Source: Acidobacteriota bacterium
Lineage (GTDB): Bacteria > Acidobacteriota > Blastocatellia > UBA7656
DNA length: 64,000 nt
Direction: 5' to 3'
Assembly (NCBI GenBank): GCA_038040445.1
Contig: JBBPIG010000028.1
Coordinates: 1-64,000 of the forward strand
In this document: positions 1 through 64,000 of the stretch, piece after piece
How the letters are laid out: each line of letters starts with the position of its first letter
Numbering within the stretch: the stretch's first letter is position 1
Translations under genes and position numbers: made by a program
The notes under the pieces: model-generated
Seen by the model: only the letters and a program-made list of their open reading frames with translations
What the model was told of the DNA's origin: nothing
Database searches by the model: none

Positions 1-621
1 ATCTCAAATCTCAAATCTGAGATCTCAAATCCGCAATCCGCAATCCGCAATCCGCAATCGAACGATCCGCAATCCGCAATCCGCAATCCGCAATGGAAAG
101 CTCCGCAATTCGTCGTTCCTCTCGCGTCGACTGTCCGCCGGGAACAGGTTGAAGCGCCAATCCGACAGGCGCAGCTCGAGGCTCGTGGCGCCGGCGCCGG
201 ACAGGACAACTTGAGCATTACGATCATCGAGGGAGACACATACAACGCGCTGTGCCATTCCGAATTCGCGGTCGTCGCCAGCGGAACAGCTACCGTGGAA
301 GCCGCGCTGGCGGGCACGCCGATGGTCATCATCTACCGAGGTTCGGCGTTAAACTGGCGCCTGATCCGGCCGCTTATTCAACTCGACACATTCGGCATGG
401 TCAATCTGATCGCGGGGCGTCGCATCGTGCCCGAGTTGATGCAACACGAGGCGACGGGAGAGAAGATCGCGGGCGAGGTGACCGCCATTCTCTCTGATCC
501 GGCTCGCCTTTCTCAAATGCGGAAGGATCTTCAGCTCGTACGCGAGTCGCTCGCGGCTGAGGGGGGCTCCGCCGCCGAGCGTGTCGCGGAGGCGGTGCTT
601 GAGGTCATTCGTACACAGTAA
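1..621 (+). CDS. lpxB: Lipid-A-disaccharide synthase, C-terminal part (start outside window)
   Basis: The frame is open from base 1 to the stop at 621, so this is the 3' part of a gene that starts upstream. The protein carries the LpxB nucleotide-sugar binding core: QFVVPLAST, then IIEGDTYNAL, ASGTATVEAAL and GTPMVIIYRG, which is the GT19 signature. LpxB condenses UDP-diacylglucosamine with lipid X at the inner membrane during lipid A synthesis. Oddly, roughly residues 11-32 of the visible part are encoded by an intergenic-type 7-bp tandem repeat read in frame, just before the QFVVPL strand. Family assignment is firm; whether the enzyme works with this insert is unknown. Confidence 0.9.
   Translation: MSNLKSEISNPQSAIRNPQSNDPQSAIRNPQWKAPQFVVPLASTVRREQVEAPIRQAQLEARGAGAGQDNLSITIIEGDTYNALCHSEFAVVASGTATVEAALAGTPMVIIYRGSALNWRLIRPLIQLDTFGMVNLIAGRRIVPELMQHEATGEKIAGEVTAILSDPARLSQMRKDLQLVRESLAAEGGSAAERVAEAVLEVIRTQ
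29..98. repeat. 7-bp tandem repeat (aatccgc) inside lpxB
   Basis: Two blocks of about four copies of aatccgc are separated by a short interruption near 56-64. The same kind of gcaatcggcaatcgg repeat occurs between sufB and sufC near 63230-63296, so this is a genomic repeat type that here lies in a coding frame. Confidence 0.85.
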
Positions 622-787
622 AGCTCACGGGTATGAGAGCTGGGAGCGGGCCTCCTGCCCGCCCTGCCTGGTTCAAGAAGGCTCGCCCGGGGTCAAACAG
701 AGTCGAAACTTCTGACTTGGCAATCGCTGTGTCCAAGCTATAATCAAATCCTGAATCATCGAGGCAGCCTCAATCACAGGCGACATC

Positions 788-3097
788 GTGACTGACCTTT
801 CGCAAAAATCCGGCGACTCTCGCCTCACCGAACGCGGGCGGCGAAGGCTGACGAAGGTTATCATTCTCTCGATAGTCCTGTTGCTATTGATGCTTTCGCT
901 CATCGCCCAGGGCGGGTTCAACCTGACACCGTTCGTCACGCCTGACACCGCAGCCGAGACGCTCCTCTTGTACGCGCTCTCAACTCTCAACTTTCTTGCC
1001 TTCGTAACGCTGCTGTTCGTGTTGCTGAGGAACGTGCTGAAACTCGTGCGCGAGCGGCGCGCGGCCAAGCTTGGTTCGAAGTTCAAATTGCGCTTGGTAA
1101 GCTACGCAATAGGCCTCTCGCTCTTGCCGGTTCTGCTGCTGTTCTTTTTCGCGTTCGGGCTTCTGAATCGCAGCATAGATCGCTGGTTTGGCGAGCCCGC
1201 GCGCCAGATCGTCGACGATGCCCGCGCTATCGAAGAAAGTTACTTCAAGAAAGAAGAGGCTGATCTTGTGGGCAGCGCGCGCGCAATTGCTCGCAGCATA
1301 TCAAACGGTGGGCAGGGCGATTACGACAGCCCGGCATTCAGATCGAAGCTTGATCGAGAGATGTCCGACTACGATCTGTCGCTGGTGCGGCTAGTGTTTC
1401 CGGGCGGAAGCAAAACCATCCAGCGAGGCGAGAGACAGGTTGAACGCTTCATCGAGGAAACGCTCAACGCCGCCCAACAGCAGATTAGCGGCGGGGCCGA
1501 GTCATTCAGCGGGAGTGACGAGGGTGACAGCCCGACGGCGATCTTCGTGATCGCGGCGGTCCGGCTATCAGGCGGCGCAAGCGACCCGCAAGCGCTCATC
1601 GTTGCGAGCGAGTTCCCGCCTGAACTCACTCAGCGCGCGGCGACCATCAGCGAGCAACACGAAAATTTTCATAGCCTCCTGGGAAAGATCAAACGAATCA
1701 AAGCGATTTATATATTGCTGCTTGCCGCAGTCACCTTGTTGTTGATCTTCTCGGCAAGCTGGCTTGCGCTCTACGTGGCGCGCGGGATAACCATCCCCAT
1801 TCAAGCGCTGGCCGAAGCAACCGATCGAGTCGCGCAAGGCGACTTCGGGCACCCGGTTGAGACGGTCGCCGAGGATGAACTGGCCGTGCTGGTGAAATCG
1901 TTCAACCAGATGGCCGCAATGCTCGCTGAGAACCGAGAGCGGCTCGAACACGCGGCCGAAGACCTCAGCCGGATCAATCTCGCGTTGGACAACCGCCGCC
2001 GTTACATCGAGACTGTGCTGGAATCTTTATCGACCGGGGTGATCTCAACCGACGAAAATGCCGGTATCGCGACCATCAACCGCTCGGCGCTGTGGATGCT
2101 CGGCCTCAAAGACAAGCCCGAGAACCACACCCCGATCGATCGAGTAGTCGAAGGACCTCAAGGCGAAGAGCTCGCCGCGCTCTGCCGCCGGGCGCGGCGA
2201 AGCGAGATTGCTCAGGCTGAGATAGAGTTCAGACGAGCCGACAGCAGCTTTCTGGCTACGGCGACCACCGCGATTGCGCTTCGAACTTCCGAAGGCACCA
2301 TCGAAGGTTTGGTTATCGTGATCGAAGATTTGACCGACCTGATCCAGGCAGAACGGGCTGCGGCGTGGAGCGAGGTCGCCCGCCGAATGGCCCACGAGAT
2401 AAAAAACCCGCTCACGCCGATTCAGCTTTCAGCCGAACGCATAATGCGAAACTACGAACGGAGTCTAGCCGCCAAAACGGAGCCGCGGTTTGACGAAGTC
2501 GTCCGCGAAGGCACGTCGACTATTGTGCGCGAAGTGGCCGCGCTTCAGCGGATGGTGGAGGAGTTCTCGCGCTTCGCTCGTCTGCCGGAAGCGCAGCCGG
2601 TTGAAGCTTCTTTGAATGACGTCGTGCGCGATGCAGTCAACCTTTACGCTGAGCGGCTCGACGGGATTCGCATCGACTGCCGCCTCGCGGATGACTTGCC
2701 TGCGCTGCGGCTGGATAAGGAGCAGATCAAGCGCGCCCTGGTAAATCTGATCGACAACGCAGTGGAAGCGCTGGGCACCGATGGGAGAGACGGGAGCAAC
2801 GGCTCAAACGATGGGCATGAAGTTTCCGTCGAGAGACTCATTGCGCTCGAATCTTTGTATATGAAGGCGAGCGACTCAGTGCGGCTGATTGTAGCTGACA
2901 CCGGTCACGGGATAAGCCGGCGCGATCGTGACAAACTTTTTCTGCCGAAATTCTCCACTCGCAACCGAGGCACCGGCCTCGGTCTGGCCATCGTCAGCCA
3001 CATCATTGCCGACCACAAAGGGCGCGTGTGGGTCGAGGACAATCAGCCTTGCGGCGCGCGCTTCATCATCGAGCTCCCTGCAGGCAGGGCGGAGTGA
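788..3097 (+). CDS. ntrY: NtrY-type sensor histidine kinase
   Basis: 769 residues with a GTG start. Three hydrophobic segments lie near residues 22-43, 60-84 and 100-125. An extracytoplasmic sensor region of about 180 residues follows, then a fourth TM near 305-330. After it come a HAMP domain, a PAS domain (about 405-510), a HisKA domain with phospho-acceptor His536 in MAHEIKNPLTP, and a HATPase domain (DNAVEAL, DTGHGIS, GTGLGLAI). This layout is that of NtrY, the membrane sensor paired with the sigma-54 activator NtrX. No ntrX follows: the next gene is the integron integrase after 231 bases, so the operon may have been split by the integron (inference). Confidence 0.88.
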   Translation: MTDLSQKSGDSRLTERGRRRLTKVIILSIVLLLLMLSLIAQGGFNLTPFVTPDTAAETLLLYALSTLNFLAFVTLLFVLLRNVLKLVRERRAAKLGSKFKLRLVSYAIGLSLLPVLLLFFFAFGLLNRSIDRWFGEPARQIVDDARAIEESYFKKEEADLVGSARAIARSISNGGQGDYDSPAFRSKLDREMSDYDLSLVRLVFPGGSKTIQRGERQVERFIEETLNAAQQQISGGAESFSGSDEGDSPTAIFVIAAVRLSGGASDPQALIVASEFPPELTQRAATISEQHENFHSLLGKIKRIKAIYILLLAAVTLLLIFSASWLALYVARGITIPIQALAEATDRVAQGDFGHPVETVAEDELAVLVKSFNQMAAMLAENRERLEHAAEDLSRINLALDNRRRYIETVLESLSTGVISTDENAGIATINRSALWMLGLKDKPENHTPIDRVVEGPQGEELAALCRRARRSEIAQAEIEFRRADSSFLATATTAIALRTSEGTIEGLVIVIEDLTDLIQAERAAAWSEVARRMAHEIKNPLTPIQLSAERIMRNYERSLAAKTEPRFDEVVREGTSTIVREVAALQRMVEEFSRFARLPEAQPVEASLNDVVRDAVNLYAERLDGIRIDCRLADDLPALRLDKEQIKRALVNLIDNAVEALGTDGRDGSNGSNDGHEVSVERLIALESLYMKASDSVRLIVADTGHGISRRDRDKLFLPKFSTRNRGTGLGLAIVSHIIADHKGRVWVEDNQPCGARFIIELPAGRAE

Positions 3098-3328
3098 GTC
3101 GAGCACACCTGGTAACGCTTCGAGCACTCAGCAATCGCGAGAATTCATCGCACTGACCCAATGCCCTGAATTGGTAAACAAGTAGGAATGTTGGGCGCGC
3201 TCGAACACTATGCGGAAGAGCCTTGCTGCTTCCGCCGGTGCGGGGGCGATCTGGCAATCCGGGACCCATTTGGGCTTGTCTAAGATCGCGGCGCCGTATA
3301 TAGTCGCGCCCGTTAACGGAGCCCCTTC

Positions 3329-4351
3329 ATGCAGACCGGCACTTCCCGTGTAACGACCGACAGCAACCAGCGACTGGCTCAATCTGCCGTGCCCAAACCG
3401 AAACTTCTCGATCAGGTGCGGCAGGCGATTGGCGCCCGGCATTACAGCAAACGTACTGAAAAGACCTATGTAGACTGGATCAAGCGATTCATCTTATTTC
3501 ATGGGAAGCGTCACCCGAAAGATATGGGTGAGCCCGAGATCAACCAGTTCCTAACCGACCTCGCAGTCAACAAGAAGGTCAGTGCGTCTACTCAGAACCA
3601 GGCGTTGAGGGCGATCTTGTTTCTCTACCAGCGAGTCCTGGAGAAACCTCTTGAGTGGGTCAATCCCGCAGTGCGAGCGAAGAAACCTAAACGCCTCCCG
3701 GTTGTGTTAACCCGCCAAGAAGTCAAAACAATTCTCGACTCGATGGACGGCGCACCAAAGCTGGTAGCAACTCTGTTGTATGGCGCCGGGCTTCGTCTCA
3801 ACGAATGTTTGGAGCTTCGATTCAAGGACATCGACTTCACTACCAAGCAGATTCTAGTTCGTGACGGCAAGGGACAAAAGGATCGAATCACGACGCTTCC
3901 AGCGTCGGTGAAGGAACCGCTGCTTGCGCACTTAAGGGACGTTTGGAGACTGCACCAGCGCGACTTGCGCGAGGGAGCCGGTCGAGTGGTACTACCATAT
4001 GCGTTGGCCAAGAAGTATCCCAACGCCGACCGTGAGTGGGGTTGGCAGTGGGCTTTCCCCGCGCCCACTCGCTATTTCGACAAGGAAGCCAAGATCGAAC
4101 GCCGGCATCATCTTCACGAGACAGCGGTGCAGAAGGCGATGAAGCTAGCCGTCAATCGCGCCCGCATAGGCAAGCCGGCCACACCTCACACGTTGCGTCA
4201 TTCATTTGCCACGCATTTGCTGGAGGATGGCTACGATATTCGGACGATTCAGGAGTTGTTGGGACACAACGATCTCAATACCACGATGATTTACACTCAC
4301 GTGTTGAACAAAGGCGGCCGGGGCGTGCGCAGCCCGGCGGATCTGTTGTGA
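3329..4351 (+). CDS. intI: Integron integrase (tyrosine recombinase)
   Basis: 340 residues. An N-terminal SAM-like domain (KPKLLDQVR, HYSKRTEKTYVDWIKRFI) precedes a catalytic domain with Arg156 (GAGLRLNE), His287/Arg290 (HTLRH), His313 (LLGH) and Tyr322. The extra segment specific to IntI is present around residues 222-262 (REWGWQWAFP, RRHHLHE), which separates it from XerC/D. The C-terminus THVLNKGGRGVRSP is typical of IntI. It recombines attC sites, folded from the single-stranded bottom strand, into attI. The array starts 200 bases downstream on the same strand, so integrase and cassettes are co-directional, unlike class 1 and Vibrio integrons. The ATG at 3329 has GGAG about 8 bases upstream. 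Confidence 0.97.
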   Translation: MQTGTSRVTTDSNQRLAQSAVPKPKLLDQVRQAIGARHYSKRTEKTYVDWIKRFILFHGKRHPKDMGEPEINQFLTDLAVNKKVSASTQNQALRAILFLYQRVLEKPLEWVNPAVRAKKPKRLPVVLTRQEVKTILDSMDGAPKLVATLLYGAGLRLNECLELRFKDIDFTTKQILVRDGKGQKDRITTLPASVKEPLLAHLRDVWRLHQRDLREGAGRVVLPYALAKKYPNADREWGWQWAFPAPTRYFDKEAKIERRHHLHETAVQKAMKLAVNRARIGKPATPHTLRHSFATHLLEDGYDIRTIQELLGHNDLNTTMIYTHVLNKGGRGVRSPADLL

Positions 4352-4557
4352 GTCGCAGCCACCTGATTATACAAAGCGGGAATATGCGGAAACGAACGGT
4401 CTGGCTAACACTTCGAGAATTTACATCAGCTTCTGCGAAGTAATCTGTTGAACGATGACAGAATAACGGACCCAGACGGTCTCGGATCGCATTGGATTAT
4501 GCGGAAAGAATCTTCTGGATAAACGGATTATACAGGGCCGTATAATTCATGTTAGGC
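4352..4557 (+). other. Putative attI region
   Basis: Between the integrase stop and the first cassette. The crossover core gttaggc is at 4551-4557. The region holds three direct repeats GATTAT(A/G)C at 4365-4372, 4495-4502 and 4526-4533. A perfect 7-bp inverted repeat, attatac/gtataat (4527-4533 and 4540-4546), lies just left of the core. Such repeats are candidates for accessory integrase-binding sites. The boundary of the site is inferred. Confidence 0.75.
4541..4546 (+). promoter_or_regulatory. Candidate cassette promoter -10 box
   Basis: A perfect TATAAT points toward the cassettes and ends 5 bases before the attI core, so transcription would begin near the crossover point. No good TTGACA lies 16-18 bases upstream (only gataaa-like sequence). 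It could be a Pc-like promoter in attI or part of the inverted repeat there. Confidence 0.45.
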
Positions 4558-4591
4558 GGCGAGGTGAGGTATCGATTAAAACGGGGGATAC

Positions 4592-5092
4592 ATGAATAAC
4601 ATCAACGAGTGGCTTGAACACACCAAGGCATATGCCACGTTGGTCGCCGAAGGGTACAGACTCGAGCTGAGCAGGCTCTGGTGGGCGAACCTGATGTTCG
4701 TGGTTATTCCGGCTGTTCTCTCGACCGCTGCGGCGATCGTCGCTGCGCTCCCTGAGGCCAAGTCAAGAGACTTTGTAGTCTACTCCCTGTCACTGCCCCC
4801 GGCATCGGTATTCGCCGGATGCGCGGCTATTTTGATGGCTATTCACAAGGCACTGAAATGCGATGAATATCAGGCCGAGTGCGTCCGCCTCGGTCAACTC
4901 CACAAGAGCATAGCCATATCGGCTGCATCCGCGCTTTCCCGGCCGGAGGGTGAGCGTGCTGCGCACCAAGAGCACATCGCCAGGAGACTTGAAGAACTAA
5001 CCGAGAGTGCAAAGGCACGCCTGCCGACGCGGATAATTCGCAAGGCGGAAAAGATCACCGGAGCGAAACTATATTCTGAGTCTGCCGCCTAA
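4592..5092 (+). CDS. SLATT-like two-TM cassette protein
   Basis: 166 residues in cassette 1. A short N-terminal helix is followed by two hydrophobic segments near residues 28-52 (WWANLMFVVIPAVLS...) and 66-88, then a charged helical C-terminus. The order N-helix, two TMs, cytoplasmic helices resembles the SLATT family, predicted membrane effectors that usually sit beside nucleotide-second-messenger enzymes. No such enzyme is adjacent, so if SLATT it is an orphan. A GGGGG stretch precedes the ATG. The stop overlaps attC, as is normal for cassettes. The family call rests on topology and is tentative. Confidence 0.5.
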   Translation: MNNINEWLEHTKAYATLVAEGYRLELSRLWWANLMFVVIPAVLSTAAAIVAALPEAKSRDFVVYSLSLPPASVFAGCAAILMAIHKALKCDEYQAECVRLGQLHKSIAISAASALSRPEGERAAHQEHIARRLEELTESAKARLPTRIIRKAEKITGAKLYSESAA

Positions 5093-5170
5093 CAACGAAT
5101 GGAGCCGACGCGCCCAGTATCCTTGTGCGATCGGTTCGCCGAGGCGCGCGGCTCATTCGTAGCGTTAGGC
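5087..5170 (+). other. attC site 1
   Basis: R'' gcctaac at 5087-5093 and R' gttaggc at 5164-5170. Inner complementary arms gagccgacgcgcc and ggcgcgcggctc form the expected imperfect stem. It closes cassette 1. Confidence 0.93.
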
Positions 5171-5182
5171 AGACTTGGCGTT

Positions 5183-5795
5183 GTGCCTACGAGATCAGTA
5201 GCTCGCGACCTCAGGCGATGCGTCTTGATGGCGCCACTCCTTCTCTTGACGCTCAATGTTGGAGCGAATGCCGAGAACCGGAGCCTTCGGTGGGTACAGT
5301 TTTACGTTGGATCTGCCGCCCGGTTACAAGCTCGACAGCGAGGCGAGCCCCGGTCCGGCGTTGAAGACGTTCGGCTTTGCGACAGGGGCACGCGAAGACG
5401 GAACTCGAGGCCTCATCCAGGTGACATTAATAAGCCTCATCGATGTCGCCTCGGGTCGGTCTGTGACGCTCGATGCCTTTGCGGAGAGCATGATAGGCGG
5501 CGTGAAGAAGCGAAGAACCAATTGGAAGGCCACAAAGGCGGATGTCTTGATTGCCAGCGCAAAGGCGATACGAATTGAGTGGTCAGGAACTGTGGAGGGG
5601 CCGGCTGAAACGCCAGGCGGTAGATCCGCGCGTGGGGTCATGATAGTTGCAATCAGGGGCGAACTTGGTTTCTCCTTGCACACCCAGGACTTGGAGCCGT
5701 GGTCGGCCAGCGAGGTTCCTATAATAGTAGGGGCGTTATGTCAACCGGCGCGCGGCCACAGGCCGGCGCGCGGCTTTCTGTCGTCTACGATCTGA
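5183..5795 (+). pseudogene. Exported cassette protein with internal frameshift
   Basis: Frame 2 begins at GTG 5183 (or ATG 5228) and gives a good signal peptide (RRCVLMAPLLLLTLNVGANA) then ENRS. The mature-looking sequence GGYSFTLDLPPGYKLDSEA continues in frame 3. Removing one C in agccttcgg near 5283 joins them as ENRSFGGYSFTLDLPPG. So one base has been gained, by mutation or assembly error. The frame-3 tail after about 5735 reads into attC-like DNA, so the native C-terminus may also be lost. The roughly 190-residue product is not recognised. Confidence 0.7.
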
Positions 5796-5807
5796 CTCAA
5801 CGGTTAA
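5739..5807 (+). other. Degenerate attC site 2
   Basis: R' is gttaaac at 5801-5807. A GC-rich inverted pair, cggcgcgcgg and ccggcgcgcgg, lies at about 5746-5775. The R'' side (tgtcaac) pairs poorly with R'. It separates the frameshifted gene from the NTPase cassette. Confidence 0.55.
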
Positions 5808-5818
5808 ACTGGTCTGCC

Positions 5819-8023
5819 ATGCCGCAACCCACAGTTACCCCAATGTTCGGCCGCGAGCGCGATCTGAACTATTTGCTTCAGCGTGTCAGCAAGCCCGGGC
5901 TGACGACGCTGGCCGCGCGCCCGCAACAGGGCAAAACCCGCCTGCTGGAAGCGGTGCGCGACACGCTCCGCCGCAGCGAAAGTCCAAAGTACCTGGTCGG
6001 TTACTACGAAGGCCGCCGCGAAGTGCATGACCTGCTGCTTCGCGCGATAGCGGACCTGTACGAGAACTGGCTGAGCAACAGCACGTGGCTGGAGCAGGCG
6101 AAAGCGGTCGTGCACCAGCAGCGCGGGAGCTGGCTGAATATGCTCGGCGCTGCCGGCGGGAGACTGGCGAGCCTCATCACTGCGTTCGATCCCACCGGAA
6201 TTACGCGAGATGCGATACAGACATTCTTCTCCGGCCTTGTCGAAGTCAACAAGAAGCTGGTCGATGGCGGCCTGACGCTTCCCCGACTGAGCTATGAGCA
6301 GATGCGCGACCTGCTGAAGCTCGTTCACGAGCTGACCAAAGCCCCCGCCGTGGTGATCCTCGACGCATTCGAGCAAGTCCCTGATTGCGGTCGCCAGGCG
6401 AGCAATCTTCATCAGTACCTCAGCCGCAGCGACGAATGGCCCCCGGTGCATTTCCTGTTGACGAGCCGCTCGGCGGCAGAATCCGAAGACGAGGATGAAA
6501 CCTACGCGGAAGCCAAACTCTTCGCCGGCGAGTCCAGCAGCGCGGCGGTCTACGACCTTGGCCAGATGGACCTGCGCGATCCGGCTGAACAGGATCGCCT
6601 CCTGAAATATCTGGAGGCCGAAGTGAAAGCGACGGCACAGATGAACGGGTTCGAGGTGATGGATCTGATTGACGGCCACGCCGGCGTGATCGGTCGATGG
6701 TTGCGTGAGAAACCCCAATCGGTTGATGAGCTTGACCGGCTGACCAAGGACGCGCGGGAATTTCAATATCGCGAACTGGGGCCGGCATTTGAGAAACTGT
6801 ATCGGGAAAAGAAGTGGCCGCTATTCGAGGTAGCGGCGCGGATGGCGCTGCTGCCGGAGGCGAAGTACGGAGCAGGCACCAGCGAGTTTGAGGAGATGGC
6901 GCTGGGAGCCGAAGCGCCAGAGACGATGGACGAGTTGGTCGATTGCGGAGTGCTGGAGCGCGACAGGGATGGTCAGCACTGCTCGTTCGGCCTGACGGCC
7001 CGGTACGAGCGCGCCCGCAAGATGTTTATCAGTCATCCCACCTGGAACGTCCGTCGTCGCGCGGTTGCGGAGCGGCTGCTGATCGATCTGGCATCGAGTG
7101 TGCGGGACGAGGGCGAGCTGTCGACGCTTTTCGCCGCGATCCAACTCGGCGTCGACGGCGGATCCGCATGCTTCGACGCCGCGGCGCGTTCGTTCTGCAC
7201 GCTGATCAAGTTAGGCCTCTTCACCCCGGAATGGGGGGCGGATGAGCTGAAGGCAGTTGCACAAGCCATGGCCTTCGTGCGGCAATACCCGAAGCTCGCG
7301 CGTGTGGCCGCCATGATGCTCTCTGGCTGCGTGAACTCCTGTAGCGAAGCGAGCGATTTTTCACGATGTGATTATCTGCTCAAGGAGTTGCGCGACTTGA
7401 CACGATCGCACCCGGACGAGCCGATCGTGCGTGAGCGGCTGGCAAGGGGATTGTACGATGCGCAGGTGTTCGCCATGCAGGAGGACGAGCTGCCGCGGCG
7501 CGACGACCTGCTTAATGAGTTGCGCGAGTTGGCGCAGGCGCACCCAAAAGACGTGGCCATCGCCGAGCAGTTGGCCAAGGGCTTGTACAACGCGCTATAC
7601 GGCGCCAAGGAGGACGAGCTGCCGCGGCGCGATCAGTTGCTGGATGAGCTGCGCGAGCTGGGGCGCGCGCATGTAGCGGAGAGTGGTGTTCGCGCGGCGC
7701 TCGCGCGGGGGTTGGGCAACACCATCGGCGCAATGACGAAGGAGCAGGACCCGGCGCGGCAGAATCAGTTGGTGCAAGAACTGCGATTGTTGGCGCAATC
7801 GTATCCCAACGATGCGAACCTTCGCGACGATCTTGTAAAGGTCCTGATGAAAGCCGGGGTTGACCGCATTCAAGAGGGAAATCGGCAACCGGGATTTGAT
7901 CTGTTACAAGAGGCAGACCTGCTCATTCGCGCGCATCCGGACGAGCCGGGGATGCAAGAGAATGCGGAGATCATGGCGCTATTGAAGCGAGACATCACGA
8001 AGTCGCTGGAGGGTGAAGGCTAA
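5819..8023 (+). CDS. STAND-type P-loop NTPase with helical repeats
   Basis: 734 residues. The start is taken as ATG 5819, 12 bases after the attC core; upstream in-frame starts would read through attC. It begins FGRERDLNYLL, then Walker A ARPQQGKT near residue 35-45, Walker B VVILDAFEQ near 178-186 and LLTSRS after it, the order seen in STAND/AAA-like signalling NTPases. The C-terminal third has at least three helical repeats of about 42 residues (LLNELRELAQAHPKD, LLDELRELGRAHVAE) like TPRs. STAND proteins often act as defence sensors. No separate effector domain is recognised, so that role is inference. It is the largest single-gene cassette here. Confidence 0.75.
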   Translation: MPQPTVTPMFGRERDLNYLLQRVSKPGLTTLAARPQQGKTRLLEAVRDTLRRSESPKYLVGYYEGRREVHDLLLRAIADLYENWLSNSTWLEQAKAVVHQQRGSWLNMLGAAGGRLASLITAFDPTGITRDAIQTFFSGLVEVNKKLVDGGLTLPRLSYEQMRDLLKLVHELTKAPAVVILDAFEQVPDCGRQASNLHQYLSRSDEWPPVHFLLTSRSAAESEDEDETYAEAKLFAGESSSAAVYDLGQMDLRDPAEQDRLLKYLEAEVKATAQMNGFEVMDLIDGHAGVIGRWLREKPQSVDELDRLTKDAREFQYRELGPAFEKLYREKKWPLFEVAARMALLPEAKYGAGTSEFEEMALGAEAPETMDELVDCGVLERDRDGQHCSFGLTARYERARKMFISHPTWNVRRRAVAERLLIDLASSVRDEGELSTLFAAIQLGVDGGSACFDAAARSFCTLIKLGLFTPEWGADELKAVAQAMAFVRQYPKLARVAAMMLSGCVNSCSEASDFSRCDYLLKELRDLTRSHPDEPIVRERLARGLYDAQVFAMQEDELPRRDDLLNELRELAQAHPKDVAIAEQLAKGLYNALYGAKEDELPRRDQLLDELRELGRAHVAESGVRAALARGLGNTIGAMTKEQDPARQNQLVQELRLLAQSYPNDANLRDDLVKVLMKAGVDRIQEGNRQPGFDLLQEADLLIRAHPDEPGMQENAEIMALLKRDITKSLEGEG

Positions 8024-8166
8024 GACGCGAACGCGGGGCGGATAGGAATTTCAAGCGGATAAGCGGATCAAGCAGGGACCGGCGACTACGGCAGCGGTGA
8101 GAATGTCCTATTATAGATGCGAAAAGTCTTTGATGACGTTCAGGCTGGCCGGCCCCCAATAGGTCT

Positions 8167-8272
8167 GCCTAACGAATCGTTGGACGCGAGCGGCGGGAGC
8201 GTGTTTCGTAACTAGATTTATCCGGCGGAGGGTGCTTTGATTCGCGCCGCCGCGTCAACTCAATCGTTAGGC
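8167..8272 (+). other. attC site 3
   Basis: R'' gcctaac at 8167-8173 and R' gttaggc at 8266-8272; inner arms gacgcgagcggcg and cgccgccgcgtc. About 140 bases between the NTPase stop and this site hold no gene I can see. Confidence 0.92.
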
Positions 8273-8316
8273 GTCGGATGGCGACCATTCGCGTCCGGCT
8301 CGATTCGGAGGATCAG

Positions 8317-8703
8317 ATGAAGAGAGTAACTGGAATTGGTGGCATATTCTTCAGCGCGAAGGATCCGACGGCACTCTGTGCCTGGTACAAGACTCACCTA
8401 GGCATTGACGTACAAGACTGGGGTGGAGCAGCCTTTGACTGGACTGACTCCGAAGGCAACCCGACCAAGGGGACTACGGCCTGGTTGATCGGTCCAGCGG
8501 ACGGCAAGCACTTCGCTCCAAGCAAGTCGACCTTCATGGTCAACTATCGCGTGGAAGACTTGGCAGCGCTTCTTCAAGCGCTCCGCGATGAAGGCTGCGA
8601 AGTGCTTGAGAAGACCGATGACTCAGAGTACGGGAAGTTCGGGTGGGTCATGGATCCGGAAGGCAACAAGGTTGAACTTTGGCAACCACCGGCCGGGAAA
8701 TAA
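8317..8703 (+). CDS. VOC family (glyoxalase/bleomycin-resistance fold) protein, copy 1
   Basis: 128 residues. The start is ATG 8317, preceded by cggagg and matching the start of the near-identical copy at 24121; ATG 8278 would add 13 unconserved residues. It shows the paired beta-alpha-beta-beta-beta modules of the vicinal oxygen chelate fold: GIGGIFFSAKDPTALCAWY at the N-terminus and GWVMDPEGNKVELWQPP at the end, with a Glu metal-ligand candidate in KVELW. The substrate is unknown. Only about 18 of 128 residues differ from the second copy. Confidence 0.88.
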   Translation: MKRVTGIGGIFFSAKDPTALCAWYKTHLGIDVQDWGGAAFDWTDSEGNPTKGTTAWLIGPADGKHFAPSKSTFMVNYRVEDLAALLQALRDEGCEVLEKTDDSEYGKFGWVMDPEGNKVELWQPPAGK

Positions 8704-8731
8704 CCCTCATGCACGTCGCAGCAAAGCCGGC

Positions 8732-8859
8732 GCCTAACCCTCGCTCAAGCGGAGCGCCAACGGCATGCCACCAGGCCCGGGCTGGCGGTACGCGGTACAT
8801 TTTCGCCAGCCCGGGCCTGGCGTCCTGCCGTCGTCGCCCGCTTAGCTCGAACGTTCGGC
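8732..8859 (+). other. attC site 4 with long terminal hairpin
   Basis: R'' gcctaac at 8732-8738, R' gttcggc at 8853-8859. The central variable part is a perfect 17-bp inverted repeat (8771-8787 with 8804-8820, ccaggcccgggctggcg and complement), making a very stable arm that could also terminate transcription. Confidence 0.9.
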
Positions 8860-8934
8860 GGCTATCGCTTATTTCGGATGCGGCGATAGACAAACCGCTT
8901 AGTTAAAGCATCTGCTTAAACACAGGAGGAATGT

Positions 8935-9432
8935 ATGGCTGAGGAAAACACGGAACAGTTAAAAGAAACAGGTCAACCATTTTCATTGACCACAACGGCT
9001 ACCTTGTCAATAATAATCAACAAACTCAAAATCGTTGATTGTGCTGACGATGACGAAGACATGAACATCCGTCTCGCTATTTACGTCACGGGTACAGGGG
9101 GCGAAGCACGGGTATTTGCGAAGAGCTATGATGATGTTTATGTAGAGGAGGAAGGTAAAATCGGAAACGATAGCCGATGCACTTTTTTCGCTGGCGAGCG
9201 CGTTACCAACTTAGCAGACGTGACTAGGGTGAAGATTGGCGTGTTTTTGGAAACCCTTGATGGTGATGGCTTCGATTGGAAAGGCCATCACGACCATATA
9301 AAGGAGGTTGCAAATCTTAGCCTTGGAGATAATACATTTGTCGAGGGAAAGCAACACTCCCACAATACCGAGTGCGAAGGTGTTTATGAACTCAACTACT
9401 CAATTGTTATTAGTCCGGTTGTCAATCAATAG
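8935..9432 (+). CDS. Unknown acidic cassette protein
   Basis: 165 residues with a strong ribosome site (caggaggaatgt) before ATG 8935. It has no signal peptide or TM segment. It is acidic and Thr-rich, with alternating beta-like segments (LTTTATLSIIINKLKIVD, NIRLAIYVTG, RVKIGVFLETLD, YELNYSIVIS) and a His-rich stretch (GHHDH, QHSHN). A beta-sandwich is likely, but I do not recognise the family. Its AT-richer composition compared with the flanks suggests separate origin. Confidence 0.75.
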   Translation: MAEENTEQLKETGQPFSLTTTATLSIIINKLKIVDCADDDEDMNIRLAIYVTGTGGEARVFAKSYDDVYVEEEGKIGNDSRCTFFAGERVTNLADVTRVKIGVFLETLDGDGFDWKGHHDHIKEVANLSLGDNTFVEGKQHSHNTECEGVYELNYSIVISPVVNQ

Positions 9433-9486
9433 TTGAGTTTTAGTCACGCCTGAAATCTTTGTGAGCTTGTCCCCATCGGCATCGCC

Positions 9487-9578
9487 GCCGAACAAGTCGT
9501 TGGACCGGAGCGCGCGAAGCGAGTTTCTTATTGTTCGACCAGTGCCGCTCGCGCGCCCGGTCAACTCGGACGTTAGGT
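9487..9578 (+). other. attC site 5
   Basis: R'' gccgaac at 9487-9493 and R' gttaggt at 9572-9578; arms ttggaccggagcgcgcg and cgcgcgcccggtcaa. Confidence 0.9.
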
Positions 9579-9628
9579 TGAGAGAAGTAACTTAGAAGTG
9601 AGGCGATAAAAACTTAGGGAGGATATTA

Positions 9629-10426
9629 ATGAGTAAGAAGTCTGTATCACCAGTTTGTGTTTACACCATAGTTCATACAGATAGGCTCAAAAACCTGTTC
9701 CTGAAAGGAGGCAAAGGAGAAATTGCAGAGAATAGGAACTGGGCAACGGCTAATAGACTTTTGCAAGAAGCACAGCGCAATAACATGAGAATGTTGGTCA
9801 TTTTTGCTGCGGCTGAACATACAAGCGACCTTATCTATTACGCCAACCTTGAGGCCATCAAGATTGACAAAAAGGACTCAAGCAGTGCCGTAACCACTTT
9901 CCGAGTTTCAGACCTAACGCCCTTTAAAGACCCAAAGCCGAAGAAGACATCGTTAATCGTGAAGAGTACAGATAGAGCTATTCCAGATGGTCATATCAAA
10001 CCTTATGTTATCTGCAAAACACCAATACTGTTGACTATGCTAAAGCTAAAACTCTGCACTTACCAATACGGCAGCCCACGCGAAAGAGGGGAAGGATTAC
10101 GCATCGGCACGACACGCTACTTGCCTCGCGGCGTGTTCAAGAGAGATTACGCTCTGCTCGACTACTTCGACGTGTGGCTTCCTTTGCTTGCACCCAGCAG
10201 AGAACTTCTTCAGTGGGCAAAAAATAAGGAGCGAACACACGAAGCCTGGGCAAAGCGGTACGAGAACGAAATGAAGAACACGGACGCCCGGCAAGTTATC
10301 AAGCTGTTGGCTGAACTTGCCAGGACGACACCTATTGCCATCGGGTGCTTCTGTGCCGATGAGAGCCGTTGCCATCGTTCGGTGCTCTACCCACTTATTC
10401 TACAAGCGGCAGAAGAGGGGGCGTAA
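9629..10426 (+). CDS. DUF488 protein with extra N-terminal domain
   Basis: 265 residues. The C-terminal part (about 150-262) is DUF488: GLRIGTTRYLPRGVFKRDY, LAPSRELLQWAK, WAKRYENEM and the signature GCFCADESRCHRSVLYP. The first 120 residues (NRNWATANRLLQEAQ, MRMLVIFAAAEHTSDLIYYA, TFRVSDL) look like an EVE/ASCH-type PUA fold, which often reads modified nucleobases; that part is tentative. Ribosome site ggagg lies before ATG 9629. DUF488 function is unsettled. AT-rich 5' half. Confidence 0.78.
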   Translation: MSKKSVSPVCVYTIVHTDRLKNLFLKGGKGEIAENRNWATANRLLQEAQRNNMRMLVIFAAAEHTSDLIYYANLEAIKIDKKDSSSAVTTFRVSDLTPFKDPKPKKTSLIVKSTDRAIPDGHIKPYVICKTPILLTMLKLKLCTYQYGSPRERGEGLRIGTTRYLPRGVFKRDYALLDYFDVWLPLLAPSRELLQWAKNKERTHEAWAKRYENEMKNTDARQVIKLLAELARTTPIAIGCFCADESRCHRSVLYPLILQAAEEGA

Positions 10427-10436
10427 GTTTCCAATA

Positions 10437-10540
10437 AGCGGGCCAACAAGGCGCTGGATCGGAGGCAGCGAAGCAGAATTCTTAACGTTCCATCAGTACT
10501 CGGCGCGCGCCCGGTCAACGCGCCACAACTCGGAAAGAGC
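10437..10540 (+). other. Decayed attC site and remnant
   Basis: aacaaggcgctggatcggaggcag... runs parallel to attC 5 (same order of ggcg, ttctta, gcgcgcccggtcaac), but the R' gttaggt is gone. The cassette therefore extends to the next attC at 10624. Confidence 0.6.
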
Positions 10541-10595
10541 TAACTGCGAAAGCAAGGAGTTTCGCGGTTACTCGAAAAGAGCTAACGGCGAAAGC
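10528..10595 (+). repeat. Direct repeat pair
   Basis: Two copies of a 26-bp unit (actcggaaagagctaactgc..., 10528-10553 and 10570-10595) differ at two positions. They lie in the noncoding tail after the decayed attC. Confidence 0.8.
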
Positions 10596-10623
10596 CAGAA
10601 GGAAGCGCTCGCCATTTGAAGCC

Positions 10624-10728
10624 GCCTAACTCTCGTTGCACCGTAGCCGCCGAAGTACGCTTCACAGGGTTTCGACTCTGGCGCATTCGGCTTTCATCAA
10701 CGGCGGCACGGTGAACTCTGCGTTGGGC
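10624..10728 (+). other. attC site 6
   Basis: R'' gcctaac at 10624-10630, R' gttgggc at 10722-10728. Arms caccgtagccgccg and cggcggcacggtg match except for one extrahelical base, as attC recognition requires. Confidence 0.92.
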
Positions 10729-10783
10729 GCCTTCTTTGGGTGCAGCCGGGGAGATCACACTTGCGCCGCAACCGGAGGAAAAG

Positions 10784-11368
10784 ATGGAGATCCTTAAAAT
10801 CCTTGTCACGATACTCCTCGGCATTATCGGGCTATATCTCACCCATAGCTTCCGGCGTCAGGTGAAGCAAAAAACCGCAGACCGGCGAATGAAGTCGTAT
10901 TCCGAGCTTTGGACAATAACTGGCGTGGCAAGTCCGACGAGACTTAAGGAATGGCACGTGGGCATGCCTCGAGGACCAGTTACACAAGAAGAACGCGGCA
11001 ATCTCTACGTGGAATTTACCAAATGGTACTACAAGAGTGGCAACGGGTTATTTCTCGGCGACGGGACAAGAAGTCTATACCTCGCGACGAAAGACAATCT
11101 CATTTGTCCGGATTCTGCATTGAAACCTTCAAAGATTTATGACGCATTACAGAAGCTTCCCGAAGAGCAACGTTCGGCGAAGCGGGGCGAAATGTCGATT
11201 CGCCAACTGTCGCTACTTCGCGCGCGAATGCGAGCGGACTTGGAAGTCTATGGAACGCTCTTCTTCGGAGAACTACAAGACGAAGACAAGGAATTTCTCG
11301 AATATTGTGGAGAAAATCTGAATAGGAAACCCTGGAGCAGTCAGCGGCAGCCAGACATCATGGAATAG
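10784..11368 (+). CDS. Membrane-anchored unknown cassette protein
   Basis: 194 residues from ATG 10784, preceded by ccggaggaaaag; an upstream start at 10736 lacks a ribosome site. One N-terminal TM (ILKILVTILLGIIGLYLT) is followed by a basic cytoplasmic part (RRQVKQKTADRR) and an alpha-helical soluble domain. No family recognised. N-anchored proteins of this size are common in integron cassettes. Confidence 0.75.
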   Translation: MEILKILVTILLGIIGLYLTHSFRRQVKQKTADRRMKSYSELWTITGVASPTRLKEWHVGMPRGPVTQEERGNLYVEFTKWYYKSGNGLFLGDGTRSLYLATKDNLICPDSALKPSKIYDALQKLPEEQRSAKRGEMSIRQLSLLRARMRADLEVYGTLFFGELQDEDKEFLEYCGENLNRKPWSSQRQPDIME

Positions 11369-11421
11369 ACACTGGAGCTGCAAGTGTCATGCTAGCGAGG
11401 ACTCTTTTCCATTCCACCGCC

Positions 11422-11484
11422 GCCCAACTTCCCGCATGCACCGTAGCCGCAAACTACGCGGCACGGTGATGCGGAACGTTCGGC
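11422..11484 (+). other. attC site 7
   Basis: A compact site: R'' gcccaac at 11422-11428 and R' gttcggc at 11478-11484. Arms caccgtagccgc and gcggcacggtg carry an extrahelical base. Very similar in its arms to attC 6. Confidence 0.9.
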
Positions 11485-11490
11485 GTCATC

Positions 11491-11955
11491 ATGAAGCGCC
11501 ATCGAACAGCAAAATCTATGAACATTCGTCAGACTGGGAAGATTCTCCGATACCAACCAACGCCAACGAGCCGATCAACTGTGCGGCGTCACTATGCAAT
11601 GTGGCGCGAAGAAAAAGGTCTGCCTGTTCGCTGCGACATACCAACTTGTCCGTTCCATACACAACCGCTCGTCTGGGCAGGCAAACCGCTTCCAATAATC
11701 CTTGACCATGCTAATGGCAATAACTTAGACAATAGTCCAAGGAATCTTCGGTACGTTTGTCCTAATTGCGACGCCCAGCTCTCGACTCGCGGAGGTGCAA
11801 ATCGCGGTCGTGTTCAGGAAGCAGAAGAGGGCAAATTTGTTCTAATGTCGCGCGATGGAAGGTGCCACTACCACTTGATTCCGGAGCCCGCAATTATTCG
11901 TATCACGGCGCATGCTCCGACGGTTGTCATTACACCAACGAAGGGTGGAAAATGA
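11491..11955 (+). CDS. HNH-endonuclease-like protein
   Basis: 154 residues, ATG 6 bases after the attC core. The central part has an HNH layout: CDIPTCPFH, then a hydrophobic strand ending in LDHANGNNLDNSPRNLRYVC and PNCDAQL. The paired cysteines (C-x4-C and C-x2-C) and the His-Asn positions fit a zinc-stabilised HNH nuclease. The N-terminus looks like a small DNA-binding segment (TSRSTVRRHYAMWREEKGL). DNA cleavage is inferred from the fold; the target is unknown. Confidence 0.75.
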   Translation: MKRHRTAKSMNIRQTGKILRYQPTPTSRSTVRRHYAMWREEKGLPVRCDIPTCPFHTQPLVWAGKPLPIILDHANGNNLDNSPRNLRYVCPNCDAQLSTRGGANRGRVQEAEEGKFVLMSRDGRCHYHLIPEPAIIRITAHAPTVVITPTKGGK

Positions 11956-11956
11956 C

Positions 11957-12020
11957 GCCGAACACGTCGTTGGACCGGAGCGCGGAAAGCGTGTTTAGCA
12001 ACTCGGTTGGCTCGTTTGAC
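11957..12020 (+). other. Truncated attC, 5' half
   Basis: gccgaacacgtcgttggaccggagcgcg repeats the left half of attC 5, but no R' follows before the next complete attC at 12036. This is a fused attC or the scar of a lost cassette. Confidence 0.65.
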
Positions 12021-12035
12021 ATTCTTGGAGGACGC

Positions 12036-12124
12036 GCCGAACTCCCGCGTGGACCGAAGCGCGCGATCGAGTTTGGCGTGAACCTTGAGTGTTACACGCG
12101 CGCTCGGTCACGCGAACGTTCGGC
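12036..12124 (+). other. attC site 8
   Basis: R'' gccgaac at 12036-12042, R' gttcggc at 12118-12124; arms gaccgaagcgcgc and gcgcgctcggtc with one extrahelical base. Nearly the same sequence as the attC at 27809. Confidence 0.92.
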
Positions 12125-12135
12125 GGCTTATCGCT

Positions 12136-13092
12136 ATGACTATTCTCCATAACAACATTAGTGTTAAGTCTCTTATGGATCGTTGGTCGAAGAGGCAAGT
12201 TCTTGGATGGTTGGCAGTCCTGTTATCTACCTCAATTGCCAGCTTCTGGGCATTTTGGGGAATCATCGAGAACTTTCATGAGGGTTGGTTTCATGAGTCG
12301 CTGCTCTTAAACGTCGGACTGATGTTCGTGCAATACCTCGGCCCGGTGATAATCTTCGTGTCGCTGACCCTGCTCGCCATCGCTTTCCCGCGCCTGGGAA
12401 GCAGCGCCCACGCGCTCGGTGGGCTTCTTTTATTCCTGCTGCTCTTTGATTTAAATGACACAGTAGCGATGCTATTCATCATCGCGCCAATGCTCTTACT
12501 GGGAGCGCTCTACTGGTATGGTCGCCCGCAGCCACGCCGTGCGGCGTACTTCTTCGCAATGGGACTGCCTGCCCTCATCCTCGTCGTCTGCGGCCTAGAG
12601 CCTGCCGTGCGCATCGCCGGGCGCGTTGACGATGGCAACTTACAATCTCGTCTGGTGGAGGGCAACGGAGTCCGGCTGGTTTGGGCGGCAGAAGGCGTCG
12701 GCTGGCCTCGTGAAGGCGTTACTTGGCACGAAGCTGTTAGCCGCTGCCAGCATTTATCGGCCGATGGCAAAACGTTAGCTGAAGCTCCGCAGAATGTATG
12801 GCGGTTGCCGACGGTGGAAGAAGCGGTGCGCTCAATGTCGCGTCATGGCGTTAACAGTGGCGGAATCTGGGACGGGAAGACCAGAGCGGCGACTTACCAA
12901 GTTCGCCCCGACAAAGAAACGCCGCTCTGGAACGTCCACTCGCAGGTAATCTACTGGTGGACGGCAACTGAAGTTGATGGCGAGAAGGCATACATCATTG
13001 TTTACGATGGAAAGGTATGGCCGAGGCGCAAGCGATTCGCTCCGGCGTATTTAGGATATAGATGTGTAAAACCCGTGGAAGCGCCGAGGTGA
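12136..13092 (+). CDS. Polytopic membrane protein with C-terminal DUF1566/Lcl-like domain
   Basis: 318 residues from ATG 12136, 17 bases after the attC core (an alternative ATG is at 12175). About five hydrophobic segments fill the first 170 residues. The C-terminal domain has the DUF1566 pattern: GVTWHEAVSRC, WRLPTVEEAVRSM, YWWTATE, YIIVYDGKVWPR, LGYRCVK. DUF1566 relates to C-type-lectin-like/FGE-like folds usually found outside the cell. It shares its cassette with the exported gene downstream (62-base gap, no attC between), suggesting linked function (inference). Confidence 0.75.
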   Translation: MTILHNNISVKSLMDRWSKRQVLGWLAVLLSTSIASFWAFWGIIENFHEGWFHESLLLNVGLMFVQYLGPVIIFVSLTLLAIAFPRLGSSAHALGGLLLFLLLFDLNDTVAMLFIIAPMLLLGALYWYGRPQPRRAAYFFAMGLPALILVVCGLEPAVRIAGRVDDGNLQSRLVEGNGVRLVWAAEGVGWPREGVTWHEAVSRCQHLSADGKTLAEAPQNVWRLPTVEEAVRSMSRHGVNSGGIWDGKTRAATYQVRPDKETPLWNVHSQVIYWWTATEVDGEKAYIIVYDGKVWPRRKRFAPAYLGYRCVKPVEAPR

Positions 13093-13154
13093 GCTGCCCC
13101 AACATACGAGGTGAATCCGGTATCGATTGATAGATCGACGTAAGGAGGAACAAA

Positions 13155-14309
13155 ATGAGAAACCGAATCGATGTTCTCGCAATCGTGGCTCTTGCAGCTT
13201 TGGGTCTGATCCTTGCACCTGCATCGCTTCCAACCACCAGAGCACAGGCTACGAATCCGCCCTACCCAAGCCAGTTTCCCTCAGTCGAGCGTGTGAAGGC
13301 TGAGATAAAAGGCACCGATCCTATGGACACGGCGGCGCGTCAGATGGGCGCGTTCTGGCAACTACAGCAGGTCATCAAGGAACTCTCTGGCCTGCGATGG
13401 ACTCGGAATGAACTCACCCCCGACGAGAAACGGCTGCTGGGTGGATACAGCGGCGGCTACCAGTCTGCCGGGCAGCCTTACGCTTCGTACCCGGACAAAC
13501 CGAAGTGGTATAAGATGCATGCATTCTACGAGACGGATGAAGCCTTCCTCGATAGTCTGTTCGAGCGGTTCCTCTCACCCGCTCTTCGCACCCAATACCT
13601 CAATACTGAATCCCAGACGCGTGCACGGGTACAAGCAGGGAGGGAGCAACGAGCTAACACGCCTGATAAACGAGCTAACACGCCTGATGGCGGCAGACGG
13701 GCCGCGGCTCCAACTAATCCGTGCCCCGTAACAGACCAGCCCAAGACTACTAAGCCAGGTGTTCGACCAAACAGCACTTTATCCGTGATAGGGATACCCT
13801 ATATTCATACCGTCACGAACCTCGATACAGGGAAGGTCGTGTCCCAGACCCGGGAAAACTTCACAAACGCAACGTTTTACCTGCTCGACGACGACGCGGA
13901 GAACGTGTTGCAGAGCGCGGGCCTCGGGCCCGGACTGATGGGTGACCGGTTCGCCAATCTGGCCTTCATCGGAGGAGTGGCGCAGGGGGACAAGATGCCG
14001 CTGATTGGCGGGCTGCTATCGCTGCCTGCTGGTCAAGGCCCCGCGGTAATGGTGAGCGAAGCGAAGGCTGACCTTGAATGCGTCATGAAAGCGATACGCG
14101 CACATAGCGCCGCAGAGATGACAACTGACGCCAACGCCAGGGGCACCTTCCCCAGCGTTGCGGCGGGAACATACTACTTGTATGGTTGGTACTATCGGGT
14201 CCAAAAGCCGGTTCGGCAGGGTCCTGTTGCCTGGAACCTGAAGGTAGAACTCAAGCCGGGTCCAAACACGTTAAGGCTCAATGTGAAAGATGCAGTCTAT
14301 GCACCTTAA
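13155..14309 (+). CDS. Exported protein of unknown function
   Basis: 384 residues with ribosome site aaggagg before ATG 13155. A signal peptide (IVALAALGLILAPASLPTTRA) is cut near AQA, residue 31-33. The mature protein has a first half rich in Tyr/Trp (GYSGGYQSAGQPYASYP), a low-complexity linker with a perfect 7-residue tandem repeat (RANTPDK RANTPDG, near 172-185) and a beta-rich second half. It has no recognised domain. Second gene of a two-gene cassette. Confidence 0.75.
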   Translation: MRNRIDVLAIVALAALGLILAPASLPTTRAQATNPPYPSQFPSVERVKAEIKGTDPMDTAARQMGAFWQLQQVIKELSGLRWTRNELTPDEKRLLGGYSGGYQSAGQPYASYPDKPKWYKMHAFYETDEAFLDSLFERFLSPALRTQYLNTESQTRARVQAGREQRANTPDKRANTPDGGRRAAAPTNPCPVTDQPKTTKPGVRPNSTLSVIGIPYIHTVTNLDTGKVVSQTRENFTNATFYLLDDDAENVLQSAGLGPGLMGDRFANLAFIGGVAQGDKMPLIGGLLSLPAGQGPAVMVSEAKADLECVMKAIRAHSAAEMTTDANARGTFPSVAAGTYYLYGWYYRVQKPVRQGPVAWNLKVELKPGPNTLRLNVKDAVYAP

Positions 14310-14363
14310 GACGTAAGTGGGATTAAGTAACCAATCCTTGTAGGTGCTTGCATCCGAGGCCGC

Positions 14364-14454
14364 GCCTAACTCTGGCGTGCAGCGGAGCGCGCGAGTCGGG
14401 TTCGCCGTGATCCGAGTAGGTACGTCGCGCGCCCGCTGACGCCTGGCGTTGGGC
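14364..14454 (+). other. attC site 9
   Basis: R'' gcctaac at 14364-14370 and R' gttgggc at 14448-14454; arms gcgtgcagcggagcgcgcg and gcgcgcccgctgacgc. Confidence 0.92.
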
Positions 14455-14517
14455 CGACGAAACCTGACCACCCGAGATGACGTGTTCGAGGTCGTGCGAT
14501 CATCAGGCGTGGCGTCG

Positions 14518-14841
14518 GTGTACGTCGAAACGACAATTGTCAGCTATTTGACCGCGCGACCAAGTCGCGACGCGGTGCTGGCGGCGCATCAGACGTTGAC
14601 GCGCGACTGGTGGCGGGATCGGGCTGCTTACGAACTGCGGGTCTCGCAGCTTGTCATTGGCGAGGCCGCAGTGAGTGACGAGTTCCAGCAGGCTCGCCGC
14701 GTGCGCGCGTTGCGAGGCATCCCGGTCCTCTCGCTGAAGGACCCGGCGACGCGGATCGCGCGAGAGTTGGTCCGGCAAGCTGCTCGTCTACCTGCGGCTC
14801 CTCGACTTGCCGGTGCCATCGGTCTACGGACCCACCGCTGA
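14518..14841 (+). pseudogene. Truncated PIN-domain protein
   Basis: The frame from TTG 14449 or GTG 14518 reads VYVETTIVSYLTARPSRD, then LVIGEAAVSDE and GIPVL, the N-terminal two-thirds of a PIN ribonuclease (first acidic position in VETT, second in GEA). After about 14770 homology stops. The last 24 residues are out of pattern, and another frame there reads LLVYLRLLDLPVPSVYG to a stop at 14866. That looks like a junction with a different gene's tail. The AADALH-type last acidic motif is missing, so it is probably inactive. No attC follows. Confidence 0.65.
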
Positions 14842-14949
14842 CGAGAACCCGTTTGCGGACGTCTAATGCCTTGTTGCGATGCCGTTGACGACGGGCCTGC
14901 TTGACGAGGAGTAGGATCGCCGGATCATTCTTGGGTAACGGAGGACGCG

Positions 14950-15453
14950 ATGGCGGACATCAACACGGCACTCGACGCAAGCAAAGATGCGATTCAGCAA
15001 TTGATCATCGCCGGCGAGCGCACAGGGACCGCCTGGACTTCGCCACGTGCGCCGGGAAAGTGGTCGCCCAGCCAGATCGTGGAGCACGTCGCCCGCGGCC
15101 TTGAGGAGGCGGCCAACATAGCGGCTGGCCGTCCCTCAAAGCTTCCAAAGCTTCCCGCAGTCGTTCTCCTCATCCTCCGGCTCCTGTTCTTCAAGCGAAT
15201 ACTGAGGAAGGCAGTGTTCCCAAAGGGGTGGAAGGCCCACAAGGCGATGGATCCCGCGAGCGGGCCCGCGACGCCTGCCGAGGGACGCGTTCGCCTCGAG
15301 ACGGCGCACCAGCAGTTCGACGAGGCCTGCCGCCAGGCCGCCTCGCACGGCGAGCGGATGCGAACGATCTTCGGTGCGGTGCCCGTGGAGGACTGCGTGC
15401 GCTTCGTGGAACTCCACACGCGCCATCACGGCAAGCAGATGGCGGACCGTTAG
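14950..15453 (+). CDS. DinB-like (four-helix metal-binding) protein
   Basis: 167 residues with ribosome site cggagg before ATG 14950. It has the DinB superfamily layout: an N-terminal helix, GKWSPSQIVEHVARGLEEA (His ligand candidate) and a C-terminal HTRHHGKQM motif with further His ligands. This fold covers bacillithiol/mycothiol-dependent transferases and many uncharacterised stress proteins; the substrate is unknown. It sits in a composite cassette of four genes without internal attC sites. Confidence 0.75.
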   Translation: MADINTALDASKDAIQQLIIAGERTGTAWTSPRAPGKWSPSQIVEHVARGLEEAANIAAGRPSKLPKLPAVVLLILRLLFFKRILRKAVFPKGWKAHKAMDPASGPATPAEGRVRLETAHQQFDEACRQAASHGERMRTIFGAVPVEDCVRFVELHTRHHGKQMADR

Positions 15454-15466
15454 CAGCAGGATCCCG

Positions 15467-15613
15467 ATGGCGTACGACGAGCAGCTCGCGAATCGCATCC
15501 GCCAGGCGTTCGGCACCCGGAAGGACATCACCGAACGCAAGGTGTTCGGTGGTCTCGCCTTCCTCTATCTCGGTCGGATGTGCTGCGGCATCGTCGGTCG
15601 TATCGCGCTCTGA
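15467..15613 (+). pseudogene. TfoX N-terminal domain fragment
   Basis: 48 residues: MAYDEQLANRIRQAFG, KDITERKVFGGLAFLYLGRMCCGIVG, then an immediate stop. The start of a TfoX/Sxy N-terminal domain (usually about 100 residues) is clear, but the second half is missing. It begins 14 bases after the DinB-like gene. The next 138 bases have no coding homology I can see. Confidence 0.7.
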
Positions 15614-15751
15614 AAGCGCTCGTCCGCGGACAGTCCCACAATAGGCGCGTTTGCGGCTCGGCCGATGAGGGGTCGGGGTCGGTGGACACCCCCGGCGTGA
15701 TGGCCGGTTTTGGACCGTCGCAAGCCACTTCCTTTTCGCCCCGGAGGTTCC

Positions 15752-16171
15752 ATGGCTGAACTGAAGACGAAGCAGACGGAAGCAAGCGTTGAGGAGTATC
15801 TCGACACCATCGAGGATCCGCGTCGCCGAGCCGACTGTGCGGCGATATCCGCACTCATGAAGAGAGTGACGAAATTCGAGCCCAAGATGTGGGGGCCAAG
15901 CATCGTTGGCTTCGGCAGCTACCACTACCGGTACGAGACTGGGCACGAAGGCGACGCATGCCTCGCCGGGTTCTCGTTTAGAAGGCCAGAGATTGTTGTC
16001 TACATCGCAGATGGTTTTGAATCTCGCGAGGAACTCCTGCAGCAGATTGGAAAGCACAGGACGGGCAAGGTCTGCCTCTACATCAAGAGGCTCTCAGACA
16101 TAGACGTCGGAGTCCTTGAGAAACTCGTCAAAGCGTCAGTGGCCGAGGTGCGAAAGCGATACCCGTCGTGA
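15752..16171 (+). CDS. DUF1801 domain protein
   Basis: 139 residues from ATG 15752 (ccggagg upstream). It reads SVEEYLDTIEDPRRRADC, MWGPSIVGFGSYHYRY and AGFSFRRPEIVVYI, ending KLVKASVAEVRKRYPS. This is the DUF1801/YdhG-like fold of small frataxin-like proteins of unsettled function. It is the last gene of a composite cassette and is followed directly by attC. Confidence 0.85.
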   Translation: MAELKTKQTEASVEEYLDTIEDPRRRADCAAISALMKRVTKFEPKMWGPSIVGFGSYHYRYETGHEGDACLAGFSFRRPEIVVYIADGFESREELLQQIGKHRTGKVCLYIKRLSDIDVGVLEKLVKASVAEVRKRYPS

Positions 16172-16178
16172 GAGCGAC

Positions 16179-16247
16179 GCCTAACCCCTCGTTCAACCGG
16201 ACCCGCTACGGCAGGCCGCAGCGGTCCGGTTAACTCGAACGTTAGGT
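16179..16247 (+). other. attC site 10
   Basis: R'' gcctaac at 16179-16185 and R' gttaggt at 16241-16247; arms caaccggacccgct and agcggtccggtta with an extrahelical base. Confidence 0.92.
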
Positions 16248-16333
16248 TGCGACACGAAGTCGCGTGAGTGGCTGTTGTGACTGTTGTTTGAAGGACACAA
16301 CCTGATGTTCTGCCATCAGTATCCTACCAGAGC

Positions 16334-17137
16334 GTGCGTCACTGGCAACGGTGAGGTTCGATGCCTCTGGGACAATGTAGCCTCGTCCTTCGGGATGGCA
16401 GCCTTATTCGTGAGAAGTGGCTGCGACTGTTAGCATCAACACGGTCGGGAGCTAGGATCGAGTGGCATGGTCAACACATTGTGAATCGCTGATAAATGTC
16501 GTTATACGAGAACAAGCCAAAGATGCTGACGCCTGCTCGGTTGAATACAATCAACTCGACAGACACAGGCTTGGACCAAAAGGTACGTGGCCAAGTTCAG
16601 GTGTTCCTAACTCACCTGACGCAGACCTCGCGCCACCGGCAGAGAGGCGAGACCTAACCCACTCTGGCACTCACACGAAACGTGGTAAGCCCGTAGTTCT
16701 CCCGATGGCAAGACTTCTTTTCCAAGACAGAAGTCGAACTCAAGGGAAAGCGAGCCGTAAGGCGAACCCAAGGGACTGCGGGTATGGGAGTGTGGAAAAA
16801 GCGAAGGCCGTTCTGTAATCGAGCGGATAGAGGTTGAGCGCAACAGAGTAATGCGCAACATCACCTCAAGCGAAAGCAGGCTGACTTCCAACTGGTGTCT
16901 GGTCACGAGAGAGTCTGACAAACCGACTTAGGAGAGAATGCAGATGACAGCCGCAGCTTAAGCTGGTGCGCTCTCCCGCGAAAGCGCGTTGGCATCAGAT
17001 GAGTATCGTGAAGGCGGTGTTTGAAGTAGAACATTGCCGGGTCCCGCGAGGGCCTTATGAGATGCTTGAGCCGGATGTCGGGAAACTTGCAAGTCCGGTT
17101 TTTAGGGGGCGGGGCGGTGGCAACATCGCCCTGCTAC
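16334..17137 (+). mobile_element. ORF-less group II intron
   Basis: About 800 bases of structured RNA sequence in the leader of the next cassette. Domain V is a clean 34-nt hairpin at 17068-17101: it starts GAGCCGG (AGC triad), has a GAAA tetraloop and ends TCCGGTTT. A domain VI-like stem follows (17105-17137). The 5' end is taken as GTGCG at 16334. A ribosome site and ATG at 16944, where an intron-encoded reverse transcriptase should start in domain IV, run only five codons (MTAAA) to a stop, and under 130 bases remain before domain V. So the protein is deleted. Exact ends are approximate. It could be mobilised only in trans. Confidence 0.82.
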
Positions 17138-17172
17138 CCGGCCGGCTTCCTGGCCGCGACTCGGAGGAGATT

Positions 17173-17643
17173 ATGGATACGCAAACGTTGATAGCTACTT
17201 TAGAGGCCGCACCCGGCATTATCATTGGCCTCGTCCGCGAGGTGCCGCCCCAGAACCTCAAGCGCCGCCCTGCGCCGAACAAGTGGTCCGCTCACGAGCA
17301 TGCCTGTCACATATCTACCGGGCAGGCGACATTCCTCTCACGCCTGGAGTTGATGCTCTCTGACCCGCTCCCCCAAATAAAGTCTATGGAACCATCACCG
17401 GACGAGGAGGCCGGCTCACTACTGAGCGTTGATCTGGACGAAGCGCTGGGCCGGTACGTGCGGGAGCGGGCGCTGGTCGTTAAGCGGTTGAAGGAGCTAT
17501 CCGCAGACGATTGGCAGCGGACGGCCGAGCATGAGGCGTTCAGCCACTACTCGGTGTATATAATGTTCAGGCACCTGCTGATGCATGAGATGCTTCACGC
17601 ATACAGGATAGATGAGCTGATGCTGAAAAAGGATTGGGAGTAA
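17173..17643 (+). CDS. DinB-like protein, second
   Basis: 156 residues from ATG 17173 with ggaggag upstream, 35 bases after the predicted intron end. DinB_2-type: APNKWSAHEHACHIS, LLSVDLDEALGRYVRERA, and the C-terminal FRHLLMHEMLHAYRID with His ligands. Three His positions fit a metal site of the DinB/YfiT superfamily. The substrate is unknown. If the intron still splices, it would alter the 5' leader of this mRNA. Confidence 0.82.
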   Translation: MDTQTLIATLEAAPGIIIGLVREVPPQNLKRRPAPNKWSAHEHACHISTGQATFLSRLELMLSDPLPQIKSMEPSPDEEAGSLLSVDLDEALGRYVRERALVVKRLKELSADDWQRTAEHEAFSHYSVYIMFRHLLMHEMLHAYRIDELMLKKDWE

Positions 17644-17665
17644 ACAACTGGCTAGACAGGTCGCC

Positions 17666-17750
17666 GCCTAACAACTCGCTCGAGCGGACAAACCTCGCGC
17701 CCTCGCTGCGCTCGTCCGCTGCGGTTTGCCGCTCAGTTCGGGCGTTCGGC
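17666..17750 (+). other. attC site 11
   Basis: R'' gcctaac at 17666-17672 and R' gttcggc at 17744-17750; arms ctcgagcggacaaacc and ggtttgccgctcag. Confidence 0.9.
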
Positions 17751-17781
17751 GGCTTGCAACGGCCTGACGTAGAGTGACTGT

Positions 17782-18522
17782 ATGATGATTCAACTCGGGC
17801 ATGTCTGCGAACTTGTGCGGTATCCCGTCAAGTCGATGGCAGGTACCGCGACGGAGTCGGCATTTCTCGGGTGGCACGGTCTCGATGGTGATCGGCGCTT
17901 CGCTTTCCGGCGCTTGGGAGACGACAGCGGCTTCCCGTGGCTTTCGGCAAGCCGCCTCCATGAACTCCTCCTGTATCACGCTTTCGGTCTCGATGAGAGC
18001 ACCGGCGAGCCTCTGCCAACTCACGTACGCACGCCCGCCGGAACGAACGTAGAGTTGCGCAGCGCAGAGCTCCAGAGCGAGGTTGCCGAGCGTTTTGGCA
18101 GCAGCCTGGAATTGATGAAGCTCAAGCACGGGATCTTCGATGATGCGCCGGTATCGGTCATTAGCCTGGCGACCATTGCCGGCATCGGTCGCGAGGCGGG
18201 AGTGGATCTCGATCGCCGGCGGTTCCGAGCCAACATTGTGCTTGAGACCGGCAATCCAGAGCCGTTTCTCGAAGATGGGTGGGTTGGCGGGACACTGGTG
18301 TTCGGCGATAGTGAGCCAAGGCCAGCCGTAAGTGTGACGGCGCGCGACGTGCGATGTATGATGATTAACCTCGATCCGGACACGGGCTCAAAGGACGTGC
18401 GGGCGATGAAGACAGTCGTGCGACTGAACAAGAACACCGCGGGCGTCTATGGAACTGTGGTGCAAACCGGCACAATCCTCGTTGGCCAGACAGTGAGCCT
18501 GGTTTTGGGCGCGCGGCGCTGA
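17782..18522 (+). CDS. MOSC domain protein
   Basis: 246 residues. An N-terminal MOSC beta-barrel (ELVRYPVKSMAG, GLDGDRRFAF) is followed by the MOSC domain: RRFRANIVLETG, then ARDVRCMMINLDPDTG with the conserved Cys that ligates the molybdenum cofactor. Relatives reduce N-hydroxylated compounds (YcbX, YiiM, mARC type) or sulfurate the cofactor. As a cassette cargo it may detoxify N-hydroxy base analogues (inference). Confidence 0.88.
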   Translation: MMIQLGHVCELVRYPVKSMAGTATESAFLGWHGLDGDRRFAFRRLGDDSGFPWLSASRLHELLLYHAFGLDESTGEPLPTHVRTPAGTNVELRSAELQSEVAERFGSSLELMKLKHGIFDDAPVSVISLATIAGIGREAGVDLDRRRFRANIVLETGNPEPFLEDGWVGGTLVFGDSEPRPAVSVTARDVRCMMINLDPDTGSKDVRAMKTVVRLNKNTAGVYGTVVQTGTILVGQTVSLVLGARR

Positions 18523-18546
18523 AGACGGGCTTAACTCTATCGCGCC

Positions 18547-18634
18547 GCCAAACTAGCGGTTGCAACGGAGCGGGTGCACGCAGATGCTCAGCCTTCGTCC
18601 GCTGCGCCGCCCCGGTTGAACCTGGGCGTTCGAC
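18547..18634 (+). other. attC site 12
   Basis: R'' gccaaac at 18547-18553 (one off consensus) and R' gttcgac at 18628-18634; arms gcggttgcaacggagcg and cgccccggttgaacctg pair imperfectly. Confidence 0.82.
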
Positions 18635-18665
18635 GGCAATACCTCCACATCGAAGAAGTGCTAGG

Positions 18666-19088
18666 ATGAAACAATCAATCGTACATATAGCTTTGGTCGT
18701 TAGAGATTACGATGAGGCCATAGAGTTTTACACAAAAAAGCTTCATTTCACACTGGTTGAAGATACCTATCAGCCGGAGCAAGATAAGCGCTGGGTAGTG
18801 GTCTCTCCGCCTGGCTCGCTTGGAACTACGTTGTTACTAGCGAGAGCGTCAAAACCGGAACAGGAATCTTTCATTGGCAATCAGTCTGGCGGGCGAGTGT
18901 TGTTATTTCTCAATACGGATGATTTTTGGAGGGACTACAACGATATGATTTCCAACGGAACAAAGTTCGTCAGAGAGCCTAAGAAAGAAATCTATGGCAC
19001 GGTTGCTGTTTTTGAAGACCTGTATGGGAATCTGTGGGATCTGCTGGACCTCAATGACGACCATCCAATCTCCAAGCGAGCGGTCTAA
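18666..19088 (+). CDS. VOC family protein
   Basis: 140 residues: IVHIALVVRDYDEAIEFYTKK opens the first beta-alpha-beta-beta-beta module with a His ligand candidate; GRVLLFLNTDDFWRDY and AVFEDLYGNLWDLLDL form the second. A closer match to typical glyoxalase-like proteins than the two paralogues at 8317 and 24121. The stop overlaps a decayed attC. Substrate unknown. Confidence 0.87.
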   Translation: MKQSIVHIALVVRDYDEAIEFYTKKLHFTLVEDTYQPEQDKRWVVVSPPGSLGTTLLLARASKPEQESFIGNQSGGRVLLFLNTDDFWRDYNDMISNGTKFVREPKKEIYGTVAVFEDLYGNLWDLLDLNDDHPISKRAV

Positions 19089-19162
19089 CCGGGATTGACC
19101 GGTGCGTTTCTTATGGTTGCTTTGAGTGCCGTTCGCGCGCCCGATCATCCCAACCGCTAGAG
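19083..19162 (+). other. Degenerate attC site 13
   Basis: R'' gtctaac at 19083-19089 and an internal pattern parallel to attC 5 (ttgaccgg, tttctta, gcgcgcccg), but R' has decayed to about gctagag. VOC and serine hydrolase genes thus form one fused cassette. Confidence 0.6.
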
Positions 19163-19265
19163 CGGCTCCGGGTGGGCGTGGTGTTAAAGAAGATCGCAGG
19201 CGGAACGTTACTATTGCGTTGGCTAGTAGAAACAAAACTCAACTAAACAGGGATGGAGGAAAACC

Positions 19266-20603
19266 ATGCACGGCAAACGTACTCCCTTTTTCGCGCTCGT
19301 CTTATTGTTCACCGCGACGGTCGCTGCGCGCGCAGACAAAATAGACGACTACGTCAAAGCCGAGATGCAGAGACAGCATATTCCCGGCACATCGATCGCT
19401 GTCCTAAAGGACGGGAAGATCATCAAGGCGGAGGGCTACGGCCTGGCAAATGTTGAACTGAATGTTCCTGCCAGACCAGAAACCGTTTACAAAATCGGTT
19501 CCGTTAGCAAGCAACTAATCGCCACAGGAATCATGATCCTGATTCAGGACGGCAAGTTGAGCCTCGATGACAAAATCAGCAAGTTTCTTGAAGGCACACC
19601 CGATACCTGGAAAGAGATTACCGTCCGACATCTGTTGACCCACACATCGGGACTCGTCCGCGAGGCGCCAGGCTTCGATCCGCTCAAAATCCAAAATGAC
19701 GCTGACGTAATAAAGACTGCCTACCCATTGCCGCTCCGGTTTGCGCCGGGGGAGAAGTGGGAATATTGCAATGTCGGGTACTTTTCACTGGCCGAGATCA
19801 TTCGAAAAGTTACCGGCATGCCGTGGGGCGACTACTTGAACGAGCGTCTTTATTCGCCGCTCGAAATGAACGCCACACGCACGACCACCATGACCGCGCT
19901 GGTTCAGAACCGCGCAAACGGATATGTCTGGACGGATGGCAAGCTGCAAAACGCCGGCGTCTACTTCGCGTTGCGCCCAAGCGGGGCATTTCTTTCCACC
20001 GTTCTTGACCTGGCGAAGTGGGATGCTGCGCTCTACACCGACCGAATTCTCAAGCAGTCTACCCTCAGCCAGGTGTGGATGCCGGTCAAATTGAACAGCG
20101 GCGCAACTCATCCTTACGGCTTCGGCTGGGAACTAAGCAGCGTGGCGGGCCACAAGCTGGTGCACCATGGCGGTTCGCTTCCGGGTTTTCGCGCCCAAAT
20201 CGCGCGATTCGTGGACGATAAACTGACCGTAGTTGTCCTGACGAATGGCGACAATGCAAACCCGAATTCCATCGCGCTCGGCATCGCGGCGTTTTATATA
20301 CCTGGTTTAATACCGGAGCGCACGGTCGCAAGAATAGACCCCAAAATCCTTGATGCCTACACCGGGCAATATCAGCATCCATCGGTGGTCTTCGCGGTCA
20401 CCCGCGAAGGCGACAAGTTACGGTTGCAACAAGGGTCGAACTCGGAAAAACAAGATCTGCTGCCGGAAAGCGCAACCAACTTTTTCATGAACGAGAATCG
20501 ACGCCTCACCTACAGCTTCGTCAAAGATGAAAAAGGAGAAGTCGCCTATCTGGTAGTTCAGCTTGAAGGCCGTGAAACGGGGAGGGCGAAGAAAATCAAA
20601 TAG
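19266..20603 (+). CDS. Exported serine hydrolase, class C beta-lactamase family
   Basis: 445 residues with ribosome site ggaggaaaacc. A signal peptide (LVLLFTATVAARA) is cut near residue 23. The beta-lactamase/DD-peptidase fold is clear: nucleophile motif SVSK (near 71-74), YCN (near 162-164) and HHGG near 300-303. The C-terminal about 90 residues form a beta domain of the DUF3471 type. Cassette enzymes of this fold may be esterases or peptidases rather than beta-lactamases, and I cannot tell which. Confidence 0.88.
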   Translation: MHGKRTPFFALVLLFTATVAARADKIDDYVKAEMQRQHIPGTSIAVLKDGKIIKAEGYGLANVELNVPARPETVYKIGSVSKQLIATGIMILIQDGKLSLDDKISKFLEGTPDTWKEITVRHLLTHTSGLVREAPGFDPLKIQNDADVIKTAYPLPLRFAPGEKWEYCNVGYFSLAEIIRKVTGMPWGDYLNERLYSPLEMNATRTTTMTALVQNRANGYVWTDGKLQNAGVYFALRPSGAFLSTVLDLAKWDAALYTDRILKQSTLSQVWMPVKLNSGATHPYGFGWELSSVAGHKLVHHGGSLPGFRAQIARFVDDKLTVVVLTNGDNANPNSIALGIAAFYIPGLIPERTVARIDPKILDAYTGQYQHPSVVFAVTREGDKLRLQQGSNSEKQDLLPESATNFFMNENRRLTYSFVKDEKGEVAYLVVQLEGRETGRAKKIK

Positions 20604-20608
20604 GCCGC

Positions 20609-20700
20609 GCCTAGACTCCGGAGTGCATCGGAGCGCGCGGGCCGGTGTTCGCTATAGTGCGAGTGCAACGCCGCGCGCTCGCTGACGCCTGACGTTAGGC
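20609..20700 (+). other. attC site 14
   Basis: R'' gcctaga at 20609-20615 (consensus aac changed) and R' gttaggc at 20694-20700; arms cggagcgcgcg and cgcgcgctcgctg. Confidence 0.85.
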
Positions 20701-20714
20701 AACTGAGAGGCGCT

Positions 20715-21113
20715 ATGGGCTATGATCTCTTCATAACTCGAGCGGAGTTTTGGCCAGAAAACGAAGGTCGAGAGATAACTGCGGAAGAATGGGTGAAGCT
20801 TGTTGAAGCTGACCAGGAGTTGAAGTTGGCTGGATACAATGGACCCTATTTTGCCTTGTGGGATGGACCCTCGAAGTATCCGGAGGCATGGTTAGATTGG
20901 GACAACGGGAACATCTACAGCAAGAACCCAGATAAGGCTATTGTCGCTAAAATGATTCAAATAGCAGGTAGGTTGGGCGCAAGAGTGCAGGGGCAGGACG
21001 GGGAGATCTATCTTGATACGTCTCAGGTGAGCGACCCCGACGATCCCCTACCTCCAATCGAAATAGAGAGAAGTGGGCAGCGATGGTGGAGGCGCATGTT
21101 TCGCGCCCGCTGA
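20715..21113 (+). CDS. Unknown cassette protein
   Basis: 132 residues, ATG 15 bases after the attC core. Trp/Tyr-rich N-terminus (MGYDLFITRAEFWPENEG, ITAEEWVKLVEAD, YFALWDGPSKYPEAWLDWDNG), then a helix (AIVAKMIQIAGRLGARVQG). No TM or signal. I do not name a family. The last residues (RWWRRMFRAR) are encoded in what looks like the 3' half of an attC, so the natural C-terminus may be altered. Confidence 0.72.
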   Translation: MGYDLFITRAEFWPENEGREITAEEWVKLVEADQELKLAGYNGPYFALWDGPSKYPEAWLDWDNGNIYSKNPDKAIVAKMIQIAGRLGARVQGQDGEIYLDTSQVSDPDDPLPPIEIERSGQRWWRRMFRAR

Positions 21114-21128
21114 CGCGTGGCGTTAGGT
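21095..21128 (+). other. attC, 3' half only
   Basis: cgcgcccgctgacgcgtggc followed by gttaggt (21122-21128) matches the right half of attC 9. No R'' or left arm is seen, so the site is probably truncated. Confidence 0.6.
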
Positions 21129-21143
21129 TTCACAGAATGTCCG

Positions 21144-22019
21144 ATGGCGAAACGTAAGAACAAGTTTGCGAGATGGATGGGTCCGGTGCTCGATGCGCTG
21201 CGGGAACTCGGCGGTTCCGGCAAGCCGCGCGAGGTACTTGACCTCGTTGCAGATCGCCACGGGCTCTCCGACGCCAATCTTGAGGCTACTCTGAAGTCGG
21301 GCCAGACGCGGTTCTATAACCAAGTTCACTGGGCACGCCAATACCTGGTCTGGGAAGGCCTCGTTGATGGCTCGACTCACGGGGTGTGGTCCTTGACCTC
21401 CACCGGCTTCGAGACTTCGCTCGACGACGAGGCGGCGCACCGGCTAGCTCTCAAGTGGGGCAAGATTCACGCCGCAGCCAAGCGAAAGAGCGACGATGCC
21501 GACGAGGAAGACGCTCCCGTGCCCGCTGCGGAGGTCGTCGCCGACCAGGACAATCGGTATCTCCTGCTCGAGATCCTCAAGAAGGTGACCCCTCAAGGGT
21601 TCGAGAGCATCTGCGGTCGCCTGCTTCGGGAGTCGGGTTTCGAGAAAGTAACCGTCACCGGGCGGTCCAAAGATGAGGGTATTGATGGCATCGGAATTCT
21701 GCAGGTCAATCCCTTTGTGAGTTTCAAGGTCCTCTTCCAGTGCAAGCGATACAAGGGTTCAGTGTCCAGGGCTCAGGTCGGTGACTTTCGAAATGCAATG
21801 ATCGGCCGCGCTGACAAGGGCATCATCATCATCACCACCGGCACGTTCACGGCGGATGCGCGTCGCGAGGCCGACCGGGATGGTGCTCCTCCGGTCGAAC
21901 TCGTCGATGGCGACAAGCTCGTCGAGATGTTCGAGCGTGTTGGGCTCGGCCTGAAACCACGCACGGTGTATGAACTTGACCGTGCGTTCTTCGCGAACTA
22001 CCTGCCAAGTGAAACCTAA
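21144..22019 (+). CDS. mrr: Mrr-type restriction endonuclease
   Basis: 291 residues from ATG 21144. An N-terminal winged-helix Mrr_N domain (VLDALRELGGSGKPREVLD, WARQYLVWEGLVDG) is joined by an acidic linker to an Mrr catalytic domain (about 140-270): GFESICGRLLRESGFEKV, then D in DEGIDGIG and QCK in FQCKRYKG, the PD-(D/E)xK core. Mrr enzymes cut DNA carrying methylated bases, so no partner methyltransferase is needed, and none is present in this cassette. The stop overlaps attC. Confidence 0.9.
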   Translation: MAKRKNKFARWMGPVLDALRELGGSGKPREVLDLVADRHGLSDANLEATLKSGQTRFYNQVHWARQYLVWEGLVDGSTHGVWSLTSTGFETSLDDEAAHRLALKWGKIHAAAKRKSDDADEEDAPVPAAEVVADQDNRYLLLEILKKVTPQGFESICGRLLRESGFEKVTVTGRSKDEGIDGIGILQVNPFVSFKVLFQCKRYKGSVSRAQVGDFRNAMIGRADKGIIIITTGTFTADARREADRDGAPPVELVDGDKLVEMFERVGLGLKPRTVYELDRAFFANYLPSET

Positions 22020-22107
22020 CTTGCTTATCCAGCGGAGCGCGCGCACCGATAGTTCGTCCTCGGCCCTTGACGCCGTCGCGCGCGCCCGCTGATCGTCAGC
22101 GTTAGGT
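22014..22107 (+). other. attC site 15
   Basis: R'' acctaac at 22014-22020 and R' gttaggt at 22101-22107; arms cagcggagcgcgcgc and gcgcgcgcccgctg. Confidence 0.92.
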
Positions 22108-22157
22108 CCTCGCGAAGATCAGTTGAGCCAATCGGCGTAAAGTAGTAAGTTTGCCGT

Positions 22158-22217
22158 ATGCAAAAAATTGAAATTCAATTGTCAGAACTAACAGCAGTCA
22201 AGCTCCTTGGGGAGTAG
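22158..22217 (+). pseudogene. 19-codon ORF fragment
   Basis: ATG 22158 opens [19 protein letters not shown] and stops. It lies in the leader of the propeller cassette and resembles the start of a small antitoxin-like or hypothetical protein that has been cut. It may be chance. Confidence 0.3.
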
Positions 22218-22291
22218 TGTCCAGATTTTCGCTCTTGCCAGGTTCCGAAGAAGCCAGCAACCCGCTTGACGTATCAGGAGGCCCTATTTTT

Positions 22292-23707
22292 ATGAAGCGC
22301 TCATTTGTTTTCGTTGTGTCCTGTCTGCTGTTGATCGTCACCGTTGACCGCGCCGACGCGCAGTGGGCGCGGTTTCGCGGGCCAAACGGGTCTGGTGTCG
22401 ATTTGTCGGTCGGGTATCCCGTCGAGTTTTCGCCTACCAAGAACGTGGCGTGGAAGGCGTCGGTGCCCTACGGGCAGTCGTCACCGATCGTAGTGGGCAC
22501 CCGGCTCTACGGCACCGCCAGCGAAGGCGACCGGTTGATCACGTTCTGCCTGGACACGCGGACCGGCCGGGAACTATGGCGCCGGGAAGTCCGGCGAGAG
22601 CGAGTGCAGGCCGCATACAAAGCCAATGATCCGGCATCGCCAACCCCAGCGGCCGACGAGAGCGGGGTCGTGGCCTTCTTCCCTGAATTTGGATTGGTGT
22701 CGTACAACAACGACGGGCAAGTGCGTTGGACCTCCCGCCTCGGCCCCTTTAAGAACTTCTACGGAATGGCAGGTTCGCCAATCATCGAAGGGGGCACGGT
22801 CGTGCTGGTATGCGACCAGCAGGCGGGGTCCTTTGTCATTGCGCTCGACCGCTCGACCGGGCGTCTGCGATGGAAGACCGGCCGGCCAGGCATGATGATT
22901 GGGTGGTCGACGCCCATGGTCTTTCGACCGGACGCGACGCGCGCGGACTTGATCGTGCTCGGCTCGACGCGTCTCGACGCCTACGATCTCGCGTCCGGCG
23001 CGCAGCGCTGGTGGCTGCCGGTGGCGTCCGGTGGCGCAATGGGCACGCCGTTGGCGCACGGTGACACCCTGATGATCACCACCCTTGGCAGCAATGAGCC
23101 GTCGATGCCGACCTTCGCCGCGGTGCTGTCGCAATACGACAAGGACAAGGACGGGCGCCTGTCATTGCAAGAGTTTCGCGGTGATGCGGACCTTGGGGAG
23201 CACTTCGGCTGGATCGATGAGAACGACGACAAGTTCATCGTCGCCCAGGAATGGAACAAGACGCGGGCGTATGACGTGGGCGAGTGGGGGACGATCGCCG
23301 TTCGCCCGGGCAGCGCGCGGGGCCAGCTCGAGCCGGGCGCGATTCGCTGGCGCCTTAAGAAGAACATCCCGTACATTCCGGCGCCGCTGCTGTACCAGGG
23401 CGTGTATTACATGGTGAAAACCGGCGGCATCATCACCTCGCTTGATCCCGCGACAGGCCGCATCCTGAAGGAGGGCCGGAGCCCCGGCGCGCTGGGCGAG
23501 TACTATGCGTCACCGGTTGCCGCGGACGGTAAGGTGTTCCTCGCGAATACCGAAGGCAAGATCACCGTTCTCAAAGCTGGTGCGGAGTGGGAGGTGCTCG
23601 CCGTCAACGAAATGGACGACGAGGTCAATGCAACGCCCGCCCTGAGCGATGGACGGGTCTACGTGCGGACGCACAGCGCATTGTACTGCTTCAGCACCTC
23701 GCGTTAG
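22292..23707 (+). CDS. Exported PQQ-type beta-propeller protein with EF-hands
   Basis: 471 residues from ATG 22292 (caggagg upstream). A signal peptide ([19 protein letters not shown]) is followed by [11 protein letters not shown] and repeated propeller blades ([48 protein letters not shown]). Two EF-hand-like loops sit mid-protein: [13 protein letters not shown] and [13 protein letters not shown]. The PQQ_2-like repeat plus EF-hand insertion is known from periplasmic proteins of unknown role in Planctomycetota and Acidobacteriota. At 1.7 kb this is a long cassette. Confidence 0.87.
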
Positions 23708-23748
23708 CCGAGCCGCCGCGATAAGTCACTAGCCCTGCGTATGGCGGC

Positions 23749-23841
23749 ACCTAACAATGGCGTGAACCGGAGCCGCCGAAGCGGATTTCTTATGGTTCTT
23801 TGGCGCGTTACACGGCGGCCCGGTTACGCCTGACGTTAGGC
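23749..23841 (+). other. attC site 16
   Basis: R'' acctaac at 23749-23755 and R' gttaggc at 23835-23841; arms gtgaaccggagccgccg and cggcggcccggttac. Confidence 0.92.
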
Positions 23842-23940
23842 GTCGCAAAGACCCATGCCGCCCGGCTCTTCGACAAGCTCTCGGCGCGGCGCCGGACGCA
23901 GGCCGTGCAGCTCGCGAAGGAGGCGGGACTCATCCCCTGA
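23842..23940 (+). pseudogene. C-terminal fragment of a LuxR-type regulator
   Basis: The frame from the first base after the attC core to TGA 23940 reads AKTHAARLFDKLSARRRTQA then VQLAKEAGLIP, the recognition-helix end of a LuxR/GerE HTH. There is no start codon and nothing upstream of the attC continues it. The following 180 bases, with a hairpin around 23941-23985 (aagggtgatt/aatcatccttt), also look like imported intergenic DNA. Confidence 0.7.
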
Positions 23941-24120
23941 AAGGGTGATTTCCACGGTTTCGCTGCAGAATCATCCTTTCGGGTGACGCGGGAACCAAGG
24001 CGGAAGGCCTAGGCTGACGGGCGAGAGGATTCGAACAATGAAGAAAATCGCCGCAGAACGAAATAGGTTTCAGAGATCAGACGCAGTACGCTCCAACTTG
24101 GCCGCACTTCGGAGGCTCAA

Positions 24121-24507
24121 ATGAAGAGAGTCACAGGTATCGGAGGAATCTTCTTCAACGCGAACGACCCTGTCGCACTGCGAGCTTGGTACAAGCAGCA
24201 CCTGGGAATCGACGTCCAGGAATGGGGAGGCACCGCGTTCACCTGGACCGATGCAGCGGGCAATCCGACAAAGGGAACGACCGTGTGGTCCATCGGCGCC
24301 GCTGATGGTGAGCACTTCGCACCAAGCAAGTCGACCTTCATGGTCAACTATCGCGTCGAAGACTTGGCCGCTGTACTTCAGGCGCTTCGGGACGAAGGAT
24401 GTAACGTCCTGGAGAAGACAGACGATTCCGAGTACGGGAAGTTCGGTTGGGTCATGGACCCAGAGGGCAACAAGGTCGAACTTTGGCAGCCACCTCCGGG
24501 ACAGTGA
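24121..24507 (+). CDS. VOC family protein, copy 2
   Basis: 128 residues starting MKRVTGIGGIFFNANDP and ending GNKVELWQPPPGQ. It differs from the protein at 8317 at only about 18 positions, with a fully conserved block APSKSTFMVNYRVEDLAA. Ribosome site cggagg lies before ATG 24121. Its attC is unrelated to that of copy 1, so the copies reached the array as separate cassettes or one was rebuilt. Metal-dependent VOC enzyme of unknown substrate. Confidence 0.88.
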   Translation: MKRVTGIGGIFFNANDPVALRAWYKQHLGIDVQEWGGTAFTWTDAAGNPTKGTTVWSIGAADGEHFAPSKSTFMVNYRVEDLAAVLQALRDEGCNVLEKTDDSEYGKFGWVMDPEGNKVELWQPPPGQ

Positions 24508-24535
24508 GTTCCATGCCTGAAATCCAAATGCCGAC

Positions 24536-24595
24536 GCCTAACCCTTACATGCACCGGACTCGCCTTCGGCGAGCCGGTGATGTAAAACGTTAGGC
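24536..24595 (+). other. attC site 17
   Basis: A short, clean site: R'' gcctaac at 24536-24542, R' gttaggc at 24589-24595. Arms ttacatgcaccgg and ccggtgatgtaa continue into a ctcgcc/ggcgag hairpin. Confidence 0.94.
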
Positions 24596-24605
24596 GTACA
24601 AGGCT

Positions 24606-24965
24606 GTGACATGCGAGTTCCTGGCAATTCTGATCGGCGGTGGCGCCCTCACTATTCCGTTGTCGATCTGGGCGCTCAGCAAGCTGAAGGGGAGAGCCGA
24701 CCAACGCGCGGCCGGTGCTCCGGACACTTCACTGGAGCGATTCGCTCGGGCACACCCGAACTTGCGAGTCGATATTCCCGGAATCGTGATGACTGGCTCG
24801 CTCAATCTGCACGTATCGAACATCGATGAGCTTTGGGGCAGCCTGAAAGATAAAGCTGAAGTAATGTTCCCACCGCAGGACATGGCCTATCGGATGCGTG
24901 AGTTTGGGATAAAGGACCCAAACGGTTACGCGCTGATTCTTGGTGAAGACATTTCAAAGAAATAA
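24606..24965 (+). CDS. Chimeric ORF: TM segment plus C-terminal half of a VOC protein
   Basis: 119 residues, GTG start. Residues 5-27 form a TM segment (FLAILIGGGALTIPLSIWAL). The second half (GSLNLHVSNIDELWGSLKD, MAYRMREFGIKDPNGYALIL) is the last module of a VOC protein. The first VOC module is missing. The reading frame is continuous, but the join is probably a cassette-internal deletion or fusion; activity is doubtful. Confidence 0.6.
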   Translation: MTCEFLAILIGGGALTIPLSIWALSKLKGRADQRAAGAPDTSLERFARAHPNLRVDIPGIVMTGSLNLHVSNIDELWGSLKDKAEVMFPPQDMAYRMREFGIKDPNGYALILGEDISKK

Positions 24966-24978
24966 ATAGGGGAAATCT

Positions 24979-25386
24979 ATGGTACGAATCGTTTTGGGCG
25001 TCATTGCCGGATTTTTTGCTTGGTCGATAGTTTGGGTCGGAAGCGAGAAGGTTCTTTCGGCCATTTGGCCGGAGTGGTACGGCGCTCATCAACTCGCGTT
25101 CGAAGCGGCCGTTGCCAATGGCGGTCAGTTCACAGCGGACACGACGCTTCTTCTCATGCATATTGTCCTCGGTTCAATAGTCTCGGTGATGTCCGGATTT
25201 CTGGCCGCGCTGATCGCCGGTGAAAACAAACGCGCGCCGCTAGTCCTCGGCTTTCTGCTGGTGGCCTTTGGTTTACTGAAGGTGGTTCTGTCCTGGCCGT
25301 ATGTTCCCATTTGGTATCACGTTATCTTTACGGCGCTTCTAATTCCAATGACGATTATGGGCGGTAAACTGAAAACCACCACTTAG
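24979..25386 (+). CDS. Four-TM membrane protein
   Basis: 135 residues with ggggaa before ATG 24979, 13 bases after the previous gene. Four hydrophobic segments: IVLGVIAGFFAWSIVWVG, LLLMHIVLGSIVSVMSGFLA, LVLGFLLVAFGLLKVVLSW and HVIFTALLIPMTIMGG. No recognised domain. It is translated in series with its neighbours in one fused cassette. Confidence 0.72.
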   Translation: MVRIVLGVIAGFFAWSIVWVGSEKVLSAIWPEWYGAHQLAFEAAVANGGQFTADTTLLLMHIVLGSIVSVMSGFLAALIAGENKRAPLVLGFLLVAFGLLKVVLSWPYVPIWYHVIFTALLIPMTIMGGKLKTTT

Positions 25387-25396
25387 GAAAAAAGAA

Positions 25397-25519
25397 ATGA
25401 GAATCATACTTGCAGGCATCGCGGGCGGTATCGCGATGTTTATCTGGAGCTTTTGTTCCCATACTGTTCTGCCGCTCGGCGAAGTAGGCGTCAGAATGCT
25501 GCCGAACGAACCCCGCTGA
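25397..25519 (+). pseudogene. Truncated small membrane protein
   Basis: 40 residues: MRIILAGIAGGIAMFIWSFC, then HTVLPLGEVGVRMLPNEPR and a stop. The N-terminus looks like a longer family of single-TM proteins that continue after LPNE. Here the frame ends two codons later, where sequence resembling attI begins. It reads as a gene cut by a recombination junction. Confidence 0.65.
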
Positions 25520-25537
25520 TGGCGGCGCTCAGGCCTC

Positions 25538-25553
25538 CTAATTCATGTTAGGC
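25538..25553 (+). other. attI-like core copy inside the array
   Basis: TAATTCATGTTAGGCG here repeats 16 bases of the attI region (4542-4558 area) including the crossover gttaggc (25547-25553). The DNA to its left resembles neither attI nor an attC arm. A gccgaac at 25501 could be read as R'', but it lies in the truncated gene's codons. Confidence 0.65.
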
Positions 25554-25815
25554 GTCTGAAGGTTACAGGTTGAGCGGAAAGGGTAAACGATGTCAGGACA
25601 CGGGCGGCACGCGCGGCTTATTTTGTAGACGCCTTGCCCGCCCACTCGTAAGGGGTTTTAAGCTAGCAGGGGTTTTAAGCTAGCGGTGGCAAGGCGGGCC
25701 AGGCTACGGTGCGGCACGCGCAACCTGAAGTTCTTGGTACACGCTGCCGCGCGGCTGAGTTAGTCAGGTCAGGCGGGATGAGTTACCCTGCCGAGGCTGC
25801 TACCCAAATACAGAC
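25554..25815 (+). other. ORF-less cassette body
   Basis: No supported ORF in about 260 bases. It holds a perfect tandem 17-bp repeat (aggggttttaagctagc, 25651-25684) flanked by complementary ccttgcc (25632) and ggcaagg (25687), so the repeat lies in a hairpin loop. It could be a noncoding RNA, promoter or decayed cassette. Confidence 0.55.
25651..25684 (+). repeat. Tandem 17-bp repeat, two copies
   Basis: aggggttttaagctagc occurs twice without a gap and without mismatch. Confidence 0.9.
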
Positions 25816-25906
25816 ACCTAACACCCATTCAACCGGAGCCGCGCCAACGGAGGCTTCGCTTGACCCCAAGACTCCAGGCGCGGCCCGGTTAATGATGCCG
25901 TTAGGC
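25816..25906 (+). other. attC site 18
   Basis: R'' acctaac at 25816-25822 and R' gttaggc at 25900-25906; arms ttcaaccggagccgcgcc and ggcgcggcccggttaa. Confidence 0.92.
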
Positions 25907-26022
25907 GCTAAAACCCGCTTTATGAAAAAAAACTATTACACCTGTTTCCTACAACCTAACGTAGTGTTATCGGACGTTGGAAACGTGGGCAATGCGGCCT
26001 ATCCCCAACGAAAGGTAGGAAG

Positions 26023-26421
26023 ATGAAGAGTCAACCAAAGGCAGCAGGCAAGGCGGCCTCCAAACTAATCAGCGAAAGGATTGCCGAGTTGGGGGACTGG
26101 AGAGGCGATACACTAGCAAGGATGCGCGCCCTCATCAGGGAGGCCGACCCTGATGTTGTGGAAGAGTGGAAGTGGATGGGGACCCCGATATGGTCCCATG
26201 ACGGGGGCATCTGCACGGGAGAGTCGTACAAGTCGATAGTGAAGCTGACCTTCTTTAAGGGCGCTTCCTTGAAAGATCCTGCCAAGCTCTTCAACTCGAG
26301 CCTTGACGGGAACGCAAGGCGCGCCATCGACATTCACGAGGGTGAGGAGATTGACGCGAATGCGTTCAAGGCGCTCATCCGCGCGGCCGTCGCTCTCAAT
26401 ACTTCTGGCGGAAAGAAATGA
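26023..26421 (+). CDS. DUF1801 domain protein
   Basis: 132 residues, ATG 26023 after aggaag. Signature regions: ISERIAELGDWRGDTLARMR, DPDVVEEWKWMGTPIWSHDG and SIVKLTFFKGASLKDP. The EWKWMGTPIW core is the DUF1801 hallmark. The C-terminal helix segment (EEIDANAFKALIRAAVAL) is also typical. It overlaps the next gene by four bases (ATGA), so the two are translationally coupled. Function of the family is not settled. Confidence 0.87.
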   Translation: MKSQPKAAGKAASKLISERIAELGDWRGDTLARMRALIREADPDVVEEWKWMGTPIWSHDGGICTGESYKSIVKLTFFKGASLKDPAKLFNSSLDGNARRAIDIHEGEEIDANAFKALIRAAVALNTSGGKK

Positions 26422-26774
26422 ACTCCCCAAAATTCAATTCAGTTGAGGAATATTTAGCCTCACTGGACCCTACGAAAGAAAGGACCCTCAGGTCCGTAAT
26501 TGATTTGATTCTTACCCAATTTCCGGAACTAGAGTCCAAAATTTCCTGGAACGTACCTACCATCCACCGGAATGGGAAGTATGTAGTTGGCGTTTGTGCC
26601 TACAAGCATCATCTAACATTTTCACCCTGGAGTTCTCGTGTAATTGAAGACTTTAAGGTGAGGTTGGGGAAGTTTGTGGTATTGAAGAACTGCTTTCAGG
26701 TCCCTGTCGATTGGGAAATCGATAGAGAATTAGTGAAGGATTTGGTCCGGGCCAGACTAGCCGAGCTGGATTAG
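26418..26774 (+). CDS. DUF1801 (YdhG-like) protein, coupled to previous gene
   Basis: 118 residues: FNSVEEYLASLDPTKERTLR, KISWNVPTIHRNGKYVVGV, HHLTFSPWSSRVIEDF and a C-terminal DLVRARLAEL. Same superfamily as its partner but a different subfamily, close to YdhG-type proteins with a frataxin-like fold. ATGA overlap with the upstream stop suggests a two-protein unit. A related gene ends the composite cassette at 15752. Confidence 0.87.
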   Translation: MNSPKFNSVEEYLASLDPTKERTLRSVIDLILTQFPELESKISWNVPTIHRNGKYVVGVCAYKHHLTFSPWSSRVIEDFKVRLGKFVVLKNCFQVPVDWEIDRELVKDLVRARLAELD

Positions 26775-26806
26775 TCTCCCTCGAGTTTTTTAGATCCACG
26801 CTAGCA

Positions 26807-27172
26807 TTGTCTGCGTTCTTTTTTTACGTGGTGAACATCCTCGCCTTCGTCAACCAACCTCCTTGGCACATCAAGGCAGTCATCATCGCTGTTTTCAGTA
26901 TTCCGGCGGTTGTATTCCTTCTGCTCGGAGCTTTCTTCCGAGGCTTCAGTCACACGCGACGCGATACAGGCATTGTCTTGCTGAGTGCTTCAGCCCTTTC
27001 TGCGCTCGCGATGCTTTCGTTCTTCTGCGTTTGGGCGTCTCCCGACATGGCAAGGTATTTTTCCGCAGACATATTTCATTTCTTTAGCGACACTGTATCT
27101 GGCATTGTTTGCCTCAGCTTTTATGTCCTCATTGGATTTGGCTTACTATTCATTCCCCACCAAAGCGCCTAA
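26807..27172 (+). CDS. Four-TM membrane protein
   Basis: 121 residues from TTG 26807 (GTG 26830 is an alternative). Four hydrophobic segments: FFFYVVNILAFV, IIAVFSIPAVVFLLLGAFF, LLSASALSALAMLSFFCVW and IVCLSFYVLIGFGLLFIP. No domain recognised and no ribosome site seen. The stop is within the R'' of the following attC, which supports a genuine cassette gene. Confidence 0.62.
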   Translation: MSAFFFYVVNILAFVNQPPWHIKAVIIAVFSIPAVVFLLLGAFFRGFSHTRRDTGIVLLSASALSALAMLSFFCVWASPDMARYFSADIFHFFSDTVSGIVCLSFYVLIGFGLLFIPHQSA

Positions 27173-27226
27173 CCATGCGATGCAGCTAACAGGCTCCGCC
27201 TGTAGCTGATCTTGTTCTCGTTATGC
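27167..27226 (+). other. attC site 19
   Basis: R'' gcctaac at 27167-27173, R' gttatgc at 27220-27226 (one mismatch). Inner stem cagctaacaggc with gcctgtagctg. Confidence 0.8.
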
Positions 27227-27252
27227 CACCTGCGCCCGCAAAAGGCTCGGAG

Positions 27253-27281
27253 TTGACGTACCTACGCGGTGTAGCTACACT
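27253..27281 (+). promoter_or_regulatory. Promoter of the brnTA cassette
   Basis: TTGACG, 17-base spacer, TACACT. The predicted start site falls at or just before the GTG of brnT, so the transcript may be leaderless. A gtagctac palindrome overlaps the -10 region and could be the autoregulatory operator (inference). Confidence 0.7.
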
Positions 27282-27288
27282 CGTTCGC

Positions 27289-27513
27289 GTGCGATTCGAA
27301 TGGGACGAGAGGAAGCGGCAGTCGAACCTTGAAAAGCACGGCGTCGACTTCGCTGACCTCGATCCTATTTTTGCGGGTGACACGGTGACGGTTTTGGATG
27401 ACCGCTTTGACTACGGCGAGCATCGCTTCGTTACGTTTGCGTTGCTCCAAGGCGTCGTCCTGGCCATCGCCCACACTGAAACTGACGAGGTGATCCGATA
27501 TATCTCGGCATGA
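27289..27513 (+). CDS. brnT: BrnT family ribonuclease toxin
   Basis: 74 residues from GTG 27289; an upstream ATG at 27223 would read through the promoter. RFEWDERKRQSNLEKHGVDF is the BrnT signature (WD..K...N..KHG..F), followed by DPIFAGDTVTVLDDRFDYGE and VVLAIAHTE. BrnT is a RelE-like-fold RNase that inhibits translation and is neutralised by BrnA. Toxin-first order with brnA 13 bases downstream is the family norm. The last RR-type residues near VIRYISA look shortened compared with typical RIISAR endings. Confidence 0.9.
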   Translation: MRFEWDERKRQSNLEKHGVDFADLDPIFAGDTVTVLDDRFDYGEHRFVTFALLQGVVLAIAHTETDEVIRYISA

Positions 27514-27526
27514 CGAGCGACGAGCT

Positions 27527-27814
27527 ATGAGGAAGAAGGCTACTACAAAGAAATTGGGCAGTGATTTCAAGCGGTTGTCAGCCATGACTGATGACGAGAT
27601 CGATACTCGCGACATTCCGCAGGTAACGCCGGAACAGTTCGCACGAGCGATTGTGCGACGCGGTCTTGAGTCGGTTCCACCCAAGGCGCAGTTGACAATA
27701 CGGGTCGATCTCGAAGTGCTGGATTGGTTCCGCAAGCAGGGGCGAGGCTACCAGACTCGGATCAATGCGCTATTGCGAGCGTACATGGAAGCTCACAAGA
27801 AAGACGTGGCCTAA
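27527..27814 (+). CDS. brnA: BrnA family antitoxin
   Basis: 95 residues: FKRLSAMTDDEIDTRDIPQV at the N-terminus and a C-terminal ribbon-helix-helix (AQLTIRVDLEVLDWFRKQ, GYQTRINALLRAYMEAH). This is the BrnA/COG3514 layout: the RHH binds the operator and the N-terminal part binds BrnT. The stop lies inside the attC R'', so toxin, antitoxin and promoter fit in one self-contained cassette, as is common for stabilising modules in chromosomal integrons. Confidence 0.92.
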   Translation: MRKKATTKKLGSDFKRLSAMTDDEIDTRDIPQVTPEQFARAIVRRGLESVPPKAQLTIRVDLEVLDWFRKQGRGYQTRINALLRAYMEAHKKDVA

Positions 27815-27899
27815 CTCCCAGGGTGGACCGAAGCGCGCGACCGAGTGTTGACATGAACCTTGAATGTTACACGCGCGCTCGGTCACCCGAACGTTAGCC
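27809..27899 (+). other. attC site 20
   Basis: R'' gcctaac at 27809-27815 and R' gttagcc at 27893-27899. Arms ggaccgaagcgcgcgaccgag and gcgcgcgctcggtcac. Nearly identical to the attC at 12036. Confidence 0.92.
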
Positions 27900-27951
27900 C
27901 GTCCAAACAGCAGTCGTTCGGAGGATTTCAACTCAATCGAGGAGGATGCCA

Positions 27952-28266
27952 ATGAAGTACATGATCAGCTGGTTCGAACGCCCGCAAGGTTCGCCTGCGG
28001 AGTACGAGAATGCCCAGAAGCGGATACTCGAGGTGTTCGGTCAATGGAAGGCGCCCGCCGGATTCAAGATCGAGCTGTTCGTAGTGCGAGTGGGCGAGTG
28101 GGGTGGGCACGTGTTAGTGGACTGCGACGATCCGTTGGCCGTTCACAAGTTCTGCTCGACGTACCCGGCTTTCGAATTCCAGGCGCGCCCCGTGATTGCC
28201 GTCGAAGACGCAGTCCGGGTCGAACTCGAAGCCATCGCCTGGCGCGACGGGCTGAAGCGCAGCTGA
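27952..28266 (+). CDS. DUF3303-like small protein
   Basis: 104 residues from ATG 27952, six bases after gaggagg. MKYMISWFERPQGSPAEYEN, VFGQWKAPAGFKIELFVVRV, GGHVLVDCDDPLAVHKFCST and a final FQARPVIAVEDAV fit the DUF3303 dimeric alpha-beta barrel pattern. Function unknown. A second DUF3303 protein is encoded in the ISC operon at 53690. About 180 bases between the stop and attC hold no clear gene. Confidence 0.8.
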   Translation: MKYMISWFERPQGSPAEYENAQKRILEVFGQWKAPAGFKIELFVVRVGEWGGHVLVDCDDPLAVHKFCSTYPAFEFQARPVIAVEDAVRVELEAIAWRDGLKRS

Positions 28267-28447
28267 CATCCGACAAGATCTCATCGGACAGGCCGCAATG
28301 CGTTCGCGAGCCAGCCTGTGTGCCGGCATGCGTATGGTGCTTCTTTAGCACGCCGTGCCGGGTGACGTGGAGCATTGAAGGCGGCGATGAGTTCGAGTAC
28401 GAGAACGTGATAACCACACAATTCGCGTCTGCCGAGCGACGGCCGCG

Positions 28448-28544
28448 GGCTAACAACTAGCGGTTGCATCGGAGCCCGCGCCGCTGAGACAGTCCGTTTC
28501 ATTCAGGGCCGTGGCGCGGGCCCCGGTGAACCTGATCGTTAGAC
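28448..28544 (+). other. attC site 21
   Basis: R'' ggctaac at 28448-28454, R' gttagac at 28538-28544; arms tgcatcggagcccgcgcc and ggcgcgggccccggtgaa. Confidence 0.88.
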
Positions 28545-28574
28545 CCGCTGAAATGCGGCGGTGATTAGGATGAT

Positions 28575-28961
28575 ATGATTGAGAAGACATTCAAACATGC
28601 GTCGGCATCAGAAGCTGGTGATTACTATCAAGTCTCTTTTGATGACGGCGATGACTATGAAGCCAAGGACATCGGCGGCCGATATTTCCTAATCCAACAG
28701 TTTGAATTCCCCGATGATGGCACTCCATGCTGCACCTCGATCAACCTAATCGGAAGTTGTGCCGTCCCACTTAACCAGCTACAGCTCGCCATTCAACACG
28801 ATGTTGTCAGTCAGCCGCGTCGCGCCGATGTACCCGGCCAGCGACACCAGCGTGGGAGAGACGGCAGAAATCGTATCCACTGGATCCAGTCGTTCAGTAT
28901 CCGTGATCCCAACGTAGTCGATGCGAGCGAGCGGCTCAGCTTCGATCATCGACCGCATTGA
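28575..28961 (+). pseudogene. Last cassette gene, 3' end lost
   Basis: The first about 58 residues look natural (DYYQVSFDDGDDYEAKDIGG, RYFLIQQFEFPDDG). From about 28770 the frame runs antisense through the 3' end of panC, so the real C-terminus and attC are missing. This marks the right end of the array. The protein family is not recognised. Confidence 0.6.
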
Positions 28962-29639
28962 AGCAACCAGTCGCGCAGCATCCCGCTCGCCTCCATTGCA
29001 AAGTGATTGGCAGCGCTCCAGCGCACGGCGCAGCACGATCGCGGCCTTTCGTTCTTCGGTAGACAGATTAACGTTCATCGGTGACAGCGCTAGCCCGTCC
29101 TCTTCCCTCACCGTAGGGCAAACAACTATCTCAACATCCATTGCAAGCTCTCGGACCATTCGCTTCACGATGACGACCTGTTGGGCGTCTTTGCGTCCAA
29201 AGAATGCGAAATGAGGGTGGACGATGTTGAGCAGCTTGTTCACCACAGTCGTGGCCTCGCGAAAATGACCGGGCAGGCGTGCCCCCTCGAGCTTTTCACT
29301 CAGCCCTTCGACTGTCACGAAAGTTGAAAAGCCTTGCGCAAACATGTCCTCCGCGGCAGCCGCGAAGATAAGATCGACTCCGCGAGTAAAGGCCAACTCA
29401 GCATCGCGGGCGAGATCCACACGGGGTTCCTCCGAGCCTTCATCCGAGCCTTCATCAGATCGGGGGTCAAGACAGATCGAAACAATCACCGCTTCACACA
29501 ACTCTCGCGCCCGGCTCATAAGCGATAGATGCCCTTCGTGAAGCGCGCCTCTGGTAGGCACGAGGCCGATGCGCGTTCCTTTGCTTCGCAGCTCGCGACT
29601 GGTGGACACCATTCTGGGAATCCGATTTATTATTTCCAT
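28779..29639 (-). CDS. panC: Pantothenate synthetase homologue with altered active site
   Basis: 286 residues from ATG 29639 (in-frame TTG 29723 possible). Overall PanC: GALHEGHLSL with both nucleotide-binding His, LPGHFREATTVVNKLLNIVH and RKDAQQ. PanC joins pantoate and beta-alanine using ATP. Several otherwise strict positions differ: PTMG is PTRG, the NP(T/M)QF pantoate motif is replaced by DPRSDEGSDEGSEE, and SSRN is SPMN. This may be a diverged or decayed copy rather than the housekeeping enzyme. No panB or panD is nearby. Its 3' end borders the integron. Confidence 0.82.
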   Translation of the reverse strand: MEIINRIPRMVSTSRELRSKGTRIGLVPTRGALHEGHLSLMSRARELCEAVIVSICLDPRSDEGSDEGSEEPRVDLARDAELAFTRGVDLIFAAAAEDMFAQGFSTFVTVEGLSEKLEGARLPGHFREATTVVNKLLNIVHPHFAFFGRKDAQQVVIVKRMVRELAMDVEIVVCPTVREEDGLALSPMNVNLSTEERKAAIVLRRALERCQSLCNGGERDAARLVASMRSMIEAEPLARIDYVGITDTERLDPVDTISAVSPTLVSLAGYIGATRLTDNIVLNGEL

Positions 29640-29897
29640 AAGAACTTGTGAGCCGATTGACGCGTCGGGAGTAATACCTGTGCGATCGATGATCTGGATG
29701 CCGCTGAGTGATCCTGCTGGCAAACTTTCCAGCGATGATCGCGGCGACTTAGCCGTCGCTGCTTGATTATATTGGATTGGGTTTTGTTTGCAAATTTCCG
29801 GTACATCGATCTCATACTCTGGGGGTGATTAGGAGTGGAACGACCAGAAAAGTGTCTTGCGCGAATCCCACCCACTGGCAGTCGGTGGAAAGCCGCA

Positions 29898-30222
29898 TGG
29901 ATACCATCGGGCTTTAGCCGATGGAGCTTCAACTTCAGCCTAACAAGACGTGCGTGCCCCAGATACCATCGGGCTTTAGCCGATGGAGCTTCAACTTCAG
30001 CCTAACGTACCAGGAAGAGAAGCACATTCCTTCCATCTGTAACGGCTGAAATTGAAACTCCATCGGCTAAAGCCCGATGGTATCCTGGAGCCGCAAGTCG
30101 TCTGTTAGGCTAAAGCTGAAACTCCATCGGCTAAAGCACGATGGTATCCCCTCGAATCCGCATCGTCTGCCGCCTTGGTTCCAGGAGCTGAAACTCCATC
30201 GGCTAAAGCACGATGGTATCCA
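29898..30222. repeat. Cluster of five REP-like palindromes
   Basis: Five units of CCATCGGCTAAAGC(C/A)CGATGG with flanking ttcagc/gctgaa sequence: two in one orientation (about 29900-29940 and 29963-30003), three in the other (about 30047-30085, 30114-30149, 30186-30221). Each unit folds as CCATCG/CGATGG. The rest of 29724-30341 shows no gene. Confidence 0.88.
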
Positions 30223-30341
30223 GCCAGGCATCTTCAGTGACGCGTGTTAGAATCAGGCGCCCGGAGAGTCAGGCGCCTGGATGTTGCCCACTCAAGAAAC
30301 CGGAAGACTGATGTAGGACAACGAGCGACTGGTCACTCTTT

Positions 30342-31244
30342 ATGAAACTCTCGATCCCCATTCCTCTCACCTTCAACTTCAAACGCACCGCGATCAGTCA
30401 CGGCTGGTATGACCTGCCGCCCTTCGAGCTAGACAAGAGCAACTGGACGCTCTCAAGAGTCATCGATCTCGGCAAAGCCCGGCCCCTCACCGTCGCAATC
30501 TCCGAAGGCCGTCGAGCCGTCAAGGTCAACCTCGGGCGCAGCGTTGGACTGCGCGCGATTGAAAAGATCACTCGCGACGTGAGGCACATGCTCAGGCTCG
30601 ACGACGATATGACGCGCTTCTACGACGCGGTAGCACGCGATCCTGATTTTTCGTGGATCGCAAACTCCGGCGCCGGGCGAATGCTTAGAGCGCCTACCGT
30701 GTTTGAAGACCTGGTGAAGATGATCTGTACGACCAACTGTTCCTGGGCGCTCACCGACAAGATGATCAATGGACTTGTCGCCGCGCTGGGTCGCGAGTCA
30801 AACGACGGCCGCCGCGCGTTTCCAACGCCGGAAGCGATGGCTTCGGCGACTGAAGCGTTCTACCGCGAAGAAGTTCGAGCGGGCTATCGAGCGCCTTACT
30901 TGAAGGAACTTGCCGAGCGCGTGGTGGGCGGAGACATAGACGCTGAGAGTTGGCTGACAAGCGAGCTGGCCACGGCCGAGCTGAAGCGCGAGATAAAGCG
31001 CGTCAAAGGCGTAGGCGATTATGCCGCGGAGAACATCTTGAAACTTGTGGGCCGTTACGACGGTCTCGCGCTCGATTCATGGGTTCGAGGCAAGTTCGCT
31101 CGCATTCGCAACGGCGCGCGCAAAACTTCAGACCAAAAGATCGAGCGATACTACTCGCGATTCGATGAATGGCGCGGGCTGGCCCTGTGGTGTGATATGA
31201 CTCGCGACTGGTTGGAAGACGACGAGCGTCCGCTGAAGTGGTGA
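30342..31244 (+). CDS. AlkA-like HhH-GPD DNA glycosylase
   Basis: 300 residues. The C-terminal HhH-GPD domain contains LVKMICTTNCSWALTDKMIN, the helix-hairpin-helix IKRVKGVGDYAAENIL and the catalytic Asp in GLALDSWVRGKF. The N-terminal about 110 residues (FNFKRTAISHGWYDLPPF) match the beta domain of AlkA/OGG-type proteins. It would excise alkylated or oxidised bases. Exact specificity (3-methyladenine or 8-oxoguanine) cannot be read. It converges with endonuclease III, 11 bases away. Confidence 0.85.
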   Translation: MKLSIPIPLTFNFKRTAISHGWYDLPPFELDKSNWTLSRVIDLGKARPLTVAISEGRRAVKVNLGRSVGLRAIEKITRDVRHMLRLDDDMTRFYDAVARDPDFSWIANSGAGRMLRAPTVFEDLVKMICTTNCSWALTDKMINGLVAALGRESNDGRRAFPTPEAMASATEAFYREEVRAGYRAPYLKELAERVVGGDIDAESWLTSELATAELKREIKRVKGVGDYAAENILKLVGRYDGLALDSWVRGKFARIRNGARKTSDQKIERYYSRFDEWRGLALWCDMTRDWLEDDERPLKW

Positions 31245-31255
31245 CGTAGCGCATC

Positions 31256-31915
31256 TCAAGCAGGCTCTTTGCCGGTCTTCAGCCGAGAGGAAGGGCAGTA
31301 CTTTTCTAAAACGCATTTCTCGCACAGGGGCTTGCGGGCTTTGCATATTTGCCGCCCGTGATAGATCAGCAGGTGCGAGAAATCAATCCAGTCTTTCTTT
31401 GGGACAATCTCCACAAGGTCGCGCTCGATCTTCTCAGGCTGCTTATTTGTGGTGAGGCCGAGCCGCTGTGACAACCGCGATACGTGAGTGTCGACAACGA
31501 TGCCGCTCGCGATTCCGAATGCGTTCCCGAGCACCACGTTCGCCGTCTTGCGAGCCACACCCGGAAGCTCCAGGAGTTCTTCAATCGTTTCGGGGACCCG
31601 GTCGCCCTTCTCGCTCAGGACCCTGCAAACGCCCTGAATCGATTTCGTCTTGTTGCGAAAGAACCCGGTGGTGCGAACGTCGTCCTGAAGCTCGCTGGTG
31701 GGAACCTTCAAGTAGTCGGCACACGAGCGGTACTTCCTGAACAGATCGGCGGTGACGATGTTGACGCGCAGATCGGTGCATTGAGCCGAGAGTATCGTTG
31801 CGATCAACAGCTCGAGCGGATTGCTGTGGTTCAAGCTGCACTTCGCGTCGGGATATGCCTTCTTGAGACGCGAGATGATCTTGCGTGCGTGCTCTTTCTC
31901 TTGCTTGCTCGCCAA
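31256..31915 (-). CDS. nth: Endonuclease III
   Basis: 219 residues. HhH motif ELLELPGVARKTANVVLGNA carries the catalytic Lys; the catalytic Asp is in GIVVDTHVSRLS. The 4Fe-4S cluster loop is C-x6-C-x2-C-x5-C (CKARKPLCEKCVLEKYC) near the C-terminus. It is a bifunctional glycosylase/AP lyase for oxidised pyrimidines. All key residues are present and the length is normal for the family. Confidence 0.96.
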   Translation of the reverse strand: MASKQEKEHARKIISRLKKAYPDAKCSLNHSNPLELLIATILSAQCTDLRVNIVTADLFRKYRSCADYLKVPTSELQDDVRTTGFFRNKTKSIQGVCRVLSEKGDRVPETIEELLELPGVARKTANVVLGNAFGIASGIVVDTHVSRLSQRLGLTTNKQPEKIERDLVEIVPKKDWIDFSHLLIYHGRQICKARKPLCEKCVLEKYCPSSRLKTGKEPA

Positions 31916-32106
31916 TCTTTGACCTCGCGGTTTGCGCTATCGAGCTATCGATCAAACGGGTACGAAATCGGTGCGAATCCGTCAACCCCGTGTGATCGGT
32001 GGTCTATGAGTTCGTAATAATCGCATTGCCAGCGCCGCATAGACCACGGATGACACTGATTCGGCCGATTTGCGCGGATACCTCCATCATTAGTGAAGCG
32101 CATGCA

Positions 32107-33996
32107 TCAAACCCTGTCGGGCGGGACAACGAGTACGTGGCGTTGTACCGTCGCCACCACTTGAAGCATCACGTCGTTGAGTTTGAAACGACTTCGAGAG
32201 CCCGGGCCATGAGCGCCGATGACTATCAGATCATGATCTCCCGCCGCGGCCTCGGCCAGTATTCCGGCAATGGGAGTCGCCGCGCTCCTGATTCGCACTT
32301 CGCATTCAACATCGATTGCCTTTAGCGTCGCCGCCGCGCGATCCAGGTGACTGCGCGCGAGCGGAGTCACTTCCCCCGATTCCCTTGCTACGTACAGCAA
32401 CGTGACCTTTGCTCCCACGCGTCGCGCCAATCGTCCGCCCACACGGACATCGCTCTTGCCGGGCTCGCCTGCCGCCGTGCAAATCAATACGCGATCGAGA
32501 CGGGTCCGCTCTCCCTTCGCGATGAGCACTGGAATATCCGCGTGCCGCAGCACGGTCATCAAGGTTTCACCTAGCTGCCGCGCCATCGCTCTGGCTTCGA
32601 GCACAGGGATTCGCGAAGGCCGCGACCGCGCGCGAGCCGTCATCACCAACATTTCGTAAAGCGATGCAGCTTGCTCGGCAGCGATCTGTTCCGCTGCATT
32701 CCCGAAGCGGACGCGCAGCGCGGCTTCAGCCAATGACTCGGCTTTCACCCGCTCGGTGAGCTTCGCTCGCAAGGCCTCGGCTTTGTCCGGGTCCTCCGCT
32801 ACGGCCAATACCGTTATCGAACCTCGCAATCGCTCGGCGAGCAAGCGGGTGATCGCAAGCGGCGCCGTCGAGCCTTCACCCGGATCGCACGCGAGCAAGT
32901 GCGCGTCGGGTTGATCCAGAATCGTCCACGCCCGCACGCCAACCCACACTTCCTTTCCGTTGACCTGAACCTCGGATGGCAAGGTCGCATCGATCAGCAA
33001 ACACTCTTCGCCGAACGGCGGCGGTGGAGCAAGCTGCCGCGTTCCGGCGGGCCTGGGCAATCTCACTCGCACGCGGCGCAACGGTCCGGCAAAACTTTCT
33101 TCGATGATCGTCCCTTTCCCTACCACGGGCGCCTCTGGAGGCGAAACATCCGAGTCGAGGACCACCTGCTCCGGGCGGAAAAGCAACTGCACGCGCGCGC
33201 CTTCGTCGTGTGGGCTCTCGACAGGTATAGGCAGGGTGAGAGAGCCGAATCGCGCTTGTCCCTGTTCAGCTCGACCGACCAGCACCGTTCCTGCGCCGAG
33301 GAACGTGGCCGCGAACAAAGACCGTGGACGCGCATATAAAGCTTCGCTCGCGCCGACCTCGAGCAGCCGGCCGCGTTCGAGCACTCCGATGCGGTCGGCC
33401 AGCTCGAATGCTTCTTCCTGGTCGTGGGTGACGAGAATGGTTGCCACGCCGAGCCGCTGTTGAATCTCCTTCAGGCTGCGTCTTAGCTGCGAACGAATCT
33501 TGACGTCCAACGCGCCGAACGGTTCGTCCAGCAACAGCACATTCGGTTCATAAACCAGCGCGCGGGCAAGCGCGACGCGCTGTTGTTGGCCCCCCGAGAG
33601 CTGATGCGCATAGCGGCCGCCCATTCCTGCGAGCCCAACCAGCTCCAGCAACTGCTCTCGACGCCGAGTGCGCTCCTCCCTTGGCGTCTTTCGGATTCGC
33701 AGTCCAAACTCGATGTTCTCTGCAACGGTCATGTGACGGAAGATCGAGTAGTTTTGAAAGACGAATCCGGCGCCCCGCTTCTGCGGCGGCAAATGAGTTA
33801 CATCCGTTCCGTGCAGCAATATCCTTCCGCTGGTGGGCTGGTTCAAGCCTGCGATCATTCGCAACACCGTGCTCTTGCCGCTCCCGCTCGACCCGAGCAG
33901 CACGAACAACTCCTTATCCGCCACTTCCAGCGAGACGTTGTCGACCACCCACTGATTACCGTAGCGCTTCGATATTTCTTCAAGAACAATTGACAT
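32107..33996 (-). CDS. cysA: Sulfate ABC transporter ATPase fused to two universal stress domains
   Basis: 629 residues, nearly twice a usual CysA. The ATPase (1-235) has GSSGSGKST, LSGGQQQRVALARAL and VLLLDEPFGALD with an H-loop in LVTHDQEEA. A TOBE-like region follows (about 245-360). Residues about 365-500 and 510-629 look like two Usp domains: the second opens LDRVLICTAAGEPGKSD and ends DHDLIVIGAHGPGSRSRFKL then HVLVVPP, a Usp nucleotide-binding signature. It is the last gene of the sulfate operon. The fused Usp pair may sense ATP or stress and gate uptake (inference). Confidence 0.9.
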   Translation of the reverse strand: MSIVLEEISKRYGNQWVVDNVSLEVADKELFVLLGSSGSGKSTVLRMIAGLNQPTSGRILLHGTDVTHLPPQKRGAGFVFQNYSIFRHMTVAENIEFGLRIRKTPREERTRRREQLLELVGLAGMGGRYAHQLSGGQQQRVALARALVYEPNVLLLDEPFGALDVKIRSQLRRSLKEIQQRLGVATILVTHDQEEAFELADRIGVLERGRLLEVGASEALYARPRSLFAATFLGAGTVLVGRAEQGQARFGSLTLPIPVESPHDEGARVQLLFRPEQVVLDSDVSPPEAPVVGKGTIIEESFAGPLRRVRVRLPRPAGTRQLAPPPPFGEECLLIDATLPSEVQVNGKEVWVGVRAWTILDQPDAHLLACDPGEGSTAPLAITRLLAERLRGSITVLAVAEDPDKAEALRAKLTERVKAESLAEAALRVRFGNAAEQIAAEQAASLYEMLVMTARARSRPSRIPVLEARAMARQLGETLMTVLRHADIPVLIAKGERTRLDRVLICTAAGEPGKSDVRVGGRLARRVGAKVTLLYVARESGEVTPLARSHLDRAAATLKAIDVECEVRIRSAATPIAGILAEAAAGDHDLIVIGAHGPGSRSRFKLNDVMLQVVATVQRHVLVVPPDRV

Positions 33997-34083
33997 CGAA
34001 ATCCTGGAAAACGATTAAGGCTGAATGATGAACGATGAAGCCATCATTCAATTCAGCCTTCACTATTCATACTTCAGCATCGC

Positions 34084-35658
34084 TCAAAACGCCACTTGAA
34101 CGCGGCTGAGAACGACGAAAAAGTTTCTATCGCCGGGTTTGGGCGAGCGCGCCGGATCTTTGAATCGCTCAAAACCGATGTCGAGCATGTATCGCACGTA
34201 GCGGTTCATATACCAGTTCGGGCCGAAGTAAAACGACTCTGCGCGATTCGACTTCGCCGTGCTGTCAGCGATCTGAAGGTTGGCATATCGGAACTTCAAC
34301 TCCCACGCGCCAAAACGGTGCAAGCCTTTTCCGTCGCTGAACAGGTTATGCTTTGGCGTAAGCGTTCCGGCTTCGGGTTTATCTTCGCCGGTCAGCATGT
34401 AAGTGAACTGCGCCGTATACCCTTTAGCGACGACGCCCGGAAGGTTTCGGCCGGCGACGCCGAGGTTGTCACGGCGCTGATTCGTTTGATCATACTCGGC
34501 GCGGATAACTGCGGGTCCGAGCAGCCAGGTCATCTCGCCGTTTGCCCGAATGTATTTTCCATTGATCGTATCGGGAGTGAAGAAGCTGAAGCTCCGGCTT
34601 TCGGTTTGCCCTCGCACACTTGTGCCTCCCAGGCTGCGACCTTGAGTAAACGCGCCGCCAAAGATGAATCCTTTGCTGATGAAACCCTTCCCGTTTCTCC
34701 AGGGAGCGAATCGCAAACGAATCGCGGTTTCGGGAGTTCCGTTGTTATTATTCGCGAGCAGCCCTTTGCCGTTGAAGGCGCCGATATAGTACTCGAACTC
34801 CCCAGTTTGGATGATCTCGTCTTTCGTCCAGTTTAGAGTACCCCAAGCCATCAAGCCGGGACTACGACTTGGCACGAGGTTATTCACCATCGAACGCTCG
34901 ACGAAATCCTGAAAGCTGTCGGTTCTAATCTCCTCCTGGCTGATGGGCACCCGGAATTGCCCGAAGCGAAGTTGAAACTCATCGATGCGATGAATGTTCA
35001 CATAGAAGTCTCGCAGCAAAGTGCCGCTCGTGTCGGCGAAGTCGCCTTCGAGTTTGAAATCGAAGTAGCGCGCTACTTTGCCTTCCGCCGCTAATCGGGC
35101 GCGCCGGATCAGAAAAGTGTTAGGAGGATGATCGCCCGATTGATAAGCGCGGCCATCGAGTTGCGCGTATCCTCCAATATAAGTCTCGAAGCTGCTGTCA
35201 GCGCTGCGCAGAAAGGCATGATTCCTATCCCACCCTGCAACGACTGCCGGCTTATCTTGAGCCTTCGCCTGGCTCGCGGCAGGCGCATCCTTGGGCGCCT
35301 GGCCGGCTTGGAGCGATGCGGTGCGAAGGTCCGCGGATACGCCGACAGTTCCATCGAGTCCCGTTGAGGACACCGCCGCTGCCGCTCGCGCTTTACCGTC
35401 CGTTTCGTCGAGGCGCTTTTGAATAGTCGCCAGCGCGCGCTGCTGCTGTTCAATGAGCGCTTGAAGCTGTTTCACTTGTGATTTCAACTGCTCCATTTCT
35501 GACGCCCCGCTCGTGTCGCTTTGCTGTTCCGGCTTTTGATTCGAAACTGCCGGCGCTTCTGACTTGTTCGCTTGCGCCTGCGCTGAAGCCAGCGGGACAA
35601 GCAGCGCGAAGATCGCGAGGAGCAGATGAAAGAGGGATGGCTTTCTATCGAAGTTCAT
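34084..35658 (-). CDS. OprP/OprO-type porin
   Basis: 524 residues. A signal peptide (LLLAIFALLVPLASAQA) is followed by an N-terminal coiled coil (EMEQLKSQVKQLQALIEQQQ) and a beta-barrel of the phosphate-selective porin O/P family: IGGYAQLDGRAY, NTFLIRRARLAAEG, FDFKLEGDFAD, FQLRFGQFRVPIS. The last residue is Phe, as expected for outer-membrane barrels. Its place between cysW and cysA suggests it brings sulfate or a similar oxyanion across the outer membrane (inference). Confidence 0.88.
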   Translation of the reverse strand: MNFDRKPSLFHLLLAIFALLVPLASAQAQANKSEAPAVSNQKPEQQSDTSGASEMEQLKSQVKQLQALIEQQQRALATIQKRLDETDGKARAAAAVSSTGLDGTVGVSADLRTASLQAGQAPKDAPAASQAKAQDKPAVVAGWDRNHAFLRSADSSFETYIGGYAQLDGRAYQSGDHPPNTFLIRRARLAAEGKVARYFDFKLEGDFADTSGTLLRDFYVNIHRIDEFQLRFGQFRVPISQEEIRTDSFQDFVERSMVNNLVPSRSPGLMAWGTLNWTKDEIIQTGEFEYYIGAFNGKGLLANNNNGTPETAIRLRFAPWRNGKGFISKGFIFGGAFTQGRSLGGTSVRGQTESRSFSFFTPDTINGKYIRANGEMTWLLGPAVIRAEYDQTNQRRDNLGVAGRNLPGVVAKGYTAQFTYMLTGEDKPEAGTLTPKHNLFSDGKGLHRFGAWELKFRYANLQIADSTAKSNRAESFYFGPNWYMNRYVRYMLDIGFERFKDPARSPKPGDRNFFVVLSRVQVAF

Positions 35659-35714
35659 AAGGCTCTCCTTGTTTCCATGAATGGGTTCTCGGCGCAGTCG
35701 TTGAGGACCAAGGC

Positions 35715-36668
35715 TTAAAGGATGCGTGTATGTTCGGTTCGCTTCTTGAGAAACTCGATCCCCATCAAGATGACGAACGATATCGCCGCCAGCAGCACCG
35801 CCATTGCGTTCGCGCCGACGTAGTTGCGGTCATCAAGCGATCGGTAGATGAAAAGAGTGGACGTTTCGGTCAAGCGGCTCACGCCGCCGCTTACAACCAG
35901 GACCGCGCCGATCTCGCCGACCGCGCGCGCAAAGGTGAGCGACACACCATAGAGCAATCCCCAGCGTATCGCCGGCACGGTGACATGCCAGAAGGTCTGC
36001 AGCCGGCTCGCACCGATGGTTAATGCCGCGTCTTCTTGATCGAGACTGACCTGGCTCAAGACCGGCGCGACTTCGCGTATCACGAACGGCAAAGATATGA
36101 AGATCGTCGCAAGCAGAATCCCGGGCAAAGCAAAGACTACCTTGATTCCGAGCGCGTCCGTTAAAGGGGTAAGCCATCCGGTCCTGCCAAACAAAAGTAT
36201 CAACATGAAGCCGGCTACTACCGGCGAGACCGCGAACGGCATGTCAACGAGCCCGTTGAGAATCCGCCGGCCCCAGAACTGGTCGCGCACCAATACCCAC
36301 GCGATGCAAAGTCCAAACAACGTGTTGATGACGGTCGCGCCGACGGCCATCATCAGAGTCAGCTTGAGGGAACTGAGCGCATCGACCGAGGTCAACTCGC
36401 GCCAAAACGCGCCAGCACCTTCCCCGAAAGCGCCCGAGATAATCGCCACCAGCGGAGCTACCAGCAACCCCGCGGCATACAACACGACAATCGCGATCAG
36501 CGCTACCTCGATGATCCTCGCGCGCGCGAAACCGAGAGCGTTATTGCCGGAAGCCCCTTCACCGCCAAGCCGCTGAGAACGCGGAGGCGGCGCCGAGCTT
36601 TTCGTCTGCGTAGCCTCTTTGTCTATTGTGCCTCTGCGGTGAAGGCTGTTCATATCAACCCGAGACAT
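35715..36668 (-). CDS. cysW: Sulfate ABC transporter permease CysW
   Basis: 317 residues, six TM segments after a 45-residue hydrophilic N-terminus. The permease EAA-like loop is DQEDAALTIGASRLQTFWHV. Other CysW-type stretches are GRRILNGLVDMPFAVSPVVA and ARAVGEIGAVLVVSGG. It overlaps the end of cysT by 14 bases. It pairs with CysT to form the inner-membrane channel driven by CysA. Confidence 0.93.
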   Translation of the reverse strand: MSRVDMNSLHRRGTIDKEATQTKSSAPPPRSQRLGGEGASGNNALGFARARIIEVALIAIVVLYAAGLLVAPLVAIISGAFGEGAGAFWRELTSVDALSSLKLTLMMAVGATVINTLFGLCIAWVLVRDQFWGRRILNGLVDMPFAVSPVVAGFMLILLFGRTGWLTPLTDALGIKVVFALPGILLATIFISLPFVIREVAPVLSQVSLDQEDAALTIGASRLQTFWHVTVPAIRWGLLYGVSLTFARAVGEIGAVLVVSGGVSRLTETSTLFIYRSLDDRNYVGANAMAVLLAAISFVILMGIEFLKKRTEHTRIL

Positions 36669-37524
36669 GACTTTCCTTGTTGCGGCCCTGAAGCCACTCG
36701 ACAGTCACAATCAAAGTGAATGAGAGCACCAGCAGAAGGATTGACATCGCGCTGGCTCCGCGCTGGTTCTGCGACTCGATTTGCCCGAACACGTACACCG
36801 GCGCGGTGAGCGTGACTCCGGGAATATTCCCCGCGACTACGACGACCGAGCCAAACTCGCCGAGCGCTCGCGCGAAGCACAACAATGACCCTGTGATGAT
36901 GGACGGTGCAATCGTCGGTAACACCACCCGCAGGAACGTCGTCCACTTTGACGCGCCGAGCGTGTAGGCTGCTTCTTCTTGTCCTTTTTCCAACTCCATC
37001 AACACGGGTTGCACGGCGCGAATGACAAACGGATAAGTGATGACCAGTAGCGCGAGCACTATTCCGGGGGTCGCGAAGATGACCTGAATGCCGTGCGCAT
37101 TGAGCCACGCACCGACCGTGCGCTGCGGGCCGTAAAGCGCGACCAGCATCACTCCGGTCACTAGAGTTGGAATCGCAAACGGCATGTCGATGATTGCGTT
37201 GAGCAGGCCTTTTCCGGGAAACGGAAACCGAACCAGCACGTAAGCGGTGAGCGTGCCCATCACCGAGTTGATGATCGTGATGATAGCTGCAGTCATCAGC
37301 GTCAATTTTAGCGCGGCAAAAGCCGTGGCGTTTGTCACGTCGCCCCAAAACGCTGTAAGCCCGCCGGCGAACCCGTTCTGAACGATCGCAGTCAGAGGCA
37401 GCACTACCATGAAGCCGAGATAGACAAAAGCTGTGGCCCTCAGCCCCCACTTTCCCCAGGGCAATAGAGCGCGAGCCGAAGCGGCCGGCCTGGGAGTATT
37501 GAGATTTGCTTGCGCGCTACTCAT
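36655..37524 (-). CDS. cysT: Sulfate ABC transporter permease CysT
   Basis: 289 residues from ATG 37524, which overlaps the stop of the binding protein gene (ATGA type); a longer frame upstream is not supported. Six TMs; FPGKGLLNAIIDMPFAIPTL, and the coupling loop KGQEEAAYTLGASKWTTFLR. ARALGEFGSVVVVAGNIPG matches CysT/CysU. It is translationally coupled to both neighbours. Confidence 0.94.
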   Translation of the reverse strand: MSSAQANLNTPRPAASARALLPWGKWGLRATAFVYLGFMVVLPLTAIVQNGFAGGLTAFWGDVTNATAFAALKLTLMTAAIITIINSVMGTLTAYVLVRFPFPGKGLLNAIIDMPFAIPTLVTGVMLVALYGPQRTVGAWLNAHGIQVIFATPGIVLALLVITYPFVIRAVQPVLMELEKGQEEAAYTLGASKWTTFLRVVLPTIAPSIITGSLLCFARALGEFGSVVVVAGNIPGVTLTAPVYVFGQIESQNQRGASAMSILLLVLSFTLIVTVEWLQGRNKESHVSG

Positions 37525-38588
37525 CGCGACTTCTGAAGCTCCTCGGTGACCTTCGAATAGACGCCTTGCGGTCCGTATATCTCGTCGATCACTCTTGTCC
37601 ACCCGCCCAGATAGTCTATTTTCCAAAGATCTTGGACAGCCGGGAATTGAGCACTGACTTCTTGAGCAACGGTTTGATCGACGGGCCTCAAGCCAAATTT
37701 TGCGTACGCACGCTGCGCCTCCGGCGTCCAAAGGAATTGAACAAAAGCTTCGGCGACTTCGCGCGCGCCGTGATTATCGACATTCTTGTCAACGAGCGCG
37801 ACCGGGTTCTCGATCAAAATAACCGAATGTGGGACCACATAGTCGTAGGTCTGCCCCGCCTGTCGCCCAACGAGGACCTCGTTCTCGTATGTGATCGCAG
37901 CGTCGCCGATGCCCTTCTCGAAGTTGGTGATTGACTCGCGCGCGCCTTTATCCATGATCGAAACGTTTCGAAGAATGCTCTTGAGGAACTCGGATGCAGC
38001 AGCCTTGTCGTCCTTGGCAACCCCCGTGAAGCCTCGGAGCGCCGCGCCGTAAATGGCATTGATGTTCCATTGTGCGCCCCCTGATGTTTTCGGATCGGGA
38101 GTCAGCACGTTCAGACCCGGTTGAGCGAGGTCCTGCCAGTCTCTTATGCCTTTCGGATTCCCCTGACGCACAGCGATGACAACAATCGAGCTGCTGATCA
38201 TTCCGTGATTAGGCTTCGCTTTCCAGTCGTGGGTAATGAGACCGGCTTCGGCGATCTTATCTATGTCGCCTTCGAGCGAGAGCGCGGCGATGTCGGCTTC
38301 AAACCCGCCGATGATCGCGCGAGACTGGGCGCCACTGGCCTGGTAGGATTCCTGGAACTCAACATCTTGCCCGGTCTTGTCCTTCCAGTATTTTTGGAAC
38401 GCGGGAATGACAGCTTTGCCATATGCCTCGCGCGGCGTCGTATAGCCGCCGAGAATCAGCGTGACCTTGTTGCCGCCCTTGCCCGACGGGCTTCCGCACC
38501 CCTGAAGCGCGCTTATGATGAAAAGCACCGTGAATGAGGTGACTAATGCCACGCATACACCTCTCCGTTTGCTTGCTCTAGTGTTCAT
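37521..38588 (-). CDS. cysP: Sulfate-binding lipoprotein
   Basis: 355 residues. The N-terminal hydrophobic segment ends in SALQGC, a lipobox-like site with Cys31, so it is probably a lipoprotein. The body is of the sulfate/thiosulfate binding family: LGGYTTPREAYGKAVIPAF, YQASGAQSRAIIGGFEADI, ANNE-type motif replaced by LTPDPKTSGGAQWN, and TYENEVLVGR. First gene of the operon; aggagat precedes its ATG. Confidence 0.93.
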   Translation of the reverse strand: MNTRASKRRGVCVALVTSFTVLFIISALQGCGSPSGKGGNKVTLILGGYTTPREAYGKAVIPAFQKYWKDKTGQDVEFQESYQASGAQSRAIIGGFEADIAALSLEGDIDKIAEAGLITHDWKAKPNHGMISSSIVVIAVRQGNPKGIRDWQDLAQPGLNVLTPDPKTSGGAQWNINAIYGAALRGFTGVAKDDKAAASEFLKSILRNVSIMDKGARESITNFEKGIGDAAITYENEVLVGRQAGQTYDYVVPHSVILIENPVALVDKNVDNHGAREVAEAFVQFLWTPEAQRAYAKFGLRPVDQTVAQEVSAQFPAVQDLWKIDYLGGWTRVIDEIYGPQGVYSKVTEELQKSR

Positions 38589-39025
38589 AGAAGGCTATCT
38601 CCTCTAAGGTTAAGAGTAGACCTCGCTCGTCCACCGAACGAAAATGCTCTTTAACTTTTACAGAGGGAATTAGCCGCGCGAGGTGCAGATCATGAACGGT
38701 GCGAGGCGCCCTCGCTCCGTATGATTCGTCGCGGCGTAATGCCCTTCCTTTTAGCCTACGAGGTTAGCTGACGGGCTCGGACTGGAAGTGTCCTACGAGA
38801 TCCGCGGCTAAAGCCGCGTTGCTCGATGCGCCCCGTGCCCAGCTCCTGGCTGGGCTTTGGTTCCCCCGCGTTGCTCGTCTCGCGCTAACAAAAACGCCGC
38901 GAGCAACCTCGGCAGACATACTGTGAACGAGGAGATAGTAACCAGAGGAAGAGAGCATTGTCAAAAGCGGATTCTATATGACGGCGCGTCTCGTTGGCGG
39001 GTCAAGTCTTAAAAAGTCCGGTCGC
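38589..39025. other. Intergenic region upstream of the sulfate operon
   Basis: No ORF or known riboswitch recognised. It includes the ribosome site of cysP and a small hairpin (gcggctaaagccgc, about 38803-38816) related to the REP core at 29898. A leader regulating sulfate uptake could lie here, but I see no decisive motif. Confidence 0.5.
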
Positions 39026-39421
39026 TCAAGCAAGCCTAAGCTGGATGCCTAACTTGTCGCAAATCGCTCTCACGCTCTCTATGCGCTTGCGGGACGGGTG
39101 CTTGAAATCGATAGCCCGATCCGTTGCCGGCCTTCTCGCGCCGGCAGGCGCATCGCCCATCCAAAACACCTCTCCGCCTCTTGGAATCTTTTTGAGTTCA
39201 GCTTCAAGCGCTTCGATCCCTATGCGCTCCGCGCCCCGGGATGTGATTTCTCCATAGGTTTTCGCGCGGTTGGTCCCGACGAAAAGCGAATAATGCCATT
39301 TGCCTTTGACCTTCCAACTGTAGAGCTCATAACCCTTCATTGACTGCTGAGGAACTTGACCATAAGCGGTCAGCGACATTAGCAGTGTCACGAAGCCGGC
39401 CATCAATTGCCTCCGAAGCAT
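39026..39421 (-). CDS. Small exported protein of unknown function
   Basis: 131 residues with a signal peptide (LMAGFVTLLMSLTAYG, cut after GQ-type site near 21). The mature part contains YELYSWKVKGKWHYSLFVGT, EITSRGAERIGIEALEAELK and GGEVFWMGDAP. It ends DKLGIQLRLA. No named family. It is 27 bases downstream of pepP on the same strand and may be cotranscribed. Confidence 0.75.
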   Translation of the reverse strand: MLRRQLMAGFVTLLMSLTAYGQVPQQSMKGYELYSWKVKGKWHYSLFVGTNRAKTYGEITSRGAERIGIEALEAELKKIPRGGEVFWMGDAPAGARRPATDRAIDFKHPSRKRIESVRAICDKLGIQLRLA

Positions 39422-39448
39422 CCTCTCTCCTTATCACTCCCTGCGCGG

Positions 39449-40792
39449 TTACCCGCCGGAGCTCGAGCCCGTCATAGCGCTTTCGATCTCCTCGATGGTT
39501 CTCGGCACACGCGCTGAAAGTACCTGGTTTCCCTGTTCAGTCACGAGCACGTCGTCTTCGATGCGGATGCCAATTCCTCGATAGCGGGGGTCGACGCCTT
39601 CCGCGTCTTCAGCAATGTAAAGACCGGGCTCAATTGTCATAACCATTCCCGGCGCAAGCCGGCGCCATTCATCCGCGACTTTGTATGGCCCAGCGTCGTG
39701 CACGTCCATTCCAAGCCAGTGACTGGTTCGGTGCATGTAGAACTTCTTGAACGCTTCCTCTTCGATTAGCTTATCGATCTCGCCTTCGAGCAAGCCGAGC
39801 CGCATCAATCCTTCCGTTAGCACACGGACGGCTCGGTCGTGAGGCTCGATGAATGTAGCTCCGGGCCGCACCGCTTTGATGGCTTCGACCTGCGCGTCGA
39901 GCACTAGCTGATACAGCAAGGCCTGATCCTCAGTGAAGCTCCCCCGCGCCGGCCATGTCCTGGTTACGTCGCCCGTGTAGTAGCCGAATTCGGCCCCCGC
40001 ATCAATCAGCACGAGATCGCGGTCCTCGATCCGCCGGTTGTTCGTGGTGTAGTGGAGCACGGTCGCGTTTGCGCCCGACGCTACAACGGGCGGATACCCG
40101 GAGCGAGGGCTCCCCTTCTTGCGAAACATATAGCGCAGCTCGGCCTCGATCTCGTATTCGTAAGCGCCGGGGCGCATAGCGCGCATCGCGGCAAGATGAC
40201 CTTCGCATGTGATGTCTACAGCTCGGCGAAGCAGTTCGAGCTCATCAGGGGTTTTGATCAGCCGCATTTCGTGCAGCAGCTCCGCGGGGTCAATCACCGA
40301 GTTCGGGCCTGTCCCTTCTCGCTGCCGCTGGCGCTGGAACCGGCGCATCAAACCGATCAGCCGCTCGTCGAATGATGGATCGCCGCCAAAGCGGTAATAA
40401 ATCCGATCAGCCTTCTCGGCAAGTTTAGGCAGTTCTTCATCCAGCTTGTCCATAGTGAACGCAGCATCAGCGCCGTACTCACGTTTCGCCCCCTCTTCTC
40501 CGGAGCGCCAGCCGGTCCACACTTCGCGCTCGCGGTCCTTTGGTTGAACAAACAGGACGAACTTGTGCTCGGGATGGTTCGGTGCGAGCACGGCGACAGC
40601 ATTCGGTTCCTCGAAACCAGTGAGGTAATAGAAGTCCGTGTCCTGACGATACTCGTGCTCGACGTCCGAGTTGCGAAGAGCGGTCGGCGTGGTAGGGAAT
40701 ATCGCGATGCCGCCGTGTATCCGGCGCATGAACTCCTCGCGCCGCTGCCTGGTTCGTTGTGTTGTGGGCTCGCTTGGACTAGCTGTTAACAT
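39449..40792 (-). CDS. pepP: Xaa-Pro aminopeptidase (aminopeptidase P)
   Basis: 447 residues from ATG 40792; a longer frame to 40846 is less likely. N-terminal AMP_N domain (IAIFPTTPTALRNSDVEHEY, DFYYLTGFEEPNAV), then the pita-bread metallopeptidase domain with ligands Asp in VLIDAGAEFGYYTGDVTRTW, His in GMDVHD, Glu in MTIEPGLYI and Glu in GIRIEDD. It removes N-terminal residues ahead of proline using two metal ions. Complete active site. Confidence 0.95.
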   Translation of the reverse strand: MLTASPSEPTTQRTRQRREEFMRRIHGGIAIFPTTPTALRNSDVEHEYRQDTDFYYLTGFEEPNAVAVLAPNHPEHKFVLFVQPKDREREVWTGWRSGEEGAKREYGADAAFTMDKLDEELPKLAEKADRIYYRFGGDPSFDERLIGLMRRFQRQRQREGTGPNSVIDPAELLHEMRLIKTPDELELLRRAVDITCEGHLAAMRAMRPGAYEYEIEAELRYMFRKKGSPRSGYPPVVASGANATVLHYTTNNRRIEDRDLVLIDAGAEFGYYTGDVTRTWPARGSFTEDQALLYQLVLDAQVEAIKAVRPGATFIEPHDRAVRVLTEGLMRLGLLEGEIDKLIEEEAFKKFYMHRTSHWLGMDVHDAGPYKVADEWRRLAPGMVMTIEPGLYIAEDAEGVDPRYRGIGIRIEDDVLVTEQGNQVLSARVPRTIEEIESAMTGSSSGG

Positions 40793-40958
40793 GACGTTGG
40801 GACTTCGGGTGCTTGATTGTGTCCAACCTTGATGTAAGAATCTCAACTATATCGAGCACGTGTGACTTTCTCAAGCGAGCGTCCGATCGAGCCCGAACGG
40901 CCCTTTTGCGCGGGATCAAGCATGCGACAGCCGAAGGCGTGAAGCGAGGCAAAGCAGA

Positions 40959-42713
40959 GTGAGCAGGGCGCCCTTTCAACTCGTTACCACGGAGCCAGCC
41001 CTGGAAAAGGCTCTGGAAGCCATTTCTCGCCATCAGATCATCGGTGTCGACACCGAGACTACCTCGCTCGATCCCCTTCAGGGCAGAGTGAGGTTGCTTC
41101 AGTTTGCAACTCCCGAACAGAGCTTCGTCATCGACCTCTTTCAGCTTCCGGCGATGAGACACGCGGGGCTGCGCGAGCTGCTGTCATCGACCAAGCCGAT
41201 CAAAACTCTCCACAATGCCAAGTTCGATGTGAAGATGCTGCTTCATCACTTCGATCTCGAAACGCGCGGGCTGTTCGACACATTGCTGGCGAGCCAGTTG
41301 ATCGGCGCCGGTCGACACGAAGGCGGGCACGGCCTCGCCGCTGTTAGCGATCGTCATCTCGGCGAGCTCGTGGACAAATCCCTCCAGATTAGCGACTGGT
41401 CGCGGGAGCTCACCGACGCTCAATACGAGTACGCGGCGAAGGATGCGGCGTTGATGTTGCCGCTCTACGAGAAACTTTCGGCCGGCCTTCATGAACTGAA
41501 CCTGGAGGAAGTGGCCAGGCTCGAGTTTGATTGCGTCCTGCCTATCGCGGCGATGGAGCTCGCAGGCATGGCGCTTGATGTGGATTGCTGGCGCCGGCTC
41601 GTAGCCGGTCTCGAGCGCGCGCACGAGGTGTTGTCCGATGAGCTGAAACGTGAGCTGGCAGCGGGGATTCCCCAGCTCACGCTGTTCGGCGAGCCGCCAA
41701 ACATCAACCTCGATAGTCCGACGCAGATAACGGACGCGCTTGCCCACATGGGCATCAAGGTTGAAGGCACGCGAAGCTTGCACCTTCAAGCGCTTGCAAA
41801 GGATCATCCCGCGATCGAAAAGCTCTTGGAATATCGTAGTGTCCAGAAGCTTCTTTCGAGCTACGGTCTTGCGCTGCTCGAACACGTCAGTCCCGTCACC
41901 GGACGCATCCACGCGGACTTCAGGCAAATGGGCGCCACTGGCGGACGCATGAGTTGCTCTGACCCAAATCTACAGCAGGTACCCAACACGCCCGAATATC
42001 GCTCGTGCTTTCGCGCGCCATCGGGCCGCAAGCTTGTGATCGCGGACTATTCGCAGATCGAGCTGCGCATACTCGCCGATTGGTCCCAAGACACCGCGCT
42101 GGTTAAAGCCCTGCTGTCTGGCGAGGACTTACATTGCGTGACTGCCAGTCAGATGTTCGGCATCCCGCTGGAACAGGTGTCCAAGGATCAACGCGCGGCG
42201 GCAAAGCAGCTCAACTACGGAATTATGTACGGACTGGGCGCTCAGGGGTTAGGCGCGCGAATCGGATGCTCGCTCGACGAGGCCGAGATACTGTTACGGA
42301 AATACTTCGATGCGTATAGCGGAGTGGCCGCGTTCCTGCGAGATGCGGCCGACCGAGCGGTGACGGATCGCGAAAGCCGCACACGCTCGGGCCGGTTGAT
42401 CTATTTCAGTTTCGACGCGAATGATCGCAGCCAGGTGGGCGCTACTCAGCGGCTCGGAAAGAACGCGCCGATTCAGGGCTCATCGGCGGACATCATCAAG
42501 CGCGCGTTGGCGCTGCTGTATGATGCGCTCAAGCCGCTGGACGCGAAAATCGTGAACTGCGTTCACGACGAGATTGTCATCGAAGTGGCCGAGGCACAGG
42601 CCGAGGAGTGCGCGGCGATTCTCGATCGCGAAATGATGGAAGCAGCACGGGAGTTCATCCGCAGCGTGCCCGTCGCGGTCGATATCGTGATCGGGGATGC
42701 GTGGTTGAAGTAG
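40959..42713 (+). CDS. Family A DNA polymerase with 3'-5' exonuclease, no 5' nuclease
   Basis: 584 residues, GTG start. Exonuclease domain (1-190): IIGVDTETTSLDP with the DxE pair, NAKFDVKMLLHHF, and YAAKDAALMLPLY. Polymerase motif A is VIADYSQIELRILADW, motif B RAAAKQLNYGIMYGLG, motif C CVHDEIVIEV. The usual N-terminal FEN-like domain of PolA is absent, giving the layout of phage-like and short bacterial Pol I proteins. It may be a second Pol I or replace the Klenow part of a split PolA; a separate 5' nuclease gene was not seen here. Confidence 0.93.
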   Translation: MSRAPFQLVTTEPALEKALEAISRHQIIGVDTETTSLDPLQGRVRLLQFATPEQSFVIDLFQLPAMRHAGLRELLSSTKPIKTLHNAKFDVKMLLHHFDLETRGLFDTLLASQLIGAGRHEGGHGLAAVSDRHLGELVDKSLQISDWSRELTDAQYEYAAKDAALMLPLYEKLSAGLHELNLEEVARLEFDCVLPIAAMELAGMALDVDCWRRLVAGLERAHEVLSDELKRELAAGIPQLTLFGEPPNINLDSPTQITDALAHMGIKVEGTRSLHLQALAKDHPAIEKLLEYRSVQKLLSSYGLALLEHVSPVTGRIHADFRQMGATGGRMSCSDPNLQQVPNTPEYRSCFRAPSGRKLVIADYSQIELRILADWSQDTALVKALLSGEDLHCVTASQMFGIPLEQVSKDQRAAAKQLNYGIMYGLGAQGLGARIGCSLDEAEILLRKYFDAYSGVAAFLRDAADRAVTDRESRTRSGRLIYFSFDANDRSQVGATQRLGKNAPIQGSSADIIKRALALLYDALKPLDAKIVNCVHDEIVIEVAEAQAEECAAILDREMMEAAREFIRSVPVAVDIVIGDAWLK

Positions 42714-42803
42714 CGAACAGGCAGATTGGAGAATCTACGGCATAGACGGCGGTCGGACGTCACGCTTGCTTCGCCAGGCGGCTGAGCGAATTCAAGCGCA
42801 TGG

Positions 42804-42871
42804 CTTCAGTTTTCCAATCGCTTCAGTTTTCCAATTGCTTCAGTCTTCCAATTGCTTCAGTCTTCCAATTA
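42804..42871. repeat. 17-bp tandem repeat, four copies
   Basis: cttcagttttccaat(c/t)g and its variants at 42804-42820, 42821-42837, 42838-42854 and 42855-42871. On the minus strand each unit encodes part of RLKQLE, the C-terminus of the TPR gene that ends inside the array. Confidence 0.93.
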
Positions 42872-43776
42872 TCATTCGATGCCTGGCTGATGAACTGCTT
42901 CCAGTCCCGCCGCGCGTCGTCATTGCGATTGGCGCGCTCTTCAGCAAGAGCTCTATTGAAGAGAGCTTCGCCGTAAGGGGGAGACTTCGCCAGAGCCTTG
43001 CTGAAATACTCGATAGCGTCGGAGTACCTATCCAGTTGTAGAAGCGCCACACCCGTGTCGCTGAGCGCTTCGGGCGTTTCGACTCCGCGGGCGGCCAGTT
43101 GATTCAGAATCTCGAGCGCCTGCCGGGCATCGGCCCGTGTTCCGCGCGCCAGATAAACGCGAGCCAACACGTGTCTATCGTCGACTGGAGCGGTCACATC
43201 CATGGCCGATTTCAGTTTGATGAGGGCGAGGTTGAACTGCAGCTCGTCATCGTGACGATCACCGCCTCGAGTCACGCCCGCGTAGCGAGAGTGATTGAAT
43301 CCACCCGAGACTCGAGCCTCTATGTATCGCACGTCCTTATTGGCCAATCTGAGCGCCTCCATACCGGCCTGGCCGGGCGCCTGGCCCCTGGTAATCAAAA
43401 AGAGACTCGCAGCGGCGATTGCGCATGTTACAAGTCCGACTGACGCGAGTCTCGGATAAGAAACATAGAAACCGCCGGCAGCTCGCGCTTTCTGAGCCGG
43501 CTTGCGGCGGTTGCGTTCATCTCTCTGTATGTAGGCGAGGACTCTTTCGGTCTGTGCAGACACGGCTTCCTCGGTGAGCGGAGCCGCCGCTTCCTCGGAG
43601 CGTCCAAGAAAAGCCAGGACTTGCCGGCAATCATCGCACCCGGCGAAATGCTGCTCGCACTGGACACTGCGGTGTGCTGGAAGTCTGCTTTCGGAATAGG
43701 CGAGAATGTCAGCTTCATTGGGGCAACCAGGGGTTCTCCCCCCGACCAGGCGTAGTAGAACATCACTTATTTTCAT
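42823..43776 (-). CDS. Zinc-finger anti-sigma-like protein with TPR repeats
   Basis: 317 residues from ATG 43776. The N-terminal zf-HC2 motif (CEQHFAGCDDCRQVL) is followed by a TM near 125-145 (LASVGLVTCAIAAASLFLI) and C-terminal TPRs (EALSDTGVALLQLDRYSDAI, YFSKALAKSPPYGEALFNRA). This resembles membrane anti-sigma factors with a periplasmic TPR domain. No sigma factor gene is adjacent. The last residues come from a 17-bp tandem repeat, so the C-terminus can vary. Confidence 0.78.
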   Translation of the reverse strand: MKISDVLLRLVGGRTPGCPNEADILAYSESRLPAHRSVQCEQHFAGCDDCRQVLAFLGRSEEAAAPLTEEAVSAQTERVLAYIQRDERNRRKPAQKARAAGGFYVSYPRLASVGLVTCAIAAASLFLITRGQAPGQAGMEALRLANKDVRYIEARVSGGFNHSRYAGVTRGGDRHDDELQFNLALIKLKSAMDVTAPVDDRHVLARVYLARGTRADARQALEILNQLAARGVETPEALSDTGVALLQLDRYSDAIEYFSKALAKSPPYGEALFNRALAEERANRNDDARRDWKQFISQASNDNWKTEAIGRLKQLEN

Positions 43777-44033
43777 TGTGGCTTCCTTGCCTCCATATAC
43801 GGTATTGCCTTCGCCGAACACCGCCGAGCTACGGGGGCGCAGTCCTGAACGCTCACAATTAGCGCCAATTGGAATGCTAGCTTGGCAATTGGCCCGGCCC
43901 ACTCTGCCGAAGCGCCGGCCAATGAAGGGAAATCCTGCTCTCTCGTCTCTTCCCTCCACTTATTATTGACGGAAAGTTTTTGGCGGACGATTCAAGAATC
44001 TTCCAAATAAGATCAAAGTTTTTTTCGCTGGAA

Positions 44034-44270
44034 TCAAACCCGGTTAACTTTCTGAGCACAGTCTTTAGAGCAAAACTCGCGCCCGCCGACGAGCAAGGCG
44101 CTTGTGTGGGTTATGTACATGCCGCAATTCTGGCACCGGGTCATATGTGCCGGACGACCTTCACGGGTTGTTGCGCCAGAGCCGCGGCCAGACGGCAAAG
44201 ACAGAAGCCGCCTGACTAAACGAACCGCGACGTAAGCCAGGAGACAATAGACTATGAATCGGAAAAACAT
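44034..44270 (-). CDS. Small TM protein with C-terminal zinc finger
   Basis: 78 residues from ATG 44270. One TM (FFRFIVYCLLAYVAVRLV), a basic linker, then MTRCQNCGMYITHTSALLVG and REFCSKDCAQKV: a CxxC...CxxxC treble-clef-like zinc site, as in PP0621-type proteins. Role unknown. It lies 60 bases after the TPR gene on the same strand. Confidence 0.75.
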   Translation of the reverse strand: MFFRFIVYCLLAYVAVRLVRRLLSLPSGRGSGATTREGRPAHMTRCQNCGMYITHTSALLVGGREFCSKDCAQKVNRV

Positions 44271-44331
44271 TGTGCTTGACGACTTCGGGATGCGTGAATC
44301 CGAAACGCATCGCCGCAATTCAGCAGTTTGC

Positions 44332-45054
44332 CTACTCCTTGGGAATGCTCACCGCCTTGCCAGCCTTCAAGTCCGCGACCAGCGTTTCCAAAATAGAGAT
44401 CCTCTGATTGGTCGGGTCTGTTTCCTTGAGGCGTTTGACCGTCTCTTCAGCCGCGCGCGCGTCTCTCTTTAACACGTAGGCTTCAACAAGATGGCCAAGA
44501 GCGTGCCCGTTCTTGGGATCAATGCCGAGCGCTTGTTGAAGCTGCGGGATCGCTTGATCGGGTTGCGGCGGTTCGCGCTGAACGTAGGTTTCAGCCAGCG
44601 CAACGTAGAGATCAGCCTCCTTCGGTTCGGCCTTGATCGCGCGATTGAACCATGTCTCCGCTTCAGCATAGTTCTTCTGGTCAAAATAGTACTGACCTAA
44701 GAAGGCGCCCGCGCCCCCGAGTTGATTAAACTGGTTCGGGTCGATGGCATACGCCTTGTTCAAATATTCGACGGTCTCGGCGACCCGGCCGACCTGATTA
44801 AAAATCTTCGCAGCTTCAACCTGCGCTTGAAAGTCGTTGGGGCTATTCTTGGCGCTCTCGATGACTTGCTGTACCTGACCCATCATTGCTTGCTGGGCCT
44901 GCTGGCCGCCGCCTGCCGCGCTTGCCATCCCCGGCTGCGTCGGATTCGAGGCCGGCGACGCGTTGCTCTTGTTGTAATTCTGCGTGAGAAAGAAGCTGAT
45001 AATGAATCCGATGGCCAAACCGATGATGCCGATAAGGTACTTGTTCTTGTTCAC
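44332..45054 (-). CDS. Membrane-anchored TPR protein
   Basis: 240 residues: an N-terminal TM anchor (YLIGIIGLAIGFIISFFLT), a Gln/Ala-rich linker, then about four TPRs (FQAQVEAAKIFNQVGRVAET, LNKAYAIDPNQFNQLGGAGA, ALAETYVQREPPQPDQAIPQ, LGHLVEAYVLKRDARAAEET). Likely a scaffold on the periplasmic side. No partner can be named. Confidence 0.8.
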   Translation of the reverse strand: MNKNKYLIGIIGLAIGFIISFFLTQNYNKSNASPASNPTQPGMASAAGGGQQAQQAMMGQVQQVIESAKNSPNDFQAQVEAAKIFNQVGRVAETVEYLNKAYAIDPNQFNQLGGAGAFLGQYYFDQKNYAEAETWFNRAIKAEPKEADLYVALAETYVQREPPQPDQAIPQLQQALGIDPKNGHALGHLVEAYVLKRDARAAEETVKRLKETDPTNQRISILETLVADLKAGKAVSIPKE

Positions 45055-45076
45055 GTTTGTCTCCGATAAAACCGTA

Positions 45077-45134
45077 CCGTAGGTTGTCTAACCTGCGGAA
45101 CTACGAAACGAGCCGAAGGTTAGACAACCTACGG
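45077..45134. repeat. Perfect 18-bp inverted repeat
   Basis: ccgtaggttgtctaacct (45077-45094) and its exact complement (45117-45134) lie between rnpB and the TPR gene. It could terminate rnpB transcription or be a REP-like element. Confidence 0.85.
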
Positions 45135-45149
45135 TGCATCCGATGATTC

Positions 45150-45594
<445 letters not shown>

Positions 45595-45724
45595 TTTGAA
45601 ATCTCAAATTGAAATCTCAAAGACTAGAAACCGTAAGCGCCAGCAACCGTCCAACCCGCTCCAAAGAACCAGCGAAAGTATAACACAGAGGGTGAAGAGC
45701 TAAGGGCTAAAGGGCTAAGTGGAG

Positions 45725-45855
45725 TTCAGGGTTCAGGGTTCAGAGTTCCGAGTCCTCAAAAGATGAGGAGTTCGGATACCTGAGGTCCGACGTCGTTTGG
45801 GGAAGCTCAACCCCAGCCTGAACCCTGAACCCTGAACTCGGAACCCTGAACGCCC
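45725..45855. repeat. ttcaggg-type inverted repeat
   Basis: gttcagggttcag copies at about 45725-45745 are matched by ctgaaccctgaac copies at 45818-45838, making a long inverted structure. Related sequence lies in the ISC operon near 55232. Confidence 0.75.
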
Positions 45856-45894
45856 CTTTGCCCTTGTGCTCTTCGCGCTCTTATACTGACACAA

Positions 45895-46605
45895 ATGCGT
45901 ATTCTGGTTGTCGAAGACGAAGCCAAGATGGCCAGCTTCATCAAGCGAGGGCTTGAGGAAGAAGGCGCCGCCGTTGACATTTCTACCGACGGACAAGATG
46001 GGCTGTATCGCGCTTCGACCGGTACCTACGACCTAATCATTCTCGACATCACGCTTCCGTTAATGGATGGCCTCGATGTTTGCCGGAGGCTTCGGGAAAG
46101 CCGAATCTCGACGCCGATTCTGCTGCTGACTGCCCGCGACTCGGTTGATATGAAGGTTAGCGGACTGGACAGCGGCGCCGACGACTACTTGACCAAGCCC
46201 TTCGCATTCGCCGAACTACTCGCCCGGATTCGAGCCCTGCGCCGGCGCGACCGTGCCGAAGTGAGTCTCCGGCTACAAATCGGCGATTTGGTCCTTGATC
46301 CTTTGACCCGCCGCGTTACACGAGCGAATCAGCCGATCAGTCTCACGTCCAAAGAGTTTGCGCTGCTCGAGTGCTTTATGCGGCACCCGGATCAAGTGCT
46401 TTCGCGAACGGTACTTTCAGAGAACGTGTGGGATGAAACCTTCGACTCCTTCACGAATGTCATCGATGTGTACGTGAACTATCTGCGAAACAAGATAGAC
46501 CGTAGCTTTTCGCCGAAGCTGATCCACACCGTTCGGGGCGCGGGTTACGTGCTGAGGAGACCGGAAACGGTTGGCGAGCCGGTGGGTGATCGAGAGCAGC
46601 GCTAA
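45895..46605 (+). CDS. OmpR/PhoB family response regulator
   Basis: 236 residues. Receiver domain with acidic pocket VVEDEA, phospho-acceptor Asp51 (IILDITLP), LLTARD and Lys101 (LTKPF). The C-terminal winged helix has LTSKEFALLECFMRHPDQVL and VDVYVNYLRNKID then TVRGAGYVLR. Closest in style to CusR/QseB-type regulators. No histidine kinase follows; a terminator comes instead, so it is an orphan in this window. Confidence 0.94.
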   Translation: MRILVVEDEAKMASFIKRGLEEEGAAVDISTDGQDGLYRASTGTYDLIILDITLPLMDGLDVCRRLRESRISTPILLLTARDSVDMKVSGLDSGADDYLTKPFAFAELLARIRALRRRDRAEVSLRLQIGDLVLDPLTRRVTRANQPISLTSKEFALLECFMRHPDQVLSRTVLSENVWDETFDSFTNVIDVYVNYLRNKIDRSFSPKLIHTVRGAGYVLRRPETVGEPVGDREQR

Positions 46606-46611
46606 ACCAAA

Positions 46612-46633
46612 AGGCGGGACCGAAGTCCCGCCT
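46612..46633. terminator. Bidirectional terminator
   Basis: aggcgggac-cgaa-gtcccgcct hairpin with A-rich sequence on the left and ctcaaaa on the right, between two convergent genes. Confidence 0.75.
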
Positions 46634-46666
46634 CTCAAAACTTACGCGACTCTTAAAACCTTTGAC

Positions 46667-49354
46667 TTACTCGTCATCGCTGCTCGCGACTTCACTCTGC
46701 CGAGGCCGGAAGAAGGCTGATGGAACCGACACGGTTCCGGCGTTGACCACCCGCACTTGGAAGCTGCCCATCCGCTCAAGCTTCTTCGCCGGAACCACCA
46801 CAATCAGCCGACCGCCCTTCAACGTCTCGGGCTTCTGTTGAATGACCGGAGCGTCCTCCATACCCAACTTAAAGAACTCGACTGTTGCGCCTCTGCGGAA
46901 GTTCGCGCCTCGAATCACAACACGGACCTGCGAAGCGTCATCTTTCACAGGCTGAATTGAGACGTCTGCGATCTCGGGTCCGACGATGCTCAGCCCCATG
47001 TTCGTTGAAGCCACGCCGTCTGCGTCGTTCGGGTTGACCACCTGAAATCTTAGCGTGTCCGGTTTCTCGAGCAGCCTGTTCAAATCAGCCGTGAGAGTTA
47101 CGGTCAAATGAGAGCTGTTCCGGAAGCGCACGTGCTTGTTCTCAACGCGGGCATTTCCGGCGTACACCCGTGCGTTCTTGCGGAAGCTCTTACCAAGGAT
47201 GTCGATCCTCACCTGGGATGAACCGGCGAAGATTCTGCCCGGCGCAAAGGTGGTGATCTCAGGCGCCTGCACTTCAAGTTCGCGCGGCTCGGATGCGCTC
47301 CCGTCAGGGTTGCGCACGACCACCTCGAGGTCTCCGGATTCCTGAAAGATATGCGTCGGAACGCCCAGCTTGATAGCCTTGCTGTTCAGGCGCTGAACCT
47401 GGACTGCCGTAAACACGTCGCGACCAACCCGCAGCTCGACCTGAGCCCCTTCTCGGAAGTTGTACCCTGCTATCGTGAGCCCGAAGCTACCGTCGCCGGC
47501 AACGACGCTTTTGACGGTCGTCTTCAAGTCTGTTACGCGCGGACCAAAGATGCGCAGCTCTTTCTCATTCGCCGACACCAGGTCCGCCACCGCCAAATCT
47601 CTCACCTGCACTTTAACGCCGCCCGCTTTCACGCTGTCGGCGAGGTCCGCGGGAACGACGGCTTGCAGCGTGCCGGTACTGATTTGTTGAGTGTTGAGCG
47701 GCCGGCCGGCAACGACTACTGTTGAGCTGGCGCGGAAGTTTTTTCCCGTCACTCTGAGCGTGAACGGCGTGCTCGGTCCGGCCACTTCGGCCGGGCTGAT
47801 GCGATCTATCATCGGCGCGTCGGGTCTTACCACTCTCAGTTCTCTTGGTTGAGACAGCGCTCCGTTGGCGCCCTTGACCAGAATGTTGATCGAGGTGACT
47901 TGATCAAACAGTGCTTTGGGCAGCCTGGTCTCGAGCGCGCTTCCCCTTCTCACAAGGTCGGCGCCCATCTCGACACCGTTCACTAAGAGCGACGAGCCTT
48001 CGGTGAAATTCCTCCCGGCGACTATAAGCTTCAGATTCCTTAGCCTGCCCTGACCTACGGCCTCGGGCGACATCAATTCGATCATCGGAGCTGACGGGTC
48101 CGTCTCGTTGGGTCCGACAACATCGAAATTGATGATCGTCACCTGGTCGCCACTCGCCGCCGAGCGCACCGCGGCAATTGAATGCGTCTTTTCGCTCAGC
48201 GCAATTCGCCGAAGCTCGCTGCCAACCTCGTGATAGGATTCCAACTCGCCTGTGCCGGTGTTGAAGGCCAACAGCATCCCCGTAGTCGATCCGACGAACG
48301 CTATCGAAGCGTCGCCGCTGAACGCGACGTTGTTGGCGAGCGAAAAGTCGACCCCCTCGGGAGGCGTGAATTCAGACAGGTCCACGAGGCGGCCGTCCTG
48401 ATTTGCGATAATCGTGACTCCTCCGCGCTTGGCGTTAGATGGCCGCCGTATTCGAGTCGCCGCTATCATTTCATTTCCGTCTCGCCCCGTGGCAACGGTT
48501 ATGCGTTCGGGAGAAGGTATGGAGATGCTGTCGATGATGATGCCGCTCTCGGTGTCTAACGCGAACAGGCGGTCGCCGGTCGACGCTGCAACGTAGACTA
48601 ATCGTCCATCTGAGCTGAACGCCGGATTGTTCGCTTCATCAAAGCGCGCGATCGACGGGTTGAAGTTCACGCCTGATGTCAGCTCGCCCTGGTCATCGAT
48701 CCGTATCACCGATAGGTTGTTCCCGGCGGCGCTCGAAACCGCCAACCTTCGCCGCGTGCCGTCATCATAGAGCGCCATCTCGGATGGCCGTCCGATCAGG
48801 GCAAGATGAGAAGCCAACTGTCCGGTTTCTACGTCGAACGAGTAAAGGGTCGGCACGTCGAAGCTCGATGCAATCAGACAGAACCGTCCGTCTCGGGTCA
48901 GCACCGCGCCGGTTGCGGCCGTGATCCGCGCGTCGATAGGAAGCACCAGCAGCGATTTCAACTCGAGCCGCTTTGCGCTGGTCGCATCGATGACGCTCAC
49001 CGTCGCAGGACTACCGCTCGAGGGATCATTCACAGCCGGAACCGCGATCAGCCTGCGACCGGCCGTCTCTACGATCGATATCGAGCCCAAACTCTCGCCG
49101 ATAGCAACCGATGAAAGAATCCTGCCTGAAGTTAAGCTGAATGAGATAAGCGATCCGCCGGTGACCGACGCGACGAAGCCGACTTTGCCGCTCGAGGCGA
49201 TCAGCGGTTGCGCGTGCTCGTCGAGGATGGCGGACGAAGGCAGCGAGACGCTGCGCACTCGAGAAAGCCTGGTTCGATCGCTTCCCTGCGCAACTGCAAG
49301 GCTGAGCAGTAACAGGCAAGTTACAAGCGTCGCGGGTTTGCGATTGGGCTTCAA
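46667..49354 (-). CDS. Exported beta-propeller protein with IPT/TIG repeats
   Basis: 895 residues. A signal peptide (LVTCLLLLSLAVAQG) is followed by about 400 residues of YncE-like propeller (GFVASVTGGSLISFSLTSG, ALYDDGTRRRLAVSSAAGNN, NNVAFSGDASIAFVGSTTG), then about five IPT/TIG immunoglobulin-like domains, each with a GxNFxxG core (VAGRNFTEGSSLLVNG, VTGKNFRASSTVVVAG, IAGYNFREGAQVEL, LGKSFRKNARVYAG, RGANFRRGATVEFF). Probably a secreted or surface protein. Substrate unknown. Confidence 0.85.
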   Translation of the reverse strand: MKPNRKPATLVTCLLLLSLAVAQGSDRTRLSRVRSVSLPSSAILDEHAQPLIASSGKVGFVASVTGGSLISFSLTSGRILSSVAIGESLGSISIVETAGRRLIAVPAVNDPSSGSPATVSVIDATSAKRLELKSLLVLPIDARITAATGAVLTRDGRFCLIASSFDVPTLYSFDVETGQLASHLALIGRPSEMALYDDGTRRRLAVSSAAGNNLSVIRIDDQGELTSGVNFNPSIARFDEANNPAFSSDGRLVYVAASTGDRLFALDTESGIIIDSISIPSPERITVATGRDGNEMIAATRIRRPSNAKRGGVTIIANQDGRLVDLSEFTPPEGVDFSLANNVAFSGDASIAFVGSTTGMLLAFNTGTGELESYHEVGSELRRIALSEKTHSIAAVRSAASGDQVTIINFDVVGPNETDPSAPMIELMSPEAVGQGRLRNLKLIVAGRNFTEGSSLLVNGVEMGADLVRRGSALETRLPKALFDQVTSINILVKGANGALSQPRELRVVRPDAPMIDRISPAEVAGPSTPFTLRVTGKNFRASSTVVVAGRPLNTQQISTGTLQAVVPADLADSVKAGGVKVQVRDLAVADLVSANEKELRIFGPRVTDLKTTVKSVVAGDGSFGLTIAGYNFREGAQVELRVGRDVFTAVQVQRLNSKAIKLGVPTHIFQESGDLEVVVRNPDGSASEPRELEVQAPEITTFAPGRIFAGSSQVRIDILGKSFRKNARVYAGNARVENKHVRFRNSSHLTVTLTADLNRLLEKPDTLRFQVVNPNDADGVASTNMGLSIVGPEIADVSIQPVKDDASQVRVVIRGANFRRGATVEFFKLGMEDAPVIQQKPETLKGGRLIVVVPAKKLERMGSFQVRVVNAGTVSVPSAFFRPRQSEVASSDDE

Positions 49355-49577
49355 CTGTATGAACTCCTGGTTGTTAAACTCTCACGCGCATGTGAGGGCG
49401 TGCGCGTGGGAGAATCTTATTCTTTTCCGCTGACCAGATCAAGGACAATCAAAGCGCTGAATGGCCGGTCACCGCCCGCCTCCGCGACACGCGCTTACGA
49501 AGGACGGTGCTGGATCGAACTCGCCGCACGTGGCAGAATGCTTCTCAGGAACCGCAGGGGTGGTCCCTCGGCAAACA

Positions 49578-49946
49578 ATGATTATCGTAAACCGCAAACG
49601 CGCCGGCATCATCAATACGGCTCACGGCTCCGAGCTTCGGCCGCTCATCGATCGGACGTCGTCGGAAATCACTCAATGCAGTCTCGCTGAAGAGATACTC
49701 CCGCCGGGCTGCGCCGTGACTCCACACCATCATCGCGAGATCGAAGAGATTTATTACGTCGTTTCAGGTCGTGGCTTGATGACGGTTGGCGACGAGACTA
49801 GTGACGTCGAAGCTGGCGATGCCGTCTACGTCCCGCGAGGCCATCGGCACACTCTTGAAAACACCGGCGATCAACCTATCACGCTGCTCGTCGCTTGCGG
49901 CCCGGCATTCTTCTACGAAGACGAAATCAAAGAAGCTCGAGAATAG
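49578..49946 (+). CDS. Cupin protein
   Basis: 122 residues from ATG 49578 (a longer frame to 49461 has no ribosome site). Cupin motif 1 is PHHHREIEEIYYVVSGRG and motif 2 is GDAVYVPRGHRHTLENTG, with three His and one Glu metal ligands. A small single-domain cupin_2 protein; substrate unknown. It precedes the esterase gene by 30 bases, probably in one transcript. Confidence 0.88.
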   Translation: MIIVNRKRAGIINTAHGSELRPLIDRTSSEITQCSLAEEILPPGCAVTPHHHREIEEIYYVVSGRGLMTVGDETSDVEAGDAVYVPRGHRHTLENTGDQPITLLVACGPAFFYEDEIKEARE

Positions 49947-49976
49947 AGATTTGGAACAGTCGAGGAGACGAGTGAG

Positions 49977-51332
49977 ATGAAAAGACTGGCGATGATTGCC
50001 GCATTCGCGCTGATGTTTTCTGGCTTCCGGGCATGGCCCACCGCTTCGGGCACAACAACAGATTCGAGCTTTTCATCGACAGCAGAGCTTCAGACAAAGC
50101 AGGAGATGGACAGCCCGCGACTGGCCAGGTTGCGGAAAGAGCTTGAGACCGGAAGCCGCGATGCGCTTGAACAGTTCTGGAAAGAAGCCGCCTCTCAAGG
50201 CACTCCGCTTGTCGAACCCATTCAAGCCGATGATCGAAACGTGCTGGTGACTTTTCTCTGGCGGGCCAGAGAAGAAACGAGAAACGTTCTCGTTTTTGCC
50301 GGCCTAAACGGCGGCGGCATCGCGAAGAATCAAATGCGCCGCCTGCCGGACACCGACCTCTGGTATAAAACATACCGGTTGCCGCGCGATGCGCGCTTCA
50401 CATATCAGCTCTCGCCTAACGATTCGCTGGTGCCGATCGAAGACCTCGAAGAAAAGGACATCCCGGCGCGGGTTGCGACGTTCAGAATCGATCCGCTCAA
50501 CAAACGCGGCGGCTCAATCGCGGAGTTGCCTGGCGCGCCCCCGCAACTGTGGGGTGTGCGACAACCCGAAGTCCCGAAGGGCTCGGTGGAAAACGTGAAG
50601 CTAAAGAGCGAGATTCTCAAGAACGAACGTCGAGGCTGGGTCTACACGCCGCCCGGTTACACTCGCGACGGCAAGCCTTATGGATTGATCGTGATGTTCG
50701 ACGGGCCGATTTACACGCTGCTGGTTCCGACGCCGGCGATTCTGGACAATCTTCTGGCGAAGTCAAAGCTGCCGCCGATGGTTGCCGTCGTGCTCGACAA
50801 CCCGACTCCCTACTCTCGCGTCACCGAGTTTGCTTGCTATGAGCCGTACGCAGAGTTCATTGCCAAGGAAGCTATCCCGTGGGTGCGGGCACGCTACAAC
50901 GTCACCGCCGATCCAGGGCAGACGGTCGTGAGCGGCGTAAGCTTCGGCGGTCTGGCCGCAGTCTTCATCGGGTTTCGTCATCCGGAAATCTTCGGCAACG
51001 TGATATCCCAGTCTGGTTCGTTCTGGTGGAAGCCGGACAGTGAAAACGAGCCCGAGTGGTTAACTCGTCAGTTCGTCGCCAGCAAGAAGTTGCCGCTGCG
51101 GTTCTATCTCAGCGTTGGCGATTTTGAGAGGGGCCCGACGCCGAAGGGCGGTGCTGACATGGTGACTGTGAACCGGCATCTGCGCGATATCTTGAGGGCG
51201 AAAGGCTACGAGGTCGGCTACGGAGAATGCAATTGCGGACATGATTTTCTGAACTGGCGCGGGATGCTGCCGGATGCGTTGATGGCGGTGTTGGGCGGTA
51301 GCTTGAATCAGAAGACTGAAAGCAAGAAATAA
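49977..51332 (+). CDS. Exported esterase of the enterochelin-esterase type
   Basis: 451 residues. A signal peptide (MIAAFALMFSGFRAWPTASG) precedes an N-terminal Ig-like Fes_N domain (VTFLWRAREETRNVLVFAG, LPDTDLWYKTYRLPRDARF) and an alpha/beta-hydrolase domain: the nucleophile Ser in VVSGVSFGGLA and catalytic His in CGHDFLNWRG. Fes-type enzymes cleave tri-catechol siderophore esters. A periplasmic place makes other ester substrates possible, and no siderophore genes are near. Confidence 0.87.
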   Translation: MKRLAMIAAFALMFSGFRAWPTASGTTTDSSFSSTAELQTKQEMDSPRLARLRKELETGSRDALEQFWKEAASQGTPLVEPIQADDRNVLVTFLWRAREETRNVLVFAGLNGGGIAKNQMRRLPDTDLWYKTYRLPRDARFTYQLSPNDSLVPIEDLEEKDIPARVATFRIDPLNKRGGSIAELPGAPPQLWGVRQPEVPKGSVENVKLKSEILKNERRGWVYTPPGYTRDGKPYGLIVMFDGPIYTLLVPTPAILDNLLAKSKLPPMVAVVLDNPTPYSRVTEFACYEPYAEFIAKEAIPWVRARYNVTADPGQTVVSGVSFGGLAAVFIGFRHPEIFGNVISQSGSFWWKPDSENEPEWLTRQFVASKKLPLRFYLSVGDFERGPTPKGGADMVTVNRHLRDILRAKGYEVGYGECNCGHDFLNWRGMLPDALMAVLGGSLNQKTESKK

Positions 51333-51350
51333 TCCGGGCTCATCGTATTA

Positions 51351-51439
51351 AGTTTGTAGTCCCGCCTTCAGGCGGAAGTTTGTAGGGCGTCGGAGACATC
51401 GCAATTGCGAACTTCCGCCTGAAGGCGGTACTACAAACT
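51351..51439. repeat. 30-bp inverted repeat
   Basis: agtttgtagtcccgccttca... (51351-51380) pairs with 51410-51439 with one mismatch. Each arm holds its own ccgccttcaggcgg palindrome. It lies between two convergent genes and may terminate both. Confidence 0.85.
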
Positions 51440-51461
51440 TCTCGCGCTACGAACTTCTAAA

Positions 51462-52469
51462 TCACCGGTCAAACCGATGCTCGTACCCAGCGGGTTGAAC
51501 CGCTTCGAGTGAGCCCTCGCGTTCAAGCTGTAGTCCCCTGCCCGCTACGATCTCACCCACTGCGGTGATCTCTATGCCACACACGGTTGCCAGCTCGGCG
51601 GCTCGTTGCTGGTACTCGGGCCGAACGGCAAAAAGCAACTCGTATTCTTCGCCGCCGTTAAGCGCCAACCTCAGAGGATCAAGTCCCGGCTCCGCCGCCG
51701 CGACGGAGCGCACACACTCGGCAATCGGAATGGCCTCGGCATGAATGATCGCGCCGCAATCGCTCTCGTCGAGTACGTGCCACAGGTCAGTGCTAAGACC
51801 GTCGCTGATATCAATCATCGACGTCGCCAGTCTTGCCTCACCGAGTGCTCGGCCGAGCTTCAATCGAGGCTCGGGCGCAAGGTGCTTGAATATCGCCTGC
51901 TGCCTGGCATCACTTCGGTCTTTCAAATCTTCGAGCCTGAACCCGTCTTCGAGCAGCGACAGTCCCAGCGACGACGCGCCAAGCGAACCGCTGACATAGA
52001 TTCTGTCGCCGGTCTTTGCGCCTCGTCGGGTGACAGCTTGCCCACTTTCACACTCGCCGATCACACTTACGTCGATGAACAACGAGTCACGCGAGCTTGA
52101 TGTGTCGCCGCCTATGATCGAAACACCGCTGGCGTCTGCAAGTTCGAACAGACCAGCAAACAGTTCATCGATGAACTCGGAGGAACACTTGTGAGGAATC
52201 GCGATGCTTATCATCGCAAACCTCGGCAAGCCGCCCATCGCAGCTATATCGCTCAGGTTGACCGCCAGTGCTTTGCGGCCTAAGAGGCGCGGTGTAGTCC
52301 ACTCCGTGCGAAAGTGCACGCCCTCGACCATCAGGTCGCAGCACGCGATCAGGTCTCTTCCGCCGGGCAAGCTGACTACGGCCGCATCGTCGCCAATCCC
52401 CACCGCCACTTCATCGCCGACACCGGCCAGCCTTCTCAGTCGCGAGATGATTTCCGATTCGCTTGGCAT
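51462..52469 (-). CDS. thiL: Thiamine-monophosphate kinase
   Basis: 335 residues. The AIR-synthase-like fold shows VGIGDDAAVV at the N-terminus, CCDLMVEGVHF, GRKALAVNLSDIAAMGG, IIGGDTSSS and MIDISDGLSTDLWHV, all ThiL hallmarks. It phosphorylates thiamine phosphate to thiamine pyrophosphate using ATP. No other thi gene is in the window. Confidence 0.95.
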   Translation of the reverse strand: MPSESEIISRLRRLAGVGDEVAVGIGDDAAVVSLPGGRDLIACCDLMVEGVHFRTEWTTPRLLGRKALAVNLSDIAAMGGLPRFAMISIAIPHKCSSEFIDELFAGLFELADASGVSIIGGDTSSSRDSLFIDVSVIGECESGQAVTRRGAKTGDRIYVSGSLGASSLGLSLLEDGFRLEDLKDRSDARQQAIFKHLAPEPRLKLGRALGEARLATSMIDISDGLSTDLWHVLDESDCGAIIHAEAIPIAECVRSVAAAEPGLDPLRLALNGGEEYELLFAVRPEYQQRAAELATVCGIEITAVGEIVAGRGLQLEREGSLEAVQPAGYEHRFDR

Positions 52470-52560
52470 GTCCTACAATTCTATAGCAAACTCGCCGGAC
52501 CGTATTGTAGAATGACCTCGCCCAGCCTCCTCATTGATTCTCAACGAAAGAAAACTTCGG

Positions 52561-53259
52561 ATGGAGTTCAACAAGACTGACGCGGCGATCCCCGCTAGCC
52601 CGACTAGCGCGGAAGCAACCTCAACTGTCGCGGGCGAGATAGACCTTTACGAGGAACTGAAGGCCTTCGAAGAGTTAACGTCCGCGGAGCAAAGGCGCTT
52701 GGTGGAACGTCTCCAGAATGCGGCTGCTGCGGAAGAGGTCTCCCAATCTCTCCCTGCCGAACCGGTCCTCACTCAACCGCCGATGCCCGAAGCCGCCGAC
52801 GGAGCGCCTGCACGTCGCGCGGTAGAATCTGTGTCCGTCTACCAAGGTTCTAATGAGCCCGTTGCCGAACCGGTGCTCACTCAACTGCCAGTGCTCGAAG
52901 CCGCCGATTCAGCGCCCGCCCGTCGCGCGGTAGAATCTGTGTCCGTCTATCAAGGCTCTAAAGAGCCCGTCGAAGCTCATCTGCGACCCTTCGAGATATC
53001 CTACGCCAGCGGTCCACTCACCGAGATGAGTCCGCTGCTTCTCTTCATCGGCGCCTTATCGAGAGGCGTCTGTCTCGCCTGTGGCGCCGAGTCGGGAGTC
53101 GATGACTTGTTCTGCATAACTTGCGGAGTCTTCATCGACGAAGTCGACTCGACTCAACGACCGACGCAACCACTCAACCCAACCTGCTCGGATTGTAATT
53201 TGCGAATCGTGGCCGGTGAAATATTCTGTCCCGGGTGCGGGTCCGTACTCCCCGGGTAA
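52561..53259 (+). CDS. Zinc-ribbon protein with an internal tandem duplication
   Basis: 232 residues from ATG 52561. An N-terminal helix (IDLYEELKAFEELTSAEQRR) is followed by two adjacent 36-residue copies (AEPVLTQPPMPEAADGAPAR..., then AEPVLTQLPVLEAADSAPAR...) and a C-terminal double zinc ribbon: CLACGAESGVDDLFCITCG and CSDCNLRIVAGEIFCPGCG. Function unknown. The duplication of 108 bases keeps the frame and looks recent. Confidence 0.8.
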   Translation: MEFNKTDAAIPASPTSAEATSTVAGEIDLYEELKAFEELTSAEQRRLVERLQNAAAAEEVSQSLPAEPVLTQPPMPEAADGAPARRAVESVSVYQGSNEPVAEPVLTQLPVLEAADSAPARRAVESVSVYQGSKEPVEAHLRPFEISYASGPLTEMSPLLLFIGALSRGVCLACGAESGVDDLFCITCGVFIDEVDSTQRPTQPLNPTCSDCNLRIVAGEIFCPGCGSVLPG

Positions 53260-53285
53260 ACGCCAACGCAATCCTGGCGAAACGG

Positions 53286-53645
53286 CTAACTCGCAAAGCC
53301 GTCAATCGCGGCACGGAGCGCATCGATTGCGAGAGCCGCACAATGGGCCTTGGCGGGCGGCAGATGACCCAGCGCATCTGCGACGTCTTTTCTAGTGAGC
53401 GATCCAATCTCTTCAACAGACTTTCCGATGATCATTTCAGTCAGCACTGACGCGGCAGCAATCGTCGGAGGACAGCCGGACGCCTTGACCTTTGCTTCAA
53501 TGAGCCGGCGGCCCTCGAGCCGAATAGTCAGCCTGATTCGGTCAAGGCAGACTTCATTGGTTACATCGCCGACGCCTGAGGGGTTTTCGAGCTCGCCGAC
53601 GTTGCGGGGGTTTGCGATGTGCTCGGCGATTTGGGGGCTGTACAT
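53286..53645 (-). CDS. IscU/NifU-like scaffold protein
   Basis: 119 residues: MYSPQIAEHIANPRNVGELE, then Cys in NEVCLDRIRL, Cys in KASGCPPTIAAASVLTEM and Cys in AKAHCAALAIDAL. The three scaffold cysteines of IscU are kept, but the PACGD and FGCGSA motifs are altered, unlike the canonical IscU at 59269. Last gene of the ISC-linked run, beyond a second cysteine desulfurase. It may serve as a specialised scaffold. Confidence 0.83.
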   Translation of the reverse strand: MYSPQIAEHIANPRNVGELENPSGVGDVTNEVCLDRIRLTIRLEGRRLIEAKVKASGCPPTIAAASVLTEMIIGKSVEEIGSLTRKDVADALGHLPPAKAHCAALAIDALRAAIDGFAS

Positions 53646-53689
53646 CTTCGTTGCCTTCGACTATGAATCTCAGATCGGTTACACGGCGT

Positions 53690-53977
53690 TCACGGTTCCA
53701 GCGAGGGCGCGATCTTCTCGGCCGCTTCTTTTGAAGTCAAAACCGGAAACACCTCGAAGTCCACGATGTCACTCCAATTTGCCATCCATTGATCGAGAAG
53801 CGTCCGGTCTGCCGTCTCCATAAGTTGGTAGGCGCGCTCTAGGTTTTCATCAACCCAACTGGACACGTACACCAACCCCTGCGGAGCCATCCGGCCACGG
53901 TCACGAAACCGCTGATAGACCGGCACAGCGTCCTTGTTCTTGAAGTGCTCGACGACCATGTACAAGGTATTAGCCAA
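53690..53977 (-). CDS. DUF3303 protein
   Basis: 95 residues: MVVEHFKNKDAVPVYQRFRD, QGLVYVSSWVDENLERAYQL, LLDQWMANWSDIVDFEVFPV. This pattern is DUF3303, a small dimeric alpha-beta-barrel family of unknown role. It lies between the second cysteine desulfurase and the IscU-like gene on the same strand. Confidence 0.85.
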   Translation of the reverse strand: MANTLYMVVEHFKNKDAVPVYQRFRDRGRMAPQGLVYVSSWVDENLERAYQLMETADRTLLDQWMANWSDIVDFEVFPVLTSKEAAEKIAPSLEP

Positions 53978-54024
53978 CGATCTCGTAATCCTTCGTGCGT
54001 GGGTTTAGTTGGTCCTAGTAAGAT

Positions 54025-55224
54025 CTACGAGAGAGCCAGCTTCGTCGCTTCCGCTTCATCAGCCGGGATCATCTCGCGAAGCCGAACCACGGTTTCCGCG
54101 AGGACAGAAACCGCGTATTCGATCTCTTCTCGCGTAGTATAAGCCCCCAGGCTGAAGCGCAAGCTCCCGCGTACTTCATCGCGGGTGAGCCCAAGCGCCT
54201 GCAGTACGTGGCTTGGCTCGAGCGACCCTGAAGCGCACGCTGAGCCAGTTGATACCGCGATACCTCTTAGATCAAGCGCGATCAGCAAGCTCTCACCATC
54301 AATACCATCAATGCTCATGTTCGAGATATTGGGCACGCGCTGTTGTCTATCACCATTCACTCGGACATCTGGGAAACGGAAAATCACGTCCTGCTCGAGG
54401 TGATCCCTCAGCTCGAGCATTCGGCTTACGCGTTCGTCGAGGTGCATGCGTGCAAGCTCAGCCGCCTTTCCGAGACCGACGATCCCCGGCACGTTCTCCG
54501 TACCAGCTCTTCGGTCACGCTCGTGATGACCGCCGTGAAGCAGCTTCGCCAGGCGTGTTCCCTTTCGAACGTACAGAGCGCCGATACCCTTCGGCCCGTG
54601 AATCTTGTGGCCCGACAACGACAGCAGATCAACTCCGAGTCTCTTAACGTCGACCGGGATCTTGCCGACTGCTTGAACCGCATCGGTGTGAAGATGTAGA
54701 TGATCCAGTCCCCGGGTTCGAGCTTCGGCGACCACGGCGGCGATCTCCCCGATGGGCTGAATCGTTCCCGTCTCGTTGTTGGCGAGCATCACTGAAATCA
54801 GAATCGTGTCGTCGCTGATTGCCTGGCGCATATCGTCAATGCTGACGATCCCGCTTCGAGATACTGGGAGATAAGTGACTCGATAACCGGCCGCTTCGAG
54901 GGCTTCGCACGTTGCGAGCACCGCCGGATGTTCGACCGTAGTCGTAATGATGTGCCGGCCGTATTCTCGATGGGCGTCGGCTATTCCTCGCACCGCGAGG
55001 TTGTCTGCTTCGGTTCCGCCTGATACGAAAACCACTTCGGCAGGAGCAGCGTTGATGAGAGAGGCGACTTCACGGCGGGCCTTTTCGACGGCGGCCTTCG
55101 CGCGCTGCCCGAAAGAGTGCACGGACTGCGCGTTGCCCATCTCTTGTGAGAAATAAGGCAGCATCGCTTCAATGACCTCGGGCGCCATTGCCGTCGTCGC
55201 GCTATTGTCGAGGTAGACCTTCAT
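54025..55224 (-). CDS. nifS: Cysteine desulfurase, second (NifS-like)
   Basis: 399 residues. PLP fold with SGGTEADNLAVRG, TTTVEHPAV, HTDAVQAVGKIP, the PLP lysine in SLSGHKIHGPKG, HHERDRRAGTENVPGIVG and the catalytic Cys in STGSACASGSLEPS. This group (class I) transfers sulfur from cysteine to scaffolds or thiolation enzymes. It is clearly distinct from IscS at 59728. The neighbouring IscU-like protein may be its partner. Confidence 0.93.
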   Translation of the reverse strand: MKVYLDNSATTAMAPEVIEAMLPYFSQEMGNAQSVHSFGQRAKAAVEKARREVASLINAAPAEVVFVSGGTEADNLAVRGIADAHREYGRHIITTTVEHPAVLATCEALEAAGYRVTYLPVSRSGIVSIDDMRQAISDDTILISVMLANNETGTIQPIGEIAAVVAEARTRGLDHLHLHTDAVQAVGKIPVDVKRLGVDLLSLSGHKIHGPKGIGALYVRKGTRLAKLLHGGHHERDRRAGTENVPGIVGLGKAAELARMHLDERVSRMLELRDHLEQDVIFRFPDVRVNGDRQQRVPNISNMSIDGIDGESLLIALDLRGIAVSTGSACASGSLEPSHVLQALGLTRDEVRGSLRFSLGAYTTREEIEYAVSVLAETVVRLREMIPADEAEATKLALS

Positions 55225-55231
55225 AACTTCA

Positions 55232-55283
55232 GGGTTCAGAGTTCCGGGTTCGTGGTTCAGGGTTTACCCGGAACTCTGAACCC
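55232..55283. repeat. Perfect 18-bp inverted repeat between nifS and iscX
   Basis: gggttcagagttccgggt (55232-55249) and its exact complement (55266-55283). Same repeat family as 45725-45855. Inside the operon, it may attenuate expression of the distal genes. Confidence 0.88.
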
Positions 55284-55305
55284 TGAACCCGGAACCGGCT
55301 TGCTG

Positions 55306-55521
55306 CTATCCATGCTCCTCCTGCCACTCTTCGTACCAGACCATCTGAATCGCTTCGAGTTTCTTCTCGTTGGACTCCTTGGCATCGCCGGCGAAACCCT
55401 GCAGTTCCATCACCCATCGGTGCAAGTCCGTGAAGCGCACGGTGAGCGGATCAACATCCGGGTGAGCTTCCAGCAGCCTGATGGCGATTTCTTCGGTGTC
55501 GGTCCAATTCACTTCGGGCAT
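55306..55521 (-). CDS. iscX: Fe-S assembly protein IscX
   Basis: 71 residues: VNWTDTEEIAIRLLEAHPDV, DPLTVRFTDLHRWVMELQGF and a C-terminal LEAIQMVWYEEWQEE. This is the IscX/YfhJ signature and normal length. It binds IscS and iron and tunes sulfur transfer to IscU. It usually follows fdx; here a zinc ribbon gene lies between. Confidence 0.94.
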   Translation of the reverse strand: MPEVNWTDTEEIAIRLLEAHPDVDPLTVRFTDLHRWVMELQGFAGDAKESNEKKLEAIQMVWYEEWQEEHG

Positions 55522-55567
55522 CGTTCCTCCACAATGAATTCGGTCAATCGCGAAATGGCTTCAAGCC

Positions 55568-55786
55568 TCAGTTTCCGGCACCGTCGGTCGTCGCCGCTTC
55601 GCCGCCGGAGTCTTCATCGGTCACTTCGAGCTCCTCGCTGCGAACGAACGAATGACAGACTTCGCATTGGTAGTTCTTCGTCATGATCTTCTTAACCGCA
55701 CCTTCAGAGTCAGCCTGCTCCCTCACCGCAGTCGAGAGCAGCAGATTCTGAGGCGATTTGCATTTCGGACAGAATTCTATACTCAT
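55568..55786 (-). CDS. Zinc-ribbon protein in the ISC operon
   Basis: 72 residues from ATG 55786. Two CxxC pairs: FCPKCKSPQNLLLST and YQCEVCHSFVRSEE, joined by a basic linker, with an acidic tail. Possibly a small regulator or chaperone for cluster assembly; not a standard ISC protein. Confidence 0.78.
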   Translation of the reverse strand: MSIEFCPKCKSPQNLLLSTAVREQADSEGAVKKIMTKNYQCEVCHSFVRSEELEVTDEDSGGEAATTDGAGN

Positions 55787-55813
55787 AATGCTCCTGGTCG
55801 TCGTTGTCACGCG

Positions 55814-56227
55814 TTAGTGACGAAGGAATTCAAGCGTGTCCGGAATCTCAACCGTCACGTCGCCGGTGACCACGCACTGGCAGCCAAGCCTCGAATGCAG
55901 CGTCAAGCCGTCGGCCATGTAGAGCCGGTCCTCTTCGTCTTCGTCCATCTCCGTCAAATTCTCTTCGCCCTGTTTGACTATCACGTGGCAGGTTGTACAC
56001 GCGCAGTTTCCGCCGCATGAGTGCTCCAGGTTAACGCCGCAGTTCAGCGCGATGTCCAGCAGCGACCCTTCCTTGCCGTGCTCGTGATAGGGCGTCACCC
56101 CCGGCTCGTACTCGACGGTCACCGGCTCGGTGTTCGAGCGCCGGAACGTGACCTTGCATGTCTTCCTGTCAGTCTCCGCTTTCTCTTCTTCGACGATGAC
56201 GCTACCGATTCCTTCTCTCGCTTCCAT
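55814..56227 (-). CDS. fdx: ISC-type [2Fe-2S] ferredoxin
   Basis: 137 residues. The cluster ligands are in LEHSCGGNCACTTCHVIV (C-x5-C-x2-C) and GCQC after LHSRL. Adrenodoxin-like fold. An N-terminal extension of about 30 residues is longer than in E. coli Fdx. It supplies electrons to cluster assembly on IscU. Its start is 3 bases from the hscA stop. Confidence 0.93.
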   Translation of the reverse strand: MEAREGIGSVIVEEEKAETDRKTCKVTFRRSNTEPVTVEYEPGVTPYHEHGKEGSLLDIALNCGVNLEHSCGGNCACTTCHVIVKQGEENLTEMDEDEEDRLYMADGLTLHSRLGCQCVVTGDVTVEIPDTLEFLRH

Positions 56228-56229
56228 GT

Positions 56230-58110
56230 TTAGCCTTCCGCAACTTCCGATACCTTGCGGTCTTTGAGCGCTGTCAGCAGCGCGGTGTCCATAATGACCT
56301 CCGCCAAATGATGCGAAGCGTCGTCCAGGCCTTTGATCTTTTCGCGTATCAATTGATAGTCCTCGCCGCCGACAGCCTGGCGAAGATCATCGAGAGCGCG
56401 CCGAATTCCCGTACGCTCGTCGTCATCGATCAACCCTTGTGCGTGCTCCGCCAGCGCTTTCTCCGCGGCGCGCATTACGGTCTCGGCTTCGTTGCGAGCT
56501 TCGATGAGTTGACGTTTGCGAATGTCCTCTTCGGCGAATTCGAACGAGTCGATCAACATCTTCTCGATCTGCTCATCGGTCAACCCGTACGAAGGCTTGA
56601 CCTCGATCGAATGCTCTTGACCGGTTCGCAAATCGCGCGCGCTGACGGTCAAAATGCCGTTGGCGTCGATCAAGAACCTCACCTCGATTCGAGGGAACCC
56701 GGCGGGCTGGGGCGGTATGCCCTTCAGAGTGAACTTCGCGAGACTCCGGCAATCTTCGACCAACTCGCGTTCACCCTGAAGAACGTGAACGTCGATGCCG
56801 GTTTGATTGTCGACCCACGTGGTGAACATCTCCGCTGCCGAAGCGGGGATCGTCGAGTTGCGATTGATTATCTTGGCCACGACCCCACCCATCGTCTCGA
56901 TTCCGAGGCTCAGCGGAGTGACGTCGAGCAAGAGCAAGTCTCTTCGCCCGCCTGCAAGCACATCGGCTTGAATGGCGGCGCCGAGCGCGACGACCTCGTC
57001 CGGATTTAGCTCGATGTGTGGCTCGCGCTTGAACAGTTCTTTCACTCTGCTGCGGACCAGCGGAATGCGCGTCGAGCCGCCTACCATCACGACTTCATCG
57101 ATCTGCTCGGGAACGAGGTCGGCGTCTTTCAGCGCTTGCTTGCAGGGGCCAATCGTGCGCTCGGCCAGTTCAGCGATCAGCCCGTCGAATTCATGGCGCG
57201 CCAACTCGCGCCGATATGGTCCGTGCTCAGCTCCCAGATCGATCTCGATCAGCGCGCTGTCAGATTCCGAAAGGTCGTGCTTTGCCTTGATGACGGCTTT
57301 TCGGATCGCCTGAAATACGGCCGGATCGAGTGCGACGCCCTTGCCCGCGCCGCGTTCGAGTTCATCGATGACCAGTGTGATGATCCGATTGTCCAGGTCG
57401 TCGCCCCCTAGATGCGTGTCGCCGTTAGTCGAGAGCACCTCGAAGATACCGTCTTTGAGCTTCAGTATCGATATATCGAATGTGCCGCCGCCAAGATCAT
57501 AAACGGCGACGATGGCCTCGTCCTTCTTGTCGATGCCGTACGCAAGCGAAGCCGCCGTGGGCTCATTGACGATCCGCAGCACTTCAAGCCCGGCCAGATG
57601 GCCCGCGTCTTTTGTAGCCTGCCGCTGAGCGTCGTTGAAATAAGCCGGAACCGTTATGACTGCCTGAGAAACTTCCTCGCCGAAGAACTGCGAAGCACTC
57701 TTTTTAAGATCGCGAAGTATGAATGCGGAAATCTCGGGCGGGGTGAAGACGCGGTCGCCCATCTGGAACCCAATCACTTGCTCGCTGCCCGCTGCAATCT
57801 GAAACGGAACGAGGCTGAGATCTTCCTGAACGTCTGCGCTGCCCTTTCCCATGAATCGCTTTACAGAATAGATCGCCTTGCGCGGTTCGGTGATGAGCCG
57901 ATCGCGAGCTTCCTCTCCAACAAGCAAGCGGTCTTGCTCGTGGTCGTAATAAACAATCGACGGCACGAGCCCGTTGCCCGATTCGTCGCGAATAACCTCG
58001 GGACCGTGGTCGCTCATATAAGCGACGAGGCTATTGGTGGTGCCGAGGTCTATGCCGACTACGCGAGCAGACTTCGGGCGGCCGCTCAAGCTGAGTTCAA
58101 TGACCGGCAT
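56230..58110 (-). CDS. hscA: Fe-S cluster Hsp70 chaperone HscA
   Basis: 626 residues. [16 protein letters not shown] opens the ATPase domain, followed by [34 protein letters not shown] and [14 protein letters not shown]; the substrate domain includes [17 protein letters not shown]. Length and the position after hscB identify HscA rather than DnaK. It transfers clusters from IscU together with HscB. Gap to hscB is three bases. Confidence 0.95.
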
Positions 58111-58113
58111 TAA

Positions 58114-58800
58114 TCAGAGTTCCTCCTGGATGCTATCAGCGAGATGACGAACGTATGATCGGTGTGAGAGCAACTCACTCATTCGATCGAGCAAAGGCTT
58201 TTTCTCGTCTGTCGCAGCGCTTCGATCCAAGGCGGAATCCCAGTCCTCAAACAGCGCGAGAAGCCGTTTGTCGATGCCGGCTAACTTTTCTCGCAAACCC
58301 GCGAGCGCATCTTCGAGCGCCGATCGGGCTTCAGCGACTTCCTCTTCATCGCCCATCCTTTTCGCAGCCTTCAACTCTTCAATCTGCATGTTCAATTCGA
58401 AGACTTCTTCTAACAAATCAGGCGGCGCTTTCTTCTCAGCTTCCTTGTAGCCCTCAAGCGTCAGCAGATACGTGACGCGCGCGACCTTATCGCGCAATGT
58501 GCGATACGCATCGTTTAGCATCGACGAGCGCTCCATACTGGCTTGCCGTTCAGGTTCGCTCGCGCTCATGAAGTAGTCAGGATGAAACTGCCGGCTAAAC
58601 GCATAGAACGACTTTTCGAGTTCGGATTCATCGATGCGCAGCTTTCTAGGCAAACCGAAGAAGCTGAAATGACCCGAGCCCTCGACGGCTGCTTGAATCT
58701 TTCCGCACTCGGAGCAAAAGTGCGCCCCGGCGGATTGAGCGCCGCAATGCAGGCAGACGGTCTGAGAAACTCTTTCGGTGTTGATTGCAGCTTCAGCCAT
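58114..58800 (-). CDS. hscB: Fe-S J-protein HscB with N-terminal zinc ribbon
   Basis: 228 residues. The J-domain contains FSFFGLPRKLRIDESELEKS and the HPD motif in QFHPDYFMSAS. A helical IscU-binding domain follows (LLEEVFELNMQIEEL). Ahead of the J-domain is a C-x2-C, C-x2-C ribbon (CLHCGAQSAGAHFCSECG), as in human HSC20, whereas E. coli HscB has none. It delivers IscU to HscA. Confidence 0.93.
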   Translation of the reverse strand: MAEAAINTERVSQTVCLHCGAQSAGAHFCSECGKIQAAVEGSGHFSFFGLPRKLRIDESELEKSFYAFSRQFHPDYFMSASEPERQASMERSSMLNDAYRTLRDKVARVTYLLTLEGYKEAEKKAPPDLLEEVFELNMQIEELKAAKRMGDEEEVAEARSALEDALAGLREKLAGIDKRLLALFEDWDSALDRSAATDEKKPLLDRMSELLSHRSYVRHLADSIQEEL

Positions 58801-58936
58801 TCAGCTTTTGCGTCTTCGCGTTCTTTGCGTCTTGGCGCTAACTTCCCTCGCCAACAAAAAAAATGGTTGAGTCGCAACGGCGCCCAACCATCAATCTCTT
58901 CCAGAATTGGTGTTCCAGCCGGAGGGCCTGCCTATC

Positions 58937-59263
58937 TCAAACCGCAAACGATTCGCCGCAGCCGCACGTGCCCGAAGACTTGGGATTGAGGAAGGTGAAA
59001 CCTCTTTGCATCAACCCCTCTTCCTTGTAATCAAGCGTCGAGCCGTCAAGGAACAAAAAGCTCTTCAGATCGACGAAGACCTTCACGCCGTCCTTCTCGA
59101 AGACTTGGTCACCAGGCCGCTCTTCGGTATCGATCGCCAGATTGTAGCTCATCCCCGAACAACCGCCGCCCTTCACGCCAACCCTCAGCCCGCCCTCGGC
59201 GATTCCCTGGTCGTGCATGATCTCGCGGACCTTCTCAACAGCTTTTGAAGTCAGTTCAATCAT
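58937..59263 (-). CDS. iscA: A-type Fe-S carrier IscA
   Basis: 108 residues from ATG 59263 (an in-frame GTG at 59272 overlaps the iscU stop). The three Cys of the family are present: GGGCSGMSY and the C-terminal GTCGCGESF. It carries 2Fe-2S/4Fe-4S clusters from IscU to targets. It follows iscU directly and is 136 bases from hscB; that gap shows no gene. Confidence 0.94.
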   Translation of the reverse strand: MIELTSKAVEKVREIMHDQGIAEGGLRVGVKGGGCSGMSYNLAIDTEERPGDQVFEKDGVKVFVDLKSFLFLDGSTLDYKEEGLMQRGFTFLNPKSSGTCGCGESFAV

Positions 59264-59268
59264 ATCTC

Positions 59269-59691
59269 TCACGCGTTGACGGCGGCTTCTTCGGCCTTCG
59301 GCGTTTCGGTCGTCTGCTTCTTCTGATAGTCGCGCACCGCCGCTTTGATTGCGTCTTCAGCAAGAACCGAGCAATGAATCTTGACCGGCGGGAGGTTCAA
59401 CTCCTTTACGATTGCTGTGTTCTTGATCGCCAGCGCATCGTCGACCGATCGTCCCTTGAGCCACTCGGTTGCGAGGCTCGAGCTTGCGATGGCCGAGCCG
59501 CAGCCGAACGTCTTGAACTTCGCATCCTCGATGATCTGCGTATCGGGATTGATCTTGATCTGAAGCTTCATCACGTCGCCGCACTCGGGCGCGCCGACAA
59601 GCCCCGTACCGACGCTGGGGTCTTTCTTGTCGAGGCTTCCAACATTGCGCGGATTGTTGTAATGATCAACGACCTTGTCTGAATATGCCAT
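59269..59691 (-). CDS. iscU: Fe-S scaffold protein IscU
   Basis: 140 residues: YSDKVVDHYNNPRNVGSLD, then the cluster ligands in GAPECGDVMKLQI, FKTFGCGSAIASSS and LPPVKIHCSVLAEDAI. LPPVK is the HscA recognition motif. It builds 2Fe-2S clusters with sulfur from IscS. A short acidic/Ala tail is extra. Confidence 0.96.
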   Translation of the reverse strand: MAYSDKVVDHYNNPRNVGSLDKKDPSVGTGLVGAPECGDVMKLQIKINPDTQIIEDAKFKTFGCGSAIASSSLATEWLKGRSVDDALAIKNTAIVKELNLPPVKIHCSVLAEDAIKAAVRDYQKKQTTETPKAEEAAVNA

Positions 59692-59727
59692 TTGTTTGTC
59701 CGTCCTCTCGTACTGTTGAGTTCTCTC

Positions 59728-60948
59728 TTATTCGCCAGCCCACTGAACCTTGCTGAGGTCGACGCCCTCCTGGACCATCTCCCACAGCGGTGAAAGCTCT
59801 CGCAATCTGTTCACGGCCTCGTTAACGCGGCCGATGGTGTAGTCGACTTCTTCCTCTGTGTTGAATCGCCCGAGTCCAAACCGAATCGAGCTGTGCGCAA
59901 GCTCTTCCCCGACGCCCAGAGCCTTCAGCACGTAACTCGGCTCGAGACTCGCCGACGTGCACGCCGAGCCTGACGACACAGCAATATCATTGATGCCCAT
60001 CAACAGCGACTCGCCCTCGACGTAGGCAAATGAAATGTTCAGGTTTCCTGGCAGGCGTTCGGTCGGATGCCCGTTGACGTAGACGTCGGGCAAATCATCC
60101 ATAAGCCCCTTGCGCAACTTCTCTCGCAGGCTGAAAACGCGCTCGTTCTCAACCGGCATTTCGTCCTTTGCGAGCTCGCACGCTTTTCCCAACCCGACTA
60201 TTCCGGTTACGTTGAGGGTTCCGCTTCGCATGCCACGCTCGTGGCCGCCGCCGTCCATCATCGGCACGAGCACCACGCGAGGGTTCTTGCGTCGAACATA
60301 CAAGCCTCCGGCGCCCTTCGGTCCGTAGATCTTGTGAGCCGAGAACGAAGCGAGGTCGACGTTCAGCTCGTTCACATTGAACGGGATTTTGCCGATGGCC
60401 TGAGTTGCGTCAGTGTGAAAGAGCACACCCTTCTCTTTACATACCTTGCCGATCTCAGCGATCGGCTGAATAACTCCGATCTCATTGTTCGCCATCATGA
60501 TCGTGACGAGGATCGTCTTGTCAGTGATCGCATTCTTGATGTCATCGGGTGTGATCAGTCCATCGCTTCCTACCGGGAGATAAGTCACCTTGAAGCCGCG
60601 CTTTTCGAGCTTCTTGCAACTGTCCAGCACTGCCTTGTGTTCGGTGACTGCGGTTATGATGTGGTCGCCGCGCTCGTAATACATATCGGCGACGCCCTTG
60701 ATCGCAAGGTTGTCAGACTCAGTCGCGCCGCTGGTGAATACGATCTCCTTCGAAGACGCGCTGATCAAATCAGCTACTTGTTTGCGCGCGTTCTCGACAG
60801 CTTCTTCGGCTTCCCAACCAAACTGATGATTGCGGCTTGCTGCATTTCCGAATATTTCGATGAAGTAAGGACGCATCGTCTCGAAGACGCGCGGATCACA
60901 AGGCGTCGTCGCGTGATAGTCCATATAAATTGGGAGCTTCAAGGCCAT
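59728..60948 (-). CDS. iscS: Cysteine desulfurase IscS
   Basis: 406 residues. [59 protein letters not shown] lysine in [32 protein letters not shown] and catalytic Cys in [20 protein letters not shown]. IscS supplies sulfur for IscU and tRNA thiolation. Ends with the SPLWEM motif typical of proteobacterial IscS. Confidence 0.96.
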
Positions 60949-60978
60949 TCTATTCTCCTCGGAACTTGATCTCTTCTG

Positions 60979-61494
60979 CTAAGCGACCTCAGCCGTTTCC
61001 GGTTCGGGCCTTTCGACGGTCATCCCTGGATCTGCCAGTATGCGTTTCGATTTCACTCTTAGTGCGTAGACGATCTCGGGCTTCCCCTTGTTCGACAGAT
61101 CGGCCACAGTAATCGAATCCAAAAAGTTGTCCACGTGCTCGGCCAACTGCTTCCAGATCGCGCCGCTGATGCAACTGCTCGATATCCTGCAATCGTCGAC
61201 CGATTCTTCTTTGCTAAAACAGGAGTTTGTGTAAAGCGGAGACTCGACCAAGCGAAGGATTTCGCCAATGGTGATCTCCGACGGATCACGAGCGAGAACG
61301 TATCCTCCGTGCGATCCGCGCAAGCTCTTGACTATGTCTCCCTTGCGGAGTTGCTGAAAGAGCTGCTCGAGAAACATCAGCGATATTCCTTCTCGCTGCG
61401 AGATGGCTGCCAGAGGCACCGGCGCGCCATCTGAGTGCTGAGCGATGTCGAGCACCGCGCGCACCGAGTATTTCCCTTTTGAAGAAACTTGCAT
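60979..61494 (-). CDS. iscR: Rrf2-family regulator IscR
   Basis: 171 residues from ATG 61494 (MQVSSKGKYSVRAVLDIAQH). The winged helix includes ISQREGISLMFLEQLFQQLR and SLRGSHGGYVLARDPSEITI. The 2Fe-2S ligands are Cys92, Cys102 and Cys108 in CFSKEESVDDCRISSSC. The holo form represses isc genes; the apo form often activates suf. Its own promoter carries an IscR-type site, supporting autorepression. Confidence 0.95.
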   Translation of the reverse strand: MQVSSKGKYSVRAVLDIAQHSDGAPVPLAAISQREGISLMFLEQLFQQLRKGDIVKSLRGSHGGYVLARDPSEITIGEILRLVESPLYTNSCFSKEESVDDCRISSSCISGAIWKQLAEHVDNFLDSITVADLSNKGKPEIVYALRVKSKRILADPGMTVERPEPETAEVA

Positions 61495-61543
61495 AGCCTT
61501 TAAACCAACCACTCGCCACTCAACATTGCCAAGCGGAATTGAG

Positions 61544-61576
61544 ACTTTAGGATACCCGACTGATTAAGTCAAGTTC
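61544..61576 (-). promoter_or_regulatory. iscR promoter overlapped by an IscR type 1 operator
   Basis: On the minus strand: TTGACT (61567-61572), 17-base spacer, TAAAGT (61544-61549). The 25 bases 61552-61576 read ATACCCGACTGATTAAGTCA then AGTTC, matching the type 1 consensus ATASYYGACTRWWWYAGTC... at about 22 of 25 positions. The site covers the -35 and most of the spacer, as expected for repression by holo-IscR. Confidence 0.82.
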
Positions 61577-61666
61577 ATTGTTGACCGAAAAGGTCATGTA
61601 CTTGGCTGCGACACTAACTTACAAAATGATAAGCTTTACAGCGACGCGCCCGAACTCCTCCCAATC

Positions 61667-61695
61667 TTGACTTCAAAGTACAGATTTCCTAGTAT
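61667..61695 (+). promoter_or_regulatory. Putative sufB promoter
   Basis: TTGACT (61667-61672), 17-base spacer, TAGTAT (61690-61695), about 50 bases before the sufB ATG. It lies about 90 bases from the IscR site in the shared divergent region. Confidence 0.68.
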
Positions 61696-61749
61696 GTCAA
61701 TGAGCCTCCGATCAACGGAGAGTTCAGAAGGACACCCCGGAGACCACTG

Positions 61750-63210
<1,461 letters not shown>

Positions 63211-63218
63211 AGGAGATT

Positions 63219-63296
63219 GCCAATTGGCGATTGCCGAGTGAGCGCGCGTCGTTGAAATCCCGCAATCGGCAATCGGCAAATCGGCAATCCTTGGGG
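63219..63296. repeat. Short tandem repeats between sufB and sufC
   Basis: gccaattggcgattgccgag and repeated gcaatcgg units. Same type as the repeat inside lpxB at 29-98. Confidence 0.75.
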
Positions 63297-63301
63297 GAAC
63301 A

Positions 63302-64000
63302 ATGCTCGAAGTCAAGTATCTACATGTAAGCGTCGATAAGAATGAAATCCTGAGAGGCATCAACCTCAAGGTGAACGCGGGCGAAGTGCACGCGATCATG
63401 GGCCCGAACGGATCGGGCAAGAGCACGCTGGCTCACGTGCTGGCCGGACGCGACGGTTATCAGGTTACCGAAGGCGAGGTGATCTACGAGGGCAAAGACT
63501 TACTCGCAATGCCTCCGGAGCAGCGCGCCCGCGAAGGCGTGTTCCTGGCGTTTCAGTATCCGGTTGAGATTCCGGGCGTGAGCAATATGTATTTTCTGCG
63601 AGCCGCGCTCAACGCGATACGCAAACATCGCGGACTCGACGAGCTTGATGCGATGGACTTCCTCACCATGGTGCGCGAGAAGATGAAGTCGCTCGATATG
63701 GACCAGACCTTAATGAATCGTCCGGTGAACGACGGATTCTCGGGAGGCGAGAAAAAACGCAACGAGATATTTCAGATGGCGGTGCTCGAACCGAAGCTCG
63801 CCATTCTGGACGAGACCGATTCGGGTCTCGATATCGACGCGCTGAAGACGGTCGCTGACGGCATCAACGCACTGCGACTCCCTCATCGCGCGATAATACT
63901 TGTGACGCATTATCAGCGGCTGCTGAACTACGTCGTGCCCGATTATGTGCACGTGTTGTCTGAAGGCCGCATCGTCAAGTCCGGCGGCAAGGAACTGGCG
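63302..64000 (+). CDS. sufC: Fe-S assembly ATPase SufC (runs off window)
   Basis: 233 codons visible, no stop before the window ends. Walker A MGPNGSGKSTLAHVLAG, signature FSGGEKKRNEIFQMAVLEP, Walker B LAILDETDSGLDIDALK and H-loop LVTHYQRLL, all SufC-specific. Normal SufC is about 250 residues, so only a short C-terminus is missing. ATPase of the SufBCD complex; sufD is expected next. Confidence 0.95.
   Translation, partial: MLEVKYLHVSVDKNEILRGINLKVNAGEVHAIMGPNGSGKSTLAHVLAGRDGYQVTEGEVIYEGKDLLAMPPEQRAREGVFLAFQYPVEIPGVSNMYFLRAALNAIRKHRGLDELDAMDFLTMVREKMKSLDMDQTLMNRPVNDGFSGGEKKRNEIFQMAVLEPKLAILDETDSGLDIDALKTVADGINALRLPHRAIILVTHYQRLLNYVVPDYVHVLSEGRIVKSGGKELA

Follow-up and report, generated by a model that had tools for sequence, protein, structure and literature searches.

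An ORF-less group IIB intron at the R′ box of attC in an integron gene cassette

The origin of gene cassettes has long been an open question, and one proposal is that they are made by retroelements able to recognise attC sites. The locus described here, part of a 64,000-nucleotide stretch of DNA (the window) from a Blastocatellia bacterium, carries a group II intron between an attC site and the gene of the following cassette, and poses the question of how the intron came to stand there and whether attC itself was its target.

The integron and its intron

A complete chromosomal integron lies in the window, with intI beside an array of at least nine attC sites that span 5087–23841 according to a hairpin scan of the window. 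The integrase gene and the features that flank the intron are the following:

3404–4342, + strand: intI, the integron integrase gene, intact, 344-aa open frame (TIGR02249, 458.9 bits, cut-off 265)
16179–16247, + strand: attC of the DUF1801 cassette, with R″ GCCTAAC at 16179–16185 and R′ GTTAGGT at 16241–16247
17173–17643, + strand: DinB_2 family gene, ATG at 17173, cargo of the intron-led cassette (PF12867, E 1.6e-16)
17666–17750, + strand: attC of the DinB cassette (hairpin scan)

The R″ and R′ boxes of the DUF1801 attC pair at 7/7 positions (MFE −34.6; z −4.3 against dinucleotide shuffles), and the folded top strand has its base at the intron splice site. An RBS-like GGAGG stands just 5′ of the DinB_2 gene, within the 3′ exon. 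Two DinB_2 family genes are present in nearby cassettes of the one array, at 14950–15453 and at 17173–17643.

The intron and the exon segments that it can pair with comprise these parts:

16234–16239, + strand: IBS2, CTCGAA, in the 5′ exon (5/6 pairs with EBS2)
16241–16246, + strand: IBS1, GTTAGG, the attC R′ core and end of the 5′ exon (6/6 with EBS1)
16247–17142, + strand: ORF-less group IIB intron, 896 nt, 5′ UUGCG … GGC 3′ (ends from aligned copies; Rfam matches)
16301–16452, + strand: domain I core (RF02012, group-II-D1D4-7, 114.1 bits, E 3e-23)
16505–16510, + strand: EBS2, UACGAG, pairing with IBS2
16597–16619, + strand: EBS1 hairpin, 7-bp stem and 9-nt loop UUCCUAACU, with EBS1 CCUAAC at 16606–16611
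17066–17142, + strand: match to domains V and VI (RF00029, 50.4 bits, cut-off 40)
17068–17101, + strand: domain V, 34 nt, AGC triad, GAAA loop, bulge AAG rather than ACG (RF00029 alignment and sequence)
17103–17142, + strand: domain VI, bulged A before CCC, intron end GGC where relatives have GAC (Rfam match and aligned copies)

The initial annotation had proposed an ORF-less group II intron in a cassette leader on the strength of a domain V with AGC triad and GAAA loop, expecting an intron body upstream; the RF00029 match, the RF02012 covariance-model match to domain I and the complete EBS1/IBS1 pairing bear this out. Its placement of the intron between an attC, which lies just upstream, and a DinB-like gene downstream was likewise correct, as was its orientation with the cassette, for which one precedent exists in UHB.I2 (PMC7923331). 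A distance of about 85 bases from the attC core had also been given, and this does not hold, since comparison of independent copies places the 5′ end at 16247, within the R′ box itself; the start at 16248 was thus close but inexact, and the 3′ end falls at 17142.

These ends follow from the homology shared by the family, which begins with (G/T/C)TGCGACACGAAGTCGC and finishes with CTACCCGAC, or CTACCCGGC in the window, whereas the domain I match starts only at 16301 because the RF02012 model lacks the intron's initial ~54 nt. The boundary consensus of group II introns is GUGYG … AY. The intron of the window, with UUGCG … GC, lies outside this consensus; GUGCG … AC is found in three further ORF-less copies. 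Exceptions to the consensus occur, as in UHB.I2 with UUGCG … GU (PMC7923331). The intron is probably of the CL1 type (IIB1).

Insertion into attC and exon recognition

The intron begins inside the attC R′ box, at GTTAGG/TTGCG on the top strand, in cassette orientation. An identical 5′ end directly follows an attC R′ in two further copies from the window's own genome (G000), on contigs C52 and C68, in related genomes of the same bacterial family (G003 C46, C75, where it occurs twice, and C14; G005 C97; G006 C289) and in a Chloroflexi MAG. By contig matches, G003, G005 and G006 are Blastocatellia or Chloracidobacterium, Acidobacteriota. The 5′ exons of these other copies end in GTTAGG, GTTATG, GTCAGG, GGTAGG, GTTGG, GTTAGA or GGTTGA, each with an R″-like box and arms upstream.

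The association with attC was assessed by a strict scripted test that requires an R′ box, an R″ box, pairing between them and an inner helix. It was passed by 8/9 insertions, the nine being eight of the window's bacterial family and the one Chloroflexi copy, and by 0/11 insertions of other relatives, against a null rate of 0.47% of positions on the same contigs, both strands. C52 fails the test, though its attC is visible by eye; the G003 C14 copy, read after the test, likewise follows an attC. The stability of the upstream hairpin alone separated the sites poorly because GC-rich shuffles fold too, whereas the box-based test did separate them. On the other side of the intron, the first base of the 3′ exon is C in 8/8 family copies with a readable 3′ end, which fits the Y expected of R′ and gives, from the compared sequences, GTTRRR^Y on the attC top strand as the target rule of the family. 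In the single-base EBS3/IBS3 pairing of group IIB introns, this C would be IBS3. A search for an intron-free DinB cassette, that is, an empty-site allele, returned only DinB genes in other contexts, with 64–75% identity. In another Blastocatellia family, five insertions (L075, L085, L027, L099 and L109) share a 5′ exon motif, CGTCCAWTGAWYTG, behind CCCAAC/CCGAAC hairpins, which failed the strict test and may be degenerate attC sites.

The choice of site can be read from the EBS1 hairpin, whose 7-bp stem and 9-nt loop 3′ of the domain I core recur with the same geometry in 9 other copies; G136 is the only intact copy with another geometry. Six loop bases face the last six exon bases, and all six pair in the window (CCUAAC × GUUAGG) as well as in the introns of G160 (CAAAUC × GAUUUG), G086 (ACAAGU × ACUUGU) and G136 (AUGGAG × CUCCAU). 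Over 11 introns with differing sites, the total pairing score is 58/66, versus 34 for permuted exons (p = 5e-6, permutation); for EBS2/IBS2 over 11 introns, p = 0.0013. Pairing is poor in G006 C289, with 2 Watson–Crick pairs and 1 GU of 6. The window EBS1, CCUAAC, is spelled like the attC R″ box, whose partner within attC is R′ itself, and the observed EBS1–R′ pairing would be the means by which the intron finds attC. The first 330 nt of the intron, also searched for EBS1, held weak signals and the EBS2 segment only, the true EBS1 lying further 3′; CCUAC of domain I (16323) was rejected as EBS1, being conserved in relatives with other sites.

Relatives and the loss of the reading frame

A full-length relative in the same genome, as the initial annotation suggested seeking, was not recovered: C52 is 566 nt long and is missing the EBS region, C68 consists of the 5′ part without the 3′ half, and no group II maturase was found in the window's own assembly, which is rated 100% complete. 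The only sizeable reverse transcriptase there, on C6, matches a group II RT profile in part, and was rejected as the driver of the intron, as it reads as a CRISPR-linked RT beside Cas1. Contig C68 of G000 (L008, 3558 bases) has the same 37 bases at both ends and contains one attC, a haem peroxidase-like gene and the 5′ part of the intron; it looks like a single-attC circle, as an excised cassette would, or like an assembly loop.

The nearest gene-bearing copy is that of G003 C75 (L066), which stands directly after an attC in a genus other than that of the window and encodes an intact 537-aa RT/maturase with RVT_N, RVT_1 and GIIM domains, although domain VI, at the 3′ end of this intron, seems to be damaged. 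The best solved match of this RT is the T. elongatus group IIB maturase, 6ME0 chain C (E 1e-175), whereas the window copy has lost its own ORF. The T. elongatus RNP of PDB 6ME0, from which that maturase comes, is not known to have an integron link. In the array at L066, a bare 5′ intron end lies right after another attC, at about 4215–4130 (− strand), and represents a truncated insertion; the RT-bearing copy follows about 446 bases downstream.

Six copies of the family group together in a single clade (support 98/97), and the domain I tree nests the RT-bearing copy within ORF-less ones; a single ORF loss therefore needs recombination as well, or there was more than one event. Beyond this clade, introns that carry related RTs on plasmids of Proteobacteria and Bacteroidota were set aside as attC cases, because their neighbourhoods show, at the level of annotation, umuDC and other genes. 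Viral contigs gave no match to an intron-derived peptide or to the 5′ motif. L067 (G132:C219) shows a nested, twintron-like arrangement, in which an intron of the same type interrupts a sibling intron's RT gene and its exon encodes …GFDFLGQ.

What remains of the reading frame in the window copy falls into two overlapping features:

16931–16976, + strand: domain IVa stem-loop, 6-bp stem, holding the remnant of the RT start (ATG 16938 and 16944, stop TAA 16959)
16938–17015, + strand: internally deleted RT/maturase N-terminus remnant, MQMTAAA*AGALSRE … IVKA (comparison with the intact 537-aa RT of L066)

The RT start at ATG 16944, with a stop after five codons, had been noted at the outset and is confirmed, with a further ATG at 16938; that the rest of the gene is gone was an overstatement, since ~20 N-terminal codons and, beyond an internal deletion, a later IVKA piece remain. 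The same remnant is common to four ORF-less copies (window, C52, G003 C46 and G006 C289), with a layout of ~20 N-terminal codons, either interrupted by a stop or deprived of the start, the IVKA piece and then the closing of domain IV. The stem of domain IVa shows two-sided changes in 5/6 pairs over 5 copies, with 100% of cells paired, and one ORF-less copy has lost even the remnant ATG. Binding of the maturase to domain IVa is established for Ll.LtrB. ORF-less T. elongatus introns that share one deletion have been shown experimentally to be mobilised in trans by a related IEP (PMC2882425). Because the stem covaries among ORF-less copies, one of which dispenses with the ATG, and because of these two precedents, it is most likely as RNA structure, within a maturase-binding domain IVa, and not as a gene that the start codon has been retained.

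Origin, present activity and known counterparts

The window copy very probably reached the R′ box of an integron cassette by homing, as a non-autonomous group IIB retroelement whose ORF had been deleted. Sequence and covariation show that CCUAAC in the EBS1 loop pairs with GTTAGG of R′ on the top strand and that insertion takes place at GTTRRR^Y; EBS2 forms a weaker pairing, with the right arm of attC next to R′. A related RT/maturase, of which an intact example exists at an attC in a related genus, would have acted in trans on the retained domain IVa to bring about reverse splicing and copying. Entry six bases past the IntI crossover point would have left most of R′ in place, and the intron would have become the leader of the downstream cassette and would travel with it. 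Splicing of the cassette transcript would restore GTTAGG-C…RBS-DinB, with the junction GTTAGG-CGGCTTCC. Because no maturase was found in its genome, the window copy is probably stranded now. The intron and its relatives appear to be parasites specialised on integrons that find their sites by base pairing. We give an even chance to the fuller proposal of a group IIB lineage in which EBS1 copies R″ and so reads R′, leaving the core undestroyed, in which non-autonomous members spread by trans retrohoming and as cassette passengers, and in which the U1 of the window copy keeps R′ as GTTRRRY and G(−2) compensates.

A quite different history would be a single entry into one cassette followed by IntI shuffling, the upstream attC being merely that of whichever cassette precedes it. 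An intron 6 nt past the IntI crossover point would indeed move with the downstream cassette, but each copy has a different downstream gene and 3′ exon, and where EBS1 varies it fits the IBS1 of the same copy, the pattern expected of independent homing; we consider this history improbable. Far less credible still is that the intron belongs to the well-known group IIC-attC type, which shares with it the use of integron attC hairpins as targets. Introns of that type enter the bottom strand at TTGT/T in R″, antisense to the cassettes (PMC7923331), and have a short EBS1 and no EBS2; the window copy, in contrast, lies on the top strand at R′ in cassette-sense orientation, with a 6-bp EBS1, an EBS2, an AGC triad and, in its relative, a IIB-type RT.

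Homing at some past time is compatible with a decayed intron that is no longer spliced and serves only as the long untranslated leader of the DinB cassette, a view that concerns present activity and to which we assign slightly less than an even chance. The window copy is off consensus at catalytic places, with U in place of G at position 1, G in place of A at the penultimate position and AAG in place of ACG in the domain V bulge; this, the missing maturase and the losses in the sister copies C52 and C68 speak for decay. On the other side, all domains are recognisable, EBS1/IBS1 pairing is perfect and the stems of domain IVa and EBS1 are intact. The first and penultimate intron bases interact in the second splicing step (PMC4238363; PMC3669008), and because UHB.I2 combines U1 with G(−2) as well, the pair may be compensatory for splicing, the cases being two only, the window and UHB.I2. 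U1 also restores R′ to GTTRRRY. The chances that the window copy splices at present are about equal either way.

The closest counterpart to the homing intron proposed here is UHB.I2, one full IIB1/CL1 intron described, besides two class E fragments, from a soda-lake integron, directly after an attC and in cassette orientation, with poor exon conservation and a role of the hairpin that was speculative (Sonbol and Siam, 2021; PMC7923331). Both are of group IIB, stand immediately after attC in cassette orientation, and share the 5′ UUGCG and the penultimate G; the CL1-type RT of UHB.I2 probably has its like in the window family. UHB.I2 differs in encoding its own IEP and in being a single case for which no conserved exon was reported, whereas the window family is a supported, mostly ORF-less clade whose EBS1 is complementary to R′. 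The ORF-less TeI3 introns of Thermosynechococcus elongatus resemble this family in the deleted domain IV ORF with N-terminal remnants, the retained domain IVa and several copies with good EBS/IBS pairing, although attC sites are not among the targets described for them (PMC2882425). The shared deletion and retained domain IVa of that trans-mobilised type are both present in the window family; its driver maturase, in contrast to TeI3, is absent from the host assembly (G000) and one is present in the related genome G003. A search of the open-access literature for reports linking group II introns to integrons in Acidobacteria returned nothing relevant. A group IIB intron after attC is thus known from one full case; what appears to be new is that such introns form a clade, that it has ORF-less members and that EBS1 follows R′ as a rule of targeting.

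The family would represent a second, unrelated solution to attC targeting, by a IIB intron that reads R′ on the top strand through base pairing, which makes the idea of retroelements as cassette makers newly testable. It also provides an intron that naturally targets a recombination site, and puts a family of non-autonomous introns on record for Acidobacteria. Other structured RNAs of the window, both on the − strand, are a c-di-AMP riboswitch (ydaO/yuaA leader) at 38738–38896 (59 bits) and an RNase P RNA of class A with long inserts at 45147–45662 (254 bits).
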